Source: Halomicroarcula saliterrae (GTDB lineage: Archaea > Halobacteriota > Halobacteria > Halobacteriales > Haloarculaceae). Taken from it: 64,000 bases of DNA. The stretch is from NCBI RefSeq assembly GCF_031624395.1, contig NZ_JAMQON010000003.1, forward strand, positions 248,001 through 312,000, written 5' to 3'. The notes under the pieces were generated by a model. The model was not told where the DNA came from. It did no database searches and saw only the letters and a program-made list of their open reading frames with translations. How positions within the stretch are numbered: the stretch's first letter is position 1; each line of letters opens with the position of its first letter. This document shows positions 1 to 64,000 of this stretch, piece after piece. The translations under genes were made by a program, and so were the position numbers.

Positions 1-56
1 TCGCCACGGCCGAAAAAGAAGCGTTTACCTCCTCTCGGTCACGACTCCTACCCGGT

Positions 57-971
57 ATGACAAAGGTAAGCATTGTCGGTGCGGCCGGAACCGTCGGTGC
101 CGCTGCGGGGTACAACATCGCCCTCCGCGATATCGCCGACGAAGTCGTCTTCGTCGACATCCCCGATAAGGAGGCAGACACCATCGGGCAAGCCGCGGAC
201 ACGAACCACGGCATCGCCTACGACTCGAACACGACGGTTCGACAGGGCGACTACGCGGCGACGGCCGGCTCCGACGTCGTCGTCATCACGGCGGGCATCC
301 CGCGCCAGCCGGGCCAGACCCGCATCGACCTGGCGGGCGACAACGCCCCCATCATGGAGGACATCCAGTCCTCGCTGGACGAGCACAACGACGACTACGT
401 CTCGCTGACCACCTCGAACCCCGTAGACCTGCTCAACCGCCACCTCTACGAGGCGGGCGACCGGCCCCGCGAGCAGGTCATCGGCTTTGGCGGTCGGCTG
501 GACTCGGCGCGCTTTCGCTACGTCCTCGCGGAGCGGTTCGACGCCCCGACGACGAACGTCGAGGCGACCATTCTGGGCGAACACGGGGACGCACAGGTGC
601 CCGTGTTCTCGAAGGTCCGCGTCGACGGCCGCGACCCCGACTTCTCGGCCGACGAGCGCGAGGAGATCCTCGGCGACCTCCAGGCGTCCGCGATGGACGT
701 CATCGAGCGCAAGGGCGCGACCGAGTGGGGGCCGGCCCGCGGTGTCGCCCACATGGTCGAAGCCGTCCTCCGCGACACCGGCGCGGTGCTGCCGGCGTCG
801 GTCAAGCTCGACGGCGAGTTCGGCCACGAGGACACCGCCTTCGGCGTCCCGGTCCGGCTGGGAAGCGACGGCGTCGAAGAGATCGTCGAGTGGGACCTCG
901 ACGACTACGAACGGGAGCTGATGGCCGAGGCCGCCGAGAAGCTCGAAGAGCAGTACGGGAAAATCGCCTGA
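57..971 (+). CDS. mdh: Malate dehydrogenase (NAD-dependent, LDH-like)
   Basis: This 304-aa protein interconverts malate and oxaloacetate in the TCA cycle, in the cytoplasm. The Rossmann glycine motif [11 protein letters not shown] is at residues 8-18. The active-site loop contains IPRQPGQTR (81-89); its two arginines are the malate-type signature of the LDH/MDH superfamily, where a lactate dehydrogenase would have Gln. NPVDLL (121-126) and the catalytic His of GEHGD (about 176) are also present. Length and sequence closely match the tetrameric [LDH-like] MDH of Haloarcula. The start is the first ATG, with T-rich sequence upstream (about 22-30). It is transcribed alone and converges on the secreted-protein gene at 992. 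It lies 3.5 kb from the origin. Confidence 0.96.
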
Positions 972-991
972 GAGGGGTCACCGGCCGCCGC

Positions 992-2116
992 TCACTCTTC
1001 CTCGGTCTCGGTGCGTCGGCGATAGCGGGCTGTCCCGATGAGACTCGCGACGAGGGCGACGAGCGTGCCGTCGGGGCTGGCCCAGTCGACGCCGACGTCC
1101 GACTGGCGCAGCGGCGCTCGCGTGACAAACGAGAGCGTGGTGTCCGGTGTCAACGTGATGTCGTAGACGAGGGCGTTCTCTGTCGTCCGGACTCGGGTGG
1201 CCTCGACGGGCGCCCCGCTGGTAGTCGTTATCTCGAACACCGGGCCGAGCGACTTCCGGCGGACGGCCGACCGGGCCACAGCCACCTGCATCGAGACGGA
1301 CTGGCTCACCGAGGCGTTAGCCGAATCGGTCACTGCGAGCCCGCCGATAGCTGTCCGACCCCTGCTGTCGACGCCCGCGGTGTGGTTCAGGCGGAGCGCG
1401 TAGTCGCCGTCTGTGGGCACGCTCGCCGAGACGTTCCGTATCTCGTAACCGTCGGCGCCGATACCGACCGGCCCGGTCGAGAGCCGCTGGCCGGCCGTTG
1501 CGTTTTCGACCGTCAGGACGGCCGTCTGCCCGCTCGTGGTGACCGACGTTTCGACCGTCCCGGTCGCCGACGCTGACTCGTTCCCGCCGGCGTCGGAGTC
1601 GTCGGTCGTCCCGGCGGCCCCATCGTCGGGCGTTCCGGTGGTGTCGTCCGAGCCGTCGCCGGTCGTCCCATCGTCCGAGCCGTCGCCGGTGTCGTCACCG
1701 CCACTGATGGTCACCTGTTCGGTCGTGGTCGCCTGCACGCCGTCGGCATCGGAGACCGAAGCGGTGATCTCCTCACTGTCGGCGCTCGCGTCGCTCGGCA
1801 CGGAGACGGTGAGCGAGGGGTCTTTGCTCTCCGCCGGCTGGACGGAGAGCCAGACCCACTGGGTACCGTCTTCCCGCCAGTTGTCGCCGTCGTCGTCCCG
1901 GTCGGTCACCGTCCAGCTGTCGGGCAGGGTGACGTCCAGCACGTAGCCGCTCATCTCGTCGCCGGTGTTCGTTACGGTGAACGTGTACGTGACCGTGTCG
2001 CCGGCACGGACCTCCTGCGGTCCGGATATCGACGTGTCCGCCGGGGCCGCCATCACGGGCACCGCAAGCACCGTGGCGACGACGAACGACACCAGCGCAG
2101 TTCGGACTCGGGCCAT
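992..2116 (-). CDS. Exported haloarchaeal protein with CARDB/NEW3-like domain
   Basis: This is a 374-aa exported protein of unknown role. Residues 1-27 form a Sec signal peptide ending near the Ala-rich VMAAPADT. Residues 30-140 resemble the NEW3/CARDB beta-sandwich found in many haloarchaeal surface proteins (AGDTVTYTFTVTNTGDE). A Gly/Asp/Thr-rich linker (about 140-190), of the kind that is often glycosylated, leads to a beta-rich C-terminal domain. The extreme C-terminus has a short hydrophobic stretch followed by RYRRR, so it may be membrane-anchored. There is no clear PGF-CTERM tripeptide. It is a single gene with an A+T-rich promoter about 60 bp upstream. No enzymatic motif is visible. 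Confidence 0.8.
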   Translation of the reverse strand: MARVRTALVSFVVATVLAVPVMAAPADTSISGPQEVRAGDTVTYTFTVTNTGDEMSGYVLDVTLPDSWTVTDRDDDGDNWREDGTQWVWLSVQPAESKDPSLTVSVPSDASADSEEITASVSDADGVQATTTEQVTISGGDDTGDGSDDGTTGDGSDDTTGTPDDGAAGTTDDSDAGGNESASATGTVETSVTTSGQTAVLTVENATAGQRLSTGPVGIGADGYEIRNVSASVPTDGDYALRLNHTAGVDSRGRTAIGGLAVTDSANASVSQSVSMQVAVARSAVRRKSLGPVFEITTTSGAPVEATRVRTTENALVYDITLTPDTTLSFVTRAPLRQSDVGVDWASPDGTLVALVASLIGTARYRRRTETEEE

Positions 2117-2171
2117 CAGCTCCCCTCTCGCTCGGCGAAGCTACGCATAGGCGAATCAGACAGTCTGTCGG

Positions 2172-2183
2172 GTATTAATATTC
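2172..2183 (-). promoter_or_regulatory. TATA-like promoter of the exported-protein gene
   Basis: On the minus strand the sequence reads GAATATTAATAC, the only strongly A+T-rich motif upstream of the start at 2116. A transcript starting about 25 nt downstream would have a leader of roughly 35 nt. Confidence 0.4.
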
Positions 2184-2308
2184 AGGGTAGGCTTAATTTT
2201 ATCCCGAACCAACCGATAATACGTCGGAAACCGGGTACACGTGACCGCCTACGCTGGTCGCTGTGGCGTCGCCGGGCGAGCAGTGAGAAACGGAGGCCGG
2301 CGCGTCGG

Positions 2309-2947
2309 CTACTCCCGAATCGTCTCGGGGACCTGGATGGAGTACCGGCCGTCCTCCTGCAGGGCGACGATGTACTCCTCGCGGTCGTACAGCTCCATCA
2401 GGTTCAGTTCGTACTGACCGGGTTCGAGCACTTTGATGGACTCGAACTGGTTGTTGAGTTCCTCGCGGAGCTCCTGGAGGTCCGGCCGGTCGCCGGAGTC
2501 GTCCGCTGTCGTCGCTTCCGCCTCGGTCCCGACCGGCTGGAACTGGTGGTCGCCCTCGCCCGTGTGGTCGGGCAGTTCGTCCGGCGAGACGACCTCCCCG
2601 CGGGCGCTCGCCTGCGCGGCGTCCTCGGTATCGGTCGGGCCGGCACTGACCGTGTCGGTCGGCCCGGCGCCCACCGCGTCGTCGGGCTCGGCGCCCACGC
2701 TGGGCTTGTCGCTCCCGCCGACGATATCCCGAACTGTCGCCGCCGTCTTGCCGACCGTCTTCGCGACGGTGCTGTTGGCGCCCGGGGGTTCGGGCGGCTC
2801 GGGGGGCTCGGCCTCGGGGTCCGGCGGGCTCGAGGTGTCCGCGGGCTGGAACTGGAATTTGTTGCCGCCACAGTTCGGACAGCCCGAGAGCATCTCCTTG
2901 GAGCCGTCGTCGAACCCGCGGCCGCAGTTCGTGCACTGATGTGGCAT
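2309..2947 (-). CDS. oapC: Origin-associated Zn-ribbon protein OapC
   Basis: This 212-aa protein opens with a four-Cys zinc ribbon (CTNCGRGF, then CPNCGGNKF, residues 5-30). A long acidic, Pro/Gly/Thr-rich disordered middle follows (35-130), and then a folded C-terminal domain (about 145-212) ending VQVPETIRE-like. Haloarchaea conserve it next to orc1 as the third gene of the oapA-oapB-oapC cluster. Its role in or near replication initiation is inferred from that linkage. The start ATG overlaps the TAA of oapB by one base, so translation is probably coupled. It is the last gene of the leftward operon. Confidence 0.85.
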   Translation of the reverse strand: MPHQCTNCGRGFDDGSKEMLSGCPNCGGNKFQFQPADTSSPPDPEAEPPEPPEPPGANSTVAKTVGKTAATVRDIVGGSDKPSVGAEPDDAVGAGPTDTVSAGPTDTEDAAQASARGEVVSPDELPDHTGEGDHQFQPVGTEAEATTADDSGDRPDLQELREELNNQFESIKVLEPGQYELNLMELYDREEYIVALQEDGRYSIQVPETIRE

Positions 2948-3330
2948 TATTTCCGGGAGACCAGCGCGCTGATGAGGTTCTTGTCCTTGTGGAGTGTCTC
3001 TATCTGGTTGGCCGGCCCGATGACGGTGAGCTTCTTCGTCGACTCCTTGCCCATGATGCGGTCGAGGAGACTCGCGTCGGCGGCCTCCGATTTCGGGTAG
3101 GTCTCTATCTCGATGCCGTTGAACTCGTCGGGGCTGATCTCGGTCATCGTGACCTCGATGAGCCGGGACTCCTCGTCGGGGGAGAGCCCCTCTTCCAGGA
3201 TGACGATGTTGCCGTCCCGGACACCGTCGAGTATCAGCCGGATCTTCTCCATGGAGGTCAGCCCGTCCATGCGCTCCCCGCTGATGAGGTCGATCTGCAC
3301 ACCGTCGCTTGGGTCTTTCACTTCTGCCAT
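2947..3330 (-). CDS. oapB: Origin-associated DUF2073 protein OapB
   Basis: This 127-aa protein has the DUF2073 family's usual length and begins MAEVKDPSDGVQIDLISGER. The family is archaeal, and in haloarchaea it sits beside the replication origin between a GTPase and a Zn-ribbon protein. Outside halophiles, OapB relatives have been studied as RNA-binding proteins (for example partners of the OLE RNA in bacteria). Any RNA or DNA binding here is inference. The middle gene of the operon, it starts 6 nt after the end of oapA and overlaps oapC by one base. Confidence 0.87.
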   Translation of the reverse strand: MAEVKDPSDGVQIDLISGERMDGLTSMEKIRLILDGVRDGNIVILEEGLSPDEESRLIEVTMTEISPDEFNGIEIETYPKSEAADASLLDRIMGKESTKKLTVIGPANQIETLHKDKNLISALVSRK

Positions 3331-3336
3331 GCTAGT

Positions 3337-3978
3337 TCACCCGAAGTACTCCGCGATTTTGTCGTAGACCTCGTCCATGTTGTCGCCCTCCAGTGCGGAG
3401 AGCGGGATGGTCTCGTGCTGTGGGTAGGCGTTTCGGATTCGCTGGACCGACGAGTCCTCCAGGTCGATCTTGTTCGCGAGAATCAGGACCGGGAGGTCCT
3501 GGCTCTCGATGATGCCGATGAGCATCGTGTTCACCTGGGTAAAGGGGTCGGTCGAGGAGTCCAGCACGTAGATGACGCCGTCGACGTCCTCGCGGAGCCA
3601 GTGCATCGCCTCCGCGACGCCTTCGGTGGCTTCGCGGGAGCGACGAACGGCGTCGTCTTTCTCCATGTCGTGTTCGAGGAACTCGGTGTAGTCGACCTTC
3701 GTCGTCACGCCGGGCGTGTCGACGATATCGATAGTCACCTTCTTGCCGTCTCGCTCGATTTCGACGTTCTCTTTCCTGCGGGCGCGCCGCGTCTCGTGGG
3801 GCACGTGACTCTCCGGGCCGACGGCGTCGCCGGTCCAGTCGCGTGCGATACGGTTCGCGAGCGTCGTCTTGCCCGCGTTGGGCGGTCCGTAGATGCCGAT
3901 ACGCTTCGGGTCTTCTTCCGAGAACAGCGACGCCGCCGCCCTCGAAATGCTATCTTTGAGGTTTGTAAGCAGTCCCAT
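3337..3978 (-). CDS. oapA: Origin-associated Era/Der-like GTPase OapA
   Basis: This 213-aa small GTP-binding protein belongs to the TRAFAC class. G1 is GPPNAGKT (31-38), G3 is DTPG (about 88-91), G4 is NKID (about 169-172) and G5 is SAL (about 194). Residues 10-20 form an amphipathic N-terminal helix. It is the first gene of oapABC and faces away from the origin, so the operon promoter lies inside oriC. The conserved linkage to orc1 suggests a role in replication control or ribosome/RNA biology near the origin. The exact role is not evident from sequence. Confidence 0.9.
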   Translation of the reverse strand: MGLLTNLKDSISRAAASLFSEEDPKRIGIYGPPNAGKTTLANRIARDWTGDAVGPESHVPHETRRARRKENVEIERDGKKVTIDIVDTPGVTTKVDYTEFLEHDMEKDDAVRRSREATEGVAEAMHWLREDVDGVIYVLDSSTDPFTQVNTMLIGIIESQDLPVLILANKIDLEDSSVQRIRNAYPQHETIPLSALEGDNMDEVYDKIAEYFG

Positions 3979-4068
3979 CCTATCCTCCCGCCGCCCGGAC
4001 GTGCCGGTATGGCGGCTTCTACCTCCAACAGATGCGGGAATTCACTTAAGGCTACGTCAGACAAATAG

Positions 4069-4080
4069 CATAATTTTTAC
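4069..4080 (-). promoter_or_regulatory. TATA element of the oapABC operon
   Basis: The minus strand reads GTAAAAATTATG, an A+T island in G+C-rich DNA about 90 bp upstream of the oapA start. It forms the left border of the origin region. Confidence 0.5.
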
Positions 4081-4137
4081 ATAATTGTTCCGGACAGGGA
4101 GGTCGTCGGCCGGGCCGTCAGGGTCGCTACGCGCGCC

Positions 4138-4160
4138 AGTTCCAAGCGAAAGTGAGGGCG
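4138..4160 (+). repeat. Degenerate ORB-like site
   Basis: CCAGTTCCAAGCGAAAGTGA followed by GGG keeps the GTTCCA-N3-GAAA-G spacing of the strong ORBs, but the G tract is reduced. It lies left of the main pair, near the oapA promoter. It may be a weak Orc1 site or chance. Confidence 0.35.
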
Positions 4161-4470
4161 AGATGGCACGTGGAATCATATAACTGGTACGTAACTGCCG
4201 ACGAGCTCGTGTGCTCGAAGGCGCGTCGCCGAGCAAGAAGCCGGCACGTCAGATTCGAGTCGGGATAGATATCGTGTCCAGTCCGTCGACCCGAATCCAA
4301 GGGGGGAGGGGACTAGTGACCGACCACTCCGAGTCCCCAGACTCCGTCGGACGGGAAACAGGGGGCCGCGAGCGCGCTTGCAACAGCACCGTCCGGTCGA
4401 GACGAGAGTCCAGAGCAGTGGTGAACCCGGACGAACGGCACTGAACGTGACCGGACGATACTGGGATGCC

Positions 4471-4496
4471 CCCCACCCCTTCGTTTCAGGTGGAAC
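4471..4496 (-). repeat. Origin recognition box (ORB), left, inverted
   Basis: On the minus strand it reads GTTCCACCTGAAACGAAGGG followed by GTGGGG. The core TGAAACGAAGGGG is nearly identical to the right-hand box and to the site inside the PolD gene. The G-rich tail points away from the A+T-rich element, as in other archaeal origins where Orc1/Cdc6 binds. Confidence 0.85.
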
Positions 4497-4566
4497 GGGG
4501 AAGGGGCCCGGGAGGGTGCCCCGGGAAACGGCTGTCGAAGGGGATGTGTGAGGTATGGCGTCGCGA

Positions 4567-4698
4567 GCTAGACTAGGGAATCAGCGGTCGAAACTGACGC
4601 TACCTCTAGTCTAGCACTGCAGAACCTGTCTCGTTTTTCTTTTCTCTCTGGTACGGGTTTGGTTGTATGGTATCATATTTAAATCTTCGCTAGACTAG
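4567..4698. repeat. Three GCTAGACTAG decamers around the unwinding region
   Basis: GCTAGACTAG occurs at 4567-4576, as its exact reverse complement at 4606-4615, and again at 4689-4698. The first two form an inverted repeat with a 29-nt spacer; the third sits at the far edge of the A+T-rich element. CTAG is generally rare in such genomes, so three copies within 132 bp are conspicuous. This could be a second protein-binding site or part of the unwinding element. Confidence 0.6.
4629..4686. other. Candidate duplex-unwinding element
   Basis: This is the most A+T-rich part of the region between the two strong ORBs. It begins with a pyrimidine run (TTTTTCTTTTCTCTCT) and ends with ATCATATTTAAATC. 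Position and composition fit the melting site of an archaeal oriC. Confidence 0.6.
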
Positions 4699-4744
4699 CG
4701 CAACCTTTCCGTCTCGTCTGACCCCCCACCCACCCTTCTTCTCC

Positions 4745-4770
4745 GTTCCACCCGAAACGAAGGGGTGGGG
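4745..4770 (+). repeat. Origin recognition box (ORB), right
   Basis: It reads GTTCCACCCGAAACGAAGGG followed by GTGGGG on the plus strand, mirroring the left box. The pair is 270 bp apart in opposite orientation and encloses the A+T-rich element. The G tract continues into GGGTCTAG, a tail also found (GGGTCTAGA) after the second ORB inside the PolD gene. Confidence 0.87.
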
Positions 4771-5051
4771 GGGTCTAGTGGATATCGTGGGTCACGCTCT
4801 CACGATAGCCGCTGGACCGGGGTATCCACTCCCTACTGCACCGCTCGGAACCGGTCGAACTCGAACCCCGACTGTGCCGACCCTCCTCCAGTTCGCCTGC
4901 AGTGGCACGCTTCCGCCGACTCGAACCGAAACACAGCAGTAGCGTCCGCGTACCGTCTCGGGAGCTCTACCGTGCCGTTGTCCTCCTTACAGTGGGGTCT
5001 CCCGGGACTCTCACCCCCTCTTCACGTCGAGCGAAACCCCCACTTCGACCG

Positions 5052-5065
5052 AAATATTTAATATC
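5052..5065 (+). promoter_or_regulatory. TATA element of orc1/cdc6
   Basis: AAATATTTAATATC is a strong TATA/BRE-like motif. Transcription about 27 nt downstream would begin near 5083. That is either the first base of an upstream in-frame ATG (leaderless) or the start of a 129-nt leader before the ATG at 5212. Confidence 0.6.
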
Positions 5066-5177
5066 TATTCAGCCACGGGTTCATGTGGTTCAACTGGACG
5101 CACCTGTGCGTGTGGCGACCCGCCAACGGTGGTCGAAACACGCTCCTCACGTCCGATCTAGCGGTACGCACGCTCCA

Positions 5178-5199
5178 CTCCACTCGAAATGGGGGGGTT
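5178..5199 (+). repeat. ORB-like site in the orc1/cdc6 leader
   Basis: CTCCACTCGAAATGGGGGGG matches the ORB layout (TCCA-N2-CGAAA then a G tract) and ends about 13 nt before the likely orc1 start codon. It would allow Orc1 to bind its own 5' region. The match is weaker than the two core ORBs. Confidence 0.45.
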
Positions 5200-5211
5200 A
5201 GGTTTCCGAGA

Positions 5212-6759
5212 ATGACTGATTCAAACGACGACCCGGAGACGGCTATCGATTCGGTGGACGACGACGCCGGTCGCTCGACAGCTATCGGCTCGACCGACGA
5301 CAAATCGACGCCGGATCTGGACGACGTCGTTCTCGACAATCTCGACACCGGCACGGGCGACTCCTCCGACGAGGCCTCTCGGGGCCTCTTCGACGATCTG
5401 CTGGAAGGGGAACCCATCTTCGAGAACAAGGAGGTGTTGCGTCCGTCCTACACGCCACACAAGCTTCCCCACCGCGAGGAGCAGATAAACAACATGGCGA
5501 CCATCCTCGTCACCGCGCTACGCGGGGATACGCCCTCGAACATCCTCATCTACGGGAAGACGGGGACGGGCAAGACGGCGAGCGCGAAGTTCGTCAGCGA
5601 GGAACTGGAGACGACCTCCCAGAAGTACGAGGTCCCCTGCGAGGTCGAGTACATCAACTGCGAGGTGACCGACACCCAGTACCGCGTGCTGGCCCAGCTC
5701 GCGAACAAGTTCATCAACAAGAACCTCGACGTCATCGACGAGCAGATCGCGGCGCTCGAGGACCTGCAGTCTCGCGCACGCGAGGACGCGACCGTCCTCG
5801 GAGAGAGCGACTACGATACCCTCGACGCCCTCGAAGACGCCATCGACGAACTCGCCGAGGACAAAGACGAGTTCGAGGAAGTCCCGATGACCGGCTGGCC
5901 GACCGACCGGGTCTACAGCTCCTTTTTCGACGCCGTCGACTACCACGAGCGGGTCGTCGTCATCATGCTCGACGAAATCGACAAGCTGGTCGAGAAATCG
6001 GGCGACGACACCCTCTACAACCTCTCCCGGATGAACTCCGAACTGGAGAACTCGCGGGTCTCTATCATGGGCATCTCGAACGACCTGAAGTTCACCGACT
6101 TCCTGGACCCGCGCGTCAAGTCCAGTCTCGGCGAGGAGGAGATCGTCTTCCCGCCCTACGACGCCAATCAGCTCAGGGACATCCTCCAAGCCCGCGCCGA
6201 CGTGGCGTTCAAGGGTAGCGCTCTCACGGAGGACGTTATCCCGCTGTGTGCGGCCTTCGCCGCACAGGAACACGGGGACGCCCGCCGGGCGCTGGACCTC
6301 CTGCGAACGGCCGGTGAACTCGCCGAGCGCGACCAGATCGACCAGGTCGAGGAGGACCACGTCCGTCAGGCCCAGGAGAAAATCGAACTGGACCGCGTGG
6401 TCGAGGTAGTCCGCACCCTGCCCACGCAGTCGAAAATCGTCCTCTTTGCCATCATCCTGCTGGAGAAAAACGGCGTCCACAACATCAACACCGGCGAGGT
6501 GTTCAACATCTACAAGAACCTCTGTGCGGAGATAGACGCCGACGTGTTGACCCAGCGCCGCGTCACCGACCTCATCTCGGAACTGGACATGCTGGGCATC
6601 GTCAACGCCGTCGTCGTCTCGAAGGGTCGGTACGGCCGGACGAAGGAGATCTCCCTGTCGGTCCCGACCGAGGAGACCGAGGCGGTGCTTCTCTCCGATT
6701 CCCGACTCGGCGACATCGACGACGTCCAGCCGTTCGTGCAGGCCCGCTTCGACAACTGA
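5212..6759 (+). CDS. orc1: Orc1/Cdc6 origin-binding initiator
   Basis: This 515-aa archaeal initiator binds ORBs at the adjacent origin and helps load MCM. An acidic disordered N-terminus (1-65) precedes the AAA+ domain: Walker A GKTGTGKT (about 115-122), Walker B VVIMLDEID (about 249-257) and sensor-1 MGISND (about 286). An acidic insertion near 200-225 is typical of halophilic Orc proteins. A winged-helix DNA-binding domain (about 405-515) ends the protein. I chose ATG 5212 because the acidic start resembles haloarchaeal Orc1 proteins. An in-frame ATG at 5083 would add 43 unrelated residues, although it fits a leaderless start. The gene lies divergently from oapABC across oriC, which makes it the oriC1-type initiator. 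Confidence 0.95.
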   Translation: MTDSNDDPETAIDSVDDDAGRSTAIGSTDDKSTPDLDDVVLDNLDTGTGDSSDEASRGLFDDLLEGEPIFENKEVLRPSYTPHKLPHREEQINNMATILVTALRGDTPSNILIYGKTGTGKTASAKFVSEELETTSQKYEVPCEVEYINCEVTDTQYRVLAQLANKFINKNLDVIDEQIAALEDLQSRAREDATVLGESDYDTLDALEDAIDELAEDKDEFEEVPMTGWPTDRVYSSFFDAVDYHERVVVIMLDEIDKLVEKSGDDTLYNLSRMNSELENSRVSIMGISNDLKFTDFLDPRVKSSLGEEEIVFPPYDANQLRDILQARADVAFKGSALTEDVIPLCAAFAAQEHGDARRALDLLRTAGELAERDQIDQVEEDHVRQAQEKIELDRVVEVVRTLPTQSKIVLFAIILLEKNGVHNINTGEVFNIYKNLCAEIDADVLTQRRVTDLISELDMLGIVNAVVVSKGRYGRTKEISLSVPTEETEAVLLSDSRLGDIDDVQPFVQARFDN

Positions 6760-6813
6760 GGGAGCCCGCGACCGCCATCGTCACGTTCTACGGGCGGAGC
6801 GGGCCGAGGCGGG

Positions 6814-7443
6814 TCACGCGGCCCGATTCCAGCTCAGTCGTATCTCGCCCAGCAGCGGGACGCGGTACTCGGCGGTGCCGATGACCCAGCGCGGTTTGAC
6901 CGGCTCGCTGATCGGGCTGTCGCCGACCTGGTCGTACTGGTTGTTGTTGTCGCCCTTGGTGATGAACCCGCCACCGTTCTCGACCGGACAGTTGGCCAGT
7001 TCGCCGCAGTTGTCGGCCCCACCGATGTGGTCGGGGTCGGCCCGATTGTACCAGTTCGTGCCGTTCTCGACGTAGAACATCGCCCGGTGGATGATAGGCG
7101 TCCGCCGGGTGTCGCCGTCCGGTTCGTAGACGATGACGTCCCCGGGCTGCTCGAAGCGGACGTACCCGGACTCCTCTGCGGCCGCCGCGGTCACGACGCC
7201 CCGTCTGGCGTTTTCGCCCGCGAACCGCTCTTCTTCCATCACGAACACGAGGTCGCCTTTCTCGATGTGGGGGTCCATACTCGGGCTCTCGATGGCTACC
7301 AGCGGCGGCCAGACGCCGCTTACGGTAAACAGCAAGAGGCCGACGAGGATGACGGCGCCGGCGCTGCCGACGATGTCCATGCCGTACTGCACGATCTGTG
7401 GTGGCTCCCCGTCGCTCGAAGGCGGCCCGTCGTCACCGGACAT
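6814..7443 (-). CDS. Signal peptidase I (archaeal, Ser-His type), paralogue 1
   Basis: This 209-aa membrane protease removes Sec signal peptides on the outer face of the membrane. One transmembrane segment (about 24-44) is followed by the catalytic serine in IESPSMDP (S55) and by the His of TPIIHR (about H119), which replaces the bacterial Lys as in Sec11/archaeal enzymes. Asp residues follow in the KGDNNNQYDQ box (about 167). The longer upstream open frame has no membrane or protease features, so the start is ATG 7443. It lies 46 nt downstream of a second, closely related signal peptidase on the same strand, suggesting local duplication. Confidence 0.88.
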   Translation of the reverse strand: MSGDDGPPSSDGEPPQIVQYGMDIVGSAGAVILVGLLLFTVSGVWPPLVAIESPSMDPHIEKGDLVFVMEEERFAGENARRGVVTAAAAEESGYVRFEQPGDVIVYEPDGDTRRTPIIHRAMFYVENGTNWYNRADPDHIGGADNCGELANCPVENGGGFITKGDNNNQYDQVGDSPISEPVKPRWVIGTAEYRVPLLGEIRLSWNRAA

Positions 7444-7489
7444 TCCTATCGTGGATACCGGGAGGCGAGCAATCAACGTTCCGTTGTGA

Positions 7490-8134
7490 TTACAACCGGA
7501 GCCACCCGAGTTCCGGCACCCGAGCTTCGGCGGTGCCGATGACCCAGCGGGGCCGGACGACCGTGCTCTCCGTCGGTCGCACCTGGTCGTACTTCCCGTT
7601 CGCATCGCCTCTGGTGACGAACCCGTCGTGCGGTGCCGGGCAGTGTGTCAGCTCGACGCAGCTCTCAGCGCCGCCGACCGCGTCGGGGTCCGTCCGGTCG
7701 TACCAGTTCTCCCCGCTTTCGACGTAGAACATCGCCCGGTGGATGATAGGTGTCCGGTCGTCGTTCCCGTTGGGTTCGTACAGGATGACGTCTCCGGGCT
7801 GTCCGAACCGGTCGTAGCCGGACTCCTCTGCGGCCGCCGCGGTCACGACGCCGTGTCGGGCCCCGGGGCCCGGGAACCGGTCTTCCGCCACGACGTACAC
7901 CATATCGCCGGTGTCGATGTGTGGCTCCATGCTCCCGCTCTCGATGGCCATCAGGGGGGGCCAGACGCCGCTGATAGCGACGACCGACACGCCGAGGACG
8001 AGGACGCTCGCGACGATGGTGACGACCTCCCTGATGGCGCGATTCCGGGCCTGCGTTTCGCCTGCCCCGTCGTTCGCCCCAGTCTCGTCGTCCTCCGGAC
8101 CGGATGACCCGACAACCGCTCGGTCGGTTCCCAT
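7490..8134 (-). CDS. Signal peptidase I (archaeal, Ser-His type), paralogue 2
   Basis: At 214 aa it has the same layout as its neighbour. An acidic cytosolic N-terminus (1-30) leads to one membrane segment (about 37-58), then Ser68 in IESGSMEP and His about 132 in TPIIHR, with a C-terminal RGDANGKYDQ box. The blocks around SGVWPPLMAIES and VVTAAAAEESGY are nearly identical in the two paralogues. The start at 8134 lies about 30 nt from a TATA-like CATAAGTTTGAAAAG (8160-8176 region), consistent with a near-leaderless transcript. It is divergent from the PolD small-subunit gene with about 100 bp between them. Confidence 0.88.
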   Translation of the reverse strand: MGTDRAVVGSSGPEDDETGANDGAGETQARNRAIREVVTIVASVLVLGVSVVAISGVWPPLMAIESGSMEPHIDTGDMVYVVAEDRFPGPGARHGVVTAAAAEESGYDRFGQPGDVILYEPNGNDDRTPIIHRAMFYVESGENWYDRTDPDAVGGAESCVELTHCPAPHDGFVTRGDANGKYDQVRPTESTVVRPRWVIGTAEARVPELGWLRL

Positions 8135-8159
8135 ACTACGATGGCCTGGGCGTGCCCGG

Positions 8160-8176
8160 CTTTTCAAACTTATGTC
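8160..8176. promoter_or_regulatory. Shared promoter between signal peptidase and PolD genes
   Basis: CTTTTCAAACTTATGTC is the only A+T-rich motif in the 97-bp divergent gap. It is about 27 nt from both starts, so it or overlapping elements may drive both directions. Confidence 0.4.
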
Positions 8177-8231
8177 ATGTCGATGCGTCGGCTCCGCTAT
8201 GCTTTTGCGGGCCGACGCGCAGAGAGATAGT

Positions 8232-9800
8232 GTGCCACTCTCGACGCCGGCCCGCATCGTTAGCGAACTGGCCAGCCGAGGGTACAACGCCGAACCGGAG
8301 GCAGTGACGCGACTGGCCGGTGCGCCGTCCTCGGCCGCGGCGCTCGACCGCGCACTGGAAACGATGCCCGACGACGCGCTGAAACTCACCGCCGACCACG
8401 TCGATTCGGTCCTCGACCGGTCGGAATCGCGGGCCGCCGCGACGGCGACGCCCGGGACCGACAGCGAGACAGCGGCCGACACACCCGACACGCAAGACCC
8501 CTCTGTTTCGACTGGAACGCCGGAACCGGAGTCGACAGACAGGGGAACCCTCGCTCCAGTTGAAACGAAGGGGTCTAGAGACGTTGATATTTCCGAGCGG
8601 GCCATCGAGGTCGCCAACGACATGACCGGCGACTCGACCGGCACCGGGGAGTACACCGATTTCGTCCAGGTGTTCCGGGACCGGTACGAGAAGCTCGCAA
8701 GCAAGCTCCGGGGCCGGGTCAACCACCGCCCGACGGACGCCATCCAGAACATGGCCGGGGGGAGCGAGGCCGCGCTCATCGGCATGGTCTCGGACATCCG
8801 CTCTACGGCCAGTGGCCACTGGCTGGTCGAACTCGAAGACACCAACGGGACCTTCCCGTGTCTCGTCATGAAGGACCGCCCGATCGCCGACCTCGTGCAA
8901 CAGCTGCTGCTCGACGAGGTCATCGCCGTCGACGGGACGCTCGCCGACGACGCCGGCATCCTCTTCGTGGACTCGCTGCACTTCCCCGACGTGCCACGGA
9001 CCCACAAGCCCTCGACGGCCGACCGCCACGTGCAGGCGGCGCTCATCTCGGACGTCCACGTCGGCAGCCAGGAGTTCATGGCCGACGCCTGGCACCGCTT
9101 TACCGACTGGCTCCACACCCCCGAGGCCGAACACGTCGAGTACCTCCTCATCGCCGGCGACATGGTCGAGGGCGTCGGCATCTACCCCGAGCAGGACAAG
9201 GAGCTGGACATTATCGATATCTACGACCAGTACGAGCGGTTCTCGGAGTATCTGAAGGAGGTCCCCGGCGACATGGAGATTCGGATGATTCCGGGGAACC
9301 ACGACGCCGTCCGACTGGCCGAGCCCCAGCCCGGCTTCGACGAGGAACTCCGCGATATCATGTCGGCCCACGACGCCCAGGTCCACTCGAACCCCGCTCT
9401 CGTGACGGTGGAGGGTGTCACCGTCCTCATGTACCACGGCGTCTCGCTGGACGAGGTCATCGCAGAGCTCCCCGACGAGGAGGCGAGCTACGAGGAGCCC
9501 CACAAGGCGATGTACCAGCTCCTCAAGAAGCGCCACGTCGCGCCCCAGTACGGCGGCCACACCCGGCTCGCACCCGAAGACCGCGACTACCTGGTGATGG
9601 AGGAGGTCCCCGACGTGTTCCACACCGGCCACGTCCACAAGCTGGGCTGGGGGAAGTACCACAACGTGCTGGCGCTGAACTCGGGCTGCTGGCAGGCCCA
9701 GACGGAGTTCCAGAAGTCCGTCAACATCGACCCCGATTCCGGATACGCGCCGATTCTCGACCTCGACACGCTCGATATGACGGTCCGGAAGTTCGCCTGA
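8232..9800 (+). CDS. polD1: DNA polymerase D small subunit (DP1), 3'-5' exonuclease
   Basis: This 522-aa subunit of the archaeal replicative polymerase D supplies proofreading Mre11-like nuclease activity. An N-terminal helical domain (1-60) and a low-complexity Thr/Ser/Pro linker (about 65-125) precede an OB fold (about 170-260). The calcineurin-like phosphodiesterase domain has LISDVHVGS (about 271), AGDMVEG (about 307), IPGNHDAV (about 351), MYHGVS (about 398) and HTGHVH (about 463). I chose GTG 8232 because family members begin at this PLxTPARIV sequence; ATG 8199 is in frame and would be leaderless. The linker codons (about 88-116) contain an inverted pair of ORB-like sites. The gene is 1.5 kb from orc1 in a replication cluster. 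Confidence 0.92.
   Translation: MPLSTPARIVSELASRGYNAEPEAVTRLAGAPSSAAALDRALETMPDDALKLTADHVDSVLDRSESRAAATATPGTDSETAADTPDTQDPSVSTGTPEPESTDRGTLAPVETKGSRDVDISERAIEVANDMTGDSTGTGEYTDFVQVFRDRYEKLASKLRGRVNHRPTDAIQNMAGGSEAALIGMVSDIRSTASGHWLVELEDTNGTFPCLVMKDRPIADLVQQLLLDEVIAVDGTLADDAGILFVDSLHFPDVPRTHKPSTADRHVQAALISDVHVGSQEFMADAWHRFTDWLHTPEAEHVEYLLIAGDMVEGVGIYPEQDKELDIIDIYDQYERFSEYLKEVPGDMEIRMIPGNHDAVRLAEPQPGFDEELRDIMSAHDAQVHSNPALVTVEGVTVLMYHGVSLDEVIAELPDEEASYEEPHKAMYQLLKKRHVAPQYGGHTRLAPEDRDYLVMEEVPDVFHTGHVHKLGWGKYHNVLALNSGCWQAQTEFQKSVNIDPDSGYAPILDLDTLDMTVRKFA
8495..8579. repeat. Inverted pair of ORB-like sites inside polD1
   Basis: The site at 8495-8519 reads on the minus strand GTTCCAGTCGAAACAGAGGG then GTCT. 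The site at 8554-8579 reads on the plus strand CTCCAGTTGAAACGAAGGGG then TCTAGA. Both keep the ORB core and spacing; the second matches the oriC boxes in TGAAACGAAGGGG. They face each other about 59 bp apart in the region coding for the disordered linker of DP1. Confidence 0.65.
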
Positions 9801-10086
9801 TATCGGCTCTATCGTCCGCTGACCTGAACGTGTCCGTGACCGTCTGGCGACCGCACCGAATCTGCCCGCGAAGAACATAGACTCACTGGTATATATTTTC
9901 ACAATCGATTATCCGATTCAAACTAGATAACTGCCGGCAAATTATATACTTCTAGCAAATAGCTCTGTAAGTTCCATACCTTGCTAACAATGGCGGCAAA
10001 AATACTATATACCTGTAAATACATTAATGGCCTATCGAATAATGTCAACTCAGTTTAGTACATCGGGGGGCCGGGTATAGGCCTGT
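9801..10086. other. A+T-rich intergenic region
   Basis: After about 80 bp of ordinary sequence, 9885-10060 is markedly A+T-rich with several TATA-like motifs: TATATATTTT near 9892, AATTATATAC near 9941 and ACTATATACC near 10004. Two imperfect copies of a GGCAAA-N-TATATAC-N-TAAATA pattern suggest duplicated promoter elements for the gene at 10087. No ORF or RNA is convincing. Confidence 0.4.
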
Positions 10087-10779
10087 ATGCTGCAGACAGT
10101 GCCTTCGACTATCACCGGTGGTGGTTCGAGTCTGACGACGATGCTACCGTTTATCGTCGCGTTGATTGGCGCCATCGGGACCATCTTCGTCAGGTTGCTG
10201 ACCCACCCGCGTGAGCGATACTACGACGCCGCACGCCGGCTCCAGCGACACCGCTGGGAGGTAATCGAGGCCCACAGTCCGCTGACGTCGTTCGTTCAGG
10301 CCGACGGTGGCGTCCAGACTGAGGCCACGACACAGCGGACCGGCGAGATGCCGATTCGGCGCGACACCAAGCGAGACGAGGGGTTCGCACTCTGGAATCC
10401 GCCGTCTGACGCGACGGCGCGGTGGGTAATCGGCGGGCTGCTTGACGACGGGACGAGCTCCCTTCCGGAGTGGATAGACCTGAACGACGGTGACACACTG
10501 GCGGACGGTCTCGATTTGCTGAAAGAACCCAGACGGCTCTATCGGCGCTGTCGCTGTAGCTTTCGGGAGTCGTTCTGGCTGTTTGTCGGCTCGTGGTTAC
10601 CGGCAGTGCTCGCGACCGTCTGTGTCTTCGTTCCTCAGTCGCTCCCGCTCAAGCTTCTCGAGACCGCTCTGTTCCTGATTACCGTCGCCGCGTTCTTCGC
10701 CGCAGTGTACCGGGCCTACCAGTACTGGTGGCTCCGCAGACGGCTGGACCAGGAGATAGAGCGCGCCGAAATGTTCTGA
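10087..10779 (+). CDS. Membrane protein of unknown function
   Basis: This 230-aa protein has one N-terminal hydrophobic segment (about 18-36) and a pair of C-terminal segments (about 162-182 and 188-207). Between them is a hydrophilic, probably cytosolic domain of about 120 residues with basic patches (RYYDAARRLQRHRW). No known domain is recognisable. Codon use and acidity are less extreme than in the neighbours. With the A+T-rich upstream region, this may mark a later insertion between polD1 and metY, but that is inference. Confidence 0.65.
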   Translation: MLQTVPSTITGGGSSLTTMLPFIVALIGAIGTIFVRLLTHPRERYYDAARRLQRHRWEVIEAHSPLTSFVQADGGVQTEATTQRTGEMPIRRDTKRDEGFALWNPPSDATARWVIGGLLDDGTSSLPEWIDLNDGDTLADGLDLLKEPRRLYRRCRCSFRESFWLFVGSWLPAVLATVCVFVPQSLPLKLLETALFLITVAAFFAAVYRAYQYWWLRRRLDQEIERAEMF

Positions 10780-10913
10780 GGCGGTCCCGCTGCGAGACCT
10801 GCGTCGGCTGCCGGTACCGCAGCGCTTCCGTTCGTGTGTCACGACTCGTCGACAAATCCGCCGTCGGCCACTCGGTGGGGAATTAAGTCGGCTCACGTCC
10901 AGTATTCCACTGT

Positions 10914-12206
10914 ATGAGCGACGACGACCGCGGATTCGAGACAGACGCCTTGCACGTCGGCCAGGAAGAACCGGACAGCGAAGCCCGAGCGCGAGCCCCG
11001 CCCATCTATCAGACCACCTCCTACGTCTTCGAGGACGCCGAGGACGCCGCCGCCCAGTTCGCCCTGGAGAAGCCGGGCCACATCTACTCCCGGCTGATGA
11101 ACCCCACCGTCGGCCAACTACAGGAACGGCTCGCCGCACTCGAAGGCGGGGTGGGTGCCGTCGCCACCGCGTCGGGGATGGCCTCCCTGAATCTGGCGAC
11201 GTTCCTGCTCGCGGACGTGGGCGACAACGTCGTCACCGCCTCCTCGCTGTACGGGGGCACCTACACCTACTACACCCACACCGCACCGCGAAACGGCGTC
11301 GAGACGCGCTTCGTCGACACGCTGGACTACGACGCCTACGCCGACGCTATCGACGAGGACACGGCCTACGTCCACTGTGAGACGATCGGCAACCCCGCGC
11401 TGGTGACGCCGGACCTCCAGCGACTGGCCGACATCGCCCACGACCACGGTGCCCCCTTCTTCGTAGACAACACCTTCGCGACGCCGTATCTCTGCAACCC
11501 CATCGAACACGGCGCGGACCTCGTCTGGAACTCCACGACGAAGTGGATTCACGGCCACGGCACCACCGTCGGCGGCGTCCTCGTCGACGGCGGCTCGTTC
11601 CCGTGGGACGAGTACAGCGAGAAATACCCCGAAATCGCCGGCGACAACCCCGCCTACCACGGCGTGAACTTCCAGGAGCGCTTCGGCGACGCCGCGTTCA
11701 CCTACGCCGCCATCGCCCGCGGCCTGCGTGACCTCGGTTGCCAGCAGTCCCCCTTCGACGCCTGGCAGACGATGCAGGGGCTCGAAAGCCTGCCGGCGCG
11801 GATGGACCGCCACTGCGACAACGCGATGGCCGTCGCGGAGTTCCTCTCCGACCACAGCGACGTCTCTTGGGTCACCTACCCCGGCCTCTCGGACCACGAG
11901 ACCCACGAGGCCGCGAGCGAGTATCTCGACGGCGGCTACGGCGGCATGATAACGTTCGGGCTGGAAGCGGGCTACGACGCCGCCCGCAGCACCGTCGAGT
12001 CGACCGAAATCGCCTCACTGCTCGCGAACGTCGGCGACGCGAAGACGCTCATCATCCACCCCGCCTCGACTACTCACCAGCAGCTCACCGACGAGGAGCA
12101 GGCCGCCGCCGGCGTCACCGACGACATGGTGCGTCTCTCCGTCGGTACAGAGGCCGTCGACGACATCATCGCCGATCTCGACCAGGCTATCGGGCAGTCG
12201 ACGTAA
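10914..12206 (+). CDS. metY: O-acetylhomoserine sulfhydrylase (MetY-type, PLP enzyme)
   Basis: This 430-aa Cys/Met-metabolism PLP enzyme most likely forms homocysteine from O-acetylhomoserine and sulfide for methionine synthesis. Diagnostic features are the N-terminal ETDALHVGQE, the cofactor-site SGMASLNLA (about 87) and the VDNTFATPYLCNPIEHGADL block. The Schiff-base lysine is in STTKWIHGHGT (about 210). The C-terminus has the family's HPASTTHQQLT. The length fits MetY (about 430) rather than the shorter cystathionine lyases (about 380). It is monocistronic; no metX gene is adjacent. Confidence 0.92.
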   Translation: MSDDDRGFETDALHVGQEEPDSEARARAPPIYQTTSYVFEDAEDAAAQFALEKPGHIYSRLMNPTVGQLQERLAALEGGVGAVATASGMASLNLATFLLADVGDNVVTASSLYGGTYTYYTHTAPRNGVETRFVDTLDYDAYADAIDEDTAYVHCETIGNPALVTPDLQRLADIAHDHGAPFFVDNTFATPYLCNPIEHGADLVWNSTTKWIHGHGTTVGGVLVDGGSFPWDEYSEKYPEIAGDNPAYHGVNFQERFGDAAFTYAAIARGLRDLGCQQSPFDAWQTMQGLESLPARMDRHCDNAMAVAEFLSDHSDVSWVTYPGLSDHETHEAASEYLDGGYGGMITFGLEAGYDAARSTVESTEIASLLANVGDAKTLIIHPASTTHQQLTDEEQAAAGVTDDMVRLSVGTEAVDDIIADLDQAIGQST

Positions 12207-12263
12207 TCGCTGTCTGCTGGCTGTTCAGCGACATCGATTAGCTGTGCAGATATCGAAGTCAAC

Positions 12264-12314
12264 AATCACCAAGATTTATACTGATAGGAACAATCAGAAC
12301 AAATAATGGTGATT
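12264..12314 (+). promoter_or_regulatory. Promoter and operator of the first AbrB/PIN module
   Basis: GATTTATACTG (about 12273-12283) is a TATA element. It sits between the arms of an exact 8-bp inverted repeat, AATCACCA (12264-12271) and TGGTGATT (12307-12314). The right arm ends 2 nt before the antitoxin start codon and also resembles a Shine-Dalgarno GGTGA. This fits negative autoregulation by the encoded AbrB-type protein. Confidence 0.55.
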
Positions 12315-12316
12315 CA

Positions 12317-12577
12317 ATGAGTTCGACTGAAGACTCCGGTGAGGAGTACGGTAATGCAGAAATCAACGACCGAGGGAGGCTGACTATCCCCAAGAAACTC
12401 CGCGACGAGATGCACCTTGACGCCGGGACTACGTTCACAGTCGTCCGAGATGGGACCGATATTAGACTCGTGCGTGAGCTCCCTGAACTCCGGACGCTGT
12501 CATCCGGCAAATCGGATGAGGACTGGGGGCCGGAGACGTTCCGTGACGCAGGCGAAGGGACGTTCGGTGGGCGATAG
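12317..12577 (+). CDS. AbrB/SpoVT-type antitoxin (VapB-like)
   Basis: This 86-aa protein has a swapped-hairpin AbrB fold at residues 14-55 (INDRGRLTIPKKLRDEM then LDAGTTFTVV). The acidic, flexible C-terminus (60-86) is typical of an antitoxin tail that wraps its toxin. The stop codon is immediately followed by the ATG of a PIN-domain gene. By family knowledge, the pair forms a VapBC-like module in which this protein binds both its own promoter and the PIN RNase. The inverted repeat around its TATA box is the likely operator. Confidence 0.8.
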   Translation: MSSTEDSGEEYGNAEINDRGRLTIPKKLRDEMHLDAGTTFTVVRDGTDIRLVRELPELRTLSSGKSDEDWGPETFRDAGEGTFGGR

Positions 12578-13030
12578 ATGCGCGTACTCCCGGATCTCAA
12601 CGCTCTGTCGATACAACTGGTCGATGACCATCCTGGCCATCACTACATCGCTGAGGAACTCGTGCCGACACTTCAGGGCGACCGGACGCTCCTTATGTTC
12701 GGATACTTACCGCTACGCGTACAGTGGGTGTTGGAGGACATGGGGTTCGACACCGTCGACGCCAGAAATGCCGTCAGTTCACTACTCCAGTATCCCATGG
12801 AAACAGTCGATGTCGGTCCTGAAGTCGTCCTCGACGCCTACGAAATCAGCTCCCAGAAGGACCACGATGTCTACGACTGTTTTTACGTTTCGCTCGCCCG
12901 TCATGCCGAAGCCGACGTGTTGCTAACGACTGACACGGATTTCGAGCGGCTGTGTGCGGACGAACCCTTCGAGTACACTAATCCGGTTCCCGACGAGGTA
13001 CTCTCGCGGTTCCACTCCGTGTCGACCTAA
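12578..13030 (+). CDS. PIN-domain ribonuclease toxin (VapC-like)
   Basis: This 150-aa PIN-domain protein shows the spaced acidic residues of the fold. Asp6 is in VLPDLNAL, the central helix acidic residues are in KDHDVYDCFYVSLA (about 97-110), and Asp pairs are in LLTTDTDFERL (about 119-129). Family members are Mg-dependent RNases, often cutting tRNA or rRNA. It starts at the base after the antitoxin stop, so the two are translationally coupled. The N-terminal LPDLNAL departs slightly from the usual hydrophobic-hh-D-T/S-N. Activity is likely but the target is unknown. Confidence 0.78.
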   Translation: MRVLPDLNALSIQLVDDHPGHHYIAEELVPTLQGDRTLLMFGYLPLRVQWVLEDMGFDTVDARNAVSSLLQYPMETVDVGPEVVLDAYEISSQKDHDVYDCFYVSLARHAEADVLLTTDTDFERLCADEPFEYTNPVPDEVLSRFHSVST

Positions 13031-13038
13031 GTATACAG

Positions 13039-13671
13039 CTATAGCACGCCGCGGTCTTCCAGCAGCTCGTGTAGCTCGGCCATCGTCGAGACGGTCACGT
13101 CACACGCGGGCTCGACGGCCGGTTTCGGCTCGAACCCGATGGCCAGCCCGGCGACCTCCAGCATGGGGAGGTCGTTGGCGCCGTCACCGACGGCGATAGT
13201 GTCGTCGCGGTCCTCGCCGACGATAGCCGTCGCCACCTCCAGCGCGTCGTCTTTGGTCCCCTCGATGAGCGGGCCGCGGACGTTCCCCGTCAGTTTCCCG
13301 TCGACGACGGGCAGGCGGTTGGCGACGATGGCGTCGACCTCGACCCCCTCCTTTTCGAGTGCAGCTTCGACCCCGCGGTCGAACCCGCCGGTCAGGATGG
13401 CGACGTAGACGCCGGCATCGCGCAGCGCCGCGATGACCTCGGCCGCGCCGGGGCGCAGTTCGACCTCGTCGAAGGCCGCCTGAGCCTGCTCGTCGGGCAG
13501 CTCGGCCAGGAGCTCACAGCGCTGGCGGAGGCTCTCGGCGTACTCGATTTCGTTGTTCATCGCCCGCTCGGTGATGTCGGCCATGTCCTGCGCGGTGCCG
13601 TTCTGGTTGCCCAGCAGCACGGTCATCTCCGAGTCGGAGAGGGTGCCGTCGAAGTCGAACGCGACTAGCAT
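13039..13671 (-). CDS. serB: Phosphoserine phosphatase (HAD family)
   Basis: This 210-aa enzyme carries out the last step of serine synthesis, removing phosphate from O-phosphoserine. HAD motif I is FDFDGTLSDSE (4-14), motif II is AILTGG (about 104), the motif III Lys is in EGTKDD (about 147) and motif IV is IAVGDGANDLPML (about 170). The start is ATG 13671 because the family begins right at motif I. A TATA-like AGTTTGAAAC lies about 27 nt upstream, indicating a leaderless transcript. Length and motifs are complete. It converges with the PIN toxin gene with 8 nt between stops. Confidence 0.92.
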   Translation of the reverse strand: MLVAFDFDGTLSDSEMTVLLGNQNGTAQDMADITERAMNNEIEYAESLRQRCELLAELPDEQAQAAFDEVELRPGAAEVIAALRDAGVYVAILTGGFDRGVEAALEKEGVEVDAIVANRLPVVDGKLTGNVRGPLIEGTKDDALEVATAIVGEDRDDTIAVGDGANDLPMLEVAGLAIGFEPKPAVEPACDVTVSTMAELHELLEDRGVL

Positions 13672-13795
13672 TGCCCGGTGATAACGCGGCGGGGGTTTCA
13701 AACTATCCGGTTTCGGGCCGTCTCGGCGTCGGGCTCCGTCGACCGACCACCCCGGCTCCCACCCTTATATGCCAGCGAGCCGAACTCGGCCCCGT

Positions 13796-14275
13796 ATGGA
13801 GCTAGTCTCCGCCGAAGACGTCGAACCGCACGCGATGGGCAGTGACGTCGACCGACGCGGACTCGCCGACCCGCTCGGGGCGACCGACGTGGCGATAAAC
13901 CGGTACGTTCTGGAACCCGGTGAGGCGTTCTCCCCGGGACTCCACGCCCATCTCGACCAGGAAGAGCTGTTCTACGTCGTCGACGGCACGGCGACGTTCG
14001 AGTTCCGTTCGGAGCCGGCCGGAGAGAGCGAGACGGTCCAGGTCGGGCCACACGAGGCGATTCGGTTCGCGCCCGGCGACTACCAGCAGGGGCGCAACGA
14101 GAGCGACGAACAGGTCGTCGCGCTGGCGCTCGGCGCGCCGAGAGAGACGACCGAGGGACGGCTCGCACAGCCCTGTCCGGAGTGCGACAGCGACGTGCTG
14201 GCGCTGGCCGCCGGGGCGGACGGGCCGGTCCTCCGGTGTCCGGACTGTGGCGCGGAGATGGACCCGGGTTTCTGA
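13796..14275 (+). CDS. Cupin-domain protein with C-terminal zinc ribbon
   Basis: This 159-aa protein combines a single cupin barrel (about 18-112) with a four-Cys zinc ribbon at the C-terminus (CPECDSD about 129, CPDCGAEM about 149). The first cupin motif has the metal ligands HAHLDQEE, with two His and one Glu correctly spaced. The second motif (VALAL) lacks a clear His. A TATA-like CCTTATAT about 27 nt upstream supports ATG 13796 as a leaderless start. No substrate can be assigned; the fused ribbon suggests protein or nucleic-acid contacts. Confidence 0.82.
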   Translation: MELVSAEDVEPHAMGSDVDRRGLADPLGATDVAINRYVLEPGEAFSPGLHAHLDQEELFYVVDGTATFEFRSEPAGESETVQVGPHEAIRFAPGDYQQGRNESDEQVVALALGAPRETTEGRLAQPCPECDSDVLALAAGADGPVLRCPDCGAEMDPGF

Positions 14276-14376
14276 GCCGCGGTTCACGTGGCTGTCGGCG
14301 GCGTCGGCAGCCACTCCAGGAGCGCTGTACACCACCCGGAGCAGGGCGTCGAGGTGACCGCTGCCGGGCGGTCGAC

Positions 14377-15063
14377 TCAGGCTTGCTCGGCTGGCCGGGA
14401 CGGCCCGCCGATGTCGGTGACGACGACGCCGATTCGACGGAGCGCGGTCCCGAGCAGGAAGCCACCGACGGCTATCGGGACGCCCAAGACGAGGCCGACG
14501 TACGCGGCCGACGCCACGGCCTCGGGCAGCGAGACGACGGCGGTCCCGCCGCCGTACGCCGGGGCAGTGGTGCCGTAGCGCGTGAGCGCCGCGCCGAAGA
14601 TGGGCGCGACGACCAGCGCGCTCGTCGGGACGAGACCGGAGTTCAGGCCCGCACTCACGGCACCGAGGCCGACGAGAACAGCGGCGGCGAGGAAGACACC
14701 GAGCTCGGGGTTCGTCCCGTACCACGTCCCGGCCACGAGTTCCGTGAGGGTGTCGTAGCCGACGTTGGTGTCGACCCACCACGCCGACCCGAGTGCCAGC
14801 GGCGCTGCGAGCAGTCCCGCCAGCACGGAGACGACCGCACGGCGGCCGAGGAGAAGGGTCCGGACCGGCCCGTCGAGCAGGCGACGGCTCTCGCGGAGTC
14901 CGGTTTCTGCGTTCGACGCTAACCGGGCCGTGACATCGCGGGCTGCCTTCAACGCCCACACGGACGCGTCGCGGGCCGCCGCGGCGGTCCACGAGACGAC
15001 CGCGAGACCGAGGGCGATGGCGGTTGTGAGCCTATCACGGAGGGAGGACCATTGAGGGCGCAT
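14377..15063 (-). CDS. Multi-pass membrane protein of unknown function
   Basis: This protein of about 228 aa has an N-terminal amphipathic or membrane segment followed by roughly five hydrophobic helices. Two small-residue-rich segments (AVVSVLAGLLAAPLALGSAWW and GVFLAAAVLVGLGAV-like) lie in the middle, and a Gly-rich pair lies near the C-terminus. No catalytic motif is seen. ATG 15063 is preferred because an A+T-rich AAAAGTTAATG lies about 27-37 nt upstream; ATG 15093 is an alternative. It lies between a cupin gene and a helicase gene, and neither suggests a function. Confidence 0.7.
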   Translation of the reverse strand: MRPQWSSLRDRLTTAIALGLAVVSWTAAAARDASVWALKAARDVTARLASNAETGLRESRRLLDGPVRTLLLGRRAVVSVLAGLLAAPLALGSAWWVDTNVGYDTLTELVAGTWYGTNPELGVFLAAAVLVGLGAVSAGLNSGLVPTSALVVAPIFGAALTRYGTTAPAYGGGTAVVSLPEAVASAAYVGLVLGVPIAVGGFLLGTALRRIGVVVTDIGGPSRPAEQA

Positions 15064-15173
15064 CTCGTCCGAAACATGCAGGTATCGACGCATTAACTTT
15101 TGTCGCTGTTTCGGCGAGACGCGTGGCCACCGCGGCGCGAACACGCTCACGGCTTCGGCGCAGTCTGCACCGC

Positions 15174-17372
15174 TCACGGCTTCGGCGGCGGTCCGTCGTA
15201 GGCGTCCATATCCTGATAGAAGTTCAGCAGGGCGAACTTCAGCTTCTCGGGGCCGATGTCGACCATCTCCCTGCGTTCCTCGGGCGGGAATCGACCCCGA
15301 ACGGCGTAGTCGTGCATCTCCATCTCGGCGGCCTGGGTGTAACGCTTATCGAGGAGGATGCGAGCGCCGAAGTCCTCCGGCGAGCGGACCACGCGACCCA
15401 GTGCCTGTCGCGTCTTCCGGACGGTGGGAATCTCGACGGCGTAGCGCCAGCCGGCCTCGCCGTCCGAGGACGCCCGCTGGTCGTCCTCGCTCTCCCCGAA
15501 GGCGGTCTCGTAGGCGTCCTGCACCGCCTCCATCCGGTCGTCGAGATGGGGGTACGGGACGCCGAGTACCACCACCGTCCGGGCGTCGTCGCCGTCGTAG
15601 CTCACGCCCTCGCCGAGCGTCCCCCACAGCGAGGTAAAGAGGACCGACCCGTCGTCGTCGGTGAAGGCCGCCCGCAAGTCACGGGCCTGTTTGCCCGGCT
15701 CGTCCAGATACCGGGTGCCGCTGACGGCGACCATCTCGTGGTAGCGCTGGGCCTCGCTGTAGGAGGGACAGAACACGAGCGTGTTGCCCGGGGTAAAGCG
15801 GATGATATCTTCGAGCGTCCTCGCTATCGTTCGCTGGGTCTCGGGGTCGTCCCGCTCGCTGGAGAACAGCGCCGGCCCGGAGACGGCGTAGGTCCGCCGG
15901 CGCTCCTCGGGGAACTGGTCGCCGTAGGCCATCGTCACGGGGTCGTCCAGCCCGACGACGTCCTCGGTCACCTCGAACGGCCTGACGGTGGCGCTCATCA
16001 ACACCGCGGCGTGGAGGTCGTCGAACAGCTCGCGGGTCACCTGCTCGGGGATGCAGGTGTACAGCTCCGCGCGGCCGTAGACCTCGTTCGTGGACTCGTC
16101 GCGGCGGACGCTCACGACCGGGTACTGGCCGGCGGCGTCGGACTCGGAGAGCCACTCCGAGAGAAAGCCCGCGGCCTGCAGCGTCTGGCACTCCTTGCGG
16201 GTGTCAAGCTCGCCGTCCTTGAACTGTTCCTCGTAGCGCTCGTCGAGTTCCCGGCCCAGGTCCAGCGCGTGGTCGACCTCTTCGTGAAAGCCCGGCCCGC
16301 TGTAGGCCCGGAAGAAGGCGAGCGTCAGATCGTCCTTCCGGTCGTCGTTGGCGATGGTGATGTCGTCCCAGTGGTCGTCGACCGCCTCTCTGTCACCGAA
16401 GCCGAAGCTGTCCTCGTAGGTCTCGACCAGCGCGTCCCGGAACGTTCCCAGCACGTTCGCGGCGTTCTCCGCGCGGGCGTCCTCGACGCCGGAGAGCTCC
16501 TCTATCGCCTGGTCGAGCGTGTTCTCGGTCAGGGTCCGGCGGGCGTGGTCGCGCGCGGCGGACTCGACGTTGTGGGCCTCGTCGAAGACGGCGATGATGT
16601 CCTCTGGGTCCCGACCCAGCCAGCGGAAGAACTGCTCGCGGATGGTCGAATCGAGCAGGTGGTGGTAGTTACAGACGACGAGGTCGACGCCCTCCATCCC
16701 CTCCTTGAGTAACTCGTAGCCACACATCCCCCGCTCGCCGGCGTACTCGTAGACCTCGTCGGGGGTGCGCACGTCATCGTACAGCCACGCGTAGAAGTCG
16801 GTGGTGTCGACGGTGAGGTTCCGGTAGTAGTGGTCACACGTCGAGCGCTCGCTTTCGAGTTCGGCCTGTTGCTCCTGCAGGTCCCGGAGCTCCTCGACGA
16901 CGGCGTTTCTGGCCTCCATCGCCTCGCTGTCGCCGTCCTGGCCCGCCGCCAGCAGCTCGCCTTCCCGGCCCTCCAGCTGGGCGATGTCGGTCTCCACGTC
17001 GACCAGTTCGCGCGTGGTGTCGCGCAGCGCCTGACACTCCTCGTAATCCACGTCGATGTGACACATCGACCCCTTCCCGCGGAAGACGACCGCGCGCAGG
17101 CGCTCCTGCTCGGTGATGGCGCGGGCGTCTTCGACGAACTGACGCATCTGCTGGTGGACGTTGGTCGTGATGACGACGGTCTTGCCCGTCTCGCGGGCGT
17201 GTTCCAGCGCCGGCACGAGCGAGGCCAGCGTCTTCCCCGTCCCACAGGCCCCCTCGAAGAGGACGTCGTCGCCCTCACCGAGCGCCTCGTAGATGGTGGC
17301 CATCGCCTCCCGCTGGTGGTCGTAGGGCTCCTCGAAGGGGAAAAAGCGTAGATAGCCGTCGTCTGTCGTCAC
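15174..17372 (-). CDS. XPD/Rad3-like ATP-dependent DNA helicase
   Basis: This superfamily 2 iron-sulfur 5'-3' DNA helicase (about 732 aa) probably acts in nucleotide excision repair or replication-fork processing. Walker A is EGACGTGKT and Walker B is AVFDEAHNVES. The FeS region has cysteines in MCHIDVDYEECQ, CDHYYRN and GMCGYELL. Motif VI is QALGRVVRSPEDFG near the C-terminus. GTG 17372 is chosen because it starts just before the conserved YLRFFPFEEPYDHQ. Upstream in-frame ATGs would add unrelated residues. A coiled, acidic insertion (EDGQLE-like, about 170-200) lies within the 4Fe-4S domain. The gene is isolated. Confidence 0.9.
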   Translation of the reverse strand: MTTDDGYLRFFPFEEPYDHQREAMATIYEALGEGDDVLFEGACGTGKTLASLVPALEHARETGKTVVITTNVHQQMRQFVEDARAITEQERLRAVVFRGKGSMCHIDVDYEECQALRDTTRELVDVETDIAQLEGREGELLAAGQDGDSEAMEARNAVVEELRDLQEQQAELESERSTCDHYYRNLTVDTTDFYAWLYDDVRTPDEVYEYAGERGMCGYELLKEGMEGVDLVVCNYHHLLDSTIREQFFRWLGRDPEDIIAVFDEAHNVESAARDHARRTLTENTLDQAIEELSGVEDARAENAANVLGTFRDALVETYEDSFGFGDREAVDDHWDDITIANDDRKDDLTLAFFRAYSGPGFHEEVDHALDLGRELDERYEEQFKDGELDTRKECQTLQAAGFLSEWLSESDAAGQYPVVSVRRDESTNEVYGRAELYTCIPEQVTRELFDDLHAAVLMSATVRPFEVTEDVVGLDDPVTMAYGDQFPEERRRTYAVSGPALFSSERDDPETQRTIARTLEDIIRFTPGNTLVFCPSYSEAQRYHEMVAVSGTRYLDEPGKQARDLRAAFTDDDGSVLFTSLWGTLGEGVSYDGDDARTVVVLGVPYPHLDDRMEAVQDAYETAFGESEDDQRASSDGEAGWRYAVEIPTVRKTRQALGRVVRSPEDFGARILLDKRYTQAAEMEMHDYAVRGRFPPEERREMVDIGPEKLKFALLNFYQDMDAYDGPPPKP

Positions 17373-17530
17373 TGGGGGGTAGTTGGCCGCTATCGGGCAA
17401 AAGGGTTCGGCCCTCGCGACGATATCATACGTGCCTGATATTGCTGCCGACAGTACGAACCGCCAAAGCCCCGAACCGGTCGCACTCGAACTGCCGGCAG
17501 GCACTTGCCGCCCCAGTCCCTCGTTAGGCC

Positions 17531-18259
17531 ATGCGTCACACGCTAGCGGTCGTCACGCTCGTCGCTCTGGCGGGCTGTAGCGGCCTCGGGCTCGGGCCGA
17601 GCGCCGACGAGCAGTCGGTGACGCCCGTCCCCATCTCGACCCCGGACTCGTCGGCTGTCGACCTCCCCGGACAGAACGGGAGCGTCGACATCGACCGGGT
17701 CGTCGCTCGCCACGACGCGGCGCTTGCCGACCGGAGTTTCCACCGCACGGTCGTGCGGGCGGGGCCACAGAACACGCGTGACGTGTGGGTGGACCGGGAG
17801 CGCGGCGTCGTCCGCGTCCGTCGGACTTTCGGCCCGGTCGTCGACGACGCTATCCTGACCGACGGCACGGTGTACCGGGCGGCCAGCGACGACCCCGAGC
17901 GGGCGTATGTCACCGAAGACAGCGACGCGGCGGTCCCGTACGTCCCCTCGCAGTCCGGTGGGGCCCGTCTCCGACAGGTACTGCTCGACGGCGGCTACCA
18001 GCGGGTCGATACGATCCGGCGGAACGACCGCGTCCTCGCCGTCGTCGCGGTCGACGCCACGGGCCGGGGGGCGGGCTCGGACCCCTCCATCGCGGTGCAG
18101 TCACGGCTCGCCGTCGACGCTGACGGAATCATCCGAGAGGTCGACCACTGGGAGCGCCGGCCCGACGGTACGGTCGTCGCCTTCGAGATGACGGTCGACA
18201 CCGACACGGAGCGTGTCCCCGTTCCCTGGTGGGCCGAGGACATCGGGCTGTACGGGTAG
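17531..18259 (+). CDS. Haloarchaeal lipoprotein, LolA-like fold possible
   Basis: This 242-aa protein has a lipoprotein signal peptide with lipobox LAGC (12-15), so it is probably exported and anchored by a lipid on Cys15. The mature part begins with a Ser/Pro/Thr-rich spacer, then a beta-rich domain with repeated RxxRVRRTFG- and EVDHWERRPDGT-like strands. Haloarchaea encode many such DUF7537-type lipoproteins, whose strand pattern resembles LolA/LppX lipid-binding folds. That link is inference. It lies divergently from the helicase. Confidence 0.78.
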   Translation: MRHTLAVVTLVALAGCSGLGLGPSADEQSVTPVPISTPDSSAVDLPGQNGSVDIDRVVARHDAALADRSFHRTVVRAGPQNTRDVWVDRERGVVRVRRTFGPVVDDAILTDGTVYRAASDDPERAYVTEDSDAAVPYVPSQSGGARLRQVLLDGGYQRVDTIRRNDRVLAVVAVDATGRGAGSDPSIAVQSRLAVDADGIIREVDHWERRPDGTVVAFEMTVDTDTERVPVPWWAEDIGLYG

Positions 18260-18264
18260 CGTCG

Positions 18265-19257
18265 CTACGCCGACTCGTCGGTCGACTCCACTATCGCTTC
18301 GGGCTCGATGTACACCTTGCGGATGTCGCCGTTGGCGGCCTTCAGCTCCTCCTCGATGCCGGTGATGATATCGTCCATCGCCTCGGTCTCGATACCGTCG
18401 ATAAAGGCGATGTCGGCGGAGACGATGACCTCGTTGGGGCCGAAATACACCGTCCGGAAGTCGACGATGGAGTCGACGTGGTCGCTCGCCGCGATGATGT
18501 CACGGAGCCGCTTGCCCTCGTCTTTCGGCAGGCTCTCGCCCAGCAGGAGCCGCTTGTTCTCCCAGGCCAGCGCGAGGGCAAAGCCCATCAACATGATACC
18601 GATGAGGACCGCCGACAGCTGGTCGTAGACCGGGTTGTCGGTCATCTGTGCGAGGACGAGACCCACGAGTGCGATGACGATACCCGCCAGCGCGATGGTG
18701 TCCTCGGTCAGCGCCGTCAGCGTGGTCACGTCGCTGGTCTTGCGGAACGCCTCTCTGTAACTGCCCCAGTCGTTGCGCTCCATCTGGCGCTGCATCTCCG
18801 CACGGGCCTTGTAGAGCGCCCACGTCTCGAAGGCGAAGGCGCCGAGCAAGACGGTGTAGTTGACCCACAGCGGGTCCAGCCACGCCGGGGGCGTGTACTG
18901 GATGAAGAGGAAGTCGATTCCGCCGCTTCCCCCGCCGTGGCCGCCGTGGCTCGTCAGCTCGCTGTAGCCGTGTTTCAGGCTCTCCCAGCCGGCGATGCCG
19001 AACAGGAACACCGAGACAAGAAAGCTGTAGAAGAACTGTGATTTCCCGTACCCGAAGGGGTGCTGTCGGTCGGCGTTGCGACCGGAGTAGCGGATGCCGA
19101 TGAGGAGGAACACCTGGTTCCCGGTATCGGAGACGGAGTGATACGTCTCGGATAGCATCGCTGCGCTCCCGGTCAGGAGAAAGCCGAAGAACTTCAGGAT
19201 AGCAATGGCTCCGTTGGCGACGAGCGCGGCCATAACGACTGATTTGCTGCCTGCCAT
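18265..19257 (-). CDS. Cation diffusion facilitator (SLC30A9-like) metal transporter
   Basis: This 330-aa CDF-family exporter of divalent metals (Zn, Fe, Mn or Co) has six membrane helices in the first 230 residues and a ferredoxin-like cytosolic domain at the end (about 245-330, DSIVDFRTVYFGPNEVIV). Helix 2 has the metal site H-S-V-S-D in ETYHSVSDTGNQ (about 38-49). Helix 5 has E-D in LTEDTIALAGIVIA instead of H-x3-D, a pattern I associate with the SLC30A9 branch. A periplasmic-loop insertion contains HGGHGGG, a possible metal-binding stretch. The start is ATG 19257; the longer open frame upstream is antisense shadow. Confidence 0.88.
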   Translation of the reverse strand: MAGSKSVVMAALVANGAIAILKFFGFLLTGSAAMLSETYHSVSDTGNQVFLLIGIRYSGRNADRQHPFGYGKSQFFYSFLVSVFLFGIAGWESLKHGYSELTSHGGHGGGSGGIDFLFIQYTPPAWLDPLWVNYTVLLGAFAFETWALYKARAEMQRQMERNDWGSYREAFRKTSDVTTLTALTEDTIALAGIVIALVGLVLAQMTDNPVYDQLSAVLIGIMLMGFALALAWENKRLLLGESLPKDEGKRLRDIIAASDHVDSIVDFRTVYFGPNEVIVSADIAFIDGIETEAMDDIITGIEEELKAANGDIRKVYIEPEAIVESTDESA

Positions 19258-19323
19258 TACTCTCCACTCACGAGGGGGGATGAAAGCGGTTCTGGATTTA
19301 TAGCTGGAACGAGCAGTGGGAGT

Positions 19324-19833
19324 ATGCTCACCGTCATCTCCGATACGCACGGCACCGACGACCACCGACTGACCGGTCGCACACTGGCGGCCGTTCGGGA
19401 CGCCGACCACGTCGTCCACGCCGGGGATTTCACGACCGAAGCGGTCTACGACGCCGTCGACGCGGAGGCCAGCGCGCTCACCGCCGTCACCGGCAACAAC
19501 GAGACGCCCGGGCTCCGGGCGCGCCTGCCCGCCGTCGCGACCGTCGAGTGGGCGGGACACCGCCTCCTCGTCGCTCACGGCCACGAACACAGCGAGACCG
19601 CGCTGGGGCTGCTGGCCCGTCAGGAGGACGCGGACATCGTCGTCGTCGGCCACTCCCACCGCCCCGAAATCGCCGAGCTGGACGGCCGCCTGCTCGTCAA
19701 CCCCGGGAGCTACGCCGACCCGCGACGCTACCGGCCGGCCCACGCCGAACTCGACACCGACGACGGTGCCTTGCGGGTTCGCCTGCGCTCGCCCGAGGGC
19801 GAGACCTTCGAGACGGTCACGCGACCGCAGTGA
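19324..19833 (+). CDS. YfcE/MJ0936-type metallophosphoesterase
   Basis: This 169-aa calcineurin-like phosphoesterase has the minimal two-metal motifs. They are ISDTHGTDD (4-12), HAGDFT (about 36), a GNNE in VTGNNET (about 58), AHGHE (about 83) and VGHSHRPE (about 107). The closest described relatives are archaeal MJ0936 and bacterial YfcE, which hydrolyse small phosphodiesters in vitro; the physiological substrate is unknown. GGATTTATAGC about 27 nt upstream supports ATG 19324 as leaderless. It is divergent from the CDF transporter. Confidence 0.88.
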   Translation: MLTVISDTHGTDDHRLTGRTLAAVRDADHVVHAGDFTTEAVYDAVDAEASALTAVTGNNETPGLRARLPAVATVEWAGHRLLVAHGHEHSETALGLLARQEDADIVVVGHSHRPEIAELDGRLLVNPGSYADPRRYRPAHAELDTDDGALRVRLRSPEGETFETVTRPQ

Positions 19834-19914
19834 CGCTGCCCGGTCGCTCCCGCCACAGTCGCACCAGGGGGCCACCCCGAAACCTCTATGTTCGATGCCC
19901 GTCAAGCGCCGGCT

Positions 19915-20046
19915 ATGTTAGATGTCGGTCCGCTCACGCTCGCCCTCCTCGCGGTCGTGCTCGGCTTCTTTTTCTTCCTGTATCTCATGGTCCGGCGGAC
20001 CATCCTCGGGTTCAAAGAGGGCATGCAGGGCGGTCGCGAGAAGTAG
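19915..20046 (+). CDS. Small single-pass membrane protein (43 aa)
   Basis: A 43-codon frame begins MLDVGPLTLALLAVV. It has one clear transmembrane segment (about 7-25, rich in Leu, Val and Phe) followed by a positively charged tail (VRRTILGFKEGMQGG). The membrane-then-basic layout, the G+C-rich third positions and its place between two genes on the same strand suggest a real small protein. No function can be given. Confidence 0.55.
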   Translation: MLDVGPLTLALLAVVLGFFFFLYLMVRRTILGFKEGMQGGREK

Positions 20047-20178
20047 CGGCCCAGGTCGCGCCACAGCACGACTGTCCACAGCCAGTCAGTGCTCCTTGGC
20101 GCTGTGCAGTCGTGTCCACCGCCGGGTTCCGACTACCGGCGGCGAAAAGGGTTTGACCGCCACGCCGGACGCATAGGT

Positions 20179-21258
20179 ATGGACCCGCGAATCCGCGAAC
20201 ACGCGTCCGTCATCGTCGACCACTCCATCGACCTGGAGGCCGGCGACGACCTCGTCATCGACGCTCATCCCGTCGCCGAGGACCTCGTCGTCGCGCTCCA
20301 CGAACTCGCCGCCGACCGGGGCGCGAACCCGCTGGTCGTTCAGGACCGGCTGGGCGAGCGCTACCGGCGCGCGTTCCTGCGAAACCGCGAGGAGTTCGAG
20401 ACGCCCGGCCACACGGAAGCGCTGTACGAGGCCATGGACAAGTACATCGCCATCCGGGGGTCGGCCAACGTCACCGAGACCAGCGACGTCGACCCCGAGA
20501 CCAACGCCGCCTACCAGCAGGCGATGCAACCGCTGCTCTCGGAGCGGCTCTCGAAGCCCTGGTGTCTCACGCAGTACCCCGCCTCGGCCAACGCCCAGCT
20601 GGCGGGGATGTCCACCGAAGGGTACGAGGACTTCGTCTGGGACGCCGTCAACAAGGACTGGGACGCCGTTCGGGAACACCAGTCCCAGATGGTCGACATC
20701 TTAGACCCGGCCGACGAGGTGCGCATCGTCTCCGGCGACACCACCGACGTTCGGCTGTCTATCGCCGGCAACCCGACGCTCAACGACTACGGCGAGAAGA
20801 ACCTCCCGGGCGGCGAGGTCTTTACCGCCCCAGTGGCCGACAGCGTCGAGGGCGACGTGCTGTTCGACAAGCCCCTCTACCACCAGGGCCGGGAGATTAC
20901 CGACGTGTCCCTCCGCTTCGAGGGCGGTGAAGTCACCGAACACAGTGCCGGCAAGAACGAGGACCTGCTCTCGGAGGTGCTCTCGACCGACGAGGGCGCC
21001 AGTCGACTCGGCGAACTGGGCATCGGCATGAACCGCGACATCGACCGGTTCACCTACAACATGCTGTTCGACGAGAAGATGGGCGACACCGTCCACATGG
21101 CCGTCGGCCGCGCCTACGAGGACACCGTCGGCGAGGAGAACGAGCAGAACGACTCCGCGGTCCACGTGGACATGATTGTCGACATGAGCGAGGACTCGTA
21201 TATCGAGGTCGACGGGGAGCGGGTGCAGGAAGACGGGACGTTCGTCTTCGAGGAGTAG
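20179..21258 (+). CDS. Aminopeptidase, M29 family (AmpS-like)
   Basis: This 359-aa peptidase family M29 (thermophilic aminopeptidase) enzyme releases N-terminal residues using two metal ions. Family features are an N-terminal DLEAGDDLVIDA segment, a central GEVFTAP block and FEGGEVTEHSA. The metal-ligand region is ELGIGMN then HMAVGRAYEDTVGEENE and SAVHVDMIVDM near the C-terminus, with ordered Glu, His and Asp. The start is ATG 20179; the upstream extension is Arg/Pro-rich and non-homologous. The last codons (GAG GAG TAG) are part of a 27-bp sequence duplicated 62 bp downstream. Confidence 0.9.
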   Translation: MDPRIREHASVIVDHSIDLEAGDDLVIDAHPVAEDLVVALHELAADRGANPLVVQDRLGERYRRAFLRNREEFETPGHTEALYEAMDKYIAIRGSANVTETSDVDPETNAAYQQAMQPLLSERLSKPWCLTQYPASANAQLAGMSTEGYEDFVWDAVNKDWDAVREHQSQMVDILDPADEVRIVSGDTTDVRLSIAGNPTLNDYGEKNLPGGEVFTAPVADSVEGDVLFDKPLYHQGREITDVSLRFEGGEVTEHSAGKNEDLLSEVLSTDEGASRLGELGIGMNRDIDRFTYNMLFDEKMGDTVHMAVGRAYEDTVGEENEQNDSAVHVDMIVDMSEDSYIEVDGERVQEDGTFVFEE

Positions 21259-21338
21259 CGTGGTTCCGACCGGAGGGACCACGTACCGTAACGGGACGCT
21301 CCGCGCCCGTGGAGGAGTAGCGTGGTTCCGACCGGAGG
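21250..21338 (+). repeat. 27-bp direct repeat over the aminopeptidase stop codon
   Basis: GAGGAGTAGCGTGGTTCCGA then CCGGAGG occurs at 21250-21276, including the stop codon of the aminopeptidase, and exactly again at 21312-21338. The copies are 62 bp apart. This looks like a small segmental duplication of the gene end. Confidence 0.75.
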
Positions 21339-21428
21339 AAGGAACCGCGAACCGGAGCGGAGACGGAACTACGGCCTCCTTAACAGTAGCCGATAATCCG
21401 TTTTCTTTATCCAGTCTGAGGGCTGGAA

Positions 21429-21896
21429 TCAGTTTCCAAGAAATCTGTTCAGCTCGCTAAATTCGTCGGATGAGAGAATGACCTCGGTATCGAACGCTTC
21501 AAACCGGTCAAAGTCATCGTCAATCGTCAACACCGTATTCACCCCTTCATCTATCGCTACCTGCGCATAGTACCCGTCCCACCCACCAACGTTTGCGTCA
21601 CTCGCCTGAGAAAGCCCATCCTGAACTACGTCCTCGGACATCCCGTCGTACCAATGGATTCGCTTCGCGTCCATGAAATTCTGGAGCAGACGGGAGGCGT
21701 TTGCGTTTGAATGGCCGTAGTACGTCGTCAGGACGGTGTGTGCTCCGAATAGCGCGGGATACGGAACAACGGCATCTATGTCACCAGCGATGGCATCTCG
21801 GACGTACGAGAGGGCAGAATCACGAACGGGAGCAGCTGTGTGTGCCAGGGCGATCACACCGACATCGAAAAGATACGGCCCATCAGCGTCACTCAT
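21429..21896 (-). CDS. PIN-domain protein (VapC-like toxin)
   Basis: This 155-aa PIN-fold protein begins at ATG 21896. Its Asp-rich first strand is LFDVGVIALAH (about 9-19). An acidic central helix contains GGWDGYYAQVAIDEG (about 105-119), and the fold ends VLTIDDDFDRFEAF (about 122-135). Family members are Mg-dependent RNases. It overlaps the 3' end of the upstream AbrB gene by 8 nt, so the two are co-translated as a toxin-antitoxin-like module. The first acidic residue is followed by V-G rather than the common T/S-N, so catalysis should not be assumed. Confidence 0.78.
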   Translation of the reverse strand: MSDADGPYLFDVGVIALAHTAAPVRDSALSYVRDAIAGDIDAVVPYPALFGAHTVLTTYYGHSNANASRLLQNFMDAKRIHWYDGMSEDVVQDGLSQASDANVGGWDGYYAQVAIDEGVNTVLTIDDDFDRFEAFDTEVILSSDEFSELNRFLGN

Positions 21897-22173
21897 CGCT
21901 GTTTTCCTCTGCTCCCCTTCGAATCGCATCTCTGTGCTTCTTGGCAATGGGGTCAGTCCCTTCGTCAAGCGGTTTCACCTCCTCTCGCTCGGATGACGCT
22001 TCCGCGATGAGTTGATCCATGCGGCCAATGATCTGTTCGGGATCGTCTTCAGGTTCAACGACTGCTTTTCCGTCTTTTTCGTGGATGTCCACTTCTGTAC
22101 CGGGAGTGATATTGAGGCGCTCTCGCACTTCTTTCGGGAGTACGATTCGTCCTTTCGAATCCACCTTGACCAT
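21889..22173 (-). CDS. AbrB-type antitoxin / transcription regulator
   Basis: This 94-aa protein begins MVKVDSKGRIVLPKEVRERL, a textbook AbrB/MraZ-like swapped-hairpin DNA-binding domain (1-47). A helical acidic C-terminus (48-94) probably binds the PIN partner encoded downstream. ATG 22173 is selected because the fold starts there. A perfect palindrome lies 3-19 nt upstream, between the TATA element and the start, which strongly suggests autoregulation. It is first in a two-gene operon. Confidence 0.85.
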   Translation of the reverse strand: MVKVDSKGRIVLPKEVRERLNITPGTEVDIHEKDGKAVVEPEDDPEQIIGRMDQLIAEASSEREEVKPLDEGTDPIAKKHRDAIRRGAEENSDE

Positions 22174-22175
22174 AT

Positions 22176-22205
22176 TCCCACTTAAAGTGGGAGAAAGTAT
22201 AACGG
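22176..22205 (-). promoter_or_regulatory. Promoter and palindromic operator of the second AbrB/PIN module
   Basis: TCCCACTTAAAGTGGGA (22176-22192) has perfect 8-bp arms around one base and ends 3 nt before the antitoxin ATG. Next to it, 22193-22205 reads on the minus strand CCGTTATACTTTC, a TATA element. A protein on the palindrome would block initiation. Confidence 0.65.
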
Positions 22206-22672
22206 TATTGCTCGGCGGCATTGATTTCGAGTCCCATCCTAGATAATGAAACCATGTTACGAAGTACTGTTAAGCAGCCGGGCGGCATGGCCGCCCGACG
22301 ACGGTTACCGCAGGGAACCGCGGAGGGGTAGCCTGTGCTGACCGGGGCTCCGTTCGGAGTTCCGCCGGCTGTGGCATCGACCGAACGTCCCCGCTCCGCG
22401 ATTCGGTGTACTGGACGCTGACCCGCGCGTCGAGTCCCGTCCGTCGCTCGATTTGCCGTCGTCTCGAATCGTGAGGTAGTCTAGCTCGCGGGCCTCCAGG
22501 ACCGATTCGACGTCGTCTTCGCTCTCGGCTGTCACGCGGAGAGTGACCTGCCGCATCGAGTTGTCCTACCACCGTCCGTAGCGCTCCTGCTTGCAGTTGC
22601 ACTACACCGTCGCCAGTTCGGGCGGGCAATCCCACTAGCATCGCTTATTCGCTCACGGCCCCTACCGCTCGT
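22206..22672. other. Mostly non-coding gap with a gene remnant
   Basis: Besides the antitoxin promoter and a short DUF389-like remnant (22430-22556), I see no complete gene here. 22250-22430 is ordinary G+C-rich sequence with no consistent reading frame. Confidence 0.4.
22430..22556 (-). pseudogene. Remnant of a DUF389-like membrane protein N-terminus
   Basis: The frame opens MRQVTLRVTAESEDDVESVL and continues to LDYLTIRDDG. This resembles the cytosolic ferredoxin-like N-terminus of haloarchaeal DUF389 proteins (normally several hundred residues with membrane helices). After about 42 codons it becomes Ser/Arg-rich non-homologous sequence. No membrane segments follow in any frame, so it appears to be a broken 5' fragment. 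Confidence 0.35.
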
Positions 22673-23047
22673 ATGACCGACCAACCCTCGCTTCTCGTCC
22701 GTGCCGTCTGGTTCGTCTTCGTCGGCTGGTGGCTGACCGGCCTCTGGCTCTCGGTCGCGTGGCTGCTAAACGTCACTATCATCGGTATCCCGCTGGGTAT
22801 CAAGCTGATAAACAAAGTCCCCTACGTGCTCTCGCTGAAGAAGCGGGAGACGTACGTCGACGAGACCCACGGCCGCTCGCAGTACTCGATTCCCGTGCGG
22901 GCGCTGTGGTTCGTCTTCGTCGGCTGGTGGGCCAGCGGCGTCTGGACCGGCGTCGCCTACGCGCTGACGCTGACTATCGTCGGCATCCCGCTGGCGGTGT
23001 GGATGTACAACAAGCTCCCGTTCGTGGTCTCGCTGTACAACTACTAG
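22673..23047 (+). CDS. YccF-family inner membrane protein
   Basis: This 124-aa protein is made of two copies of the YccF domain. Each copy has an aromatic helix (RAVWFVFVGWWLTGLW at 10-25, RALWFVFVGWWASGVW at about 79-94) and then a re-entrant GIPL motif (IIGIPLGIKLINK, IVGIPLAVWMYNK). The two halves are about 50% alike, an internal duplication typical of the family. Function is unknown. The start is ATG 22673. Confidence 0.9.
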   Translation: MTDQPSLLVRAVWFVFVGWWLTGLWLSVAWLLNVTIIGIPLGIKLINKVPYVLSLKKRETYVDETHGRSQYSIPVRALWFVFVGWWASGVWTGVAYALTLTIVGIPLAVWMYNKLPFVVSLYNY

Positions 23048-23086
23048 CGGCGAAGGGTTCTCGTAACTCCGGTCCCTTGCCACGCT

Positions 23087-23368
23087 ATGGCACTCGGTCA
23101 AGTCGAACTCGCCGCCCGGGTGGCCGCCGGGCTGTTCGTCGTCGTCGCGCCGACGCTGCTCTTTCTCGCGCTCTGGCGGGGGCTGCAGTCGATGCAGGAC
23201 GACGCACTCGTCGAGCGGGTCCGCCAGCGCGCCGAACGGTCGGACGAGTCGGGTCTGGCGCTCGTCCCGACACCGAGTGCGGAGTCGCCGACGGTCAGCT
23301 GTCCGAACTGCGGCGCGGGGAATCGCGACGGCGTCGCCTACTGCCGGCAGTGTCTCGCGCCGCTTTAG
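23087..23368 (+). CDS. Small membrane protein with C-terminal zinc ribbon
   Basis: This 93-aa protein has one N-terminal transmembrane helix (about 10-30), a charged linker and a C-terminal four-Cys ribbon (CPNCGAGNRDGVAYCRQC, about 72-89). Haloarchaea have many tail-ribbon membrane proteins of this size (DUF7577-like). The ribbon would be cytosolic if the N-terminus is outside. It overlaps the convergent downstream gene by 4 nt. Confidence 0.78.
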   Translation: MALGQVELAARVAAGLFVVVAPTLLFLALWRGLQSMQDDALVERVRQRAERSDESGLALVPTPSAESPTVSCPNCGAGNRDGVAYCRQCLAPL

Positions 23369-24207
23369 TCCAGCCGCCTGTTCTCGCTCGCCAGCGAGAC
23401 CAGCAGCGTCGGCTCGGACCGCTCGACGCTGCAGTCGCTGCCGCGCTCGACGGTGTAGGTCACCGGCTCGGTCCGGTTACGGTCTATCGGGAGGTCGGCG
23501 ATGACGGGGACGGTCCGGGTCGCCCCGCCGGCGATGGTGTCTGGCTGGGCGTAGCCGGGATACTCGTAGGACAGGTACACGTCGTTCTGTGGGCCCGCCC
23601 CGACTCCGGCGAGACAGCCCTCGACCCGTGGCAGGGAGAGCGCCCGGGTGAAGACGAACTCGTTGCTCGCGGTCAGCGTCCCGACCCGGTGTTCCCGCTG
23701 GCTGTACGGCGTCGGCCCGTCGCCGACCGGGCCGACGGTGACCGGCGACGTCGTCGAGAGCTCGTAGCGCACGTCCCCGCCGACGGCGTCGAGCCCGACC
23801 AGCGCGACGCTCACGAGCAGGAGCCCCGCCGCGACGGTGGCGGCCTGTCGCCGCGGGACGGTGAGCGTCCCCTCGCGCAGCAGGTAGCCGAGCGCGACGA
23901 ACAGCGCCGCCGAGAACGCGAGCAGGAGGAAGGTGCCCGTTTCGCCGGGGTCGTACCGGAAGACGACGTAGCCCACGAAGACGATGTAGGTGACCCCGGC
24001 CAGCGCGAAGGCCACCACGTCCAGCACGTCCCGCTGGACGGTGAGTCCGGCGAGGAAGAGCGCCACGAACGCGAGACAGAGCAGCGCCGCCTTGACCGTA
24101 ATCGAGAGATCGAAGACCACGTCGCGGGAGAAATACAGCAGCGACGCCGCCGCGAACAGCACGCCGAGCGCGTACAGGAGTTTACCGCTGTCGATGGCGA
24201 ATCGCAT
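23365..24207 (-). CDS. Polytopic membrane protein with extracellular beta domain
   Basis: This 280-aa protein has about five hydrophobic helices in its first 145 residues. A long hydrophilic, beta-rich domain follows (about 150-280) and contains two Cys (GCLAGV near 205, SDCSVE near 262) that could form a disulfide outside the cell. I do not recognise the family. It is monocistronic and converges on the zinc-ribbon gene. Confidence 0.75.
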   Translation of the reverse strand: MRFAIDSGKLLYALGVLFAAASLLYFSRDVVFDLSITVKAALLCLAFVALFLAGLTVQRDVLDVVAFALAGVTYIVFVGYVVFRYDPGETGTFLLLAFSAALFVALGYLLREGTLTVPRRQAATVAAGLLLVSVALVGLDAVGGDVRYELSTTSPVTVGPVGDGPTPYSQREHRVGTLTASNEFVFTRALSLPRVEGCLAGVGAGPQNDVYLSYEYPGYAQPDTIAGGATRTVPVIADLPIDRNRTEPVTYTVERGSDCSVERSEPTLLVSLASENRRLD

Positions 24208-24371
24208 GGAGGCCTCACGTCGAGAGCACGCGATATGGCTATATCAAGGCCGGGGCCGCGAAAAAGGCCCGACTCTCGCTTCGCTCGATTCCGGCGCAAC
24301 GGCTCGCTGGCTCACAGCTCCCCCGTTCGCCATCCGCGGTCGCAAGCGACTGCGTTTCGCTCGCCGTACGT

Positions 24372-25400
24372 TCAGTCGTCGGCTGTGGCTCGGTTGCCAC
24401 CGCTGCCACCCGACAGCGGCGTCCGCTCTACCACGGTCCCGTCGTAGGTCGGGTACTGCTCGACGATTTCCCCTTTGGGCACGTCGCCCTCCTCGACCAT
24501 CTCTTCGAGGAGCCACCAGGCGAGCTCGACGTGGTCGGACTTGACGGCGTAGAACTCCTCGGGAACGCCCAGCTCCTGAAGCCGGGCTTCGCTGACCCAC
24601 GCCTTCCCGTAGACGAGCGTGCCGTCCTCGGTGGTGTCGTCGAACTCCCGACGGATGTTGCGGGCCATCCGCTTGAGCCGGGAGCGGTGCTGGGCGGCGT
24701 CCTTGAACACGCTCGTACAGAAGTACACCTTCTCGTGGTCGCCCATCTGTTCGAGGATGTCGTGGCTCCCCTCGACGGCGCTCATGTGGTCCTCCTTGAG
24801 CTCGAAGCCTTCCTCCTGCATCCGGCGGTAGTTCCCGTCGGACATCTCGAACTCGTTGATGTTACAGAAGTCGGCGGCGCCCTCGTCGAGGAACTCGAGG
24901 AATTCCTCCTCGGCACGGATGCCGGGAATCTCGAAGGCGGGAGTGAGCCCCTCCTCGCGGGCGATGTAGAGAATCTCCTCCCACTCGGTGCCGTGCATTT
25001 CGCCCCACAGTTCCAGTGGCGGGTGGAAGCGAATCTCGTCCAGGCCCGCTTCCGAGAGCCGTCGCATGTTCTCGCGGCCGCCGGTGATACCGGTGTAGAG
25101 GTGGGTGTGGTGGTCCTCGCCGAACTCGTCTTTGAGAAGCTCCAGATAGTGGCAGGTCCGGTCGAGCACTTCCTGGGGCTCGCCGCCCGTGATAGAGGTC
25201 CCCAGCGCGCTCATGCGCTTTGCCTCCTCGATGACGTCCTGGTCGTCCTCGATGGGGCGCTCGTTGGCGTACATCTGGGTGACGTTCTTCCGGTTCTCCC
25301 CGAGGGGACAGTAGAAGCAGTCTCGCTGGTCGCAGTAGCCGTAGACGAACATGACCATCTTGCCGCCTTTGGCACATTGCTCGCAGCCCTCGGAAATCAT
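24372..25400 (-). CDS. Radical SAM protein (COG2108-like)
   Basis: This 342-aa radical SAM enzyme is of unknown reaction. The cluster motif is CDQRDCFYC (about 23-31), spaced C-x4-C-x2-C rather than the usual C-x3-C-x2-C. SAM-binding features follow: GTSITGGEP (about 67-75), LYTGITGG (about 101) and EIPGIRAEE (about 157). Two Cys near the start (CEQCAKGGK) may hold a further site. The C-terminal part (RLKRMARNIRREF to the end) is a helical extension. COG2108 proteins are related to pyruvate-formate-lyase activases; assignment to that group is by resemblance. It is not in an operon. Confidence 0.83.
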   Translation of the reverse strand: MISEGCEQCAKGGKMVMFVYGYCDQRDCFYCPLGENRKNVTQMYANERPIEDDQDVIEEAKRMSALGTSITGGEPQEVLDRTCHYLELLKDEFGEDHHTHLYTGITGGRENMRRLSEAGLDEIRFHPPLELWGEMHGTEWEEILYIAREEGLTPAFEIPGIRAEEEFLEFLDEGAADFCNINEFEMSDGNYRRMQEEGFELKEDHMSAVEGSHDILEQMGDHEKVYFCTSVFKDAAQHRSRLKRMARNIRREFDDTTEDGTLVYGKAWVSEARLQELGVPEEFYAVKSDHVELAWWLLEEMVEEGDVPKGEIVEQYPTYDGTVVERTPLSGGSGGNRATADD

Positions 25401-25553
25401 CGTATACGGCTAGGACCGCGTCCAGCGGGAAAAAGCGTGCGCATCCGGGTCGGTATGGTGTGCGTCTACATGCCGACCGGGCTATTCTATCGCCCGCCGC
25501 CCCACTCCAGCGGTAGTGACCGGATTAATGAAAGCAGAGATACAACTTGGCGC

Positions 25554-26048
25554 ATGGACGACGAGGAGTCCGAGCCCGTCGGCGGGTCGCTCCAGCGGGA
25601 CGGTACCCTCGACGAGCGACTTCTGGCGCTTAGCGAGGAACTCATCCGCTACGTCGAGGTGGTCGCCGCGCTGGTCATCGTGTTGCTGTTCGCTATCGGC
25701 GTCTTCGACCTCGGGCTCCAGATATTCATGAGCGCCCTCTCCGGCCGCATCACCGACCCGCTGGTCGTCGTCGGCTTCATCGACACCGCCCTGCTCCTCT
25801 TTATCATCGTCGAGGTGTACCAGACCGTCGTCGCCTACACCCAGGAGAGCGAGACGCGCCGAATCGTCCGGCTGGTCATCTACACCGGCGTCATCGCCAT
25901 GGTCCGGAAGGCCATCATCTTCCGGACCGGGGAGTACGCCGACGAACAGGCCGCGCTGATGGCCGCCGGCTCCTACACCCTCATCATCGTCGGGCTCGCG
26001 GTGTTGCTGGTCGTCGAGCGACGGGCCACCGACAGTGGGACGGTCTGA
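25554..26048 (+). CDS. PsiE-family membrane protein
   Basis: This 164-aa protein has four membrane helices (about 33-55, 68-90, 103-120 and 138-157). It has the PsiE-type signature of a charged helix after the first segment pair (VEVYQTVVAYTQESETRRIVRL). In bacteria PsiE responds to phosphate starvation; the role in archaea is unknown. ATG 25554 lies 27 nt after an ATTAATGAA TATA-like element. A longer frame upstream is only antisense to the radical SAM gene. Confidence 0.85.
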   Translation: MDDEESEPVGGSLQRDGTLDERLLALSEELIRYVEVVAALVIVLLFAIGVFDLGLQIFMSALSGRITDPLVVVGFIDTALLLFIIVEVYQTVVAYTQESETRRIVRLVIYTGVIAMVRKAIIFRTGEYADEQAALMAAGSYTLIIVGLAVLLVVERRATDSGTV

Positions 26049-26091
26049 CACGCCCGAAGACAGTTAAACCACGCTGGCATACGACCGACCA

Positions 26092-27192
26092 ATGCTGCTG
26101 GTGCTGTGCGTGGACCTGGACGACGACCTCGGGCGCAAGACCGACGTCGAGACGCCCGTCGTCGGCCGCGACAACGTCGTCGACGCAGCGGTCGCGCTGG
26201 CCAGTGCCGACCCCGAGGACTCGGACGTGAACGTCCTCTTCGAGGGGGTCCACATCGCCGACGAAATCGACGACGAACCCGTCGAAGTGGCGGCGGTGAC
26301 CGGCGTCGACGCCGGCGACGTGGCCGCCAACCGCGCCGTCGGCGAGGAGGTCGACACGGTGCTCGCCTCGCTGGCCGCGAGCGAGGACGTGCGCGCGCTG
26401 GTCGTCACCGACGGCGCACAGGACGAGTCGGTGGTGCCGGTCATCCGCTCGCGCATCCGCATCGACGGCGTCCGACGGGTCGTCGTCCGGCAGGCACAGG
26501 ACCTCGAATCGATGTACTACACCATCAAGCAGGTGCTCGACGACCCCGAGACCAGAGGGACGATACTCGTCCCGCTCGGCATCCTCCTGCTCATCTATCC
26601 GATGACCATCGCCGTCGAGTCGCTCGGCTACCCCGGCTCGGCGCTGGGTATCATCTCCGGTCTGCTGGGGCTCTACGTCCTCGCGCGCGGGCTGGGCGCC
26701 GAGCGGCTGCTCGACCGGGCCGTCTCGCGTGCGACCTCCGGCTTCTACGGCGGGCGTATCACCATCATCACCTACGTCGTCGCCGCCGCCCTGCTGGCCA
26801 TCGGCGGCGTCAGCGGCGTCACGGCTTACGAGGCCCAGCCGAAGCCGCTCTCGGTCGTCGAGGTGTTGGCGGCGCTGGTCAACGGCGCCGTCCAGTGGTT
26901 CGCCGCGGCGGGCATCACCTCCAGTCTGGGCCGGGTCACGGACGAGTACCTCAACGGCGCCTTCGAGTGGCGCTACCTCAACGCCCCTTTCTACGTGCTG
27001 GCCATCGGCGGCGTGCTTCACGGGCTCTCGGCGTTCTTCCTCGGGAGCCGGACGCTCGAGTATCTCGCCATCGTTCTCACCGCCGGCACGCTGCTCGGGC
27101 TGGCGAGCACGCTCGCCTTCGCCATCGCCGAATCCCGGCTGGCGGGCGCCGAGCGCCACAACCAAGGCCCCGGCGGTCCCTCCTCGGAGTGA
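26092..27192 (+). CDS. DUF373 family membrane protein
   Basis: This 366-aa protein of an archaeal family has a soluble N-terminal half (1-150). That half starts MLLVLCVDLDDDLGRK and contains TDGAQDE and RIRIDGVRRVVVRQAQ. Six or seven membrane helices follow. No function is established. A TATA-like CAGTTAAACC about 27 nt upstream supports a leaderless start. Its TGA overlaps the ATG of the next gene, so the two form an operon. Confidence 0.88.
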   Translation: MLLVLCVDLDDDLGRKTDVETPVVGRDNVVDAAVALASADPEDSDVNVLFEGVHIADEIDDEPVEVAAVTGVDAGDVAANRAVGEEVDTVLASLAASEDVRALVVTDGAQDESVVPVIRSRIRIDGVRRVVVRQAQDLESMYYTIKQVLDDPETRGTILVPLGILLLIYPMTIAVESLGYPGSALGIISGLLGLYVLARGLGAERLLDRAVSRATSGFYGGRITIITYVVAAALLAIGGVSGVTAYEAQPKPLSVVEVLAALVNGAVQWFAAAGITSSLGRVTDEYLNGAFEWRYLNAPFYVLAIGGVLHGLSAFFLGSRTLEYLAIVLTAGTLLGLASTLAFAIAESRLAGAERHNQGPGGPSSE

Positions 27193-27488
27193 TGTACGTC
27201 TCGCGTGCCGTTCGGTCGATTCGCGACGACCCCATCGAGGGGGAGTCGGTCGCGCTCGCACTGACGACGGCCGACGACGCCGACACCGAGGCCGTCGCAA
27301 GCGCCGCGGCGACCGCCGGCGCCACGGTCGAGCGACGCCTCCAGTTCGACGACCTCGCCGTCTCGGTGCCACAGGACCGGGTCGCGGACCTCTGTGCTAT
27401 CGAGGGGCTAGACGCCGTCGAGACGACCGACGCCATCGCTATCACGACCGCCGACGCCACCGACGAGGATGTCGAGTTCGACGGATAG
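27192..27488 (+). CDS. Small protein with I9/ACT-like fold, coupled to DUF373
   Basis: This 98-aa protein is translated from an ATG overlapping the DUF373 stop codon (TGATG). Its pattern (ALALTTADDADTEAVASAAA, then VSVPQDRVADLCAIEGLDAVETT) resembles a ferredoxin-like fold such as the subtilisin-propeptide inhibitor I9. That is inference from strand and helix order, and there is no protease gene nearby. The acidic tail is typical of halophiles. Confidence 0.65.
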   Translation: MYVSRAVRSIRDDPIEGESVALALTTADDADTEAVASAAATAGATVERRLQFDDLAVSVPQDRVADLCAIEGLDAVETTDAIAITTADATDEDVEFDG

Positions 27489-27696
27489 CTCCGCGTCAGA
27501 TTCGTCGTCCCCGCCGACTCGTCCGTTCCGCCCCCACCGGCGTCCGTCCCGCCCTCGTCGACACCCCTGCCGGCGTACCCGGGACAGTTTCATCCGGACG
27601 CTCGGCCGCTACACTAAACTTACGTACCGTAGACAGTGTAGACACCACTCGGTGGCCAGTCGTAACTGACAGGTCTGGCCCGAGGTGTACAGGACT

Positions 27697-29460
27697 ATGC
27701 CCGAACTCATCCACCCCGTCGTCGCCCTCGGGATAATCTCTACTGCGCTCGCGCTACTCATCGCCGGGGTGACGTGGCAACAGCGGGAGACGCGGGGCGC
27801 GCGAACCTACACGGTGTTGATGCTCACACTCGCCGTGTGGTCGACGCTGTACGTCGCCCAGCTGCTGGCGCCGACAGTGGCGACCAAGCGCCCGTGGTTC
27901 GTCGCCCGCCACGCGATGAGCCCGCTGTTCGCGATGGCGTTCTGGGTGTTCGCCGGCCGCTACACCGACCGGCAGGACCTGCTCGTCCGGCGGTATCTGG
28001 TCCCCATCGCCGCGGTCGGGCTCGGCCTCGTCGGCTGCGTCCTGTCGAACCCCGGCGACCTGTACTGGTCGGCGCTCGCGCTCGACCCGATGGGGTCGCT
28101 GTTCCTGCTCGAACTGACCCTCGGGCCGCTGTTCTGGCTCAACTGCGTCTACATCTTCGGTGTCGTCGCCGCCGCCCACGTCGTCATCGTCTCGACGTGG
28201 AAACGCACGTTCGCCAGCTACCGCCCCCAGCTCGCCGTGATGACCGCCGTCGGCGTCATCGAGTTCGCCCTCTCGGTGCTCTTTCTCTCGGAACACACTA
28301 CACTGATTCCGGCCCTGAACCCGTGGCCCAACGTCCAGCTCATCACCTACGGGGCGACTGTCGCCGCCCTGCCCATCGGCTGGTCGTACGTCAACGACTT
28401 CCTCTTCGACATCCAGCCCCTGGCCCGACAGGCCGTCGTCGAGAGCATGGACGACGCCGTCTACATCGTCGACCGCGAGGGGACCATCCGCTACACGAAC
28501 CCGCCGGGGAACCGCCTGCTCGGCCGGCCACCCGAGGCCGACGCCCCGACCGAACCCGTCGAGGAAGCGTTCGCGACGCGGCCGACGCTGCTCGCCTGCT
28601 ACACCGCCGTCGCCGGCGACGACCCGCCCGCCGACGACACCATCCTCGACTGCAGTATCGACGGCGAGCAGCGCTTCTACGACGTCCGCGTCTCGACGAT
28701 TACGAACTCGTCCCGGGAGTGCTCCGGCGCCGTCGTCGTCGCCCGCGACATCACCGAGGAACGCCGCCAGCGCGGTCGGCTCCAGGTCCGAACCGCCCAG
28801 CTCGAACGGCAGAACGAACGCCTGGACCAGTTCGGCCAGTACGTCTCCCACGACCTGCGAAACCCCATTCAGGTCGCTTCGGGCTACGTCGAACTCGCCC
28901 GCGAGACCGAGGACCTCTCCCGACTCGACGACATCGACCGCGCCATCCGCCGGATGAGCGAGATGGTCGAGGACCTCCGGGAACTGACCGCCGTCGACCG
29001 CGACAGCCTCGACGTCGCTCCCGTGAACCTCGCCACCGCCGCCCACACCGCCTGGGCCCACGTCGACACCGCCGGCGCGACGCTTTCGGTCCCCGAAAAC
29101 GCGACGCTCCTCGCCGACGAGGACTACCTCCTGCACGTCTTCGAGAACCTCTTCCGCAACTCGATGGAACACGGCTTGCCGGACGAGGCCGAGGCGACGC
29201 TGGGTGACGGCGGTGGTCTCACGGTCACTGTCGGCCCGCTCGACGGCGGCTTCTTCGTCGCCGACGACGGCGTCGGCATCCCGGAAGCCGACCGCGACGC
29301 CGTGCTCGACCACGGCTACTCCACCGACGGCGGCACCGGGCTGGGCATGTCTATCGTCCGGACCATCGCCGACGTCCACGAGTGGTCGGTGACCGTCACC
29401 GAGAGTGCGACCGGTGGTGCTCGCTTCGAGTTCCGGAACGTCGAGCACCCCGAGGAATGA
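27697..29460 (+). CDS. Membrane histidine kinase with 7TM N-terminus and PAS domain
   Basis: This 587-aa sensor kinase has seven N-terminal helices of the histidine-kinase 7TM type (about 5-225), then a PAS domain (about 245-365, DDAVYIVDREGTIRYTNPPG). A short coiled coil (RLQVRTAQLERQNERL) leads to HisKA with the phospho-acceptor in YVSHDLRNPIQ (about H387). HATPase_c has N-box ENLFRNSMEHG, G1 DDGVGIPEADR and G2 GGTGLGMSIV. It presumably phosphorylates an unlinked response regulator; none is encoded here. ATG 27697 is chosen; 27685 would add four residues. Confidence 0.9.
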   Translation: MPELIHPVVALGIISTALALLIAGVTWQQRETRGARTYTVLMLTLAVWSTLYVAQLLAPTVATKRPWFVARHAMSPLFAMAFWVFAGRYTDRQDLLVRRYLVPIAAVGLGLVGCVLSNPGDLYWSALALDPMGSLFLLELTLGPLFWLNCVYIFGVVAAAHVVIVSTWKRTFASYRPQLAVMTAVGVIEFALSVLFLSEHTTLIPALNPWPNVQLITYGATVAALPIGWSYVNDFLFDIQPLARQAVVESMDDAVYIVDREGTIRYTNPPGNRLLGRPPEADAPTEPVEEAFATRPTLLACYTAVAGDDPPADDTILDCSIDGEQRFYDVRVSTITNSSRECSGAVVVARDITEERRQRGRLQVRTAQLERQNERLDQFGQYVSHDLRNPIQVASGYVELARETEDLSRLDDIDRAIRRMSEMVEDLRELTAVDRDSLDVAPVNLATAAHTAWAHVDTAGATLSVPENATLLADEDYLLHVFENLFRNSMEHGLPDEAEATLGDGGGLTVTVGPLDGGFFVADDGVGIPEADRDAVLDHGYSTDGGTGLGMSIVRTIADVHEWSVTVTESATGGARFEFRNVEHPEE

Positions 29461-29799
29461 GGCGTGTGCGTAGCGGTGACGTACGAAGTCGCCGGTGCGA
29501 ACGGCCGGCCCAGCTACGACCACTGCAAACGGCACCGCGAACGGCCGGAAAGCCCCCGACCGTTCGACTCCCGCGGCTCGTTGCGGTCCTCACTCCGTTG
29601 CGGTCCTTGCGTCGCCGGGGTTCGCCGAACGGTTGGCCCCTTTCAGTCCCGCCCATGCCGGCCGGACAAACAGCTACGGGCGGGACTGTCCGGCTTATCG
29701 TTCGCTGTCGAAGCGCAGGCTGTCCGCGCTGAGTATTACTGTCCTGTGCAGCCGTCCGATTCGCACGGTTTTTGATGCTCCCCGTTGTTGTCCCGCTGA
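29461..29799. other. Intergenic region before tRNA-Arg with a long stem
   Basis: No gene is evident in these 339 bp. They contain short direct repeats (GTTGCGGTCCT at about 29581 and 29599) and one perfect 11-bp inverted repeat, CAGTCCCGCCC (29644-29654) with GGGCGGGACTG (29678-29688). A T-rich segment (GGTTTTTGATG) just before the tRNA may be its promoter. Confidence 0.45.
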
Positions 29800-29874
29800 G
29801 GGCACGTAGCTCAGCCCGGATAGAGCGTCGGACTTCTAATCCGACGGTCGTGGGTTCGAATCCCACCGTGCCCG
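29800..29874 (+). tRNA. tRNA-Arg (anticodon TCT)
   Basis: A 75-nt cloverleaf. The acceptor stem is GGGCACG/CGTGCCC with discriminator G, and the D stem is GCTC/GAGC. The anticodon stem is TCGGA/TCCGA with loop CTTCTAA, giving anticodon TCT for AGA/AGG arginine codons. The T arm is GTGGG-TTCGAAT-CCCAC. There is no intron and no encoded CCA. Its 3' end is copied 118 bp downstream, as expected of an integration site. Confidence 0.95.
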
Positions 29875-29969
29875 TGAAGCCGCCGAGCGACAGCGAGGCG
29901 TGCTGAACCGCAGCACGCAGGGGAATTCGAACCACGCCAGACCGAACGAGCGGAGTGAGGTCTGGCCTC

Positions 29970-29992
29970 GGGTGAGAATCCCACCGTGCCCG
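29970..29992 (+). repeat. att-like copy of the tRNA-Arg 3' end
   Basis: GAATCCCACCGTGCCCG (29976-29992) repeats the last 17 nt of the tRNA gene (29858-29874) exactly. The match extends to 23 nt with two mismatches (29970-29992 against 29852-29874). Haloarchaeal tyrosine integrases use tRNA 3' ends as attB, so this is a probable attachment-site scar. No integrase gene is present. Confidence 0.6.
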
Positions 29993-30180
29993 CTTCTGCG
30001 ACGAACACGAGGCGCGACCGATGGGAACGTCCCGGTCGTGAGGAGCGAAGCGATGAGCGATACGTGGAGATTGGCGTTGATCTAGAGGCCATCGTCGTCC
30101 ACAGTGGCAAGATCGAATTGTTGAATATGATTAATCAACTTCGGTTTGTTCCATATTTTAATCAGCGCACACAGCTTGGA

Positions 30181-30199
30181 AGGATTTATATACATTCGG
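30181..30199 (+). promoter_or_regulatory. Strong TATA element facing two hairpins
   Basis: AGGATTTATATACATTCGG is a good archaeal TATA box. Transcription about 27 nt downstream (near 30215) would start just before the first hairpin. No ORF follows on this strand, so any product would be a non-coding RNA antisense or convergent to the gene at 30292-31374. Confidence 0.4.
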
Positions 30200-30219
30200 T
30201 GGTGATGAATAAACACAAC

Positions 30220-30267
30220 GCGTCCTTTCCCAGGACGCGCCTTATTTCGGTTCCCTCCCAGGAACCG
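30220..30267. other. Two tandem stem-loops with related loops
   Basis: Hairpin 1 is GCGTCCT-TTCCC-AGGACGC (30220-30238). Hairpin 2 is CGGTTCC-CTCCCA-GGAACCG (30248-30267). Stems are perfect 7-bp pairs of different sequence, but both loops expose YTCCC, and both match TCCCAGGA at the loop-stem junction. On the minus strand they lie just after the orphan gene (a terminator role is possible). On the plus strand they follow a TATA box (a small RNA is possible). Confidence 0.5.
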
Positions 30268-30291
30268 TTCTACAACGTACTAGATGCATCT

Positions 30292-31374
30292 TTAATCGGA
30301 GAAAGCCGATAGCTCATCCTGAAACAGGCGGATTGCTTCACTCCTATCAAGAACGCTTACCGATTTCCTATCATTCAACGAGGCATAATCTTCTAATTGA
30401 TCCTTATTATCTCCAAGGCAAATAAGAAAGTCTGACGAATCCATGAAATCTCGGTCGTGGTTCTCATTAAAGAACTTCACACATCCATCTGACTTCTGTG
30501 CAAATTTACAAGCATGCTCAAATATATCTAGAGACTTGACCTTCTTTGTAGAGAGTTCATCTCCAGTCTCAATATAAACCGTTGGACTGGGATAATGGAG
30601 GATACTTCTGATACTATCAGTTGTGTGTGGCACCATATGCCTCAAATCAATGCCGTGGTCGATAGACTTAGAATCAACGTAAGCAGAGTCCTCTGGTGTT
30701 ATGTCTTTTAGGAACTTGTATATCTCTTCTTCATCCCATTCCTCTACTTGCTGCTTTACCATATCCATGGTTAGATCTGCAAGTGAGAGAAGAGGATACG
30801 TTTTATCTCCTTGAGGAATGACTCTTATTTTATTAGACAATTCGCCCACATCTAGCCACGATTTGGATATTTGCCCGCCAAAGTCGTCTGTTAAGACATT
30901 TTTATGGATTGGCCAAGTATCATATGGTAGGTGCTCCGGTCGTGTCTTCTTTTTTCTAAGGTATTCCCAGATGGCAATGATATTATAATATTTTTCTAAA
31001 ATATTATTCATGAACTCCTGTGATTCCATTCTCTTCCTATCGTCTTCGTTATCTCTAAATAAAGTGACCCACTGTGGTGGCAAAGACGTTTCTACAAACT
31101 GAACTTCACGAATTGTTTCGATTGTCAATAGTTCCTGTACGATCTCCTTTCGCGCATCCTCCCTTTCCCAATCTTTCACCCATCTAGTAATATCTGAATC
31201 TTTTATTATCGGGTGCTCTGTTTCAATTCCGTACTCGCCACACTTTTTTGTTATAATCTCAAAGTATCTGCTATCGAATTCTTCAATATCATCAACAGCT
31301 ACTGCAACAGCGGCCAGGCTAACCCAGTTTGGCTGCTGTTCATGAAATCTATACTTTGTTGCATCTGAAGCCAC
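30292..31374 (-). CDS. A+T-rich orphan protein, possible DUF3800/RNase H-like
   Basis: This 360-aa protein belongs to no family I recognise with confidence. Base composition and codon use (many AAA, ATA and TTT codons, Lys and Ile rich) differ sharply from all neighbours, a sign of recent transfer. The order of elements loosely resembles DUF3800: NWVSLAAVAVAVDD early (about 15-28) and LLSLADLTMDMVKQQVEEW (about 195-213). The first acidic strand of that family is not evident. The start is GTG 31374, supported by a TATA-like AAATATTATA (minus strand) at 31414-31425. The frame stays open 28 codons further upstream without an ATG, so N-terminal loss is possible. Its location beside tRNA-Arg suggests an accessory or defence role. 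Confidence 0.6.
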   Translation of the reverse strand: MASDATKYRFHEQQPNWVSLAAVAVAVDDIEEFDSRYFEIITKKCGEYGIETEHPIIKDSDITRWVKDWEREDARKEIVQELLTIETIREVQFVETSLPPQWVTLFRDNEDDRKRMESQEFMNNILEKYYNIIAIWEYLRKKKTRPEHLPYDTWPIHKNVLTDDFGGQISKSWLDVGELSNKIRVIPQGDKTYPLLSLADLTMDMVKQQVEEWDEEEIYKFLKDITPEDSAYVDSKSIDHGIDLRHMVPHTTDSIRSILHYPSPTVYIETGDELSTKKVKSLDIFEHACKFAQKSDGCVKFFNENHDRDFMDSSDFLICLGDNKDQLEDYASLNDRKSVSVLDRSEAIRLFQDELSAFSD

Positions 31375-31766
31375 CCATCCATCTCCGTCGATAACTTTGC
31401 AAAAGTTTGAACCAGTATAATATTTAGGCCAGTTAGAATTACCAAAACTGCACCGGAATCACAATCCTCAGTCAGAAAACCAACTAAATCTGGGTCGGCC
31501 AGTACCTTACACCGGTCTTGTACTTGTGACCCGGCAGTGTAAACGCCGTTGAGGATAGCGGTCTGCTTCGCTATCGTTAAGCGATTTCACGCAACTGTTC
31601 AAGAATCCGATTATCAAGCCGTCGTTGCCAGCGGGCCGTCTTTCGTATCGTCATAGTAGATGGCTACACGTCGTTCGCTTCAGCTCCGCTCGTCGCGGGG
31701 GCTGACAGCCCACTATGCAGAAGCCTTTCTTGAGCTTGATTCTGCATGCCGACAGGACCCGTGCCC
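31375..31766. other. Decayed accessory sequence between orphan gene and HemAT
   Basis: No intact gene is present. The region holds the orphan-gene promoter, a frameshifted repressor relic (31465-31654) and a perfect 8-bp inverted repeat, ATGCAGAA (31715-31722) with TTCTGCAT (31740-31747), close to the HemAT stop. Composition changes from A+T-rich to normal near 31600. Confidence 0.4.
31465..31654 (-). pseudogene. Frameshifted PhiH1-repressor-like winged-helix relic
   Basis: From ATG 31654 the frame reads MTIRKTARWQRRLDNRILEQ then LREIA and stops at 31577. In the shifted frame the sequence resumes as TIAKQTAILNGVYTAGSQVQ and DRCKVLADPDLVGFL. Joined, these match the haloarchaeal PhiH1-repressor pattern: a W-x-D-x-RILE-like first helix, then the RCxxLA-x-x-LL recognition-helix region. 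A +1 frameshift near 31580 would restore it. Such proteins repress halovirus lysogeny genes, so this is probably debris of a virus or plasmid. Confidence 0.5.
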
Positions 31767-33314
31767 TCACTCGGTCAGCCGGTCGACGGTCTGGGACACT
31801 TCCTCTACCGTGGCGGCCTGTTCCTCGTTGGCGGCGGCGATCTGCTCGGCTTCGGCGGCGACGGTGTCCGCCTGGGCGACGAGTTCGTCGAGCATACTGG
31901 CGACCTCTTCGGTGCTTGCGGCCTGTTCGTCGGTGGCGTCGGAGACCTCCCGGATGCCCTGTGCGGTCTCCTGGACGGCCTCGGTGATGTCGTCGAGCAG
32001 CTCCATCGCTTCGGAGACGCGCTCGATGCCGGACTCGATCCGTTCGGTCGTCTCGTCGAGGCTCTCGACGGTGTCCTCGGTGTCGGCCTCGATGGCGTGG
32101 ACGAGCGTCTCGATCTCCTGAGCGCGCTCCTGTGAGTCGCCGGCCAGCGACTTCACCTCGTCGGCGACGACTGCGAATCCGGACCCGGCCTCGCCCGCGC
32201 GGGCGGCCTCGATGGAGGCGTTCAGCGCGAGGATGTTGGTCTGTTCGGCGATGTCGTTGATGACCTCGACGACGGCGTCGATCTCGCCGACGCGGTCCTG
32301 CAGTTCGTCCACGTCGGTCGAGACCTCGTCGACGGCCTCGCCCACGTCGTCCATGACGCCCATCGCGTCGTCGGCGGCCGACTGGCCGTCTTCGGCGAGC
32401 CGGCGGGCGCGCTGGCTGTTGCTTTCGACCTCGTTCGCGCTGGCGGCGACCTCCTCGACAGTGGCGCTCATGTTGGAGACCTCGCCGGCGATGGACTGTA
32501 TCCGCTCGGACTGCTCGGTCGTCAGCTCGGAGATCTGCTGTGAGGACTGGGCCACGCCGTCAGCGGAGTCACGCAGCTCCGAAATCGGCGTTTCGAGGTC
32601 GTCTTCGACCTCGGCGGCGAGCCGTTCGCGGCGCTCGATTTCGGCCTGTAGCTTCTGGCTGTAGGAGTGGATGTACGTGTCCGCGACCACCTGCATGTCG
32701 AGGTTGATGATGCGCAGGACCGACGTGATGTCCTCGCGGAGGTCGGTGATCTCCTCGGTGACGATGTCGTCGACGGTCTCCTCGCTCGCCGCGGCGACAC
32801 CGCCGTCGGTCGCCGTCCCGTCGAGCGCCGCTTCGAGGCGCTCCGTGATGCGCTCGCTCGCCCGCTCGGTCAGCAACGGGAGGATGAGGTCGTAGTAGAC
32901 GCCGTACTGGCCGATGTACTGCTTCATCGGCATTTCGAGGATATCGTGGAGCTTGCCGATACGGGCGCGGTTCTGGAAGTACTCCTCGCCGTACTCGCCC
33001 TCGGCGAGCGTGACGAAGTACGCTCGCTGGGTGTCTTTCAGGGCGTCGACGGCTTTCGGCGACCGGCTGATGACCGCGACCGTCTCGTCGTACTGCGTGA
33101 GGTTCTCGTAGAACGCGTCGGCGACGGCGTCGGCGTTCTCCTCGAACAGCGGCTGGAGCGCTTCGAGCCGCTGTCTGTCGGCCGCGTCGAAGTCGAGGTA
33201 GTCTTTCCGCCACTCTATCTCGCTTCGGTCCAGCCCTATCTCCCGGACGAGCGCGTCGACGTCGACCTGGTCGTTCAACCCTCCTTGCCCGAATATCGCC
33301 GCGTAATCGCTCAT
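31767..33314 (-). CDS. hemAT: HemAT-type soluble aerotaxis transducer
   Basis: This 515-aa globin-coupled oxygen sensor signals to CheA/CheW. The N-terminal sensor globin (about 1-185) includes a helix LHDILEMPMKQYIGQYGVYYDL that supplies the proximal-side His region. There are no membrane helices. The C-terminal signalling domain (about 230-515) is a long coiled coil with the invariant chemoreceptor tip (QTNILALNASIEAARAGEAG then FAVVADEVKSLA). A TATA element, GATATAAATAAT (minus strand, 33331-33345), lies about 25 nt upstream of the ATG, a leaderless arrangement. It borders the accessory patch but is of normal composition. Confidence 0.9.
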   Translation of the reverse strand: MSDYAAIFGQGGLNDQVDVDALVREIGLDRSEIEWRKDYLDFDAADRQRLEALQPLFEENADAVADAFYENLTQYDETVAVISRSPKAVDALKDTQRAYFVTLAEGEYGEEYFQNRARIGKLHDILEMPMKQYIGQYGVYYDLILPLLTERASERITERLEAALDGTATDGGVAAASEETVDDIVTEEITDLREDITSVLRIINLDMQVVADTYIHSYSQKLQAEIERRERLAAEVEDDLETPISELRDSADGVAQSSQQISELTTEQSERIQSIAGEVSNMSATVEEVAASANEVESNSQRARRLAEDGQSAADDAMGVMDDVGEAVDEVSTDVDELQDRVGEIDAVVEVINDIAEQTNILALNASIEAARAGEAGSGFAVVADEVKSLAGDSQERAQEIETLVHAIEADTEDTVESLDETTERIESGIERVSEAMELLDDITEAVQETAQGIREVSDATDEQAASTEEVASMLDELVAQADTVAAEAEQIAAANEEQAATVEEVSQTVDRLTE

Positions 33315-33330
33315 ACGCGGACAGAGCTTG

Positions 33331-33345
33331 CTCTATTATTTATAT
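33331..33345 (-). promoter_or_regulatory. TATA element of hemAT
   Basis: GATATAAATAATAG on the minus strand, centred about 25 nt before the start codon, is a near-ideal haloarchaeal TATA box. Confidence 0.6.
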
Positions 33346-33515
33346 CTATATCGGCAATACTCACGATTGATAGCGGTCGGTGGCGCCCGACACTGGCGGC
33401 GGGTCGGCCGCCGTCCCGGCGCTGGCTCAGTCCAGCGCAGGGCAGTCTCGGCGTGGTATCCTGTGCCTTCTGGCAGGTCGCAAGCGTTTTGCCGGCGGCC
33501 ACTCTACCCGGAGGC

Positions 33516-33962
33516 ATGCCCGACTGTCCGCTCGCCGACGACTGCCCTAGTTTTACAGAACGCATCGAGGGGATGGGCTGTACGCACTACGGCGACCGCG
33601 GGGGTGCCGAGTGGTGTAACCACTACAACCAGCCGATTTCGGACCTGAAGAGCCAGCCCGTCAAGCCGGGTCAGGAGGTCGTCGTCGAGGTCGACGACAT
33701 CCACGAGAGCGGCGCCGGCGTCGGCCGGACCGAGGACGGGTTCATCGTGATGGTCGACGGCGTCCTGCCGCCGGCCAGGTCGAAAGTCCAGATTACCAAG
33801 GTCCGGTCGAACCACGCGCGAGCGGACGAACTCGAACGACTGGAACGCGACGAGGAGGACGCCGAGGACGCTGACGACGACGAGAGCGGCTACCAGGGCG
33901 ACGACGACGACGAGGAAGCGGACGAACGGCTCGGCAGCCGCGACAACTTCTGGGGCAGCTAG
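33516..33962 (+). CDS. TRAM-domain protein with N-terminal Cys cluster
   Basis: This 148-aa protein has an N-terminal region with six Cys (CPLADDCPSF, GCTHYGD, WCNHYN; about 4-37) that could bind zinc or a cluster. A TRAM domain follows (about 47-105, GQEVVVEVDDIHESGAGVGR then VQITKVRSNHARA). The acidic, disordered tail is Asp/Glu-rich. TRAM is a small RNA-binding beta barrel; stand-alone TRAM proteins of archaea act in RNA chaperoning. The start is ATG 33516. Confidence 0.85.
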   Translation: MPDCPLADDCPSFTERIEGMGCTHYGDRGGAEWCNHYNQPISDLKSQPVKPGQEVVVEVDDIHESGAGVGRTEDGFIVMVDGVLPPARSKVQITKVRSNHARADELERLERDEEDAEDADDDESGYQGDDDDEEADERLGSRDNFWGS

Positions 33963-34002
33963 GGCACCGAGTTTTTTGTCCGACTCGGCCGTCGAGTCGG
34001 CT

Positions 34003-34785
34003 ATGGATCTCGAACTTGCGGGCAACGCCGTTCTCTGTACCGCCGCGACCAGCGGACTGGGCCGAGCGAGCGCCGAGCGGTTCGCACGCGAAGGCGCCGA
34101 CGTGGCCGTCTGCGGCACGACGCAGTCTCACGTCGACGAGACGCGCGAGACGCTCGAAGCCGCCGGTGACGGCGACGTGCTGGCCGTCGAGGCCGACATC
34201 ACCGACCCTGACGAAGTCGAGGCGTTCGTCGAGGAGACCGTCGAACAGTTCGGTGGTCTCGACCACGTCGTCACCAGCTCCGGTGGGCCGGCGCCCGGCC
34301 CGTTCATGGAGACCACCGAGCGCGAGTGGTACACGGCCTACGACCTGCTCGTGATGAGCGTCGTCTGGACGACCCGCGCCGCGTACCCCTACCTCAAAGC
34401 CTCCGAGGCCGGCACCGTCGTCAACATCACCTCCCGGTCGGTCCGGGAGGTCATCGACGACCTCGTCCTCTCGAACGCGGTCCGGCGAGCGGTCATCGGT
34501 CTGATGAAGACGCAGGCACGCGAGTTCGCCCCGGAAGTGCGCGTCAACGCGGTGCTACCGGGCGCTCACGAGACGCCACGCATCGAGGAACTCGTCGAAG
34601 CCGCCGTCGAGCGCGGCGAGTACGACTCCTACGAGGCGGGGCTGGCGTCGTGGTCAGACGCGCCGCTGGGCCGCGTCGGCCAGCCCGAAGAGCTGGGTGA
34701 CGTGGTGGCGTATCTCTCGTCGGCCCGGTCGTCGTACGTCAACGGTATCGCGATGCCGGTGGATGGTGGGTCGATGCGGAGCTAG
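34003..34785 (+). CDS. SDR-family oxidoreductase with atypical active site
   Basis: This 260-aa short-chain dehydrogenase/reductase has the nucleotide-binding motif TAATSGLGRASA (12-23). It also has ADITDP (about 64), SSGGPAPG (about 89), NITSRSV (about 139) and a C-terminal YVNGIAMPVDGG. The usual catalytic Y-x3-K is replaced: the corresponding helix reads VLSNAVRRAVIGLMK, with Asn where Tyr and Arg where Lys are expected. A subgroup of FabG-like proteins shows this, and its members may have other chemistry or none. A T-rich AGTTTTTTG about 27 nt upstream supports ATG 34003. Confidence 0.87.
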   Translation: MDLELAGNAVLCTAATSGLGRASAERFAREGADVAVCGTTQSHVDETRETLEAAGDGDVLAVEADITDPDEVEAFVEETVEQFGGLDHVVTSSGGPAPGPFMETTEREWYTAYDLLVMSVVWTTRAAYPYLKASEAGTVVNITSRSVREVIDDLVLSNAVRRAVIGLMKTQAREFAPEVRVNAVLPGAHETPRIEELVEAAVERGEYDSYEAGLASWSDAPLGRVGQPEELGDVVAYLSSARSSYVNGIAMPVDGGSMRS

Positions 34786-34814
34786 CGAGGTTTCTCCCAT
34801 CGGTCGAAACCTCG

Positions 34815-35045
34815 TTACTCTGGCGGCTGGAACCTGTTTCTCGGGGACCCGCCACCCGTGGCCAGTTGCCACACCAGGAGCCCGAGCGAGCCGAGCGCGA
34901 CGGCGGCCGTGGCGATGTAGCCCACGCTGTCGACGGCGAACAGTTGCTCGGGAAAGAGCGCGGCCAGGACCAGCAGCCCGACCGCCGAGAAGCCGACCAG
35001 CAACGGCACGACCGTGAGCCAGAACTGCCGGAGAACACCGCTCAT
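34815..35045 (-). CDS. Small two-helix membrane protein
   Basis: This 76-aa protein begins MSGVLRQFWLTVVPLLVGFS. It has two transmembrane segments (about 8-29 and 40-62) and a short polar C-terminus. It is typical of the many small haloarchaeal membrane proteins without known function. The start ATG at 35045 gives a short, fully hydrophobic N-terminus. Confidence 0.68.
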   Translation of the reverse strand: MSGVLRQFWLTVVPLLVGFSAVGLLVLAALFPEQLFAVDSVGYIATAAVALGSLGLLVWQLATGGGSPRNRFQPPE

Positions 35046-35094
35046 AGCCCGCACATCGGGGCCGGTACTAATGACCGTTTCCCCCGATTGGCTG

Positions 35095-35382
35095 TCACCA
35101 CGTCTCGATACTGCCGGCGTCGATGTCCTCGATACAGCCCTGACAGTCGGGGTGGTCAGGGTCGAAACACTCCGGGCGGGCCCGCTCGTCCAGCGAGACG
35201 GCACGCCGTTCGGCGTGGCGGCGACAGACGATGCGCGCCCGGCCGTTCTCGTCGCGTGGCAGTCCGGCCATCGCGGCCCGCTTGCCGTCGCTGTAGGCGC
35301 GTTTGGCCTCGGAAAGCTGGCTCCCGACCGAGCGGATGGTCCCGCTGATAAAGCGCTCCAGTCGGTCGTCGTCGTCGCCCAT
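35095..35382 (-). CDS. Small Cys-containing cytosolic protein
   Basis: This 95-aa protein has an acidic N-terminus (MGDDDDRLERF), a basic helical middle (SEAKRAYSDGKRAAMAGLPR) and a C-terminal CRRH...CFDPDHPDCQGC arrangement (about 53-83) that could bind one metal ion. It is probably a conserved haloarchaeal protein (DUF7091-like by impression). No function can be inferred. The start is ATG 35382 rather than the upstream in-frame GTG/ATG. Confidence 0.7.
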   Translation of the reverse strand: MGDDDDRLERFISGTIRSVGSQLSEAKRAYSDGKRAAMAGLPRDENGRARIVCRRHAERRAVSLDERARPECFDPDHPDCQGCIEDIDAGSIETW

Positions 35383-35558
35383 ACCCAAGCTATCGGCCGC
35401 CACCAAATCAATCTTCTCGACGCTGTCGGGGGCCGACGCGCCATCCAGTTATCCGTCTCTGGGTTCCACTTTCACCCTGCCGTCCGAGCGTTTATATCCG
35501 AAGGCGACCAACGCTCAGGTGTCTCCCATCGAAAAACAGGCGGAGACAGTGAAAGCAC

Positions 35559-36500
35559 ATGACAGAGTCAGATTTGCGTACCCACGCTGAAGAGATACAC
35601 GAGCAGTTTTCCGACCAGCTCGACATCGACATCGACGACGTGTTCGAGCGTCTCGACACGCTGGTCAACGAGTACAAGGTGCCAGCGACCGAGGCCCGCC
35701 GGAGCGTCGTCAACACGTACCTGGACGAGGCCGGCATGGACCGCGACCAGCTCGGCGGCGGTGGCGGCGGCAACGAGCAGGTCGACGTCGCCGACGTCGA
35801 CGCCCCCGAGGAGTGGGTCGACGTTCGAGTCACCGTGGTCGAACTGTGGGAGCCCCGCGCCGACGCGGTCGCACAGGTCGGCTTGCTCGGCGACGAGACG
35901 GGCACCATCAAGTTCACCAAGTGGTCGAAGTCCGACCTGCCGGAGCTCGAAGAGGGGAAATCCTACGCCCTGACCAACGTCGTCACCGACGAGTACCAGG
36001 GCCGGTTCTCCGTGAAGCTCAATCGGACGACGACCATCGAGGAGCTGGACGAGGAGATCGAGGTCGGCGACGACAACGTCGAGGTCGAGGGCGCGCTGGT
36101 CGACATCCAGTCGGGCTCGGGCCTCATCAAGCGCTGTCCGGAAGAGGACTGCACCCGCGTCCTCCAGAACGGCCGCTGTAGCGAACACGGCGAGGTCGAA
36201 GGGGAGTTCGACCTCCGCATCAAGGGCGTGCTGGACGACGGCGAGGAGGTCACCGAGGTCATCTTCGACGAGGAGGCCACCGAGCAGCTCACCGGCATCA
36301 CCCTCGAGGAGGCAAAGGAGATGGCGATGGACGCGCTCGATACGACCGTCGTGGCCGACGAGATGCGCGCGGACATCCTCGGCCGGTACTACAGGGTCAC
36401 CGGCCCGACGTTCGGCCGCTACGTGCTGGCCGACGAACAGGAGCGACTGACCGGGACCGTGGATGCGGACGAACTGCTGATCAAAGCGAGGTCGATCTAA
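35559..36500 (+). CDS. rpa3: Single-stranded DNA-binding protein RPA3 (RPA41-like)
   Basis: This 313-aa replication protein A subunit protects ssDNA in replication and repair. An N-terminal helical region (1-65) and a Gly-rich hinge precede an OB fold (about 80-160, VRVTVVELWEP...GTIKFTKWSKSDLP). A second OB domain carries a zinc finger (CPEEDC, then GRCSEHGEVEG, about 190-212). A C-terminal helical domain follows. In Haloferax the equivalent of this size pairs with RPAP3. The TATA-like CGTTTATATCC at about 35490 lies upstream. The stop codon is directly followed by the ATG of the partner gene. Confidence 0.9.
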   Translation: MTESDLRTHAEEIHEQFSDQLDIDIDDVFERLDTLVNEYKVPATEARRSVVNTYLDEAGMDRDQLGGGGGGNEQVDVADVDAPEEWVDVRVTVVELWEPRADAVAQVGLLGDETGTIKFTKWSKSDLPELEEGKSYALTNVVTDEYQGRFSVKLNRTTTIEELDEEIEVGDDNVEVEGALVDIQSGSGLIKRCPEEDCTRVLQNGRCSEHGEVEGEFDLRIKGVLDDGEEVTEVIFDEEATEQLTGITLEEAKEMAMDALDTTVVADEMRADILGRYYRVTGPTFGRYVLADEQERLTGTVDADELLIKARSI

Positions 36501-37109
36501 ATGGCGAGCACACCAACCCGCGAAGTCGCCCGACGCGTCTTCGCCCGCGAGTTCAACGACGCGAGCTACACGTTCAAGGAATCCGACGACGACCGAGCGC
36601 CGGTGTACGTCCTGTTGCCGACGGGTCAGCGCGCGAACCGTGTGTTCCTGGTCGGCACCCTCACGGAGACCGAGGACGTCGGCGAGGACAGTGAGTACTG
36701 GCAGGGACGGGTCGTCGACCCGAACGGCGACACGTTCTTCATGTACGCCGGGCAGTACCAGCCCGACGCGGCCTCGATGCTGCGCGAGCTGGAGCCGCCG
36801 GCCTACGTGGCGGTCGTGGGCAAACCCCGGACCTACGAGACCGACGAGGGCGACGTTAACGTCTCCGTCCGCCCCGAGTCCATCTCGCAGGTCGACGAAG
36901 CGACCCGCGACCGCTGGGTCGTCGAGGCGGCCGAGCGGACGCTCGACCGCATCCGCCGCTTTACCGACGCCGACACCGAGGACCCGGACATCGACGAGTA
37001 CGTCGCGATGGCCCACGAGGAGTACGGCGACGACGTCGAGCCGTACCGGCAGTCCGTCGTCGGGGCCTTAGAGAGCATGGAAGAGCCGGCGGAAGCCAGC
37101 GCCGACTGA
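36501..37109 (+). CDS. rpap3: RPA-associated protein RPAP3
   Basis: This 202-aa partner of RPA3 belongs to the COG3390 family (RPA-associated protein). It starts at the base after the rpa3 stop, so the two are translationally coupled and probably form a complex. An OB-like fold spans about 20-130 (VYVLLPTGQRANRVFLVGTL, then YVAVVGKPRTYETD). An acidic C-terminal helical tail follows. The start is ATG 36501. A GC-rich hairpin about 30 nt after the stop may end the operon. Confidence 0.9.
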   Translation: MASTPTREVARRVFAREFNDASYTFKESDDDRAPVYVLLPTGQRANRVFLVGTLTETEDVGEDSEYWQGRVVDPNGDTFFMYAGQYQPDAASMLRELEPPAYVAVVGKPRTYETDEGDVNVSVRPESISQVDEATRDRWVVEAAERTLDRIRRFTDADTEDPDIDEYVAMAHEEYGDDVEPYRQSVVGALESMEEPAEASAD

Positions 37110-37137
37110 GAGGGGTTGTCGTAGCGGTTTACGGGTA

Positions 37138-37160
37138 GGCACCGACCCTGGGTCGGCGCC
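37138..37160 (+). terminator. Hairpin after the rpa3-rpap3 operon
   Basis: GGCACCGACC-CTG-GGTCGGCGCC forms a 10-bp stem with one mismatch and a 3-nt loop, 29 nt after the rpap3 stop. It lacks a T tract, so a terminator role is only suggested. Confidence 0.3.
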
Positions 37161-37197
37161 ATCCGGACGACCTACGACGGCTCGCCGCCGTCGATTT

Positions 37198-37614
37198 TCA
37201 CGTCTCAAGGAGTTCGACCAGCGTGCCGTCGGGGTCCCGGACGAACAGGATACGCGTTCCGCTCTCGGTCGTCTGTGGCTCGGCGACGGTCTCGACGCCG
37301 TTCGGGAGCGACTCGTACACCGAATCGAGGTCCGCGACTTCCAGCCCCAGATGCGTCGCTCCGGGCTGATTGAGTCGGCCCTCGGAGCGGCTGTCCCCCT
37401 CGGGCGTGTACTCGACGAGTTCGATCCGGGCGTCGCCGGCGTCCATGTGGACGAACTCGGCGCTGGCCCCGTCGATACCGACGCCGGTCTCGAAGCCGTC
37501 GCCGCCGACGGAGAACTCGCTCAGCACGTCGAGCCCGAGGGTGTCGCGGTAGAAGGCGACGGCGCGGTCGAGATTGCTGACGGTGACGGCGAAGTGATGT
37601 GCGGTGGGGTCCAT
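37198..37614 (-). CDS. VOC (glyoxalase/bleomycin-resistance) family protein
   Basis: This 138-aa single-chain vicinal-oxygen-chelate protein has two beta-alpha-beta3 modules. Module 1 begins HHFAVTVSNLDRAVAFYRDTL (metal His about 7) with Glu in IELVEYT (about 67). Module 2 has THLGLEVADLDS (His about 87) and ends GTLVELLE (Glu about 134). All four metal ligands are present, so a methylmalonyl-CoA epimerase or lactoylglutathione lyase-like activity is possible, but the substrate is not evident. It is a single gene. Confidence 0.85.
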   Translation of the reverse strand: MDPTAHHFAVTVSNLDRAVAFYRDTLGLDVLSEFSVGGDGFETGVGIDGASAEFVHMDAGDARIELVEYTPEGDSRSEGRLNQPGATHLGLEVADLDSVYESLPNGVETVAEPQTTESGTRILFVRDPDGTLVELLET

Positions 37615-37725
37615 ACCCGTCGCGTCATGGCCCGGGGATAAACCGTTTCGTGTGTGCTCACTCGCCGTGGCATGCGAGCGTCTGACAAATGATTAAATAT
37701 GAGGAGTAACGAGTAAGAACCAACC

Positions 37726-38163
37726 ATGGGGAACAAAAACAAGACTATCTCCTTCCGGGTCAGCGAGGACAAGTTCGAGACGCTTCGCGAGATCGCGGAG
37801 GAGCGCGACATCTCCCTCTCTGCGGTCTTTCGCGACTACGTCGACACGCTCGTCGCCCACGACGGGCAGGTGACGGTCGCGCCGGACCACGAACTGGAGG
37901 CCGCGACGGCAGAGGAGAGCAGCGCCGAGAGCTTCCCGCCGAAAGTCGAGGTGCCAAAGAGCTTCGTCCGCGAGCACGAGCGGCTGGAACTGGAGGCAGA
38001 ACACCTCCGCGAGCAGCTAGAGGAGCACAAACGCTACGTGACGAAGCTGCGAACCCAGCTGGACGAGATGGACCAGGACGAGGTCATCCACCTCGAAGAT
38101 CTGGACGAAGGCGAGGACGAAGACGCGTCCTACCGCATCGGGAGCTTCGACGACGAGTTCTGA
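37726..38163 (+). CDS. Ribbon-helix-helix protein with coiled-coil tail
   Basis: This 145-aa protein has an N-terminal RHH DNA-binding fold (about 5-45, KTISFRVSEDKFETLREIAE...ISLSAVFRDYVDTL). A long charged coiled coil spans about 80-125 (REHERLELEAEHLREQLEEH), and the tail is acidic. It is probably a dimeric transcriptional regulator or chromatin-associated protein, conserved in haloarchaea. The promoter GATTAAATATGAGG (37690-37703) lies about 30 nt before the ATG. No target operator is obvious. Confidence 0.8.
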   Translation: MGNKNKTISFRVSEDKFETLREIAEERDISLSAVFRDYVDTLVAHDGQVTVAPDHELEAATAEESSAESFPPKVEVPKSFVREHERLELEAEHLREQLEEHKRYVTKLRTQLDEMDQDEVIHLEDLDEGEDEDASYRIGSFDDEF

Positions 38164-38174
38164 CCCGGCGCTCG

Positions 38175-38837
38175 CTACCGTGACCCGACCGTGGCGCTGA
38201 CGAGTTTCGCCTCCCCTTTTCTGAGGTGTTCGGCGGCCGTACTGGGCGCACAGTCCAGCGCCGCGGCCACGTCTTCCTGACTCGCCTCCCGCGGGACGTC
38301 GTAGTAGCCCAGTTCGAGGCCGGCGGTCAGGGCAGCCTGCTGGCGGTCGCTGAGATAGCTCTCGGTCACCTGCGGGAGCCCAGTCAGGCCGCTGACCGAC
38401 CGGACGGTGATTTCGATGGGGTCCGGCATCTGCTCTATGGCCCGCTGTAACACCTCGGCCGGTCCGAACGCGGATATCGACACGTCGCCGTTCTCGTGGT
38501 ACACCATCGGTGGGACGACGACGAGCCCGCTGTAGCTGGCGGGCTCGAACATGGCTCGCGAGGCCGGCGTCAGCTCGTCGAAGATGTACGCGTAGAACGC
38601 GTCGTCGCCGGCCGGCTCCAGTTCGCACTCGATGACCTCGTCGATGTCGGTCGCAGCCGCTTCGTAAGCCTCGATATCGCCGACGATGTAGTGGAGGATG
38701 CCGAGCGTGTCGCCCGCCCAGTTCCACTGCAGCGCCGTCGCCCGCTCGACGAACGGGGCGTTCGCGAGCACGTCGTACATCGGATGAATATCCGACTCGC
38801 GGCCGTTGGCGGTCAGCTCCAGCCGGACGTGTTTCAT
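38175..38837 (-). CDS. HTH-10 (Bat-type) transcriptional regulator
   Basis: This 220-aa regulator of the haloarchaeal bacterio-opsin-activator family has an N-terminal sensor-like beta domain (about 1-155). The C-terminal HTH-10 domain (about 160-215) starts LSDRQQAALTAGLELGYYDV, then EASQEDVAAALDCAPSTAAE and HLRKGEAKL. The ligand is unknown. A TATA-like ATTTAAATTATT about 27 nt upstream indicates a leaderless start. It lies left of the surface-protein cluster; a paralogue of the same length and orientation lies on its right side (56725-57387). Confidence 0.88.
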   Translation of the reverse strand: MKHVRLELTANGRESDIHPMYDVLANAPFVERATALQWNWAGDTLGILHYIVGDIEAYEAAATDIDEVIECELEPAGDDAFYAYIFDELTPASRAMFEPASYSGLVVVPPMVYHENGDVSISAFGPAEVLQRAIEQMPDPIEITVRSVSGLTGLPQVTESYLSDRQQAALTAGLELGYYDVPREASQEDVAAALDCAPSTAAEHLRKGEAKLVSATVGSR

Positions 38838-38922
38838 AGCTGGCCGTTTTTTCCAGAATAATTTAAATCACCCGTGTAGTTGCGGCAGGAACGACTCCTG
38901 ATAGCCGGTCGTAGGTCGACGC

Positions 38923-39741
38923 ATGCGAACACTGGTGACAGGCGCGACGGGGACGCTCGGCGAGGCACTGCTTTCGCGACTGCAGTCGGCCGGCCACGAC
39001 GTTCGGGCGGCCAGTCGCTCGCCGCCGGCGGGTGACGGGGACTGCGAGTGGGTCGAACTGGACCTCACGAGCGGCGACGGGGTCGCCGCCGCTGTGGAGG
39101 ATGTCGACACCGTCGTCCACGCCGCGACGGCGCCGACGGGCGACACCGAGGCGGTCGACGTCGCGGGAACCGAGCGGCTGCTCGACGCGGCGGCCGACGT
39201 CGGGGTCTCGAACTTCGTCTACCCCTCTATCGTCGGCGTCGACGATATCCCGTACTCGTACTACGACCACAAGCTGGCGGCCGAACGGGCTGTCGAGGCT
39301 AGCGACGTGCCCGGCACTATCCTCCGGGCGACGCAGTTCCACGAGTTCCTCGCCGACATCGCCGGGACGCTCTCGAAGCTCCCGGTGTGGCCGCTGCCGA
39401 CGGCGATGCGGTTACAGCCGGTCGCGGCCGGCGAGGTGGCCGACGTGCTCGTCGACCACGCTGTCGCCGAGCCCCGCGGCCGGATGCCGCCGGTAACGGG
39501 ACCCGAGATTCACACCGTCGGCGACCTCGCTCGCAGCTACCGGACGGCGAGGGGACTCCGACGCCCCGTCGTCCGGCTGCCGATACCCACCGCGACCGTC
39601 CGCGCGTTCCGGGACGGGCGAGCGACTCGGCCGGACCGGGCGGTCGGGACGGTGACGTGGACCGAGTGGCTCCGGAACGAAGTTGCCGACCAGTCCGACG
39701 TGTCGGACGCCGAGACGGGACCGCGAGCCGACACTATCTGA
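38923..39741 (+). CDS. NmrA/atypical SDR NAD(P)-binding protein
   Basis: This 272-aa protein has an N-terminal Rossmann motif, TGATGTLGEALL (6-17), and the atypical-SDR signature VHAATAPTGD (about 66). YPSIVGVDDIPYSYYDHKLAAE contains Y-x3-K (YYDHK, about 113-117). It is probably an NAD(P)H-dependent sugar-nucleotide epimerase-like or complex I assembly (NDUFA9-like) protein. It is transcribed divergently from the HTH-10 gene, with about 85 bp between starts, which could make it a target. It ends by overlapping a convergent gene by 8 nt. Confidence 0.83.
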   Translation: MRTLVTGATGTLGEALLSRLQSAGHDVRAASRSPPAGDGDCEWVELDLTSGDGVAAAVEDVDTVVHAATAPTGDTEAVDVAGTERLLDAAADVGVSNFVYPSIVGVDDIPYSYYDHKLAAERAVEASDVPGTILRATQFHEFLADIAGTLSKLPVWPLPTAMRLQPVAAGEVADVLVDHAVAEPRGRMPPVTGPEIHTVGDLARSYRTARGLRRPVVRLPIPTATVRAFRDGRATRPDRAVGTVTWTEWLRNEVADQSDVSDAETGPRADTI

Positions 39742-40189
39742 CGAGGTGGTTCCGCCGCTCGCCGGCGAGCCGCTCTATCTCGCGCTCCCCGTCGACGCCG
39801 GCCAGCGTCTCGATGGCTTCGAGCGTCCGGACGCTGTTGTCGAGAAACGAGAGGACGTCGCCGGGATAGGCATACAGCATGTAGTCGTCGGTCATCACGT
39901 CGACGATGGCGTCGGGACCCAGCCCCTGTTCGCGAAGCTCCAGCAGGTAGCTGATGAACTTCCGCTCCGGGCAGCCACAGTGGGGGGCGGCCTGGCAGTC
40001 ACAGTCCATGAAGTCCTCCGCGAAATCGAGCACCCGGTCGCGGGAGGCGTCGTCGAGTTTCGCCAGCCCCTCGCCCTGAAAGAGGATGTCGAGTGTCGCC
40101 CCTTTGAACGCCCCCTTCGGGAAGCTCGTCTCCAGCTGGGAGGCGAGTTGCCGATGGTTCTTGACGTATATCTTGTCGGTGATGGCCAC
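39734..40189 (-). CDS. DUF5814-like protein with Cys cluster
   Basis: This 151-aa conserved euryarchaeal protein begins MAITDKIYVKNHRQLASQLE. A central CDCQAAPHCGCPERKF (about 64-79) has four Cys and one His and could bind a metal or FeS centre. The rest is helical (FISYLLELREQGLGPDAIVD). Related domains sit at the C-terminus of archaeal Ski2-like helicases (DUF5814), suggesting a nucleic-acid role. No partner gene is adjacent. Confidence 0.75.
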   Translation of the reverse strand: MAITDKIYVKNHRQLASQLETSFPKGAFKGATLDILFQGEGLAKLDDASRDRVLDFAEDFMDCDCQAAPHCGCPERKFISYLLELREQGLGPDAIVDVMTDDYMLYAYPGDVLSFLDNSVRTLEAIETLAGVDGEREIERLAGERRNHLVR

Positions 40190-40235
40190 GCGTACCCGAA
40201 CGTACGCGACTGCCGAGTAAAAGTATCCCGGACTC

Positions 40236-43200
40236 TCAGGACTGTCGGTACCAGACGCCGACGGCAGCGATGAGCGCCAGCACGATGACCACGGCGGCGA
40301 TGCTGGTGCGGCTCAACCCGGCCGCCTCCGCCTCGTCGGTCGGCGTTCCGGTTGCGGTGGCCGCGGGCCGGTCGGTCGTCGGCTGCTCCGCGGTGGTCGT
40401 CGCCGCTCGCACGGTTAGCTCGCCGGCCGACTCGCCGCCGACGGCGAGGGCGTACGTCCCGGCCGTTTCGAAGGCAGGGGTGACCGTCACCGTCCGTTCT
40501 TCGCCGGCGGGCACGTCGACGGACTGGCTCGCGACGACCGAGCCGTCCGCGGTGAGTTCGAGCGCGTACGTCCCGTTCGCGTCGCCGCGGTTGGCGACGG
40601 TGGCGGTCACGTCGGTCGACTGTCCGGGCTCGATAGCCGCGTCGCCGACGCTCGCTTCGGTCACCTCGAAGGCGGGCCCGGCCGTCCCGACGGCGAACAC
40701 GGAGAGCCCCGGCGAGACGCTCCGGAAGTGGTAGTGCGTGTCGGTTTCGTCGACCAGCGTCGTCGGGAGAGCGGTCCAGCCGTCGCTCTCTTGCCGGTAC
40801 AGCGTGACCGACTCGGTGTCGGTCGCGGTGTCCAGTGCGCGCTCGTGCACCCGGAAGCGGACCGTCGCGTCGTCGACCTTCTCGTCGGCGATGCTGTGCT
40901 CGACGGTGATAGTTCCGACCGACCGGGCGCCGGTGGTCGCCGCGAACGCCGGGGCGCGCTCGCTTCCGTCCTCAGTGACGAAATCGAGCCAGAAGTAGTC
41001 GACCTGGCTGTGGTTCAGCCGGATAGCCGCGACTGTGAGGTTCCGGCGGTCGGCCGCCGTCTCGGCGCCGAGCGTGGCGGCGACGGGCCTGGTCGGTCGC
41101 GCGCCCGTCACGGTGACACGCCACCCCTCGCCCGTCCGGCGGACGTCGACTTCGGTCTCGACGTTGGAGGACGACCCGTCGACGGAGCCCCCCGACGGCG
41201 GCGAGGCGACGCGCACGGTCCGCGTGTCGTTCGCCTCGTTGCCCGCGGGGTCGGTCACGGTCAGGGTGACGGTGTACGTTCCGGCCGAGTCGTAGCTGTG
41301 GTTGGCCTGTTCGCCCGACACGCGCGTTCCGTCGCCGAAGTCCCACTCGTAGGCCGTGATATCGTCGTTGTCCGTCGACGCGCTGGCGTCGAACGCCACC
41401 GACTCGCCCGGCTCGACAGTCAGCGTCTCGTTCCCGCCCGCGTCGGCGGTCGGCGCGGTGTCGTCGACGGGTTCGACCGGCACCGCCGCCGTCGCCGTCC
41501 GGTCCGGCGTCAGGACCGTCACGCGATCACCGGTGACGTCGCTCGCCACGGTCTGCCACGCCAAGGTGACTGTCACCGACTCGCCCGGTTCGAGCGTCAC
41601 CGGGACGAACGTTCGCTCCCCGTCGACGACCCACACCGACTGGGTGTCCGCCGTCGCACCCGCGTTCGTGACGGTCGCCTCGACGCTGGCGGTCTCCCCG
41701 ACCGTCACCGAGTTCGGCGTATCGGTGATGGCCACGTCGAACGTCGGCTGGTGTGACAGGTGGGGATAGCGATTCGTCGTGTCCCACGTCCCGGCGAAGT
41801 CGAGGGCGGTCATGTTCGGCTCGGCGGCCGCGCCCGTCATCTGTGCGGTAGTACGCGCCTGTGGTGTCAGCGCTGGCGGCACCTCGCCCCGGCCAACACC
41901 GACCGTCTGGTCGGTCGTCTCGTTGTTCCAGTAGACACCGTCCGTTCGGACCGCGAACCCGGTCACCTCCCCGATCGCGCCGCCGACGTCGTTCCCGTCG
42001 GCGGCCGAGCCGCCGTCGACGTGGCCGACAGAGAACGAGTCGGTGACGGCGCTGCTGGCGAGTCCGACCAGCCCGCCCACGTTGTCGGTGCCGGTGACGT
42101 TCCCGCGGGCCGAGGCGTTCGCGAGAGTCTGATTGTTCCAGCCGACCAGCCCGCCCGTGTTCTGCGCACCGACGACGGTCCCCGCCGCGGTCGAGCGCTC
42201 GATGCTCCCGGCGTAACGGACCGAAAACAGCGTCTGTTCGGTGTTGTTGCCCACGAGCCCGCCGGTGTTCGTGTCTCCGTCGACGTCGCCGGTGGCCGTC
42301 GCGTTCGCGATGGCTCCGATGCTCATCCCGGCCAGTCCCCCGGTGTCAGTCCCGCCGGAGACGTCGCCCGTCGCCCACGAATCGGCGACGACGCCGCCGT
42401 CTTCCGACCCGCCGAGCTTGCCGACGAGCCCACCGACGCGACTGGTCCCCGTCACGGCCCCGCTCGCGTTCGAGTCGACCAGGTCGCCGCTGTTGCGCCC
42501 GACCAGGCCACCGACGATGTCGGTGCCGTTGACCGCCCCGCTGGCCCACGAATCGGTCACGTCGGAGAACTCGTTGTAGTTGTTTCCGAGCAGGCCACCG
42601 ACCTCCGACGAGCCGTCGACGGTCCCCGTCGCCCACGAGCGAGACACGTCCGCGTCGCTAAACCCGGCCAGCCCACCGACGTAGTCGGTGCCGGTGACGT
42701 CGCCGGTCGCCGCTGAGTCGTCGATATCGCCGTAGTTCAGGCCGACCAGCCCACCGACGTCGATGCCGCCGGTCACCGTGACGTCTACTGTGGCGTTCGA
42801 GACGCCGATGAACGAGTAGCCGACGAGACCGCCGACGTAGTCGGTGCCCTCGACCCGACCACTCACCGTCACGTCGTCTATCGTCCCGCTGCCGTCACCG
42901 ACGAGGCCACCGACGTCGTCGGCTCCTTCGACCGAGACGGACGCCAGCGTGACGTTCCCGACCGTCGAACCGGTGGTCTCGCCGAACAGCCCGACGTTGG
43001 ACTCCGTCGGTCGGTCGATGGTGAGGGCCGTAATCGCGTAGTTCCGCCCGTCGAAACTCCCCTCGAACTGGTCGGTACTGTTCCCGACCGGGTCGAAGCC
43101 CAGACCGCCGTTCCACGTCGCCGTCGCGCTGGCGTCGACGTCGTTGCCGAGCGCGTAGTGGGCCGTGAGGTTCTCGGCCATCGCCTGCAGCTGTGTCGCG

Positions 43201-43367
43201 TTCGTAATGACGAAGGGGTCTTCCGCGGTCCCGTCGCCGCTCATCCCGGCCGGCCCGTTGCCCGCCGCGGCGGCGGTGCCGACCAGCCCCGGCGCAACCG
43301 CGACCACCGACCCCAGCAGGATTACTGACAGCACGACTGCCCGAACCCGCTGGCGCGGGCCGGTCAT
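40236..43367 (-). CDS. Giant surface protein with GLUG repeats, CARDB, PKD and PGF-pre-PGF
   Basis: This 1043-aa exported protein has a Sec signal peptide (about 1-34). A beta-helix of GLUG repeats (about 40-530) follows, with many VGGLVG turns and a start cap [18 protein letters not shown]. Then come a CARDB/APHP-like domain (about 560-650), a PKD domain (about 655-740, [14 protein letters not shown]), a PGF-pre-PGF domain (about 770-910) and a second CARDB-like domain. The C-terminus is one membrane helix ([19 protein letters not shown]), which lacks a recognisable PGF tripeptide. Probable role: adhesion or S-layer-associated structure. The N-terminal half is a close paralogue of the next gene. 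It shares a promoter design with the other two giant genes. Confidence 0.88.
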
Positions 43368-43500
43368 CGAACCCCGCCGTTGCCGGCACTGGCGCCCCTC
43401 CGCTCGTCCCGACCCGCTGTCGGAACACTGTCACCGTCGTACAGCCGCGAATCGGCCGCTGCAACCACGCTATGCATACATCAACGTCATAAATTCCGAG

Positions 43501-43540
43501 TTTATAGCCACCGATTGGACAACAGTTCAGCGTCGAAACG
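43501..43540 (-). promoter_or_regulatory. Promoter of the 1043-aa surface protein with degenerate palindrome
   Basis: On the minus strand CGTTTCGACGCTGAACTG (43523-43540) is followed after exactly 16 nt by TATAAA (43501-43506). The stretch just before the TATA element, CGGTGGC, is identical in the 2035-aa gene promoter and CGGTGGG in the 1810-aa gene. The palindrome is imperfect here: the left half is intact, the right half is altered. Confidence 0.55.
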
Positions 43541-43612
43541 ATGGGTCACCAGCCGACAGTACGGTGGCAGTTCGCACTGGCAACGGCGGTGCGGTCGCCG
43601 GCTTCGAGGCCG

Positions 43613-46600
43613 TTACCGCTGGCCGCGGGCCCGGAGCGCGACGAGCGCGACCGCCAGCAGCGCCGCGAGGACGCCCATTCCGGGGCCGCTCCCGTCGGTC
43701 GTCGCGGTCGGGGTCCTCGGCGTCGGGCTGTCCGTCCCAACCCGTTCGGTCGGTGTCGAAGTTTCGACCGCTGTCTCGGGGTCCGTGGGTTGGACTATGT
43801 CTCCGCCGACAGTGAACACCGAGAGACCCGGCGAGATGGCCTCGAAGGCGTAGCTCTCGTTGCTCTCGGCGACGAGCGCGGTCGGCAGCCGCGTCCAGTT
43901 CGTCCCGGTCTGGCGGTACAGCGCAACCGTCGCCGGGTCGACGCCTGCCGCGTCCACTCGGAACGCGACCGTCACGTTCTCGACATCGCTGTCGGCGATA
44001 GCGTGGCCGAGAGTCAGCGTGCCGAGGGGCGCTGTGCCGGTCTGTGCGGTGAAGTTCTCGGCGCTCGCGTCGCTCGCGGTGACGTTGAGGCTGAAGTTCC
44101 CGTCGCGGCTGACGTTCAGCCGGAGGCCGGTGACGCTCGCGTCGCTCCGCTCGTCGAGCGCGACATCGATTGGCGTGTCCGCCCGCGCGTTTACCACGGC
44201 GACTGTCCAGCTCGCCTCGGTGCCGTTCACCGACTCGACGGTGACGGTCGTCACACCCTCGTCGGTCGCTGGACCGCCCGCGGTGTCGCCCGAGGAGCCG
44301 CCGGAACTACCGCCCGAGGAGCCGCCGGAGTCACCGGAGTCGTCCGAACTAGACGAGTCATCGCTGCCGGCGGAGTCGTCTGCGTCCTCGGAATCGTCGC
44401 TACCGGCGGAGTCGTCTGCGTCCTCGGAATCGTCGCTACCGGCGGAGTCGTCTGCGTCCTCGGAATCGTCGCTACCGGCGGAGTCGTCTGCGTCCTCGGA
44501 ATCGTCGCTACCGGCGGAGTCGTCGCGAATCTCCACGCGCAAGGTGTCGGCCGCCGCGTTTCCGCTCGTGTCGGTGACGGTCAGCGTCGCGGTGTAGGTC
44601 CCGGACGTCCCGTAGGCGTAGGAGACGTTCTCACCGGTCGCGTTCGCCCCGTCGCCGAAGGTCCACTCGTAGGAACTGATCTCGACGCCGTCCGACGAGT
44701 CGCTCGCACTGAACGAGAGCGTGTCGCCTTCGTCCCCGTCGCTGGGGCCGCTCGCGACCGCGTTCGGGGCGGTCCCGTCGACAACCGAGACGGTTCGGCT
44801 CGTACTCGTGTTCTCGCTCGCGACGGTCACGAGGCCGCTGCCGACGTCTCCGTTCCCGGTCCGCCACGTGAGCGAGACACTGCTCGACGCGCCCGGCGCG
44901 AGTGTCACGTCGACCGAATCCCGCTCGATGGTGTCGGTGAGCGTCACCGCCTGCGTCGCCGCGATGCCACCGGTGTTGGTGACAGTCGCGGTGACGGTCA
45001 GGTTGTCGCCGGCGGTCACGGGCGTGTTCGTGGCCGCGCCGGTCACGTCGAAGAACGCCGGCGCGAGGAACTCGACGGTCGGCTCGTCGGCGAGCGTCAC
45101 GCCGTCGGCGACGACAGAGACGGTGACCGTCTCGGCCACATCGTTCGTGACGGCAAACTCGTAGACACCGCCGCTGGTCTCGCTGACGCCGGTCGCCGCG
45201 GTGGCGTCCCCGCCGACCGAGAGCCCGAAGTCGTCCGCGACGAGACCGGTGACCGGACTGCCGGTGGTGTCGACGACGGTCGCCGTCACCTTTGCGGGGT
45301 CGCTACCGTCGGCGACGTGTGGCGAGGTCGCGCTGACGGTCGAGGCGTCCGCGTCGACCGACGGCTCCCGGACGGTCACCGACTCGGTGGTCGTCGTGTT
45401 CGCGCTCGCGACGGTCACGAGGCCGGTCCCGACATCGCCGGTGTCGGTCGCCCAGACGAGCGTGACCAGCCGTGACTCGTCGGGGGTGAGTGTCAGCGTG
45501 ACGTTGTCCGCCTCGCCGCCGCTATCGGTCAGCGTCACCGTTTGCGTGCCCGCGGTGTCACCTGCGTTGTGCACGTTGGCGACGACGGTGAGCGCCTCGC
45601 CCGCGTCGACGGGTGTGTTCGTGTCCGCGATGGCCACCTCGAAGTACGGCCGCCCCGACTCGACGAACTCGATTTCGGGCTGGTCGGCGAGCGTCACGCC
45701 GTCGGCCGTGACGGTGACAGTCACCGACTCGGTGACGGCGTCCGTCACGGTGACTGTGTAGACACCCGTGTTGACCTCGCTGGTGACGCCGGCGACGGCG
45801 GACCCGCCGACAGCGACGGCGAACGCGTTCGCCGTGAGTCCCGTGACCGTGTCGCCGCCGGAGTCGACGAGGACGACGGCCACCGTCGAAGCGTCGCTGC
45901 CGTCGGCGACCCGTGGGGATTCGACCGCGACTGACGAGGCTGCGGCGTCGATAGTCGCCACGCCGCTGGTCGTCACCCGAGCCGACCTGAGTTCTGGCGG
46001 GCCGGACTCGATAGGCGCCCACGTCTGCTCGAAGTCGAGCGCCGCCATCGCGTAGCGGGTCGAGAGGCCGCGGAACTGCGCCGCTTCGAGCGCCGTGACG
46101 CCGCTTCCGGTGCTCGCGTCGCCACAGCGACCCGCGTAACAGTACGACGCCGTTATCGTCCCGTTGTTCAGGCCGGCGACCCCGCTGACGCTGGTCTCGC
46201 CGGTGGCGTTCCCGGTCGCCCACGCCGTCGTGACGTCGCCGGGGTTCAGCCCGACGAGACCGCCGACGTAGTCGGTGCCCGAGACCTCGCCGCCGGCCGA
46301 GGCGTTCGCGACGCTCTGCTCGTTCCAGCCGACGAGGCCGCCGACTGTTCGGGCCCCGTAGACGTCGCCCGTCGCGGTCGAGCGCGCAACGGTGAACTGT
46401 CTGTTGCTGGTCCCGACGACGGTGTTGCCGACGAGGCCGCCGACGTCGGTGTCGCCCCGAACCGTCCCGGTGGCCGTCGACTCCGTGACGTTCCCTCGGA
46501 CCAGCACGCCGACGAGGCCGCCGACGCCGTCGGTCCCGTAGACGTCGCCGCTCGCGGACGCGTTCCGCACGTCGCCACCGAACCTGGACCCGGCAAGCCC

Positions 46601-49045
46601 GCCGACCGAGTCGGTTCCAGTGACGGTTCCACTGGCGGACGCGTCGGTTAGCTCGCCGCCACCGTCGCCGACCAGGCCGCCGACGTCTCTCCTCCCGTCG
46701 ACATCACCGCTAGCCCACGAGTCGCGCACCGGGTCTCTGGCGTTGCCGGCCAGTCCGCCGACACCGTCGGTCCCGTTGACGTCGCCGGTCGCCCAGGATT
46801 CGGACACCGGGCCGATACTGACCCCGACGAGGCCGCCGACGTCGCTGGTGCCGTCGACGTCGCCACTCGCCCACGAGGTCGTTATCTCGCCGCCGGGATT
46901 GAACTGGCCGACCAAACCGCCGACGGTTCCGCCGCCCTCGACGACCGCACTCGACGACGAGTCGGTGAGTGTCGCACCGTTCAGCCTGCCGACGGCGCCA
47001 CCGACGCTGGTGCCACCTGTCAGCCGCCCGCTGGCGGAGACGTTCGAGAGCCCGCCGTTGTCCGCCCGCCCGACCAGCGCACCGACGGTTCCGTCGCCAG
47101 CTATCGAGACGTTCGCCAGCGTGACGTTCCGGATATCACTCCCCAGGGCGAAGCCGAATAGCCCCACGTCGTCCTCGTCCGGCCGGTCGATGGTTAGGTT
47201 CGAGATACTGTGACCCTGGCCGTCGAAGCTTCCGGTGAACTTGGTCGAAAAGCTCCCGACCGGCTCGAAGCCCTTGTCACTGTTCCACTCAGACGTGTTC
47301 GTGGCGTCGATGTCGTTCCCGAGGAGGTAGTTCGCACCGAGACTCTCGTTTATCGCCTGCAACTGCGTCAGGTTCGTGACGACGTAGGGATAGGCGTCGC
47401 TCCCGGTGCCGACCATCCCGGCGGGACCGTTGGCTCCCAGGTCGACCTGGACTGTCGCCGTCGTCTCCCGGTCCAGCGTCCGCACCGTCACGGAATCGCC
47501 ATCGACATCGCTCTCTCGGGTCTGCCAGTCGAGGGCGACAGTGGTCGACTCGCCGGCGTCGAGCACCAGCGGGACGAACGTTTGGTCGTCGTCAACGAGC
47601 CACACGGGCTGTGTGTCGGCTCTCGTCCCCGCGTTGGTGACGGTCGCGGTGACGGTCGCGGTGTCACCGACCGTCACCGAGTTCGGTGCGTCGGTGACGG
47701 CCACGTCGAAGGTCGGCTCCCACGCGAGCTTTGGGTAGCGGTTCGTCGAGACCCACTCGGCAGGGAAGACGAGCCCGCTCATGTTGCTCGTCGCGGCGTC
47801 ACCCGTCATCTGTGCGGTCGTCAGTGCCACGGTGGTAACGCCCGCCACGTCGCTGGCGCCGACGCCGGCGGCCTGGTCGGTCGTGTCGCCGTTCCAGTAG
47901 ACGTCGGCCGTGGCGTCCGCACCCGTGGTGACGTTCCCGATGGCGCCGCCGACGGCGGACTGCCCGTCGACGTGCCCGACCGAGTACACGTCGACGACTG
48001 TACTGCCGTGCATGCCGACGAGCCCACCGACGGCGTCCGTCCCGGTGACGTTCCCGCGGGCCGCGGAGCGAGTGATTTCGAGTGTCCCGAGGACCCTGCC
48101 GACGAGGCCGCCGACGGCGCTCGTCCCCGAGACGTGCCCCGTCGCGAACGAACCGGTTACGCTGCCTTGCCCGGCCAGGCCGCCGACGTAGGTATCGCCG
48201 GTGACTGCCCCAGTCGCAAACGAATCAGAGGCGGAGTCGACCCGGCCGGCCAACCCGCCGACGTAGTCCACGCCGGTGACCGCCCCAGTCGCCCACGAGT
48301 CGGAGACGGCGCCGCCTCGTCCGACGAGACCCCCGGTGAAGCTGGTGCCGGTAACGTCGCCGCGAGCCCACGAGTCCGAGACCGTCCCCGTGCTGTACCC
48401 GACTAGCCCACCCACTCGCTCCGACCCGTCCACCGTCGCCGTCGTCGTCGAGTTGGTCACTGCCCCGTCGAGTGAACCCGCTACCCCACCGACGTAACTA
48501 AACTCGGACGTACTGCTCACGGAGCCGCTCACCGAGACGTTCGACAGTCCTCCCGGCGCGGAGCTGGTCTCTATCTCGCCGACGACACCCCCGACGCGCT
48601 GTTGACCCGTTATCGAGACGTTCGAGAGTGTGACGTCCCGGATATCGGCACTCTCGGCGTAGCCGAACAGACCGATCCAGTTCCGCCCGGGTCGGTCGAT
48701 GGTCAGGTTCGTGATGGTGTGGCCCCGCCCGTCGAAACTGCCGGTGAACCTGGTCGAAAAGCTCCCGACCGGCTCGAAGCCCGCCCCGCCGTTCCGGGTC
48801 GCGCTCGCGTCGATATCCGCGACGAGCGCGTAGTTCGCCCCGGGCTCCTGTTGCATCGCCTGCAACTGCGTGAGATTCGCGACCTGGTAGGGGTCCTCGG
48901 CGGTTCCGTCGCCGTACATTCCCGCCGGACCGTTGCCCGCCGCGGCGGCGGCCGTGCCGACCAGTCCGGGCGCGAGTGCGACCACCGACCCCAGAAGGAG
49001 CACTGACAGCACGACGGCCCGAAGGCGGTCTTCTGTCCCGGTCAT
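43613..49045 (-). CDS. Giant surface protein: two GLUG modules, Big-like, PKD, PGF-pre-PGF, PGF-CTERM
   Basis: This protein of about 1810 aa starts at ATG 49045 just before a signal peptide nearly identical to that of the 1043-aa protein. GLUG beta-helix module 1 (about 40-440) and a CARDB linker (about 440-555) lead to GLUG module 2 (about 560-1000), which restarts NGPAGMVGTGSDAYPYVVTN, an internal duplication. Two Big_1/CARDB pairs (about 1005-1430), a PKD domain (about 1440-1525), an acidic 12-residue repeat DSAGSDDSEDAD and a PGF-pre-PGF domain (about 1610-1760) follow. The tail GPGMGVLAALLAVALVALRA then RGQR is a PGF-CTERM variant, expected to be cut and lipid-anchored by archaeosortase A. 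Likely an adhesive or S-layer-attached protein. Confidence 0.9.
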   Translation of the reverse strand: MTGTEDRLRAVVLSVLLLGSVVALAPGLVGTAAAAAGNGPAGMYGDGTAEDPYQVANLTQLQAMQQEPGANYALVADIDASATRNGGAGFEPVGSFSTRFTGSFDGRGHTITNLTIDRPGRNWIGLFGYAESADIRDVTLSNVSITGQQRVGGVVGEIETSSAPGGLSNVSVSGSVSSTSEFSYVGGVAGSLDGAVTNSTTTATVDGSERVGGLVGYSTGTVSDSWARGDVTGTSFTGGLVGRGGAVSDSWATGAVTGVDYVGGLAGRVDSASDSFATGAVTGDTYVGGLAGQGSVTGSFATGHVSGTSAVGGLVGRVLGTLEITRSAARGNVTGTDAVGGLVGMHGSTVVDVYSVGHVDGQSAVGGAIGNVTTGADATADVYWNGDTTDQAAGVGASDVAGVTTVALTTAQMTGDAATSNMSGLVFPAEWVSTNRYPKLAWEPTFDVAVTDAPNSVTVGDTATVTATVTNAGTRADTQPVWLVDDDQTFVPLVLDAGESTTVALDWQTRESDVDGDSVTVRTLDRETTATVQVDLGANGPAGMVGTGSDAYPYVVTNLTQLQAINESLGANYLLGNDIDATNTSEWNSDKGFEPVGSFSTKFTGSFDGQGHSISNLTIDRPDEDDVGLFGFALGSDIRNVTLANVSIAGDGTVGALVGRADNGGLSNVSASGRLTGGTSVGGAVGRLNGATLTDSSSSAVVEGGGTVGGLVGQFNPGGEITTSWASGDVDGTSDVGGLVGVSIGPVSESWATGDVNGTDGVGGLAGNARDPVRDSWASGDVDGRRDVGGLVGDGGGELTDASASGTVTGTDSVGGLAGSRFGGDVRNASASGDVYGTDGVGGLVGVLVRGNVTESTATGTVRGDTDVGGLVGNTVVGTSNRQFTVARSTATGDVYGARTVGGLVGWNEQSVANASAGGEVSGTDYVGGLVGLNPGDVTTAWATGNATGETSVSGVAGLNNGTITASYCYAGRCGDASTGSGVTALEAAQFRGLSTRYAMAALDFEQTWAPIESGPPELRSARVTTSGVATIDAAASSVAVESPRVADGSDASTVAVVLVDSGGDTVTGLTANAFAVAVGGSAVAGVTSEVNTGVYTVTVTDAVTESVTVTVTADGVTLADQPEIEFVESGRPYFEVAIADTNTPVDAGEALTVVANVHNAGDTAGTQTVTLTDSGGEADNVTLTLTPDESRLVTLVWATDTGDVGTGLVTVASANTTTTESVTVREPSVDADASTVSATSPHVADGSDPAKVTATVVDTTGSPVTGLVADDFGLSVGGDATAATGVSETSGGVYEFAVTNDVAETVTVSVVADGVTLADEPTVEFLAPAFFDVTGAATNTPVTAGDNLTVTATVTNTGGIAATQAVTLTDTIERDSVDVTLAPGASSSVSLTWRTGNGDVGSGLVTVASENTSTSRTVSVVDGTAPNAVASGPSDGDEGDTLSFSASDSSDGVEISSYEWTFGDGANATGENVSYAYGTSGTYTATLTVTDTSGNAAADTLRVEIRDDSAGSDDSEDADDSAGSDDSEDADDSAGSDDSEDADDSAGSDDSEDADDSAGSDDSSSSDDSGDSGGSSGGSSGGSSGDTAGGPATDEGVTTVTVESVNGTEASWTVAVVNARADTPIDVALDERSDASVTGLRLNVSRDGNFSLNVTASDASAENFTAQTGTAPLGTLTLGHAIADSDVENVTVAFRVDAAGVDPATVALYRQTGTNWTRLPTALVAESNESYAFEAISPGLSVFTVGGDIVQPTDPETAVETSTPTERVGTDSPTPRTPTATTDGSGPGMGVLAALLAVALVALRARGQR
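44367..44525 (-). repeat. 36-bp tandem repeat in coding sequence
   Basis: Four exact 36-bp units (44367-44402, 44403-44438, 44439-44474, 44475-44510) and a partial fifth encode DSAGSDDSEDAD on the minus strand. The units are identical at synonymous sites except near the edges. This shows recent expansion, and in-frame length change would alter the stalk before the PGF-pre-PGF domain. Confidence 0.85.
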
Positions 49046-49184
49046 CGCGACCCGCCGCCGCGGATACACCCCGCCCGTTCGCTTCCGGTGGACCGACCTA
49101 TGGGTTCGACGCTCGCCTTCCCGACTCCCCTCGACCGACCACAACTACCTGGAGTGCTCATGCCCGAGGGTCGCTAATTTCGGC

Positions 49185-49224
49185 TAAATACCCACCGTAT
49201 ATACAGTGTTTCACCGCTGAAACA
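49185..49224 (-). promoter_or_regulatory. Promoter and palindromic operator of the 1810-aa surface protein
   Basis: TGTTTCA-CCGC-TGAAACA (49207-49224) is a perfect 7+7 inverted repeat. On the minus strand it is followed 16 nt later by TATTTA (49185-49190), with CGGTGGG just before the TATA element. The layout is identical to the promoter at 56370-56409. It lies about 70 bp from the start of the divergent regulator, so it could also affect that gene. Confidence 0.7.
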
Positions 49225-49251
49225 TCGTTCAGCGGCGGATAGGCCGCCCCG

Positions 49252-49279
49252 GTCACGACTGAAGAATTATAGTCGTGAC
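49252..49279 (+). promoter_or_regulatory. TATA element flanked by a 9-bp inverted repeat
   Basis: GTCACGACT (49252-49260) and AGTCGTGAC (49271-49279) are exact inverted copies enclosing GAAGAATTAT, whose A+T core is centred about 27 nt before the ATG at 49295. This is a likely autoregulatory operator over the promoter of the regulator gene. Confidence 0.65.
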
Positions 49280-49294
49280 TCCCGATATCCTCGC

Positions 49295-50062
49295 ATGGAC
49301 ACGTCCGGACTCGAACGGGATATCCGCCTGCTGCAACGGGCGCCGGTTCTGGCTGCCTGTCGCGACGGCCCCGTGGACCGCTCGACTATCGCCGAGCGGG
49401 CGGACTGTTCCCGGACGACCGTCTACCGGGCGACGACGGAACTCGAAGCCGACGGCCTGCTCGAACAGGGCTCCGGGGGGTACTCGCTGACGACCTTCGG
49501 GACGACGATACTGGACCGCATCACACAGTTCCGGGCCGAAATCGACGGTATCAGGCATCTCGTGCCGCTTTTGGGGCGAATCGACGCGTCCGAACTGCGC
49601 GAGAACGTCGACCTGTTTGCCGACGCGACCGTCGTCGAGGCCAGTCCGGACGCACCCTACGCCATCGACCAGCACTTCGCGTCCGTCATCGGCGCCAACA
49701 CGGACGAGTGGTTCGGGTTCACGCAGGCGTACGGCTCTCCGATAGTCGTCGAGGCCGTCTCCGAGGCCATCGCCGCCGGCGCGAGTGCCGAGTGGGTGTT
49801 CACGAGGGAGACGGTCGAGCGCCTCTCCGAGCAGTACCCGGAGGCACAGACCGAACTTCGGGCGCTCGACCGAACTGCCTCCTACGTCGTCGATAGCCTC
49901 CCCTTCGATTTCGCCGTCCTCAACGACACGCTCGTTCTCATCGGCGCTGACACCGAGACCGGCGTCCACGCGGCCATCGCGACGACCGACGACCCCGACG
50001 CCGTCGCGTGGGCGCGTGACCTCTTCGAGACGTATCGGGACCGGGCCGAGCGGGTGGCCTGA
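49295..50062 (+). CDS. Winged-helix regulator with FilR1-like sensor domain
   Basis: This 255-aa regulator has an N-terminal winged helix (about 10-75): LLQRAPVLAACRDGPVDRST, then IAERADCSRTTVYRATTELE. The C-terminal domain (about 120-250) resembles FilR1/DUF1724 (FADATVVEASPDAPYAIDQH, AVLNDTLVLIGADTETGVHA). That group of archaeal regulators includes FilR1 of Methanothrix/Methanosaeta, linked to filament formation. It is the only rightward gene inside the three giant-surface-gene block and sits between two of them. It is therefore the best candidate for controlling their shared operators, by context only. The start is leaderless. Confidence 0.85.
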   Translation: MDTSGLERDIRLLQRAPVLAACRDGPVDRSTIAERADCSRTTVYRATTELEADGLLEQGSGGYSLTTFGTTILDRITQFRAEIDGIRHLVPLLGRIDASELRENVDLFADATVVEASPDAPYAIDQHFASVIGANTDEWFGFTQAYGSPIVVEAVSEAIAAGASAEWVFTRETVERLSEQYPEAQTELRALDRTASYVVDSLPFDFAVLNDTLVLIGADTETGVHAAIATTDDPDAVAWARDLFETYRDRAERVA

Positions 50063-50071
50063 GCGGCCGAG

Positions 50072-53000
50072 TCACCGCTCGCGGCGCCGTCGGAGACCGA
50101 CGGCGAGACTGACCGCAAGCAGCGCCGCGACGACGCCCATACCCGGCCCGCTGGCGCCGGTCGCCGTTTCCGTGGGCGTGACGGTCGCCGGTTCGGGCGT
50201 CGGGCCGGTCGCCGACCGTGCCCTGACGCTCACGGTCCCGACTGACTGCCCGTCGACGGCCAGCGCGTAGGTGCCCGCCGTCTCGAACGTCGACGAGAGC
50301 GTCACGGTTCGGTTCGTCCCGGCGGCCACGTCGACGGAGTCGGTGGCGACGGCGCTGCCGTCGGCGGTGAGTTCCAGCGGATAGGTCCGCTCGACCGTGC
50401 CACGGTTGGTGAGCGTCACGTCGACAGCCGCCGGCTGGCCGGTGTCGACCGTCGCGGTCCGGCGGGTCGCCTCGGTCACCGTTACCATCGACGCGTTCGT
50501 CCCGACGGTAAAGACCGAGAGGCCGGGTGCGGTCGCCCGGAAGACGTAGTGCGTGTCGGTCTCGCCGACGACGGTCGTCGGCAGACGGTTCCAGCGCGTG
50601 GTCTCGTCGCGGTACAGCGACACTGACGACGGTCCGATGCGGTTCTCGCGGAGGTAGGACTTTCGCAGCCGGAAGGTGAAGGCCACCTCGCCGATGTCGG
50701 CGTCGTCGATGGAGTGTGTGACCGTCACCCGACCCATCGGTGTCGACCCGGTCGAGGCGGCGAACTCGCGGTCCCTGTCGGACGGCGCCGAGACGCCGCT
50801 TTCGGGCTCTTCCGCGGCCGGCCCACCGGCTCGAATCTCGCTCGTCGAGACGGACAACCCGAAGTCGCCGTCGCGCTCGACCGTCAGCTCGATACTCGGC
50901 ACGTCGACGTTGCGCTGGTCACCGCCGGTATCGGAGTCGCCACCGGCCAGCGGAATCTGCACGGGTTCGCCCCGCTTCGCGTCCGAAACGGAGACCTCGG
51001 CGGTAGCGCTGTCGTCCGACTCGTCCACGGTGACCGACGTGCCGGAGCTACTGCCACCACCGCCGCCGCCGTCACGGACCGGGAGTACCGTGATATTGAC
51101 GACGGCTCTGTCGGTGTTGCCGTCGGTATCCCGCAGCTCGTAGACGAAGGCGTCGTCGCCGTTGTAGTTCCGGTCGGGGCGGTACTCGAAGGAGCCGTTG
51201 GCAGCCAGCGTGAGCCGCCCGTCCGACGTGTTGGTCACGACCGAGACAGTGAGGTCGCCGTCGTCGGCGTCGGTGTCGTTCGCGACGACCCCGAGGTCGG
51301 CGTCGACGGCGAGCGTGTTGTCCTCCAGAACGGTGTACGCGTCGTCGACCGCGTCGGGGACCGTGTTGGTAACCGACAGGTCGGTCACCCCGGCGACGCG
51401 GTTCCCGCCGGCGTCCTCGGGGACCTTGCGTCCGGGTGCGTAGCGCAGAGTGACGTCGTCTTCGGCCGCGATACTGTCGGCGAGTGTCAGGCTGAGATTC
51501 CGCCCGTCGACCGCGACGTCGGTCACGGCGACGGCCCGGCCGCCCGCCGTGACGGCGAAGTCCCCGCCGTCCGGTACGTCCCCCGAGTCGGTCGAGAGCG
51601 TCTCGTCGGTGCGAAGCGTGAGTGTTCGCTGGCCGGTCCGTGCGCCCGTCACTGCCGGTGGGCGCGTGTCGACGGTGATGTTGAACCGTTCCACGCCGCT
51701 CGTGTCGGTCCCTTCGTTCGCGGTGCCGCCGTCGTCTCGCACCCGCACGGCGACGGTGGCGGTCCCCTCGACGCCGTCGTCGACGGCGTAGGTCAGCGTG
51801 CCGTTGTCGTCGCCGTCGGTGTCTGTAACGGCGACACTGTCGAGGATGCCCGCGGGGTCGCGCTCGACCGAGACGACGAACGCCCGGACGCCTTGGCCGG
51901 CCTCGTCGGACCCGCCGCCGGGCGAGAAGCCGGTGGCGAAGTCGGGGACCGTCCGCTCGCTCGTGTCGTTGGTCACGGTCCGGTTCGCACCGAGGTCGAT
52001 GCTCGGTGCGTCGTTGACGGCCTCGACGGTGAGTGTGACCGTCGCCTGCGCCGTCGCCCCGTTGCCGTCGGCTATCTCGTAGGTGAACGTCTCCTCGCCG
52101 GTGCGGTTCGCTGCGGGGACGTACTCGACGGAGCCGTTCGCGGCGAGCGTCAGCGCGCCGTTCGCCGGGCTGGAGACCAGCGCCACCGTCAGCGCGTCGC
52201 CGTCGACGTCGCCGTCACCGTCGAGCACGCCGGGTGCGGCCACCGACAGCGCGGTGTCTTCGGCTGTCGTGTAGCTGTCCGCGTCCGCAGTCGGCGCGTC
52301 GTTGGTGTTGGTCACGTCGATGCCGAACGGGCCGACCGTGTCGGTCGCGCCGCCGCCGTCTTCGACGGTTATCTCGATGCCGTCGGCCGTGCCCACGTCA
52401 TCGTTGGTCGGCGTCCCCGATAGCTCGCCGGTCGCGGTGTCGAAGGTTGCCCACGAGGGCTGGTTCACTATCGTGAACGTCGTCGTATCGCCCGCGTCCG
52501 CGTCACTGACAGCCGGTGTGTAGCTGTAGACCGAATCCTCCGCGACCGTCGCGCTGGGTGTGTTGTCGATGGACGGCGGGTCGTTGGTGTTGGTCACGTC
52601 GATGCCGAACGGCCCGAGCGTGGCCGTCTCGCCGGCGGTGTCCGTCGCGGTAATCTCGATACCGCCGTACGCACCCACGTCGTCGTTGGTCGGCGTCCCG
52701 GCTATCTCACCGGTGGCCGTGTCGAACGTGGCCCACGGGGGCCTGTTTGTAATGGTGAACGTCACCGCGTCGCCCGCGTCGACGTCGACTGCCGTCGGCG
52801 TGAACGAGTAGACGCTATCCTCGGGGGCGTCGGGTGCCGTCCCGCCTATCGTCGGTGGGTCGTTAGTGTTGGCCACGTCGATGCCGAACGGGCCGACCGT
52901 GTCGGTCGCGCCGTCGCCGTCCTCGACGGTTATCCCGATGCCGTCGTAGCTACCCACGTCGTCGTTGGTCGGCGTCCCCGACAGCTCGCCGGTCGCGGTG

Positions 53001-56000
53001 TCGAAAGTTGCCCACGAGGGCTGGTTCACTATCGAGAACGCCGTCGTGTCGCCTGCGTCCACGTCGGTGACGGCCGGTGTGTAGCTGTAGGGCGAATCTT
53101 CGGTGACCGTCGCGTCGGGCGCGTTGTCGATAGACGGCGGGTCGTTGACCGGCGCGACGGTCAGCGTGAACGATTCGGTCCCCGAGAGCCCGCCGTCGTC
53201 GGCTTCGAGGGTAATCGTGGCCGTCCCCGTGGCGTTCGGCGCGAGCGTGACGTCGAGCGTCCGGTCGGTGCCGGTGCCACTGACCGCCAGATTGGCGTCC
53301 GGCACCAGCGACTGGTCGCCCGAACTCGCGCCGACGGTCAGCGACCCCGGCGCCGTCTCGACGTCGTCGACTTGGAAACTGACGGGGGCGACGTCGCTGT
53401 CCTCGTCGACGGTCAGGTCGCTCACCGCGGTTATCGTCGGCCGGTCGTCGACCGGGTCCACCGTCAGGCGGAACTCTTCCCGGGCGGTCAGCGAGCCGTC
53501 GCTGACCTCGACGGTGACGAGGGTGCTCCCGGACTGGTCCGCCGCCGGGACGATATCGAGCGTGCGGTCGGTCCCGCTCCCGCCGAAGGCGTGTGACTCG
53601 ACGAGCGACGGTGTGTCGGCGCTAAAGGAGAGCGTGAGGCTCCCCGCGGCCGTCTCGGCGTCACCGACGGTGAACGCGACGCCGCTCAACGGCTGGTCTT
53701 CGTCGGTCGCCTGGTCGGCGATGGCACCGATAGTCGGCGCGTCGGCCACGGGCTGGACGTCCAGCGAGACGGTCGCACTGTCGGTCTCGCTGTTTCCGTC
53801 GCCGGTCAGCCCGGGGTCCGTGCCGGTGTTGCCCTCGTCGGAGACAGTCGCGGTCACGGTGTCGGTCCCGAAGTAGTCGGTGTCGCTCCGGTAGGAGAGC
53901 GTCCCGAGCGCGGCGTTCACGTCCGACTTCGGCCCGCTGACGGTGAGCGAACTCGCGCCGTTGCTCCCGCTGACGACGGCGAGCCCCGTCGTCGAGCCGA
54001 CGGTGAGCGTGCCGTGCTGGGCGGTGAGCGTCAGCCTCATGAGCCCGCCACCGTCGTCGGGATCTGCCACCTGTATCTCGTTCGCGCCGGTCAGGTCGAA
54101 CGCGACGTCCTCGTCGGGCTGGAGCGTCCCGCCCGGGGCCGTTATCGAGGGGGCGTCGTTGCCGGGCTGGACGGTCACGGTCGCCGTCGCACTCGCAGTC
54201 GCCCCGGCGTCGTCGGTCGCCGTGACGGTCACCGCGCGGTCGGTGGCGTCGGGCGCGTCGTCGTCGTTCTGAAAGCGCACCGCCTCGACGGCGGCTTCGA
54301 GGTCAGCCGTGCTGGCCGTGTTGCGCGTGACGGTAATCTCGTTCGTGCTGGCCGAGAACCCGAGGTCGGCGGCGAGGCCGCTCGTGTCGACTGCCAGCCC
54401 TTCACCCGCGTCGCCCTGTGGGTTGTCGAGTGTCACCGTGACCGACTCGACGGTCCCGTCGCTGTCGGCCAGATCGACTGGCCCGGTGACGGCCACGCCG
54501 TCGCCGCTCGCGGTCCCCTGGTCGTCGTTCTCGCTGAACGTGACCGACGAAGCGGTACCGTCCGCGCCCGTATCGAGGTCGGCCGAGGGCGAGACGTTGC
54601 TCTGGTCGACCACGATGTTGTCGATAGCGACCTGGTCGCTCACGCCGGTGGTAAACCGAACCTCGTCGACACGCCGGAACTCGGAGTCGTCCCCGTCGGG
54701 GTCTCTGGTCTGATAGCCGCTGCTCGCGGCCATCGTGTAGGTCTGACTCGCCACCCGCGTCCCGTCACGGTAGCCGTAGACCGTCACGTCCTGTCCGGAA
54801 TCACCGTAGTTGTCGATATCGAGGGAGTCCAGCGCGAACGGCTCGTCGCTCTCGAAGCGGGTGCCCGTCGTCGCCGGGTCCCGCGTGGCCTGTTCTAACT
54901 GGAGCTCGTTCGACGCCACCAGGCTATTCTCCGCGGCATCTCCGAACTGGTAGCCGTAGAACAGCAGTTCCCGCACGTTTCGCGCGTCGACCGAATCACC
55001 GTTTCCCAGTTCCGGGCCGAGGCTGGTGAAATCGAGCGTCGTACTCGTCGAAATCGGTTCGAGTGCCGGGTCGAAGATGACGGACTGGGACTCGCTGGTC
55101 TGGAGCGCGCCGTCCGGGTCGCCGTCGTCGAAGCTGAGCGTGAGGCCGTACTCGACGACAACCGGGTCGCCGATGTTCTCGTAGGTGATGGCCTGTAACA
55201 CGTCGTCGACCAGTGCCGGCGTGGCCGCCGTCTCGGCGGCGGTGAAATCGATAGTCAGCGTGCCACCGCTCTGCGTGTAACTGGCGAAGGCGCTCCCGCC
55301 AGTTGTCAACTCCGACCCGGAGGTGGCGAAGGTTCCGGCGCTCGTATCGAACCCGTAGCTGTCGTCGGCGCTGGCACCGCCCTCACGGACGACGGTGAGC
55401 GTACTGCCCGCGTAATCGCCGGCCGCGTCGAGCTCTGTGTCGGCGACCGTCGCGTCGCTGTCGACGACCACCGGTGTCCCGCTCGCCTCGTCGTAAGTGA
55501 CCGTCGCATCGAGGTTCGAGAACGACGGCTGGGTGTTCGAGGAGACCGCCTGGTCGACGACGAAGTCGTCGACGGTCACACAGCTATTGGCATCGAAGCT
55601 GGATGTGTCGCTGTACCCCTCGAACCGGACTTCGTCGACGGATGCGAAGCCGATGACTCGCGTAGTCACCGGCTCGGTCGAGCTTATGGTGTAGCTCTGT
55701 GAGTCGACCTGTGTCCCGTCCTCGTAGCCCGCAACAGTGAACGATATCGGCGTTCCGCAGAACACCTCGGTGGTGAACGAGGAGAACTGGAAACTGTCCC
55801 CGTTCGGGTCGCTAATCGTCCCATCCGGAAGGGTCTCCCGGAGATTCAGCCCGATATCCGGCTGTTCAAGCGTATCCCACTGCCAGTTCTCGAACTCCAG
55901 TGTCGTCGAACTCCCGTCGGCTTCGAGCGACCCGGTACAGGTCGTCCCGCCGCTGGACGTGCGGGTCAACAGTTCCTGCGAGACGACACAGGGGTCCGAG

Positions 56001-56179
56001 TTCGGATATTTACTGTCGAAGGAAAAAGTTTCCTGGGTGGTGACTTGCATCGTCCCGCCCGAGACGACGGACTCGCTCGTCCCGACGGTCGCCGACCCGC
56101 TCGCCGGCACGACTGTGACACCTGAGAGGGCCACACAGACGACGACACCGATAAGTAGCAGCATCCGCCGATTCGCCAT
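50072..56179 (-). CDS. Giant cadherin-like surface protein with PGF-pre-PGF and PGF-CTERM
   Basis: This protein of about 2035 aa has a Sec signal peptide (about 1-28). An N-terminal unique beta region (about 30-560) contains two sugar-binding-like DUF642/PEP-type segments (GYEDGTQVDSQSYTI; YGYRDGTRVASQTYT). A long array of cadherin-like/VCBS domains follows (about 560-1560). It includes three near-identical dystroglycan-type units with the PSWATFDTATGELSGTPTND signature, and Big-like and tandem-95 units (AEDTALSVAAPGVLDGDG). Next are a PGF-pre-PGF domain, a CARDB-like domain and a tail GPGMGVVAALLAVSLAVGLR then RRRER, a PGF-CTERM variant. Acidic, Ca-binding-like DxD loops are frequent. Probable role: cell-cell or cell-surface adhesion. 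ATG 56179 is chosen because it directly precedes the signal peptide; 56191 and 56200 are alternatives. Confidence 0.88.
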   Translation of the reverse strand: MANRRMLLLIGVVVCVALSGVTVVPASGSATVGTSESVVSGGTMQVTTQETFSFDSKYPNSDPCVVSQELLTRTSSGGTTCTGSLEADGSSTTLEFENWQWDTLEQPDIGLNLRETLPDGTISDPNGDSFQFSSFTTEVFCGTPISFTVAGYEDGTQVDSQSYTISSTEPVTTRVIGFASVDEVRFEGYSDTSSFDANSCVTVDDFVVDQAVSSNTQPSFSNLDATVTYDEASGTPVVVDSDATVADTELDAAGDYAGSTLTVVREGGASADDSYGFDTSAGTFATSGSELTTGGSAFASYTQSGGTLTIDFTAAETAATPALVDDVLQAITYENIGDPVVVEYGLTLSFDDGDPDGALQTSESQSVIFDPALEPISTSTTLDFTSLGPELGNGDSVDARNVRELLFYGYQFGDAAENSLVASNELQLEQATRDPATTGTRFESDEPFALDSLDIDNYGDSGQDVTVYGYRDGTRVASQTYTMAASSGYQTRDPDGDDSEFRRVDEVRFTTGVSDQVAIDNIVVDQSNVSPSADLDTGADGTASSVTFSENDDQGTASGDGVAVTGPVDLADSDGTVESVTVTLDNPQGDAGEGLAVDTSGLAADLGFSASTNEITVTRNTASTADLEAAVEAVRFQNDDDAPDATDRAVTVTATDDAGATASATATVTVQPGNDAPSITAPGGTLQPDEDVAFDLTGANEIQVADPDDGGGLMRLTLTAQHGTLTVGSTTGLAVVSGSNGASSLTVSGPKSDVNAALGTLSYRSDTDYFGTDTVTATVSDEGNTGTDPGLTGDGNSETDSATVSLDVQPVADAPTIGAIADQATDEDQPLSGVAFTVGDAETAAGSLTLSFSADTPSLVESHAFGGSGTDRTLDIVPAADQSGSTLVTVEVSDGSLTAREEFRLTVDPVDDRPTITAVSDLTVDEDSDVAPVSFQVDDVETAPGSLTVGASSGDQSLVPDANLAVSGTGTDRTLDVTLAPNATGTATITLEADDGGLSGTESFTLTVAPVNDPPSIDNAPDATVTEDSPYSYTPAVTDVDAGDTTAFSIVNQPSWATFDTATGELSGTPTNDDVGSYDGIGITVEDGDGATDTVGPFGIDVANTNDPPTIGGTAPDAPEDSVYSFTPTAVDVDAGDAVTFTITNRPPWATFDTATGEIAGTPTNDDVGAYGGIEITATDTAGETATLGPFGIDVTNTNDPPSIDNTPSATVAEDSVYSYTPAVSDADAGDTTTFTIVNQPSWATFDTATGELSGTPTNDDVGTADGIEITVEDGGGATDTVGPFGIDVTNTNDAPTADADSYTTAEDTALSVAAPGVLDGDGDVDGDALTVALVSSPANGALTLAANGSVEYVPAANRTGEETFTYEIADGNGATAQATVTLTVEAVNDAPSIDLGANRTVTNDTSERTVPDFATGFSPGGGSDEAGQGVRAFVVSVERDPAGILDSVAVTDTDGDDNGTLTYAVDDGVEGTATVAVRVRDDGGTANEGTDTSGVERFNITVDTRPPAVTGARTGQRTLTLRTDETLSTDSGDVPDGGDFAVTAGGRAVAVTDVAVDGRNLSLTLADSIAAEDDVTLRYAPGRKVPEDAGGNRVAGVTDLSVTNTVPDAVDDAYTVLEDNTLAVDADLGVVANDTDADDGDLTVSVVTNTSDGRLTLAANGSFEYRPDRNYNGDDAFVYELRDTDGNTDRAVVNITVLPVRDGGGGGGSSSGTSVTVDESDDSATAEVSVSDAKRGEPVQIPLAGGDSDTGGDQRNVDVPSIELTVERDGDFGLSVSTSEIRAGGPAAEEPESGVSAPSDRDREFAASTGSTPMGRVTVTHSIDDADIGEVAFTFRLRKSYLRENRIGPSSVSLYRDETTRWNRLPTTVVGETDTHYVFRATAPGLSVFTVGTNASMVTVTEATRRTATVDTGQPAAVDVTLTNRGTVERTYPLELTADGSAVATDSVDVAAGTNRTVTLSSTFETAGTYALAVDGQSVGTVSVRARSATGPTPEPATVTPTETATGASGPGMGVVAALLAVSLAVGLRRRRER

Positions 56180-56508
56180 CGCCCCGTTCATCGGCCACAC
56201 GTGCCTGCCGGGCCCGTGGCAGACCGTCTGTCGGCCGCGGGCCGCACTCGTACACCGTCCTCCGGGGAGGGGTCTGCACCGCCAACGACTGTCACCGCAC
56301 CGGGCCCCTTCGCGCGCGTGTCAGAGGCTCTAAGGCCAGATTGCATGGCATCTCCTTCGGACAAATCGGTATATAGCCACCGATGAAACACTGTTTCACG
56401 CGTGAAACACGGTTACGTCGCTCCCGGCCAATCGAGGTTATAAAACCCGGCGAACTGCGGCAGGCGGGCCAGGGGGACACGCAACCTTCAGCGATCATGC
56501 AGTCGAGC
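56180..56508. other. Long leader and promoter of the 2035-aa gene
   Basis: No gene is seen in this 329-bp region. A transcript from the TATA element at 56370 would have a leader of about 160 nt before ATG 56179, unusually long for this genome, where most genes here look leaderless. 56410-56508 is the gap before the truncated hydrolase. Confidence 0.4.
56370..56409 (-). promoter_or_regulatory. Promoter and palindromic operator of the 2035-aa surface protein
   Basis: TGTTTCACGCGTGAAACA (56392-56409) is a perfect 18-bp palindrome. On the minus strand it is followed after 16 nt by TATATA (56370-56375), with CGGTGGC before it. A third half-site (TGTTTCA, minus strand) lies in the 16-nt spacer. 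The same architecture is found before the other two giant genes. Confidence 0.72.
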
Positions 56509-56799
56509 ATGTCACCGACCGCCGACACCCAGTCGCTCGACCGCCCGGACGGCCGGACGCTCACCTACGCCGACCACGGCGACCCCGACGGGTCGCCGGT
56601 CCTGTTCTGCCACGGGACGCCCGGCTCCCGTCTGGGAGTGCCAGACTCCGGGGCCGTCGCGGCCACCGGCACCCGCTTGCTCACTGTCGACCGGCCGGGC
56701 TACGGCGGCCCACTGCCGGGACGGTCAGAACTCCGCGAGCACCGCCCGCATGACCTTCGACTCCGCTTTCCGGAGGTGCGTGCCCGCGGTCTGGGGTGA
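56509..56799 (+). pseudogene. Truncated alpha/beta hydrolase
   Basis: From ATG 56509 the frame encodes a clear alpha/beta-hydrolase N-terminus: DGRTLTYADHGDPDGSPVLF, the oxyanion strand CHGTPGSRLG, and VDRPGYGG (about 66). After about residue 68, near 56715, the similarity ends and the frame runs into the antisense strand of the neighbouring regulator. The nucleophile-elbow Ser and catalytic His are missing. A normal member has about 270-300 residues, so this is a 5' fragment created by deletion at the regulator's 3' end. Confidence 0.65.
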
Positions 56800-57387
56800 G
56801 CAGTCCAGCTCGGCCGCCACGTCGGCCTGTGTCGCCGCTCGGGGCTGTTCGTAGTAGCCAAGCGCCAGCGCGGCGTCGACGGCCTCCCGCTGGCGCTCCG
56901 AGAGCGTCGTTTCGACTCCGTCCAGCCGACCGCGGAACCGGCCGACCTCCTCGACGTCGATGTCCATGGCGTCGGGGCTGTCGTCGAAGGCCCGCTGCAG
57001 CCCCTCCGTGGCACCCACGATACGGCCGTGCATGGCTCCGTCGCGGTAGATGATCGGCGTTCGAACCACGAATCCCGACAACCGGTCCCCCTGGTGGATA
57101 GCGTCGAACAGCGAGGTTTCGAGCGGGCGCATCACGAGCAAGGCGTAACTCGGTCCCTCGTCGTAGTCGGCCACCTCGACGGACTCGACGCCGGGCGTCT
57201 CGGCAGCACCTGCGGCGAAGGCAGCGGTGTCACCGTCGATGGCAAAGAGGACCGTCTCGACGCCCCCGACGGTGGTGTTCACTTCGAGCACACGAGCCTC
57301 CTCGATCTCCGTGGAGTTCGCGAGCAGGTCGAAGAAGGCCGGCGACGCCTCGGGGTCGACGCGTGCCGTGGCCCGGATCTGTCTCAT
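56725..57387 (-). CDS. HTH-10 (Bat-type) transcriptional regulator
   Basis: This protein of about 220 aa has an N-terminal sensor-like region (about 1-150) and a C-terminal HTH-10 domain (about 160-215): LSERQREAVDAALALGYYEQ, then ATQADVAAELDCSPQTAGTH and LRKAESKVM. It is a full-length paralogue of the protein at 38175-38837. GGTTTATATCGCC about 27 nt upstream fits a leaderless ATG at 57387; 57396 is another in-frame ATG. It is divergent from an ABC exporter operon, which may be its target. Confidence 0.87.
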   Translation of the reverse strand: MRQIRATARVDPEASPAFFDLLANSTEIEEARVLEVNTTVGGVETVLFAIDGDTAAFAAGAAETPGVESVEVADYDEGPSYALLVMRPLETSLFDAIHQGDRLSGFVVRTPIIYRDGAMHGRIVGATEGLQRAFDDSPDAMDIDVEEVGRFRGRLDGVETTLSERQREAVDAALALGYYEQPRAATQADVAAELDCSPQTAGTHLRKAESKVMRAVLAEF

Positions 57388-57474
57388 GGGACTCATTCCC
57401 GGGAGGCGGCGATATAAACCCCACTTCTATAGCTCACAGCAGCTACTCGGCCCTGTCCGCGCTCGTATACGGTG

Positions 57475-58515
57475 ATGCCCTCGAACGCAGCACGACAGGA
57501 CGCACCGACACACAGCGACGGACCGCCGGCGGTCGACGCCGAGGCGCTCTCGCTGACGTACGCCGACGGCACCGAGGCCGTCCGCGACGTATCGCTCACC
57601 ATCCCTCGCGGGGAGTTCTTCGGCTTCCTCGGGCCGAACGGCGCGGGGAAGACCACGACCATCAAGATGCTCGCGACGCTGCTCGCCCCGACCGGCGGCC
57701 GTGTCAGCATCAACGGTTACGACGTCGTGGACGAGCGGACCGCCGTCCGTGGCACCGTCGGCTACATGGCACAGCACGTCAGTGTCGACAGGGAGCTGAC
57801 GGCCCGCGAGAACCTCCAGTTCGCCTGTGAGGCCTACGGCGTGAGCGGGGCGGACCGCGACGCTCGCATCGAGGAACTGCTGGACCTCGTCGACCTCGCC
57901 GACGTGGCCGACACACCCGCCGGGAACTTCTCCGGCGGGATGCAAAAACGCCTCGACGCGGCGACGGCGCTCGTCCACGACCCGGCGCTCGTCTTCCTCG
58001 ACGAACCGACCACCGGGCTGGACCCGAAGGCCCGAAACCGGCTGTGGGACTACTTCGAGCGCATCAACGACTCCGGGACGACGATCTTCCTCACGACGCA
58101 GTACCTCGAAGAGGCCGACGCCCTCTGTGACCGCCTGGCCGTCATCCGTGACGGCGAACTCGTCGCCGACGACTCGCCGGACGCGCTGAAACGGCGCGTC
58201 GGCGGGACCCGGCTCAGTATCGACGTCGAGGGCGGGCCGGAGGCGGCCGCTCGGGTCGCTCGCCAGAGCGGCGTGCTCTCCGACGACGCGACCCTCGACA
58301 CCACCGCTGACGGACTCACCGTCGCAACGTCCGCTCCCACCGAGGACGGCCCAGACCTCCTCGTGGCGCTCCGGAACGCCGGCGTCGTGGTCACCGGCTT
58401 CGACATCGAGGAGGCGACCCTCGACGACGTCTTCCTCACTATTGCTGACGAAGGCAGTTCGGGACTCGATGTCGAGGACCCACAGCCGGTGGCCGCCGCG
58501 GGGGAGTCCGTATGA
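57475..58515 (+). CDS. ABC transporter ATP-binding protein (DrrA-like)
   Basis: This 346-aa nucleotide-binding subunit of a DrrAB-type exporter has Walker A GPNGAGKTTT (about 51-60), a Q-loop in MAQHVSVD, signature FSGGMQKRLD (about 157), Walker B LVFLDEPTTGLDP (about 173) and an H-loop-like Thr/Gln in LTTQYLEEAD. The C-terminal domain (about 250-346) matches DrrA (DUF4162-like). It overlaps the permease by 4 nt (ATGA), so both are made from one message. A GTG three nt upstream is also in frame. Substrate unknown (drug or lipid). Confidence 0.9.
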   Translation: MPSNAARQDAPTHSDGPPAVDAEALSLTYADGTEAVRDVSLTIPRGEFFGFLGPNGAGKTTTIKMLATLLAPTGGRVSINGYDVVDERTAVRGTVGYMAQHVSVDRELTARENLQFACEAYGVSGADRDARIEELLDLVDLADVADTPAGNFSGGMQKRLDAATALVHDPALVFLDEPTTGLDPKARNRLWDYFERINDSGTTIFLTTQYLEEADALCDRLAVIRDGELVADDSPDALKRRVGGTRLSIDVEGGPEAAARVARQSGVLSDDATLDTTADGLTVATSAPTEDGPDLLVALRNAGVVVTGFDIEEATLDDVFLTIADEGSSGLDVEDPQPVAAAGESV

Positions 58516-59366
58516 GCACCGCGACCGACCGTCCGACGCCGGCGCGCAACTCACTGCCCCGGGACGCGTGGGTGAACTTCAAGCGCTGGTCCCGGAAGGC
58601 GGTGCGCAACCCGACCGCGTTCTTCCTGGAAATCGTCGTCGGCGTGTTCTCCCTGTTGCTGTTCTCGGCGGTGTTCGGCGACGTGGGCGAGTTCGCGCTC
58701 GCGCAGGCCGGCTACGCCGACGTGGACTACCTCACCTATCTCGTGCCCGCGGTGTTCATGCAGGCGACGATGGGGTCGGCGTTCACCTCCGGCGTCGGGT
58801 TGGTCGGCGACCTGGAGAGCGGCATGTTCGAGAAAGTCACCGCCACGCCGATGGGCTGGACCGCCGTCCTGCTGGGCAAGGCGGCCGCCGACCTGCTTCG
58901 CATCCTCGTCCAGTTGCTCGTCGTCCTCGCGCTGGCCGTGGCACTGGGCGCGAGCGTCGAGACCGGTGTGGCGGGCGTAGTCGGCATCGCGGCCGTCTCC
59001 CTGCTCGTCGGCCTGCTGTTCATGTCCGTCGCCAACATCCTCGGCGTGCTCGTCCGTGACGAGGAAGCCATCAACGCCGCGTCGATGCTGTTCATGTTCC
59101 CCCTGCTCTTCCTCTCGCCGGCGTTCATCCCGGTCGCTTCGGACATCGAGTGGCTCGCCCGCCTCAACCCCGTTACCTACGGCGTCGACGCGATTCGCGC
59201 GCTCGTCCTCGGTGAGGACGTGTTGACAGTGCTGGAGGTGAGCCGCTTTGGCGGCATCTACGACACGCTCGTCCCCGCCGTGGCCGTCCTCGTCGGACTG
59301 AACGTCGTCTTCGGCGCCATCGCGGTCTGGGTCCTCGGACGCGCCAGCAGTGTCGACGCCGCCTGA
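58512..59366 (+). CDS. ABC-2 type transporter permease (DrrB-like)
   Basis: This 284-aa permease has six membrane helices. An N-terminal amphipathic helix (NFKRWSRKAVRNPTAFFLEI, about 18-37) is followed by a periplasmic loop. The ABC-2 signature block AINAASMLFMFPLLFLSPAF is at about 195-214, followed by LARLNPVTYGVDAIRALVLG. Its ATG overlaps the upstream stop, giving translational coupling with the ATPase. Together they would export a small hydrophobic molecule. Three 34-bp hairpin repeats begin 4 nt after the stop. Confidence 0.9.
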   Translation: MSTATDRPTPARNSLPRDAWVNFKRWSRKAVRNPTAFFLEIVVGVFSLLLFSAVFGDVGEFALAQAGYADVDYLTYLVPAVFMQATMGSAFTSGVGLVGDLESGMFEKVTATPMGWTAVLLGKAAADLLRILVQLLVVLALAVALGASVETGVAGVVGIAAVSLLVGLLFMSVANILGVLVRDEEAINAASMLFMFPLLFLSPAFIPVASDIEWLARLNPVTYGVDAIRALVLGEDVLTVLEVSRFGGIYDTLVPAVAVLVGLNVVFGAIAVWVLGRASSVDAA

Positions 59367-59369
59367 GTG

Positions 59370-59469
59370 GCCGGCATCACGTGAACTCGATGCCGCCTGT
59401 GTTGCCGGCATCACGTGAACTCGATGCCGCCTGTGTTGCCGGCATCACGTGAACTCGATGCCGCCGTTG
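59370..59469. repeat. Three 34-bp hairpin-forming tandem repeats
   Basis: Copies at 59370-59403, 59404-59437 and 59438-59469 (the last two bases shorter) contain CGGCATC-ACGTGAACTC-GATGCCG, a 7-bp stem with a 10-nt loop. They lie between two convergent genes, directly after the permease stop. They may act as a bidirectional terminator or a replication/recombination scar. Confidence 0.8.
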
Positions 59470-59502
59470 CTACCTACCCCCGCTGGCGATCCGTCCTCCG
59501 AC

Positions 59503-60819
59503 TCACCCCGCCGTTCGCTCGCCGCGCTGGGTCTCCTTCCAGCGGTCGAACGCGTCCATCACCGGGCTCGAACTCACGCCGTGGAGAACGATAGAGAGAA
59601 GCACGACGAAACCCACGAACGCCCACAGCTCCGTGGCCGCGACGACGAACTCTATCTCCTGGAACGACGATTCCGCCAGCGCGTGCGAGAGGTAATAGAA
59701 AGAGCCGACGCCACGGATGCCGAAGAAGCTGACGACGAGCCGTTCCGGCCAGGGCGCGCCGCTGCCGACGAAGCTGAGGAGGCCGGCCACCGGCCGGATG
59801 CCCAGCACGAGGACGACGCCGACGAGCGCCGCTTGCAGCGTCAGCGGCGCCAGCAGGCCGCCCGCTATCGCGCCGCCGAACAGCACGAGCACTAGCGCCA
59901 TCAGCAGCCGCTCGACGACGACGGCGAAGTCGTGGAGGTCGACGTAGTAGTCGTGTTCCCACTCGAAGTGACGCAGGGAGAGCGAGGCGACGAACACCGC
60001 GATGAAGCCGTAGCCGCCGAGCAGTTCGGTCACGCCGTACGCCAGCAGTGTCGTCGCCAGCGCCTCCGTCCCCGCCATCACGTCCTCCCGGCCCATGACG
60101 TCCGCGATGCTCTCGGGGACGGGCACGCGAAAGAGGAACCGCGCCACGAACTGGCCGACGGCGTAACCCAGCACGACGCCCGCGATAATCTTGTACCCCA
60201 CGTCGACCAGCAGCCACTCGGCCAGCCACGGCTGGCCCGAGACGTTGGTCGCGCCCGCGACGGCGATGGCGAGGTTCGTCAGCGGGAAGGCCAGCCCGTC
60301 GTTGAACCCCGCCTCGGAGGTGAGCGCGAACCGGACCGTCCCCCACTCGTGGTACGGTTCCCCCTCGGCTTCCAGCTCGGAGAGCGGTGCGCCCGCCTCG
60401 ACCCCCGCGGCGAGCACCGGGTCCGTCGGTGCGAGGACGGCCCCGAGGAGGATGGCCGTCGCCGGCAGTAGTCCGAGGACGCCCCACGCGAGCACGGCGA
60501 GCAGACCGGCCGAAAGCGGCAGGGCGATGGCGAGCAGCCGCCACGTCGCCGTCCATCGCCGGAGCGAGAACGGCCGGTCGAGTTTCAGCCCCGCGCCCAT
60601 CAGAGAGATGATGACGACGAGTTCGGTGAGCCGCTCGGTCAGAGCGGGGTACTCGACGGGGTCGAGCATCGGCGCGGGGAAGACGGTAAAGAGTACCGCG
60701 CCCAGCGCGACGTAGACGATTGGAAAGGAGAGGGGCTGGTGTTCGAGGAGCCGCGGGAGGATCGCCGCCCCGAACAGCGCGACCGCGACGATGACCAGTC
60801 CGACCTCGTAGGCGCTCAT
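59503..60819 (-). CDS. Na+/H+ antiporter (CPA1 type)
   Basis: This 438-aa monovalent cation:proton antiporter has about 12 membrane helices. The CPA core shows the discontinuous helix motif GAVLAPTDPVLAAGV (about 127-141) and the ion-site helix SEAGFNDGLAFPLTNLA (about 172-188), with adjacent Asn-Asp as in electroneutral CPA1 members. It has no long cytosolic C-terminus. It would export Na+ and regulate pH and salt. The 3' end faces the 34-bp repeats; the start is ATG 60819. Confidence 0.9.
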   Translation of the reverse strand: MSAYEVGLVIVAVALFGAAILPRLLEHQPLSFPIVYVALGAVLFTVFPAPMLDPVEYPALTERLTELVVIISLMGAGLKLDRPFSLRRWTATWRLLAIALPLSAGLLAVLAWGVLGLLPATAILLGAVLAPTDPVLAAGVEAGAPLSELEAEGEPYHEWGTVRFALTSEAGFNDGLAFPLTNLAIAVAGATNVSGQPWLAEWLLVDVGYKIIAGVVLGYAVGQFVARFLFRVPVPESIADVMGREDVMAGTEALATTLLAYGVTELLGGYGFIAVFVASLSLRHFEWEHDYYVDLHDFAVVVERLLMALVLVLFGGAIAGGLLAPLTLQAALVGVVLVLGIRPVAGLLSFVGSGAPWPERLVVSFFGIRGVGSFYYLSHALAESSFQEIEFVVAATELWAFVGFVVLLSIVLHGVSSSPVMDAFDRWKETQRGERTAG

Positions 60820-61019
60820 CGGCCGACCGAAAGCGCTCCGGCGACGAGAGAAGCAGGTGCTTATCCTCGTGGCGAGACGCGGCGCCTCGTTTCGCCGACC
60901 TTACGTCGCCGTTGGCCCGGCTTACCGGCGCCGCCGTTGCGAGCGCTCCGGCTGCGGCCGCCGCGGTCGACCCGCGCCGCCGGCACAAGGTATCTGCCGC
61001 GGCGGCACCTACCCAACTC

Positions 61020-61646
61020 ATGGTCGACCTCACCGCGGTCGTCCTCGACTACCTGCGGCTGTACGGGCCGCTCGTGCTCTGTCTGTTCACCTTCTTCGAG
61101 ACCTCGATGCTGTTCCCGTTTCTGCCCAGCGAGGTGGTCGTCCCCGCGGCCGCGGCCATCCTCGTCACCGACCTCCCCTCGTTGCTGGTGTTCGTGACCG
61201 CCGCCGGCGTCGGCGGCACGGTCGGCGCGTTCGTCCCCTTCTACGTCTTCTACGACACCCGCGCGGGACGGGCGGACTGGCTCCGCCGGTACGTCGACGT
61301 CCCGGACGCGAAACTCCGGCACGGCCAGCGCTGGTTCCAGCGGTGGGGCCGGCCGTCGGTCCTGTGGGGTCGGTTTCTCCCGGTGGTCCGGTCGGTCGTC
61401 TCGATTCCGGCCGGGCTCGCACGGATGAACCCCTTCGAGTTCGGCCTCCTCACCGCCGTCGGCACCGTCGCGTTCTACGCGGTCGCCGGCGCGGTCGTCT
61501 ACTACGGCCGAACGCGGGGCGTGTTCGAGACCGCAGTCGCCGTCGCGGCCGAGCGGCCAGTGCTGGCCGCGCTCGCGCTGCTGGCACTGCTGGCTCTCGG
61601 CGTCCTCGCCGACCGCGCCGTCGACCGATGGGTGACGCGGGACTGA
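61020..61646 (+). CDS. DedA/SNARE-associated family membrane protein
   Basis: This 208-aa DedA-family protein, a group now linked to lipid scramblase or flippase activity, has the motif E-T-S-M-L-F-P-F-L-P-S-E (about 27-38). It also has the re-entrant segment FVPFYVFYDTRAG and the conserved WGRPSVLWGRFLPVVRSVVS then PAGLARM (about 112-140). Membrane helices surround these elements. ATG 61020 gives a typical short N-terminus; upstream in-frame residues are Ala/Arg-rich and non-homologous. Confidence 0.9.
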   Translation: MVDLTAVVLDYLRLYGPLVLCLFTFFETSMLFPFLPSEVVVPAAAAILVTDLPSLLVFVTAAGVGGTVGAFVPFYVFYDTRAGRADWLRRYVDVPDAKLRHGQRWFQRWGRPSVLWGRFLPVVRSVVSIPAGLARMNPFEFGLLTAVGTVAFYAVAGAVVYYGRTRGVFETAVAVAAERPVLAALALLALLALGVLADRAVDRWVTRD

Positions 61647-61892
61647 ACCCGGCTCGGCGTCACCCGACACCTGCTATCGGGACTCGCACCTTCGGACACG
61701 CCGCTCACGAGGGGGTGTCGTCCCGTGCGTCCGGAGTCCGAACCGCGCCCCGCCGGCGCCGCTGGCCGTAACCGGAATAAGGAGGTCGCTGCCGACGGTC
61801 GCGATCAGCCCACCACTCACTGCTCACTACCCGGCGGTTTCGCGGTAGTCGCTATGTAGGTTCGCCATCGACAGTCGCTGTCCCGGCACATC
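61647..61892. other. Intergenic region, no feature seen
   Basis: These 246 bp between the DedA gene and the convergent DUF6544-like gene are G+C-rich. They show no convincing ORF, RNA or repeat. Confidence 0.4.
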
Positions 61893-62744
61893 TCACACGC
61901 CGCCGTCGTATTCGATATCGGTGACGCGGCCCTGCCACGCCCGCAGCTCCCCCTCGGGACGGTGCCAGATGACCTCGCCCGACAGCGGGACACGCAGGCC
62001 GTTCCGGCGTTCGTAGTCGTCCCACCGACCCGTCCACGGCGTCAGTTCGAACCCGTCGTCGACGCGTCGGTAGCGCTCGGTGTGGACCGCCCTCACCTCG
62101 TCGTCGGTAAACGAGACCGTCAGCGACGCCGAGACGCCACGGTGCTCGACGGTCGCCTCGGCCGTTCGCTCGTCGATGGGGTCCCACTGGACCCCCTCGC
62201 GGGGTAACAGCGCCGTCGGATACCAGACCGCCTCGGCGAGATAGCGCTGGAGCTCCGCCTCGACCAGTTCCGGACTCGTCCCGACGCTGTCGAGCGGGAC
62301 GACACCGAACAGCGAGACGGCCGCCGAGCCCTCGCCGTCACAGAACCGGTCGCGCACCGAGACGGAGACGGCCGGCGCAGCCCGAACGCTCGCGTCCCAC
62401 AGGAAACCCGGCGGGTCGACCGTGACGTGATGGGTCGCCGAAAAGGGGAGCCACGACGACGCGGCGTCCCCGGTGCGTAGTTGTCCGGTCTGCTCGATTC
62501 GCGCCGTGTCGACGAGCGGGTGACCCTCTGGAATCGCACTCGTCAGATACCGTCGGACCGGCGCCGGCAGCCCGGCGGCGTCTGCCGGGTCGAACGTCGC
62601 GTCGCGTCCCGTGGTCGAGGGCCGGTAGAGCGCGGCGATTCGCTGTGCCGAGCGACGCGAGCGCAACCGTCTGGCGGCGAGTGCGGCTGCCAGCAGTGTC
62701 CCCGCTCCAACAGCCACGCGTCCCAGCGCCCGGGTGTACTGCAT
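61893..62744 (-). CDS. DUF6544 (formerly DUF6920)-like protein
   Basis: This 283-aa protein has one N-terminal membrane segment (about 8-27). It then has the DUF6544 pattern LPAPVRRYLTSAIPEGHPLV, SWLPFSATHHVTVDPPGFLW, and EAELQRYLAEAVWYPTALLP. Function of the family is unknown. The outward, lipid-anchored-like arrangement suggests a lipid- or cell-envelope role. TATA-like CCTATAGC lies about 30 nt upstream, so the start is probably leaderless. Confidence 0.75.
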   Translation of the reverse strand: MQYTRALGRVAVGAGTLLAAALAARRLRSRRSAQRIAALYRPSTTGRDATFDPADAAGLPAPVRRYLTSAIPEGHPLVDTARIEQTGQLRTGDAASSWLPFSATHHVTVDPPGFLWDASVRAAPAVSVSVRDRFCDGEGSAAVSLFGVVPLDSVGTSPELVEAELQRYLAEAVWYPTALLPREGVQWDPIDERTAEATVEHRGVSASLTVSFTDDEVRAVHTERYRRVDDGFELTPWTGRWDDYERRNGLRVPLSGEVIWHRPEGELRAWQGRVTDIEYDGGV

Positions 62745-62867
62745 AGTGAGAGGTGGTCGGGCGAACGCAAGAAGCTATAGGCCACTACTCAGCCGAGGCG
62801 ACCGGGGCAGTGCGCGCGCCGCTAGTTGCTGCCGTTGCGGAGCGTCTCGCCGCGCTCAGTCGCCCAC

Positions 62868-63749
62868 CTACCAGTCGCGCTCGCCGACCGCGTCGACGGT
62901 CGCGGCCCAGAGATGCAGTCCGGGGATGACGTCGTCTAAGGCGCCCTCGTCGAACTCCCGAAACAGCTGCTGTACGTCCGCGACGAGGGCCTCGTCGAAC
63001 CCCTGCGTGGCGAGGGCGTCGGGGGCGAGCCGCGGCGAGTACGGGACCGAGTCGACGAACGCGTCGGTGCACTCGTCGGCGCGGTCACACGCCGCTGTGA
63101 ACGTCTCGCTTTCGAGCACTGGCCCGAGGTCCGCCCAGAGCGCGTCGAACAGCGTCGGCCACTGGGCGAGACAGCGGTAGATGCTCGGCAACCCGTCGTC
63201 GAAGCCGTGGAACCGCTGGAACTGGGCCGCGGTCTCGGTGATATCCTCGTCGAACTCGTCGACGGGTACCATCGACGGTTCCCGGCCGCGCCCCGCGTCG
63301 AGCCAGTCCGGGAACGGCGCCGTGGCCGCGCGGTCAGTTCCACGGGAAGCGCCGACGGACTCGCCGTGGAGCGCGCGGTTCGTCACTCGGAACAACACCG
63401 CGAGCCGCGGGGCGACGACGTCGAACGTGGCCAGTTGCCCCCGTAGCTCCGTGTATTCCGCGGGCCGCACACCGAGTTCGCTCCGCCGATACGTCGGTAT
63501 CTCGACCTCGCTCTCGATGGCCGACAGCACCGTCTCGCGGTAGCGAACCGAGAAGCGCGCGAACGCTTTCGTCTCGAAGAGCGGCTTCACCTGCGACCAC
63601 AGATACCGACAGAAATCCGGGTAGTTCGCCATCGTCGTCCGCCAGATCCAGTTGACGATAGGCGCCCGAAACGTCGCCCGAACGTCGTCGTAGACTCCTC
63701 GCTGCCACCCCGTCGCCTCCATCTCGTAGCGCTGCCGGCTCGTGTCCAT
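62868..63749 (-). CDS. DehI-like (haloacid dehalogenase type I) family protein
   Basis: This 293-aa all-helical protein resembles the DehI family of 2-haloacid dehalogenases. Two pseudo-repeats begin YDDVRATFRAPIVNWIWR (about 20-37) and FDDGLPSIYRCLAQWPTLFD (about 190-209). DehI from Pseudomonas removes halide from both stereoisomers using water activated by an Asp. The Asp position in this protein cannot be assigned with certainty, so the activity is inference. A TATA-like AGTTAACAATC about 27 nt upstream supports the ATG at 63749 as leaderless. Confidence 0.75.
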   Translation of the reverse strand: MDTSRQRYEMEATGWQRGVYDDVRATFRAPIVNWIWRTTMANYPDFCRYLWSQVKPLFETKAFARFSVRYRETVLSAIESEVEIPTYRRSELGVRPAEYTELRGQLATFDVVAPRLAVLFRVTNRALHGESVGASRGTDRAATAPFPDWLDAGRGREPSMVPVDEFDEDITETAAQFQRFHGFDDGLPSIYRCLAQWPTLFDALWADLGPVLESETFTAACDRADECTDAFVDSVPYSPRLAPDALATQGFDEALVADVQQLFREFDEGALDDVIPGLHLWAATVDAVGERDW

Positions 63750-63822
63750 GCCGAGATAACGGGCCGTGGATTGTTAACTGGGCGACCCGACCCGCGCGTG
63801 GCGACGGTGTCGCTACTGGCCG

Positions 63823-64000
63823 TCAGTCCAGTTCTTTCACGACTTCTGCGGGGTTCCCCTGTACGACGACGCCCTCCGGGACGTCCCGGGTGACGACGGC
63901 TCCCGAGGCCACCACCGACCGGTCACCGACGTCGACGCCCGGATTGAGGACCGCCTGACCGCCAATCCAGACGTCGTCACCGACGCTGACGGGCTTGCCG
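63823..64000 (-). CDS. Sugar O-acetyltransferase, C-terminal part (cut by window end)
   Basis: The last 58 codons of a hexapeptide-repeat acyltransferase (Maa/NodL/LacA-like) are visible. [20 protein letters not shown], then [20 protein letters not shown] and [11 protein letters not shown], are the final left-handed beta-helix coils and the family's closing NPA motif. The protein would transfer acetyl from acetyl-CoA to a sugar hydroxyl. The 5' part lies beyond 64000. Confidence 0.85.

Follow-up and report, generated by a model that had tools for sequence, protein, structure and literature searches.

What is the role of two closely spaced hairpins that follow a TATA-like box and lie just beyond the 3' end of a protein gene on the opposite strand? 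An initial annotation had left the choice between a small RNA partner of the gene, an antisense regulator and a terminator. In the following, the window means the whole stretch of DNA that was analysed, 64 kb in length.

The hairpin pair in the window

The features around the hairpins are listed in Table 1. The pair had been described as two perfect 7-bp stems with YTCCC loops. The stem length is right for hairpin B and one pair too short for hairpin A; the loop TTCCC is correct for hairpin A, and that of hairpin B is corrected to six nucleotides. The motif said to be common to both hairpins is the octamer TCCCAGGA, which is read at 30228-30235 and again at 30256-30263 and spans each time from the loop into the 3' arm. 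The TATA box noted ahead of the hairpins is found as TTTATATA and lies 34 nt from hairpin A, and hairpin B does end 24 nt short of the minus-strand gene, whose stop codon is at 30292. In archaea a distance of about 27 nt separates the centre of the TATA box from the transcription start. The start of the candidate RNA was set accordingly, and both RNA ends, 30215 and 30270, are to be taken as estimates.

Table 1. Positions of the hairpins and neighbouring features in the window
Feature	Position	Strand	Description	Basis
BRE/TATA-like promoter	30178-30192	+	purine-rich GGAAGGA, then TTTATATA at 30185-30192	
Candidate structured RNA, ~55 nt	30215-30270	+		promoter position and extent of conserved structure
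Hairpin A	30219-30239	+	perfect 8-bp stem CGCGTCCT/AGGACGCG, 5-nt loop TTCCC	covariation in relatives
Linker	30240-30247	+	pyrimidine-rich, CCTTATTT	sequence; linker of similar length in relatives
Hairpin B	30248-30267	+	perfect 7-bp stem CGGTTCC/GGAACCG, 6-nt loop CTCCCA	covariation in relatives
Partner protein gene, 360 aa	30292-31374	-	GTG start at 31374	
Imperfect copy of tRNA-Arg(TCT) 3' end	29970-29992	+	91%, 23 nt; source gene 29800-29874	

It should be noted that a twin hairpin was not taken as evidence in its own right, since perfect hairpins (stem of at least 7 bp, loop of 3-8) number 100 in the window, some of them closely spaced. The pair exceeds chance because the arrangement recurs at homologous loci, with covariation and with a promoter at fixed distance.

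Homologous loci

The homologous loci were gathered by protein search alone, and yet hairpins are found in their 3' flanks. When the element itself served as the query of a DNA search, no credible match turned up elsewhere, and only the protein route yielded loci. Relatives of the partner protein were found in 7 of 146 genomes of the window's family, in 17 of 391 genomes of the class (again 17 of 391 with the Halonotius protein as query), in 2 of 28, 6 of 170 and 3 of 125 genomes of three other families, and in 8 of 246 genomes of the phylum; these genome sets overlap, and the counts include the window's own genome. Hence the partner gene, called an orphan by the initial annotation, is judged by sequence comparison to be one with relatives scattered among haloarchaea, and with more remote ones elsewhere in the phylum. 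The nearest relatives are proteins of Halonotius pteroides (69%) and of a plasmid of Halobacterium sp. GSL-19 (71%), and in the protein tree L043 is closest to the window protein (75%). Close copies in the tree sit in different families, as expected for transfer.

In total 24 loci were gathered (23 and L058), and the 22 with usable 3' flanks were kept, the window's own copy included. L046 was dropped for a 3' flank identical to that of L035. L037, the same locus as L023 and L052, was dropped because it has only 64 nt of flank up to the contig end and an in-gene stop codon; no hairpin was seen there. L027 and L073 are N-terminal fragments with no 3' flank, and duplicate loci of the same genome were counted once. 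L094, L095, L097, L098 and L099 were found later and stand outside the 22.

Hairpin architecture follows the protein

Hairpins recur at the same convergent position, 3' of the homologous genes, at the 22 loci. Throughout the window's clade of the protein tree (13 tree rows, support 99/98) their order after the stop codon is the same, and the twin-hairpin architecture coincides with this one clade, the architecture labels having been set by hand. In the sequences compared, the RNA architecture follows the protein tree.

The nearest relatives hold both hairpins with swapped pairs, T-A to C-G in stem A and C-G to T-A in stem B. In seven further members (L015, L016, L017, L018, L022, L024 and L033) the loop of hairpin A, read on the plus-equivalent strand, is the GNRA tetraloop GAGA, and that of hairpin B is CGCC, CGCA or CACA. 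The proposal that the same loop is displayed on different stems therefore holds for L035, L043 and L058, which keep YTCCC-like pyrimidine loops, and fails in the wider clade, where the loops change. As to whether homologous loci retain the loop or the stem, the outcome is mixed: in the wider twin clade the loops vary and parts of the stems are kept, namely GUC/GAC in A and GGU/ACC or GU/AU in B. Three hairpins are present in L021, and less regular ones in L025 and L026.

In the sister clade there is a single hairpin, with a tip that is mostly CCCCACAGGGG or a near form of it (L020, L029, L030, L031, L032, L048); L019/L028 have a longer single hairpin. One hairpin with GGTCCCCACGGGGG is found in L094 and L095, two rows of the tree that belong to a different family within the phylum, and in L099 of that same family, and the most distant relatives, L097 and L098, have a hairpin loop TGGTCT. 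An extra perfect hairpin of 6-7 bp stands between the TATA-like box and hairpin A in L022 and L024, and the estimated transcription start would cut through it.

Covariation and searches with RNA models

The initial annotation had argued for selection on structure, to be checked by searching other genomes for covarying stem pairs beside homologues of the gene. Such covariation was found, and the twin stems do covary in relatives. In alignment A5, made of seven relatives, 99.0% of 103 cells are paired, both sides change at 5 of 15 pairs, and every one-sided change gives G.U or U.G. When the partners are slid out of register, pairing drops to 41-59%. The covariation score of A5 was 0.390 against 0.233 for shuffled alignments, with none of 500 shuffles as high. 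Alignment A6, the window with its three nearest relatives, has 97.1% of 68 cells paired and changes on both sides at 4 of 17 pairs, and 9 of 500 shuffles scored as high. These covariation figures are not probabilities, because the rows are related.

The two subgroups were joined by hand because the covariance models R1 and R2 each barely find the other subgroup. Combined in this way, both-side changes are seen at 9 of 18 stem positions, a count for which the subgroups were joined through hand-written pairs, which leans towards the structure. R2 matches the window at 30216-30274 (+) with 76 bits, the window being one of its four training sequences; the other 12 matches of R2 in 146 genomes of the family had E 0.002-0.09 and were taken as chance. 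In the same number of family genomes R1 gave four matches, all of them training loci. Neither model found a free-standing copy. A search of Rfam at E up to 10 with 18 and then 8 further loci gave only tRNAs and matches taken as chance.

A promoter-like signal tied to the hairpins

Anchored on the foot of the hairpin, the mean TATA score of the 22 loci peaks at -35 (3.59), the feet having been chosen by eye with some of the TATA boxes already seen. None of 1000 circular shifts was as high for all 22 loci, for a group of 14 or for a group of 8; since the loci are related, these shifts and the shuffles above overstate independence. With the same 22 flanks anchored on the stop codon, the maximum was 1.66. 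On the strand opposite the gene, a BRE/TATA-like signal stands about 28-37 nt before the first hairpin and is tied to the hairpin rather than to the stop codon. In 18 of the 22 loci the top-scoring TATA-like octamer falls between -38 and -29; in L016, L033, L026 and L048 it is found elsewhere, and that of L058 is weak (score 3.0). The composition before the hairpin foot is A-rich from -37 to -35 and then T-rich from -33 to -28, an order resembling that of the haloarchaeal BRE (CGAAA) and TATA (TTWT) elements described in PMC4983044. Three of the extra loci, which belong to another family and are outside the TATA statistic, have CCGAAAAGCTTTTATAT or CCGAAAAGCTTTTTATA before the single hairpin. 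Two of the three have their top-scoring octamer at -30, and in L094 a nearer AT-rich stretch scores best.

The TATA-hairpin distance kept across 22 loci argues for the plus-strand promoter that had been placed just before the hairpins, and together with the covarying stems it speaks for the link to the neighbouring gene that had been suspected.

Further, we looked at which strand the structure favours. A strand-neutral helix search gave 16 G.U against 5 A.C among the non-Watson-Crick pairs of the plus-equivalent strand. Pairs favouring the gene strand were seen in L020, in L025, in a distal helix of L048 and, by eye, in L019/L028 and in the most distant loci, L097 and L098. For the first 110 nt past the stop codon, read on the plus-equivalent strand, the folding z was -2.0 or lower in 17 of 22 loci, and these flanks averaged z -2.83 on the plus-equivalent strand and -2.26 on that of the gene (Wilcoxon p 0.04). 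For the element of the window it is the gene strand that folds more stably, -28.0 against -23.8 kcal/mol. A tiny reading frame was also considered and rejected: frames over both hairpins (ATG, GTG or TTG starts) occur in only 4 of 11 twin loci, are mutually different, and none is conserved.

The partner protein

The AlphaFold2 model of the partner protein, built from 17 sequences, has a mean pLDDT of 85.3, and its residues 1-214 are predicted to form an RNase H fold. The best structural match is RNase HII, with Z 9.1 and an rmsd of 3.7 over 151 aligned residues in the range 1-217, and the model thereby supports an RNase H fold for the partner. D4, D163 and D200 are invariant in the 17 aligned rows. 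Residues 262-359 of the model form a Rossmann-like domain that matches BRCT and methylglyoxal synthase at Z about 6, and these matches may reflect only a common arrangement. Absence of a family from the listing of the fold comparison does not exclude it.

No family of Pfam, NCBIfam or PADLOC matches the protein, a sequence search of solved structures gave none for its family, and a structure search among viral models gave nothing at E 0.001. Homologues were absent from phage records and from viral contigs, the latter searched with peptide patterns only. The codon aligned with the ATG of the relatives reads ATC in the window (31390-31392), and the first usual start is the GTG six codons further on; this copy of the gene may use a rare start or be weakened.

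Genomic context of the homologous loci

Defence and mobility genes are found around several of the loci. In Halonotius pteroides (L035, 3107-3895) a TumE toxin and an HVO_A0114 protein lie directly upstream of the partner gene. L039 is neighboured by an integrase and by HSDR_N and MmeI-type domains, L040 by an integrase and HsdM, and L038 by TnpB. The 54.9-kb Halobacterium plasmid NZ_CP070376.1 (L058/L078) carries genes for capsid, portal, Cdc6, ParA and type I-B cas proteins, and its module lies about 4 kb from cas6. The Pfam scan behind the observations on L035, L038, L039 and L040 covered 20 neighbouring proteins at 7 loci, several of these proteins with no match. The context as a whole is to be read as a handful of loci with no control set.

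A proposed two-part RNA-protein module and its alternatives

On balance it seems rather probable that the hairpins belong to a structured RNA some 55 nt long, which is read from a promoter of its own towards the convergent RNase-H-fold gene, and that the two form a mobile RNA-protein module in which the protein most likely binds the RNA. The twin hairpins would form the core of a plus-strand gene for a small non-coding RNA, the RNA starting at its own BRE/TATA promoter a few bases ahead of hairpin A and running towards the 3' end of the protein gene. RNA and protein would move horizontally as one two-part module, and the protein would bind the RNA as a fixed partner, either as a cofactor or as a guard restraining a nuclease. 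The role of the module could be defence-like or toxin-antitoxin-like. The sequence comparisons support a conserved structure, the promoter position, the strand bias and co-segregation with the protein clade; from there we infer transcription of the RNA, RNA binding by the protein, nuclease activity and a defence or antitoxin role. That RNA and protein work together is probable because they are conserved side by side in many archaea, often amid defence and mobile genes. Further, we speculate, with more doubt than conviction, that the pair is an archaeal immune or addiction module of a kind not yet described. A dedicated twin-hairpin RNA, made from the convergent promoter, would hold or aim an RNase-H-fold nuclease, and the sensing or destruction of this RNA upon infection would release or redirect the nuclease. 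Transfer would have taken such a module through haloarchaea and on to further lineages of the phylum, and one copy is carried by a provirus-like plasmid.

Other explanations have to be weighed against the RNA-protein module. At all the loci examined, the RNA would be made from the strand opposite the gene's 3' flank, and it could be a cis-acting antisense regulator only, which pairs with the 3' end of the mRNA and tunes its stability with no binding of the protein. An mRNA that extends beyond the stop codon would include the complementary hairpins, so that loop-loop contact is possible, and antisense RNAs are described as common in haloarchaea (PMC6523106). We nevertheless find this unlikely, as pairing needs no preserved loop or stem core, yet the clade loops (GAGA; CTCCCM; CNCM) and the cores are fixed and the other pairs covary.

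A bidirectional transcription terminator or a stabiliser of the mRNA 3' end, the first of which the initial annotation had also named, appears quite improbable. The position just past the stop codon and the stable fold on both strands would suit it, and so would the T-rich TTGTGTTTATTC after the distal hairpin on the gene strand. However, this stretch is confined to the window; by eye it is absent from L035, L043, L058 and L021, and the relatives have no conserved T-run with which to make an intrinsic terminator. Nor would one expect a TATA-like box at fixed distance, wobbles pointing to the other strand, or stem cores and loops specific to each clade. Finally, the twin palindromes might act as DNA, as a binding or cleavage site for the RNase-H-fold protein, in the manner of transposase or integrase ends, or as the border of a mobile element. 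This fold is common to DDE transposases and integrases (e.g. 3oym, Z 5.8), and integrases and a tRNA-end repeat are found nearby, but palindromes should show neither a bias of G.T over A.C (16 to 5) nor a fixed promoter spacing. As they also occur on one side of the gene only, with no second copy of the element above chance level in the window's genome, we regard this explanation as very improbable.

Comparison with known systems

The nearest analogue of the RNA-protein module would be the DUF3800 proteins (PF12686) and their RNAs, the resemblance being one of kind. The DUF3800 RNA motifs were reportedly first described by Weinberg et al. in 2017. In both cases a small structured RNA adjoins the gene of an RNase-H-fold protein, and the order of motifs is similar, with a D in strand 1 (LSxAD here, IQ/LQxAD in DUF3800). 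The present protein differs in its additional C-terminal Rossmann/BRCT-like domain, and the RNA in being convergent and having its own promoter. PMC10910872 describes the DUF3800 domain as being of RNase H fold, with its catalytic part rearranged, and as associated with putative ncRNAs; PMC12669027 presents it as a nuclease of that fold found at some CRISPR loci, and the Rfam names DUF3800-I and DUF3800-IX appear in PMC11701678. The RNase H fold is present in the model of the partner protein, and it is common to many other families as well.

At E up to 10, the PF12686 profile matched 0 of 17 homologues; the profile does find true haloarchaeal members, one of them in the window's own genome (L057, contig C1 about 840163-840783), beside which no Rfam RNA was found. 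A comparison by hhalign with DUF3800, represented by three haloarchaeal sequences only, was weak (probability 1.7%, E 0.03) and placed LSLAD on LQVAD. The predicted DUF3800 structure had a pLDDT of 30.8, and solved structures searched by sequence gave nothing credible for it. None of the Rfam DUF3800 RNAs was found, at E up to 10, in 18 loci or in 8 more, 4 of these with true DUF3800 genes.

Type III toxin-antitoxin systems (ToxIN, TenpIN, CptIN) likewise combine a nuclease-like protein with a small structured RNA in mobile and defence contexts; in them the RNA binds a toxic endoribonuclease and neutralises it. Their antitoxin RNA consists of repeats in tandem that precede the toxin gene in the same operon and are parted from it by a terminator (PMC5086642). 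This layout was not seen at the loci examined: here a single copy of A and B lies downstream and convergent, with its own TATA-like box, and the protein has a predicted RNase H fold. Type I systems and cis-antisense sRNAs also place a small RNA opposite the 3' part of a gene. Unlike the small hydrophobic peptide of type I, the partner has about 360 aa and a globular two-domain prediction, and the RNA preserves a structure of its own along with motifs particular to each clade.

In haloarchaea, CreTA are RNA toxin-antitoxin pairs with a small RNA, an own promoter and hairpins. They are linked to a CRISPR-cas locus, and the toxin RNA has a start codon and minor codons. A CreTA-like RNA was considered and rejected; no cas gene or CRISPR locus was identified around the window element among the neighbours that were scanned, and the element has no conserved tiny reading frame.

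Among the titles and abstract openings searched, with subscription journals mostly outside their scope, such an RNA-protein pair was not described. Nuclease genes paired with their own small RNA are little known in archaea, and the known pairs form a short list (DUF3800 RNAs, type III toxin-antitoxins). If the module is real, a protein family with no Pfam name and an RNA family with no Rfam model join this list, as an archaeal case. The covarying RNA, the fixed promoter and the invariant aspartates make the pair directly testable. It would also mean that a hairpin pair passing for a terminator can be an RNA gene of the opposite strand, told by its promoter spacing and wobble bias.

Other features of the window

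The GC content is low at 30001-32000, with 0.43 and 0.51 against mostly 0.60-0.73. The copy of the tRNA-Arg(TCT) end is 118 nt downstream of the tRNA gene and adjoins this low-GC stretch; standing beside the low-GC module, it is possibly an integration scar. The frame at 31767-33314 (-) has protoglobin and MCP signalling domains, and its product is presumably a HemAT-like oxygen transducer. Further along the window there are very long open frames at 43613-49144 and 50072-56200 (-), of 1843 and 2042 aa.

Follow-up and report, generated by a model that had tools for sequence, protein, structure and literature searches.

A half-site array at the promoters of three giant surface genes and a candidate FilR1-type regulator in Halomicroarcula saliterrae

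Giant surface genes and their promoter array

The window, which designates here the whole 64,000-nt stretch of DNA analysed, lies on the 508-kb contig C3 of the Halomicroarcula saliterrae genome and carries three giant surface genes on the minus strand. The largest (50072..56191) encodes a protein of 2039 aa, counted from a coupled ATG, with cadherin/Big_9/He_PIG repeats, PGF-pre-PGF and PGF-CTERM; the second (43613..49045, 1810 aa from its coupled ATG) has GLUG, invasin-like Ig, CARDB, PKD and PGF-pre-PGF domains, and the third (40236..43367, 1043 aa) has GLUG, PKD, CARDB and PGF-pre-PGF. The lengths of 1043 and 1810 aa given in the preliminary description were retained, while its 2035 aa for the largest protein becomes 2039 aa when the overlap with a leader ORF sets the start. 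TIGR04213 (PGF-pre-PGF) scored above its cut-off in all three proteins and TIGR04126 (PGF-CTERM) only in the 2039-aa one (25.5 versus 24.5); a similar GPGMG tail, judged by eye, was noted in the 1810-aa protein. These features are consistent with archaeosortase-anchored surface proteins, and the role in surface remodelling proposed earlier comes solely from such domain content (GLUG, PKD, PGF-pre-PGF, PGF-CTERM).

An 18-bp element had been placed upstream of each gene, at 56392-56409, 49207-49224 and 43523-43540, and was found there in every case, with a spacing to the TATA element of exactly 16 nt at all three promoters on the minus strand: TGTTTCACGCGTGAAACA-16-TATATA for the 2039-aa gene, TGTTTCAGCGGTGAAACA-16-TATTTA for the 1810-aa gene and CGTTTCGACGCTGAACTG-16-TATAAA for the 1043-aa gene. 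The palindrome as the repeated unit had to be given up, as promoter alignment with relatives revealed three alternating half-sites (H1-H2-H3), GTYTCA-N4/5-TGAAAC-N3-GTYTCA-N8/9-TATA. The 18-mer comprises H1 and H2 with a further base on either side, the third half-site having been missed.

At the 2039-aa gene, the operator (56384..56408, minus strand) consists of H1 GTTTCA (56408-56403), N4, H2 TGAAAC (56398-56393), N3 and H3 GTTTCA (56389-56384), followed on the same strand by the pre-TATA/BRE block TCGGTGGC and TATATA (56370..56383). The minus-strand operator of the 1810-aa gene (49199..49232) has an extra half-site CTGAAC (49232-49227) before H1 GTTTCA (49223-49218), H2 TGAAAC (49213-49208) and a degenerate H3 GTATAT (49204-49199), with the pre-TATA block ACGGTGGG and TATTTA at 49185..49198 (minus strand). 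That of the 1043-aa gene (43515..43539, minus strand) is degenerate, with H1 GTTTCG, H2 TGAACT and H3 GTCCAA in an unchanged register, and precedes TCGGTGGC and TATAAA (43501..43514, minus strand). Between the end of the array and the TATA there are 8-9 nt, and both TATA and start site are left uncovered.

With 5 of 14 mismatches to TGTTTCA-N4-TGAAACA, the site at 43523-43540 is insufficient on that pattern alone, and searches of the own genome with three mismatches recovered only the two exact sites, missing the degenerate ones; a matrix was therefore used, trained on ten sites, all outside the window. The three promoters ranked first to third in the 64 kb, with scores of 33.4 for the 2039-aa gene, 19.9 for the 1043-aa gene and 18.4 for the 1810-aa gene, as compared with 7.2 for the next-best site in the window and 12.9 for the best among eight shuffled windows. 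Since a matrix devoid of window sites ranks it second, the degenerate 43k site is regarded as real.

The similarity of the three upstream regions could also reflect the shared ancestry of duplicated DNA with no present regulatory function, in line with the paralogy of two giant genes, starts included, and with the decay of the 43k site. Half-sites and spacing are, on the other hand, conserved across genera while the intervening and surrounding bases differ, and the strongest operator is that of the gene for the 2039-aa protein, whose domain family differs from that of the two GLUG proteins, a combination that points to shared regulation more than to duplication alone. Ancestry without function is held to be quite improbable.

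Leader ORFs overlapping the giant genes

Ahead of each giant gene lies a minus-strand leader ORF that the preliminary description did not include, of 52 codons at the 2039-aa gene (56188..56346), 39 codons at the 1810-aa gene (49042..49161) and 37 codons at the 1043-aa gene (43364..43477). In all three cases the leader ATG lies exactly 29 nt past the start of the TATA, i.e. in the leaderless position, and the leader TGA overlaps the ATG of the giant gene on the same strand (ATGA). A coupled leader starting at TATA+29 to +32 was found at 12 of 14 operator or sister promoters of GLUG genes. Those outside the window (C3:338 kb, C3:37 kb, H. pelagica, G143, three Haloferax species, G366 and G421) have 22-41 codons and an ATGA, GTGA or TGATG overlap. 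Two exceptions, the giant gene of G224, which is itself leaderless, and the leader of G062, which is fused in frame, indicate that the leader ORF is not a constant feature. Among GLUG genes lacking the operator, about 20 were examined and none showed a leaderless coupled ATG ORF, and the chance of the arrangement, estimated with shuffled leaders, is 0.004-0.03 per locus.

As GC-rich DNA often contains open frames, the leaders could be untranslated and their overlaps fortuitous, and the poor conservation of the peptide (between two Haloferax species, 8 changes alter an amino acid and 4 are silent) goes in this direction. The recurrence of the start position and of the exact stop-start overlap, as well as the missing arrangement at control GLUG genes, speaks against it, and untranslated leaders are considered unlikely. 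Because the leader peptides are poorly conserved in sequence, it is probably the act of translating the leader rather than the peptide that matters, and a function of the peptide itself is not favoured.

The overlaps also fix start codons of giant genes that annotation misses, and the leader ORFs make it possible to examine, in a natural setting, how haloarchaea begin to translate very long surface proteins behind long 5' leaders. On plasmid NZ_CP126162.1 of Haloarcula pelagica (G021; L166, position 5535), the annotated GLUG start is located 30 nt downstream of a GTG that overlaps the leader stop, and the leader ORF is left out of the annotation.

Distribution of the array and the FilR1-domain regulator

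TGTTTCA-N4-TGAAACA has exactly two copies in the 4.2-Mb genome, both of them inside the window (reversed control, 0), and five places were found with up to two mismatches versus two in the control. Within the family (146 genomes) the exact motif was found in only two others, apparently carrying the same contig; the only other exact copy in the family (L042, G039:C1, around 9980) has a distant FilR1-like gene some 470 nt away. The bases shared before the TATA (CGGTGGC or CGGTGGG) were confirmed and are rare, CGGTGGSTATW being present six times in the genome, of which four at FilR1-linked giant genes (the three of the window and C3:338924), with 10 in the reversed control. The matrix scan of the own genome covered about 512 kb, where the only other site scoring above 16 was C3:37883, which adjoins another FilR1-GLUG pair and belongs to the training set. 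As far as scanned, the motif is absent from unrelated promoters, so that the refuting condition set in the preliminary description, a motif frequent at such promoters, did not hold. These sequence comparisons support a dedicated regulon for giant surface genes, as had been proposed, and a very small one.

A pattern made of the inner half-sites and the TATA, TGAAACNNNGTYTCA-N1-12-TATA, had matches in 14 of 392 genomes of the order (reversed control, 0). Most of these matches belong to an extended module with GLUG genes, FilR1 genes or both alongside. Matches in G155, G271, G303, G044 and G384, where FilR1 or GLUG genes were not found nearby, were taken as chance. In GTDB genome contigs a strict pattern gave eight matches, four haloarchaeal and four bacterial, the bacterial ones being likewise taken as chance, and the matrix also detected a site in G224 on which it had not been trained, beside FilR1 and GLUG genes. 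The module is also present in Haloarcula, Haloferax gibbonsii, marisrubri and prahovense, family f7 and the window's own family; H. prahovense and H. marisrubri have it in a simple form, with a single regulator and a single gene. Spacings are N5/N9 in the arrays of relatives and N4/N8 in those of the window and of Halobacteria archaeon HArc-gm2.

At GLUG loci without FilR1 (n=11) the operator was not found at the gene, with the exception of Haloferax gibbonsii. In this species (L076, 9850-10400) the operator, leader ORF and GLUG gene are kept without the divergent FilR1 gene seen in its relatives, which retain both operator and regulator gene. Conversely, in G091 and G062 the operator persists divergent to the regulator though the GLUG gene no longer follows. 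In G091 (L043, contig C1), one operator is situated upstream of a tryptophan-halogenase-like flavoprotein gene (10827-12587), itself downstream of the FilR1 gene, and a second one, at 9894 and divergent to the regulator, has a 21-codon leader followed by a short remnant frame.

The sister locus C3:338072 has the regulator, the leader ORF and CGGTGGG-TATA, and half-sites were not recognisable in that register. There (L085, 1-10096), the FilR1 gene and a 3004-aa GLUG gene are divergently oriented; the latter has a coupled leader ORF of 41 codons but no TGAAAC half-sites, and a different palindrome, CTGTTCGTCGATGAACAG (one mismatch), is found upstream.

The regulator gene inside the block (49295..50062, plus strand) is divergent from the 1810-aa gene. 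Its previous designation as a FilR1-like winged-helix regulator was borne out by domain matches above curated cut-offs, namely FilR1_middle (PF08350; 82.4 bits versus 27) and an HVO_A0261-type N-terminal winged helix (HVO_A0261_N; 75.3 bits versus 35). FilR1_middle ends at residue 250 of 255 and no REC domain was matched; the TrmB domain (PF01978) was not among its Pfam matches at E 0.001, and a sequence search of solved structures gave no match. The predicted model (pLDDT 88.9) had its best PDB matches with TrmBL2 (5bpd, E 4.6e-12) and then TrmB (3qph), at about 12% identity and a whole-chain TM-score of about 0.45, PLD-fold proteins matching better locally. The predicted fold, nearest to TrmBL2/TrmB, would combine a winged helix with a PLD-like effector domain.

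FilR1-type regulators adjoin the operator in other genera too, and elsewhere in the own and other genomes such regulators also adjoin giant GLUG surface genes. The operator-linked FilR1 proteins form one tree group (11 rows, one change, 0 of 500 shuffles as low) covering three families, united by a branch of modest support (62/71), with SRATAYR, SRATVYR or SRTTVYR in the recognition-helix region; the 49295 regulator shares only 32-39% identity with the others. The two HTH-10 regulators do flank the block as previously described, but were ruled out as conserved partners and as members of the module since homologues were not found at the other operator loci. On account of this absence, and because the operator-linked FilR1 proteins are one clade found beside the operator across genera, the 49295 FilR1-type regulator is the likely candidate binder of the arrays.

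The GvpE element likewise has TGAAAC-like halves next to the BRE. A GvpE-like protein or an HTH-10 regulator could bind the arrays, the FilR1 gene being a neighbour by chance, and the HTH-10 genes flanking the block as well as the H. gibbonsii operator persisting without a neighbouring FilR1 gene can be cited in its favour. HTH-10 genes are nonetheless absent at the other operator loci, and the operator and a single FilR1 clade co-vary across three families. A gas vesicle gene was not found in ten operator genomes either, a weak argument given that the control of this search was also silent. Binding by such another protein is deemed highly improbable.

A perfect 9-bp inverted repeat, GTCACGACT-N10-AGTCGTGAC (49252..49279), encloses the TATA box of the regulator gene itself, and none was seen at related regulators. 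FilR1-domain matches are present in 129 of 145 haloarchaeal genomes. No described binding site for any haloarchaeal FilR1-domain regulator was found in the literature, and a literature search for HVO_A0261 found nothing.

Proposed regulation and comparison with known systems

Taken together, the block probably represents, though with considerable room for doubt, a local regulon composed of a FilR1-type activator, a half-site array and a leaderless leader ORF with re-initiation. The 49295 regulator would bind the TGAAAC/GTYTCA half-sites directly upstream of the three BRE/TATA and, once bound, would most likely activate by aiding TFB/TBP binding when its signal is present. Transcription would start at the ATG of the short leader ORF, and ribosomes would translate this leaderless ORF and then re-initiate at the giant gene through the stop-start overlap. 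The 49295 protein as binder, activation and re-initiation are all inferred here from sequence. Points that weigh against this reading are the modest branch support and low identity of the 49295 regulator, the H. gibbonsii operator that has lost its neighbouring regulator, the G091 operator at a halogenase-like gene, the sister locus devoid of recognisable half-sites and the two deviating leaders of G224 and G062.

The same regulator and operator may instead act in repression, the protein blocking TFB/TBP beside the BRE until a signal releases it. Divergent regulator-target pairs are often local repressors, and with an array within 8-9 nt of the TATA the access of TFB could be hindered. The uncovered TATA and start site do not fit this well, nor does the position rule known for archaeal regulators: for the TrmB type, a site upstream of BRE/TATA usually leads to activation and a downstream one to repression (PMC4158304), the same holds for Tar (PMC6737238), and the site of the activator GvpE also adjoins the BRE (PMC4390858). 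Repression is therefore judged somewhat unlikely. As the array lies upstream of BRE/TATA, like the sites of archaeal activators, and the model is nearest to TrmBL2/TrmB, activation would be preferred. Regarding re-initiation, translational coupling has been established for genes with overlapping stop and start codons in Haloferax volcanii (PMC6728339), where uORFs in long 5' leaders have also been catalogued (PMC4983044).

More tentatively, and with less confidence than for the local regulon, the module may be a portable haloarchaeal cassette for giant adhesin-like proteins, in which an activator, a TATA-fixed array and a leader gating translation by obligatory re-initiation travel together. 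If so, a single compact upstream region would control transcription as well as translation of a surface coat, and this would be the first defined operator found for a haloarchaeal FilR1-domain regulator. The comparison yields a defined operator together with a clade-specific candidate regulator and a class of targets, all of which are testable in cassette-bearing Haloferax species.

Among known systems, TrmB, TrmBL1 and TrmBL2 resemble the 49295 protein by the winged helix and putative PLD-like domain of its predicted model and by a site upstream of BRE/TATA. The targets differ, being surface genes in the window as opposed to sugar metabolism, and the 49295 protein has no PF01978 match and the low identity and TM-score given above. 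FilR1 of Methanosaeta harundinacea shares the winged helix and PF08350 middle domain (PMC5847659); the window protein, with 255 aa and without a C-terminal REC domain, is therefore not a FilR1-type response regulator. The GvpE UAS is alike in its paired short sites adjoining the BRE with a fixed distance, at divergent promoters (PMC4390858), whereas GvpE is leucine-zipper-like with an 8-N4-8 element and the inverted array of the window comprises three half-sites and adjoins a FilR1 gene. Finally, the leaders recall the ATGA/TGATG overlaps of termination-reinitiation pairs (PMC6728339) and the short ORFs in long 5' leaders of Haloferax volcanii (PMC4983044), with the difference that here the upstream member is a leaderless ORF of 22-52 codons tied to one operator-controlled gene family.
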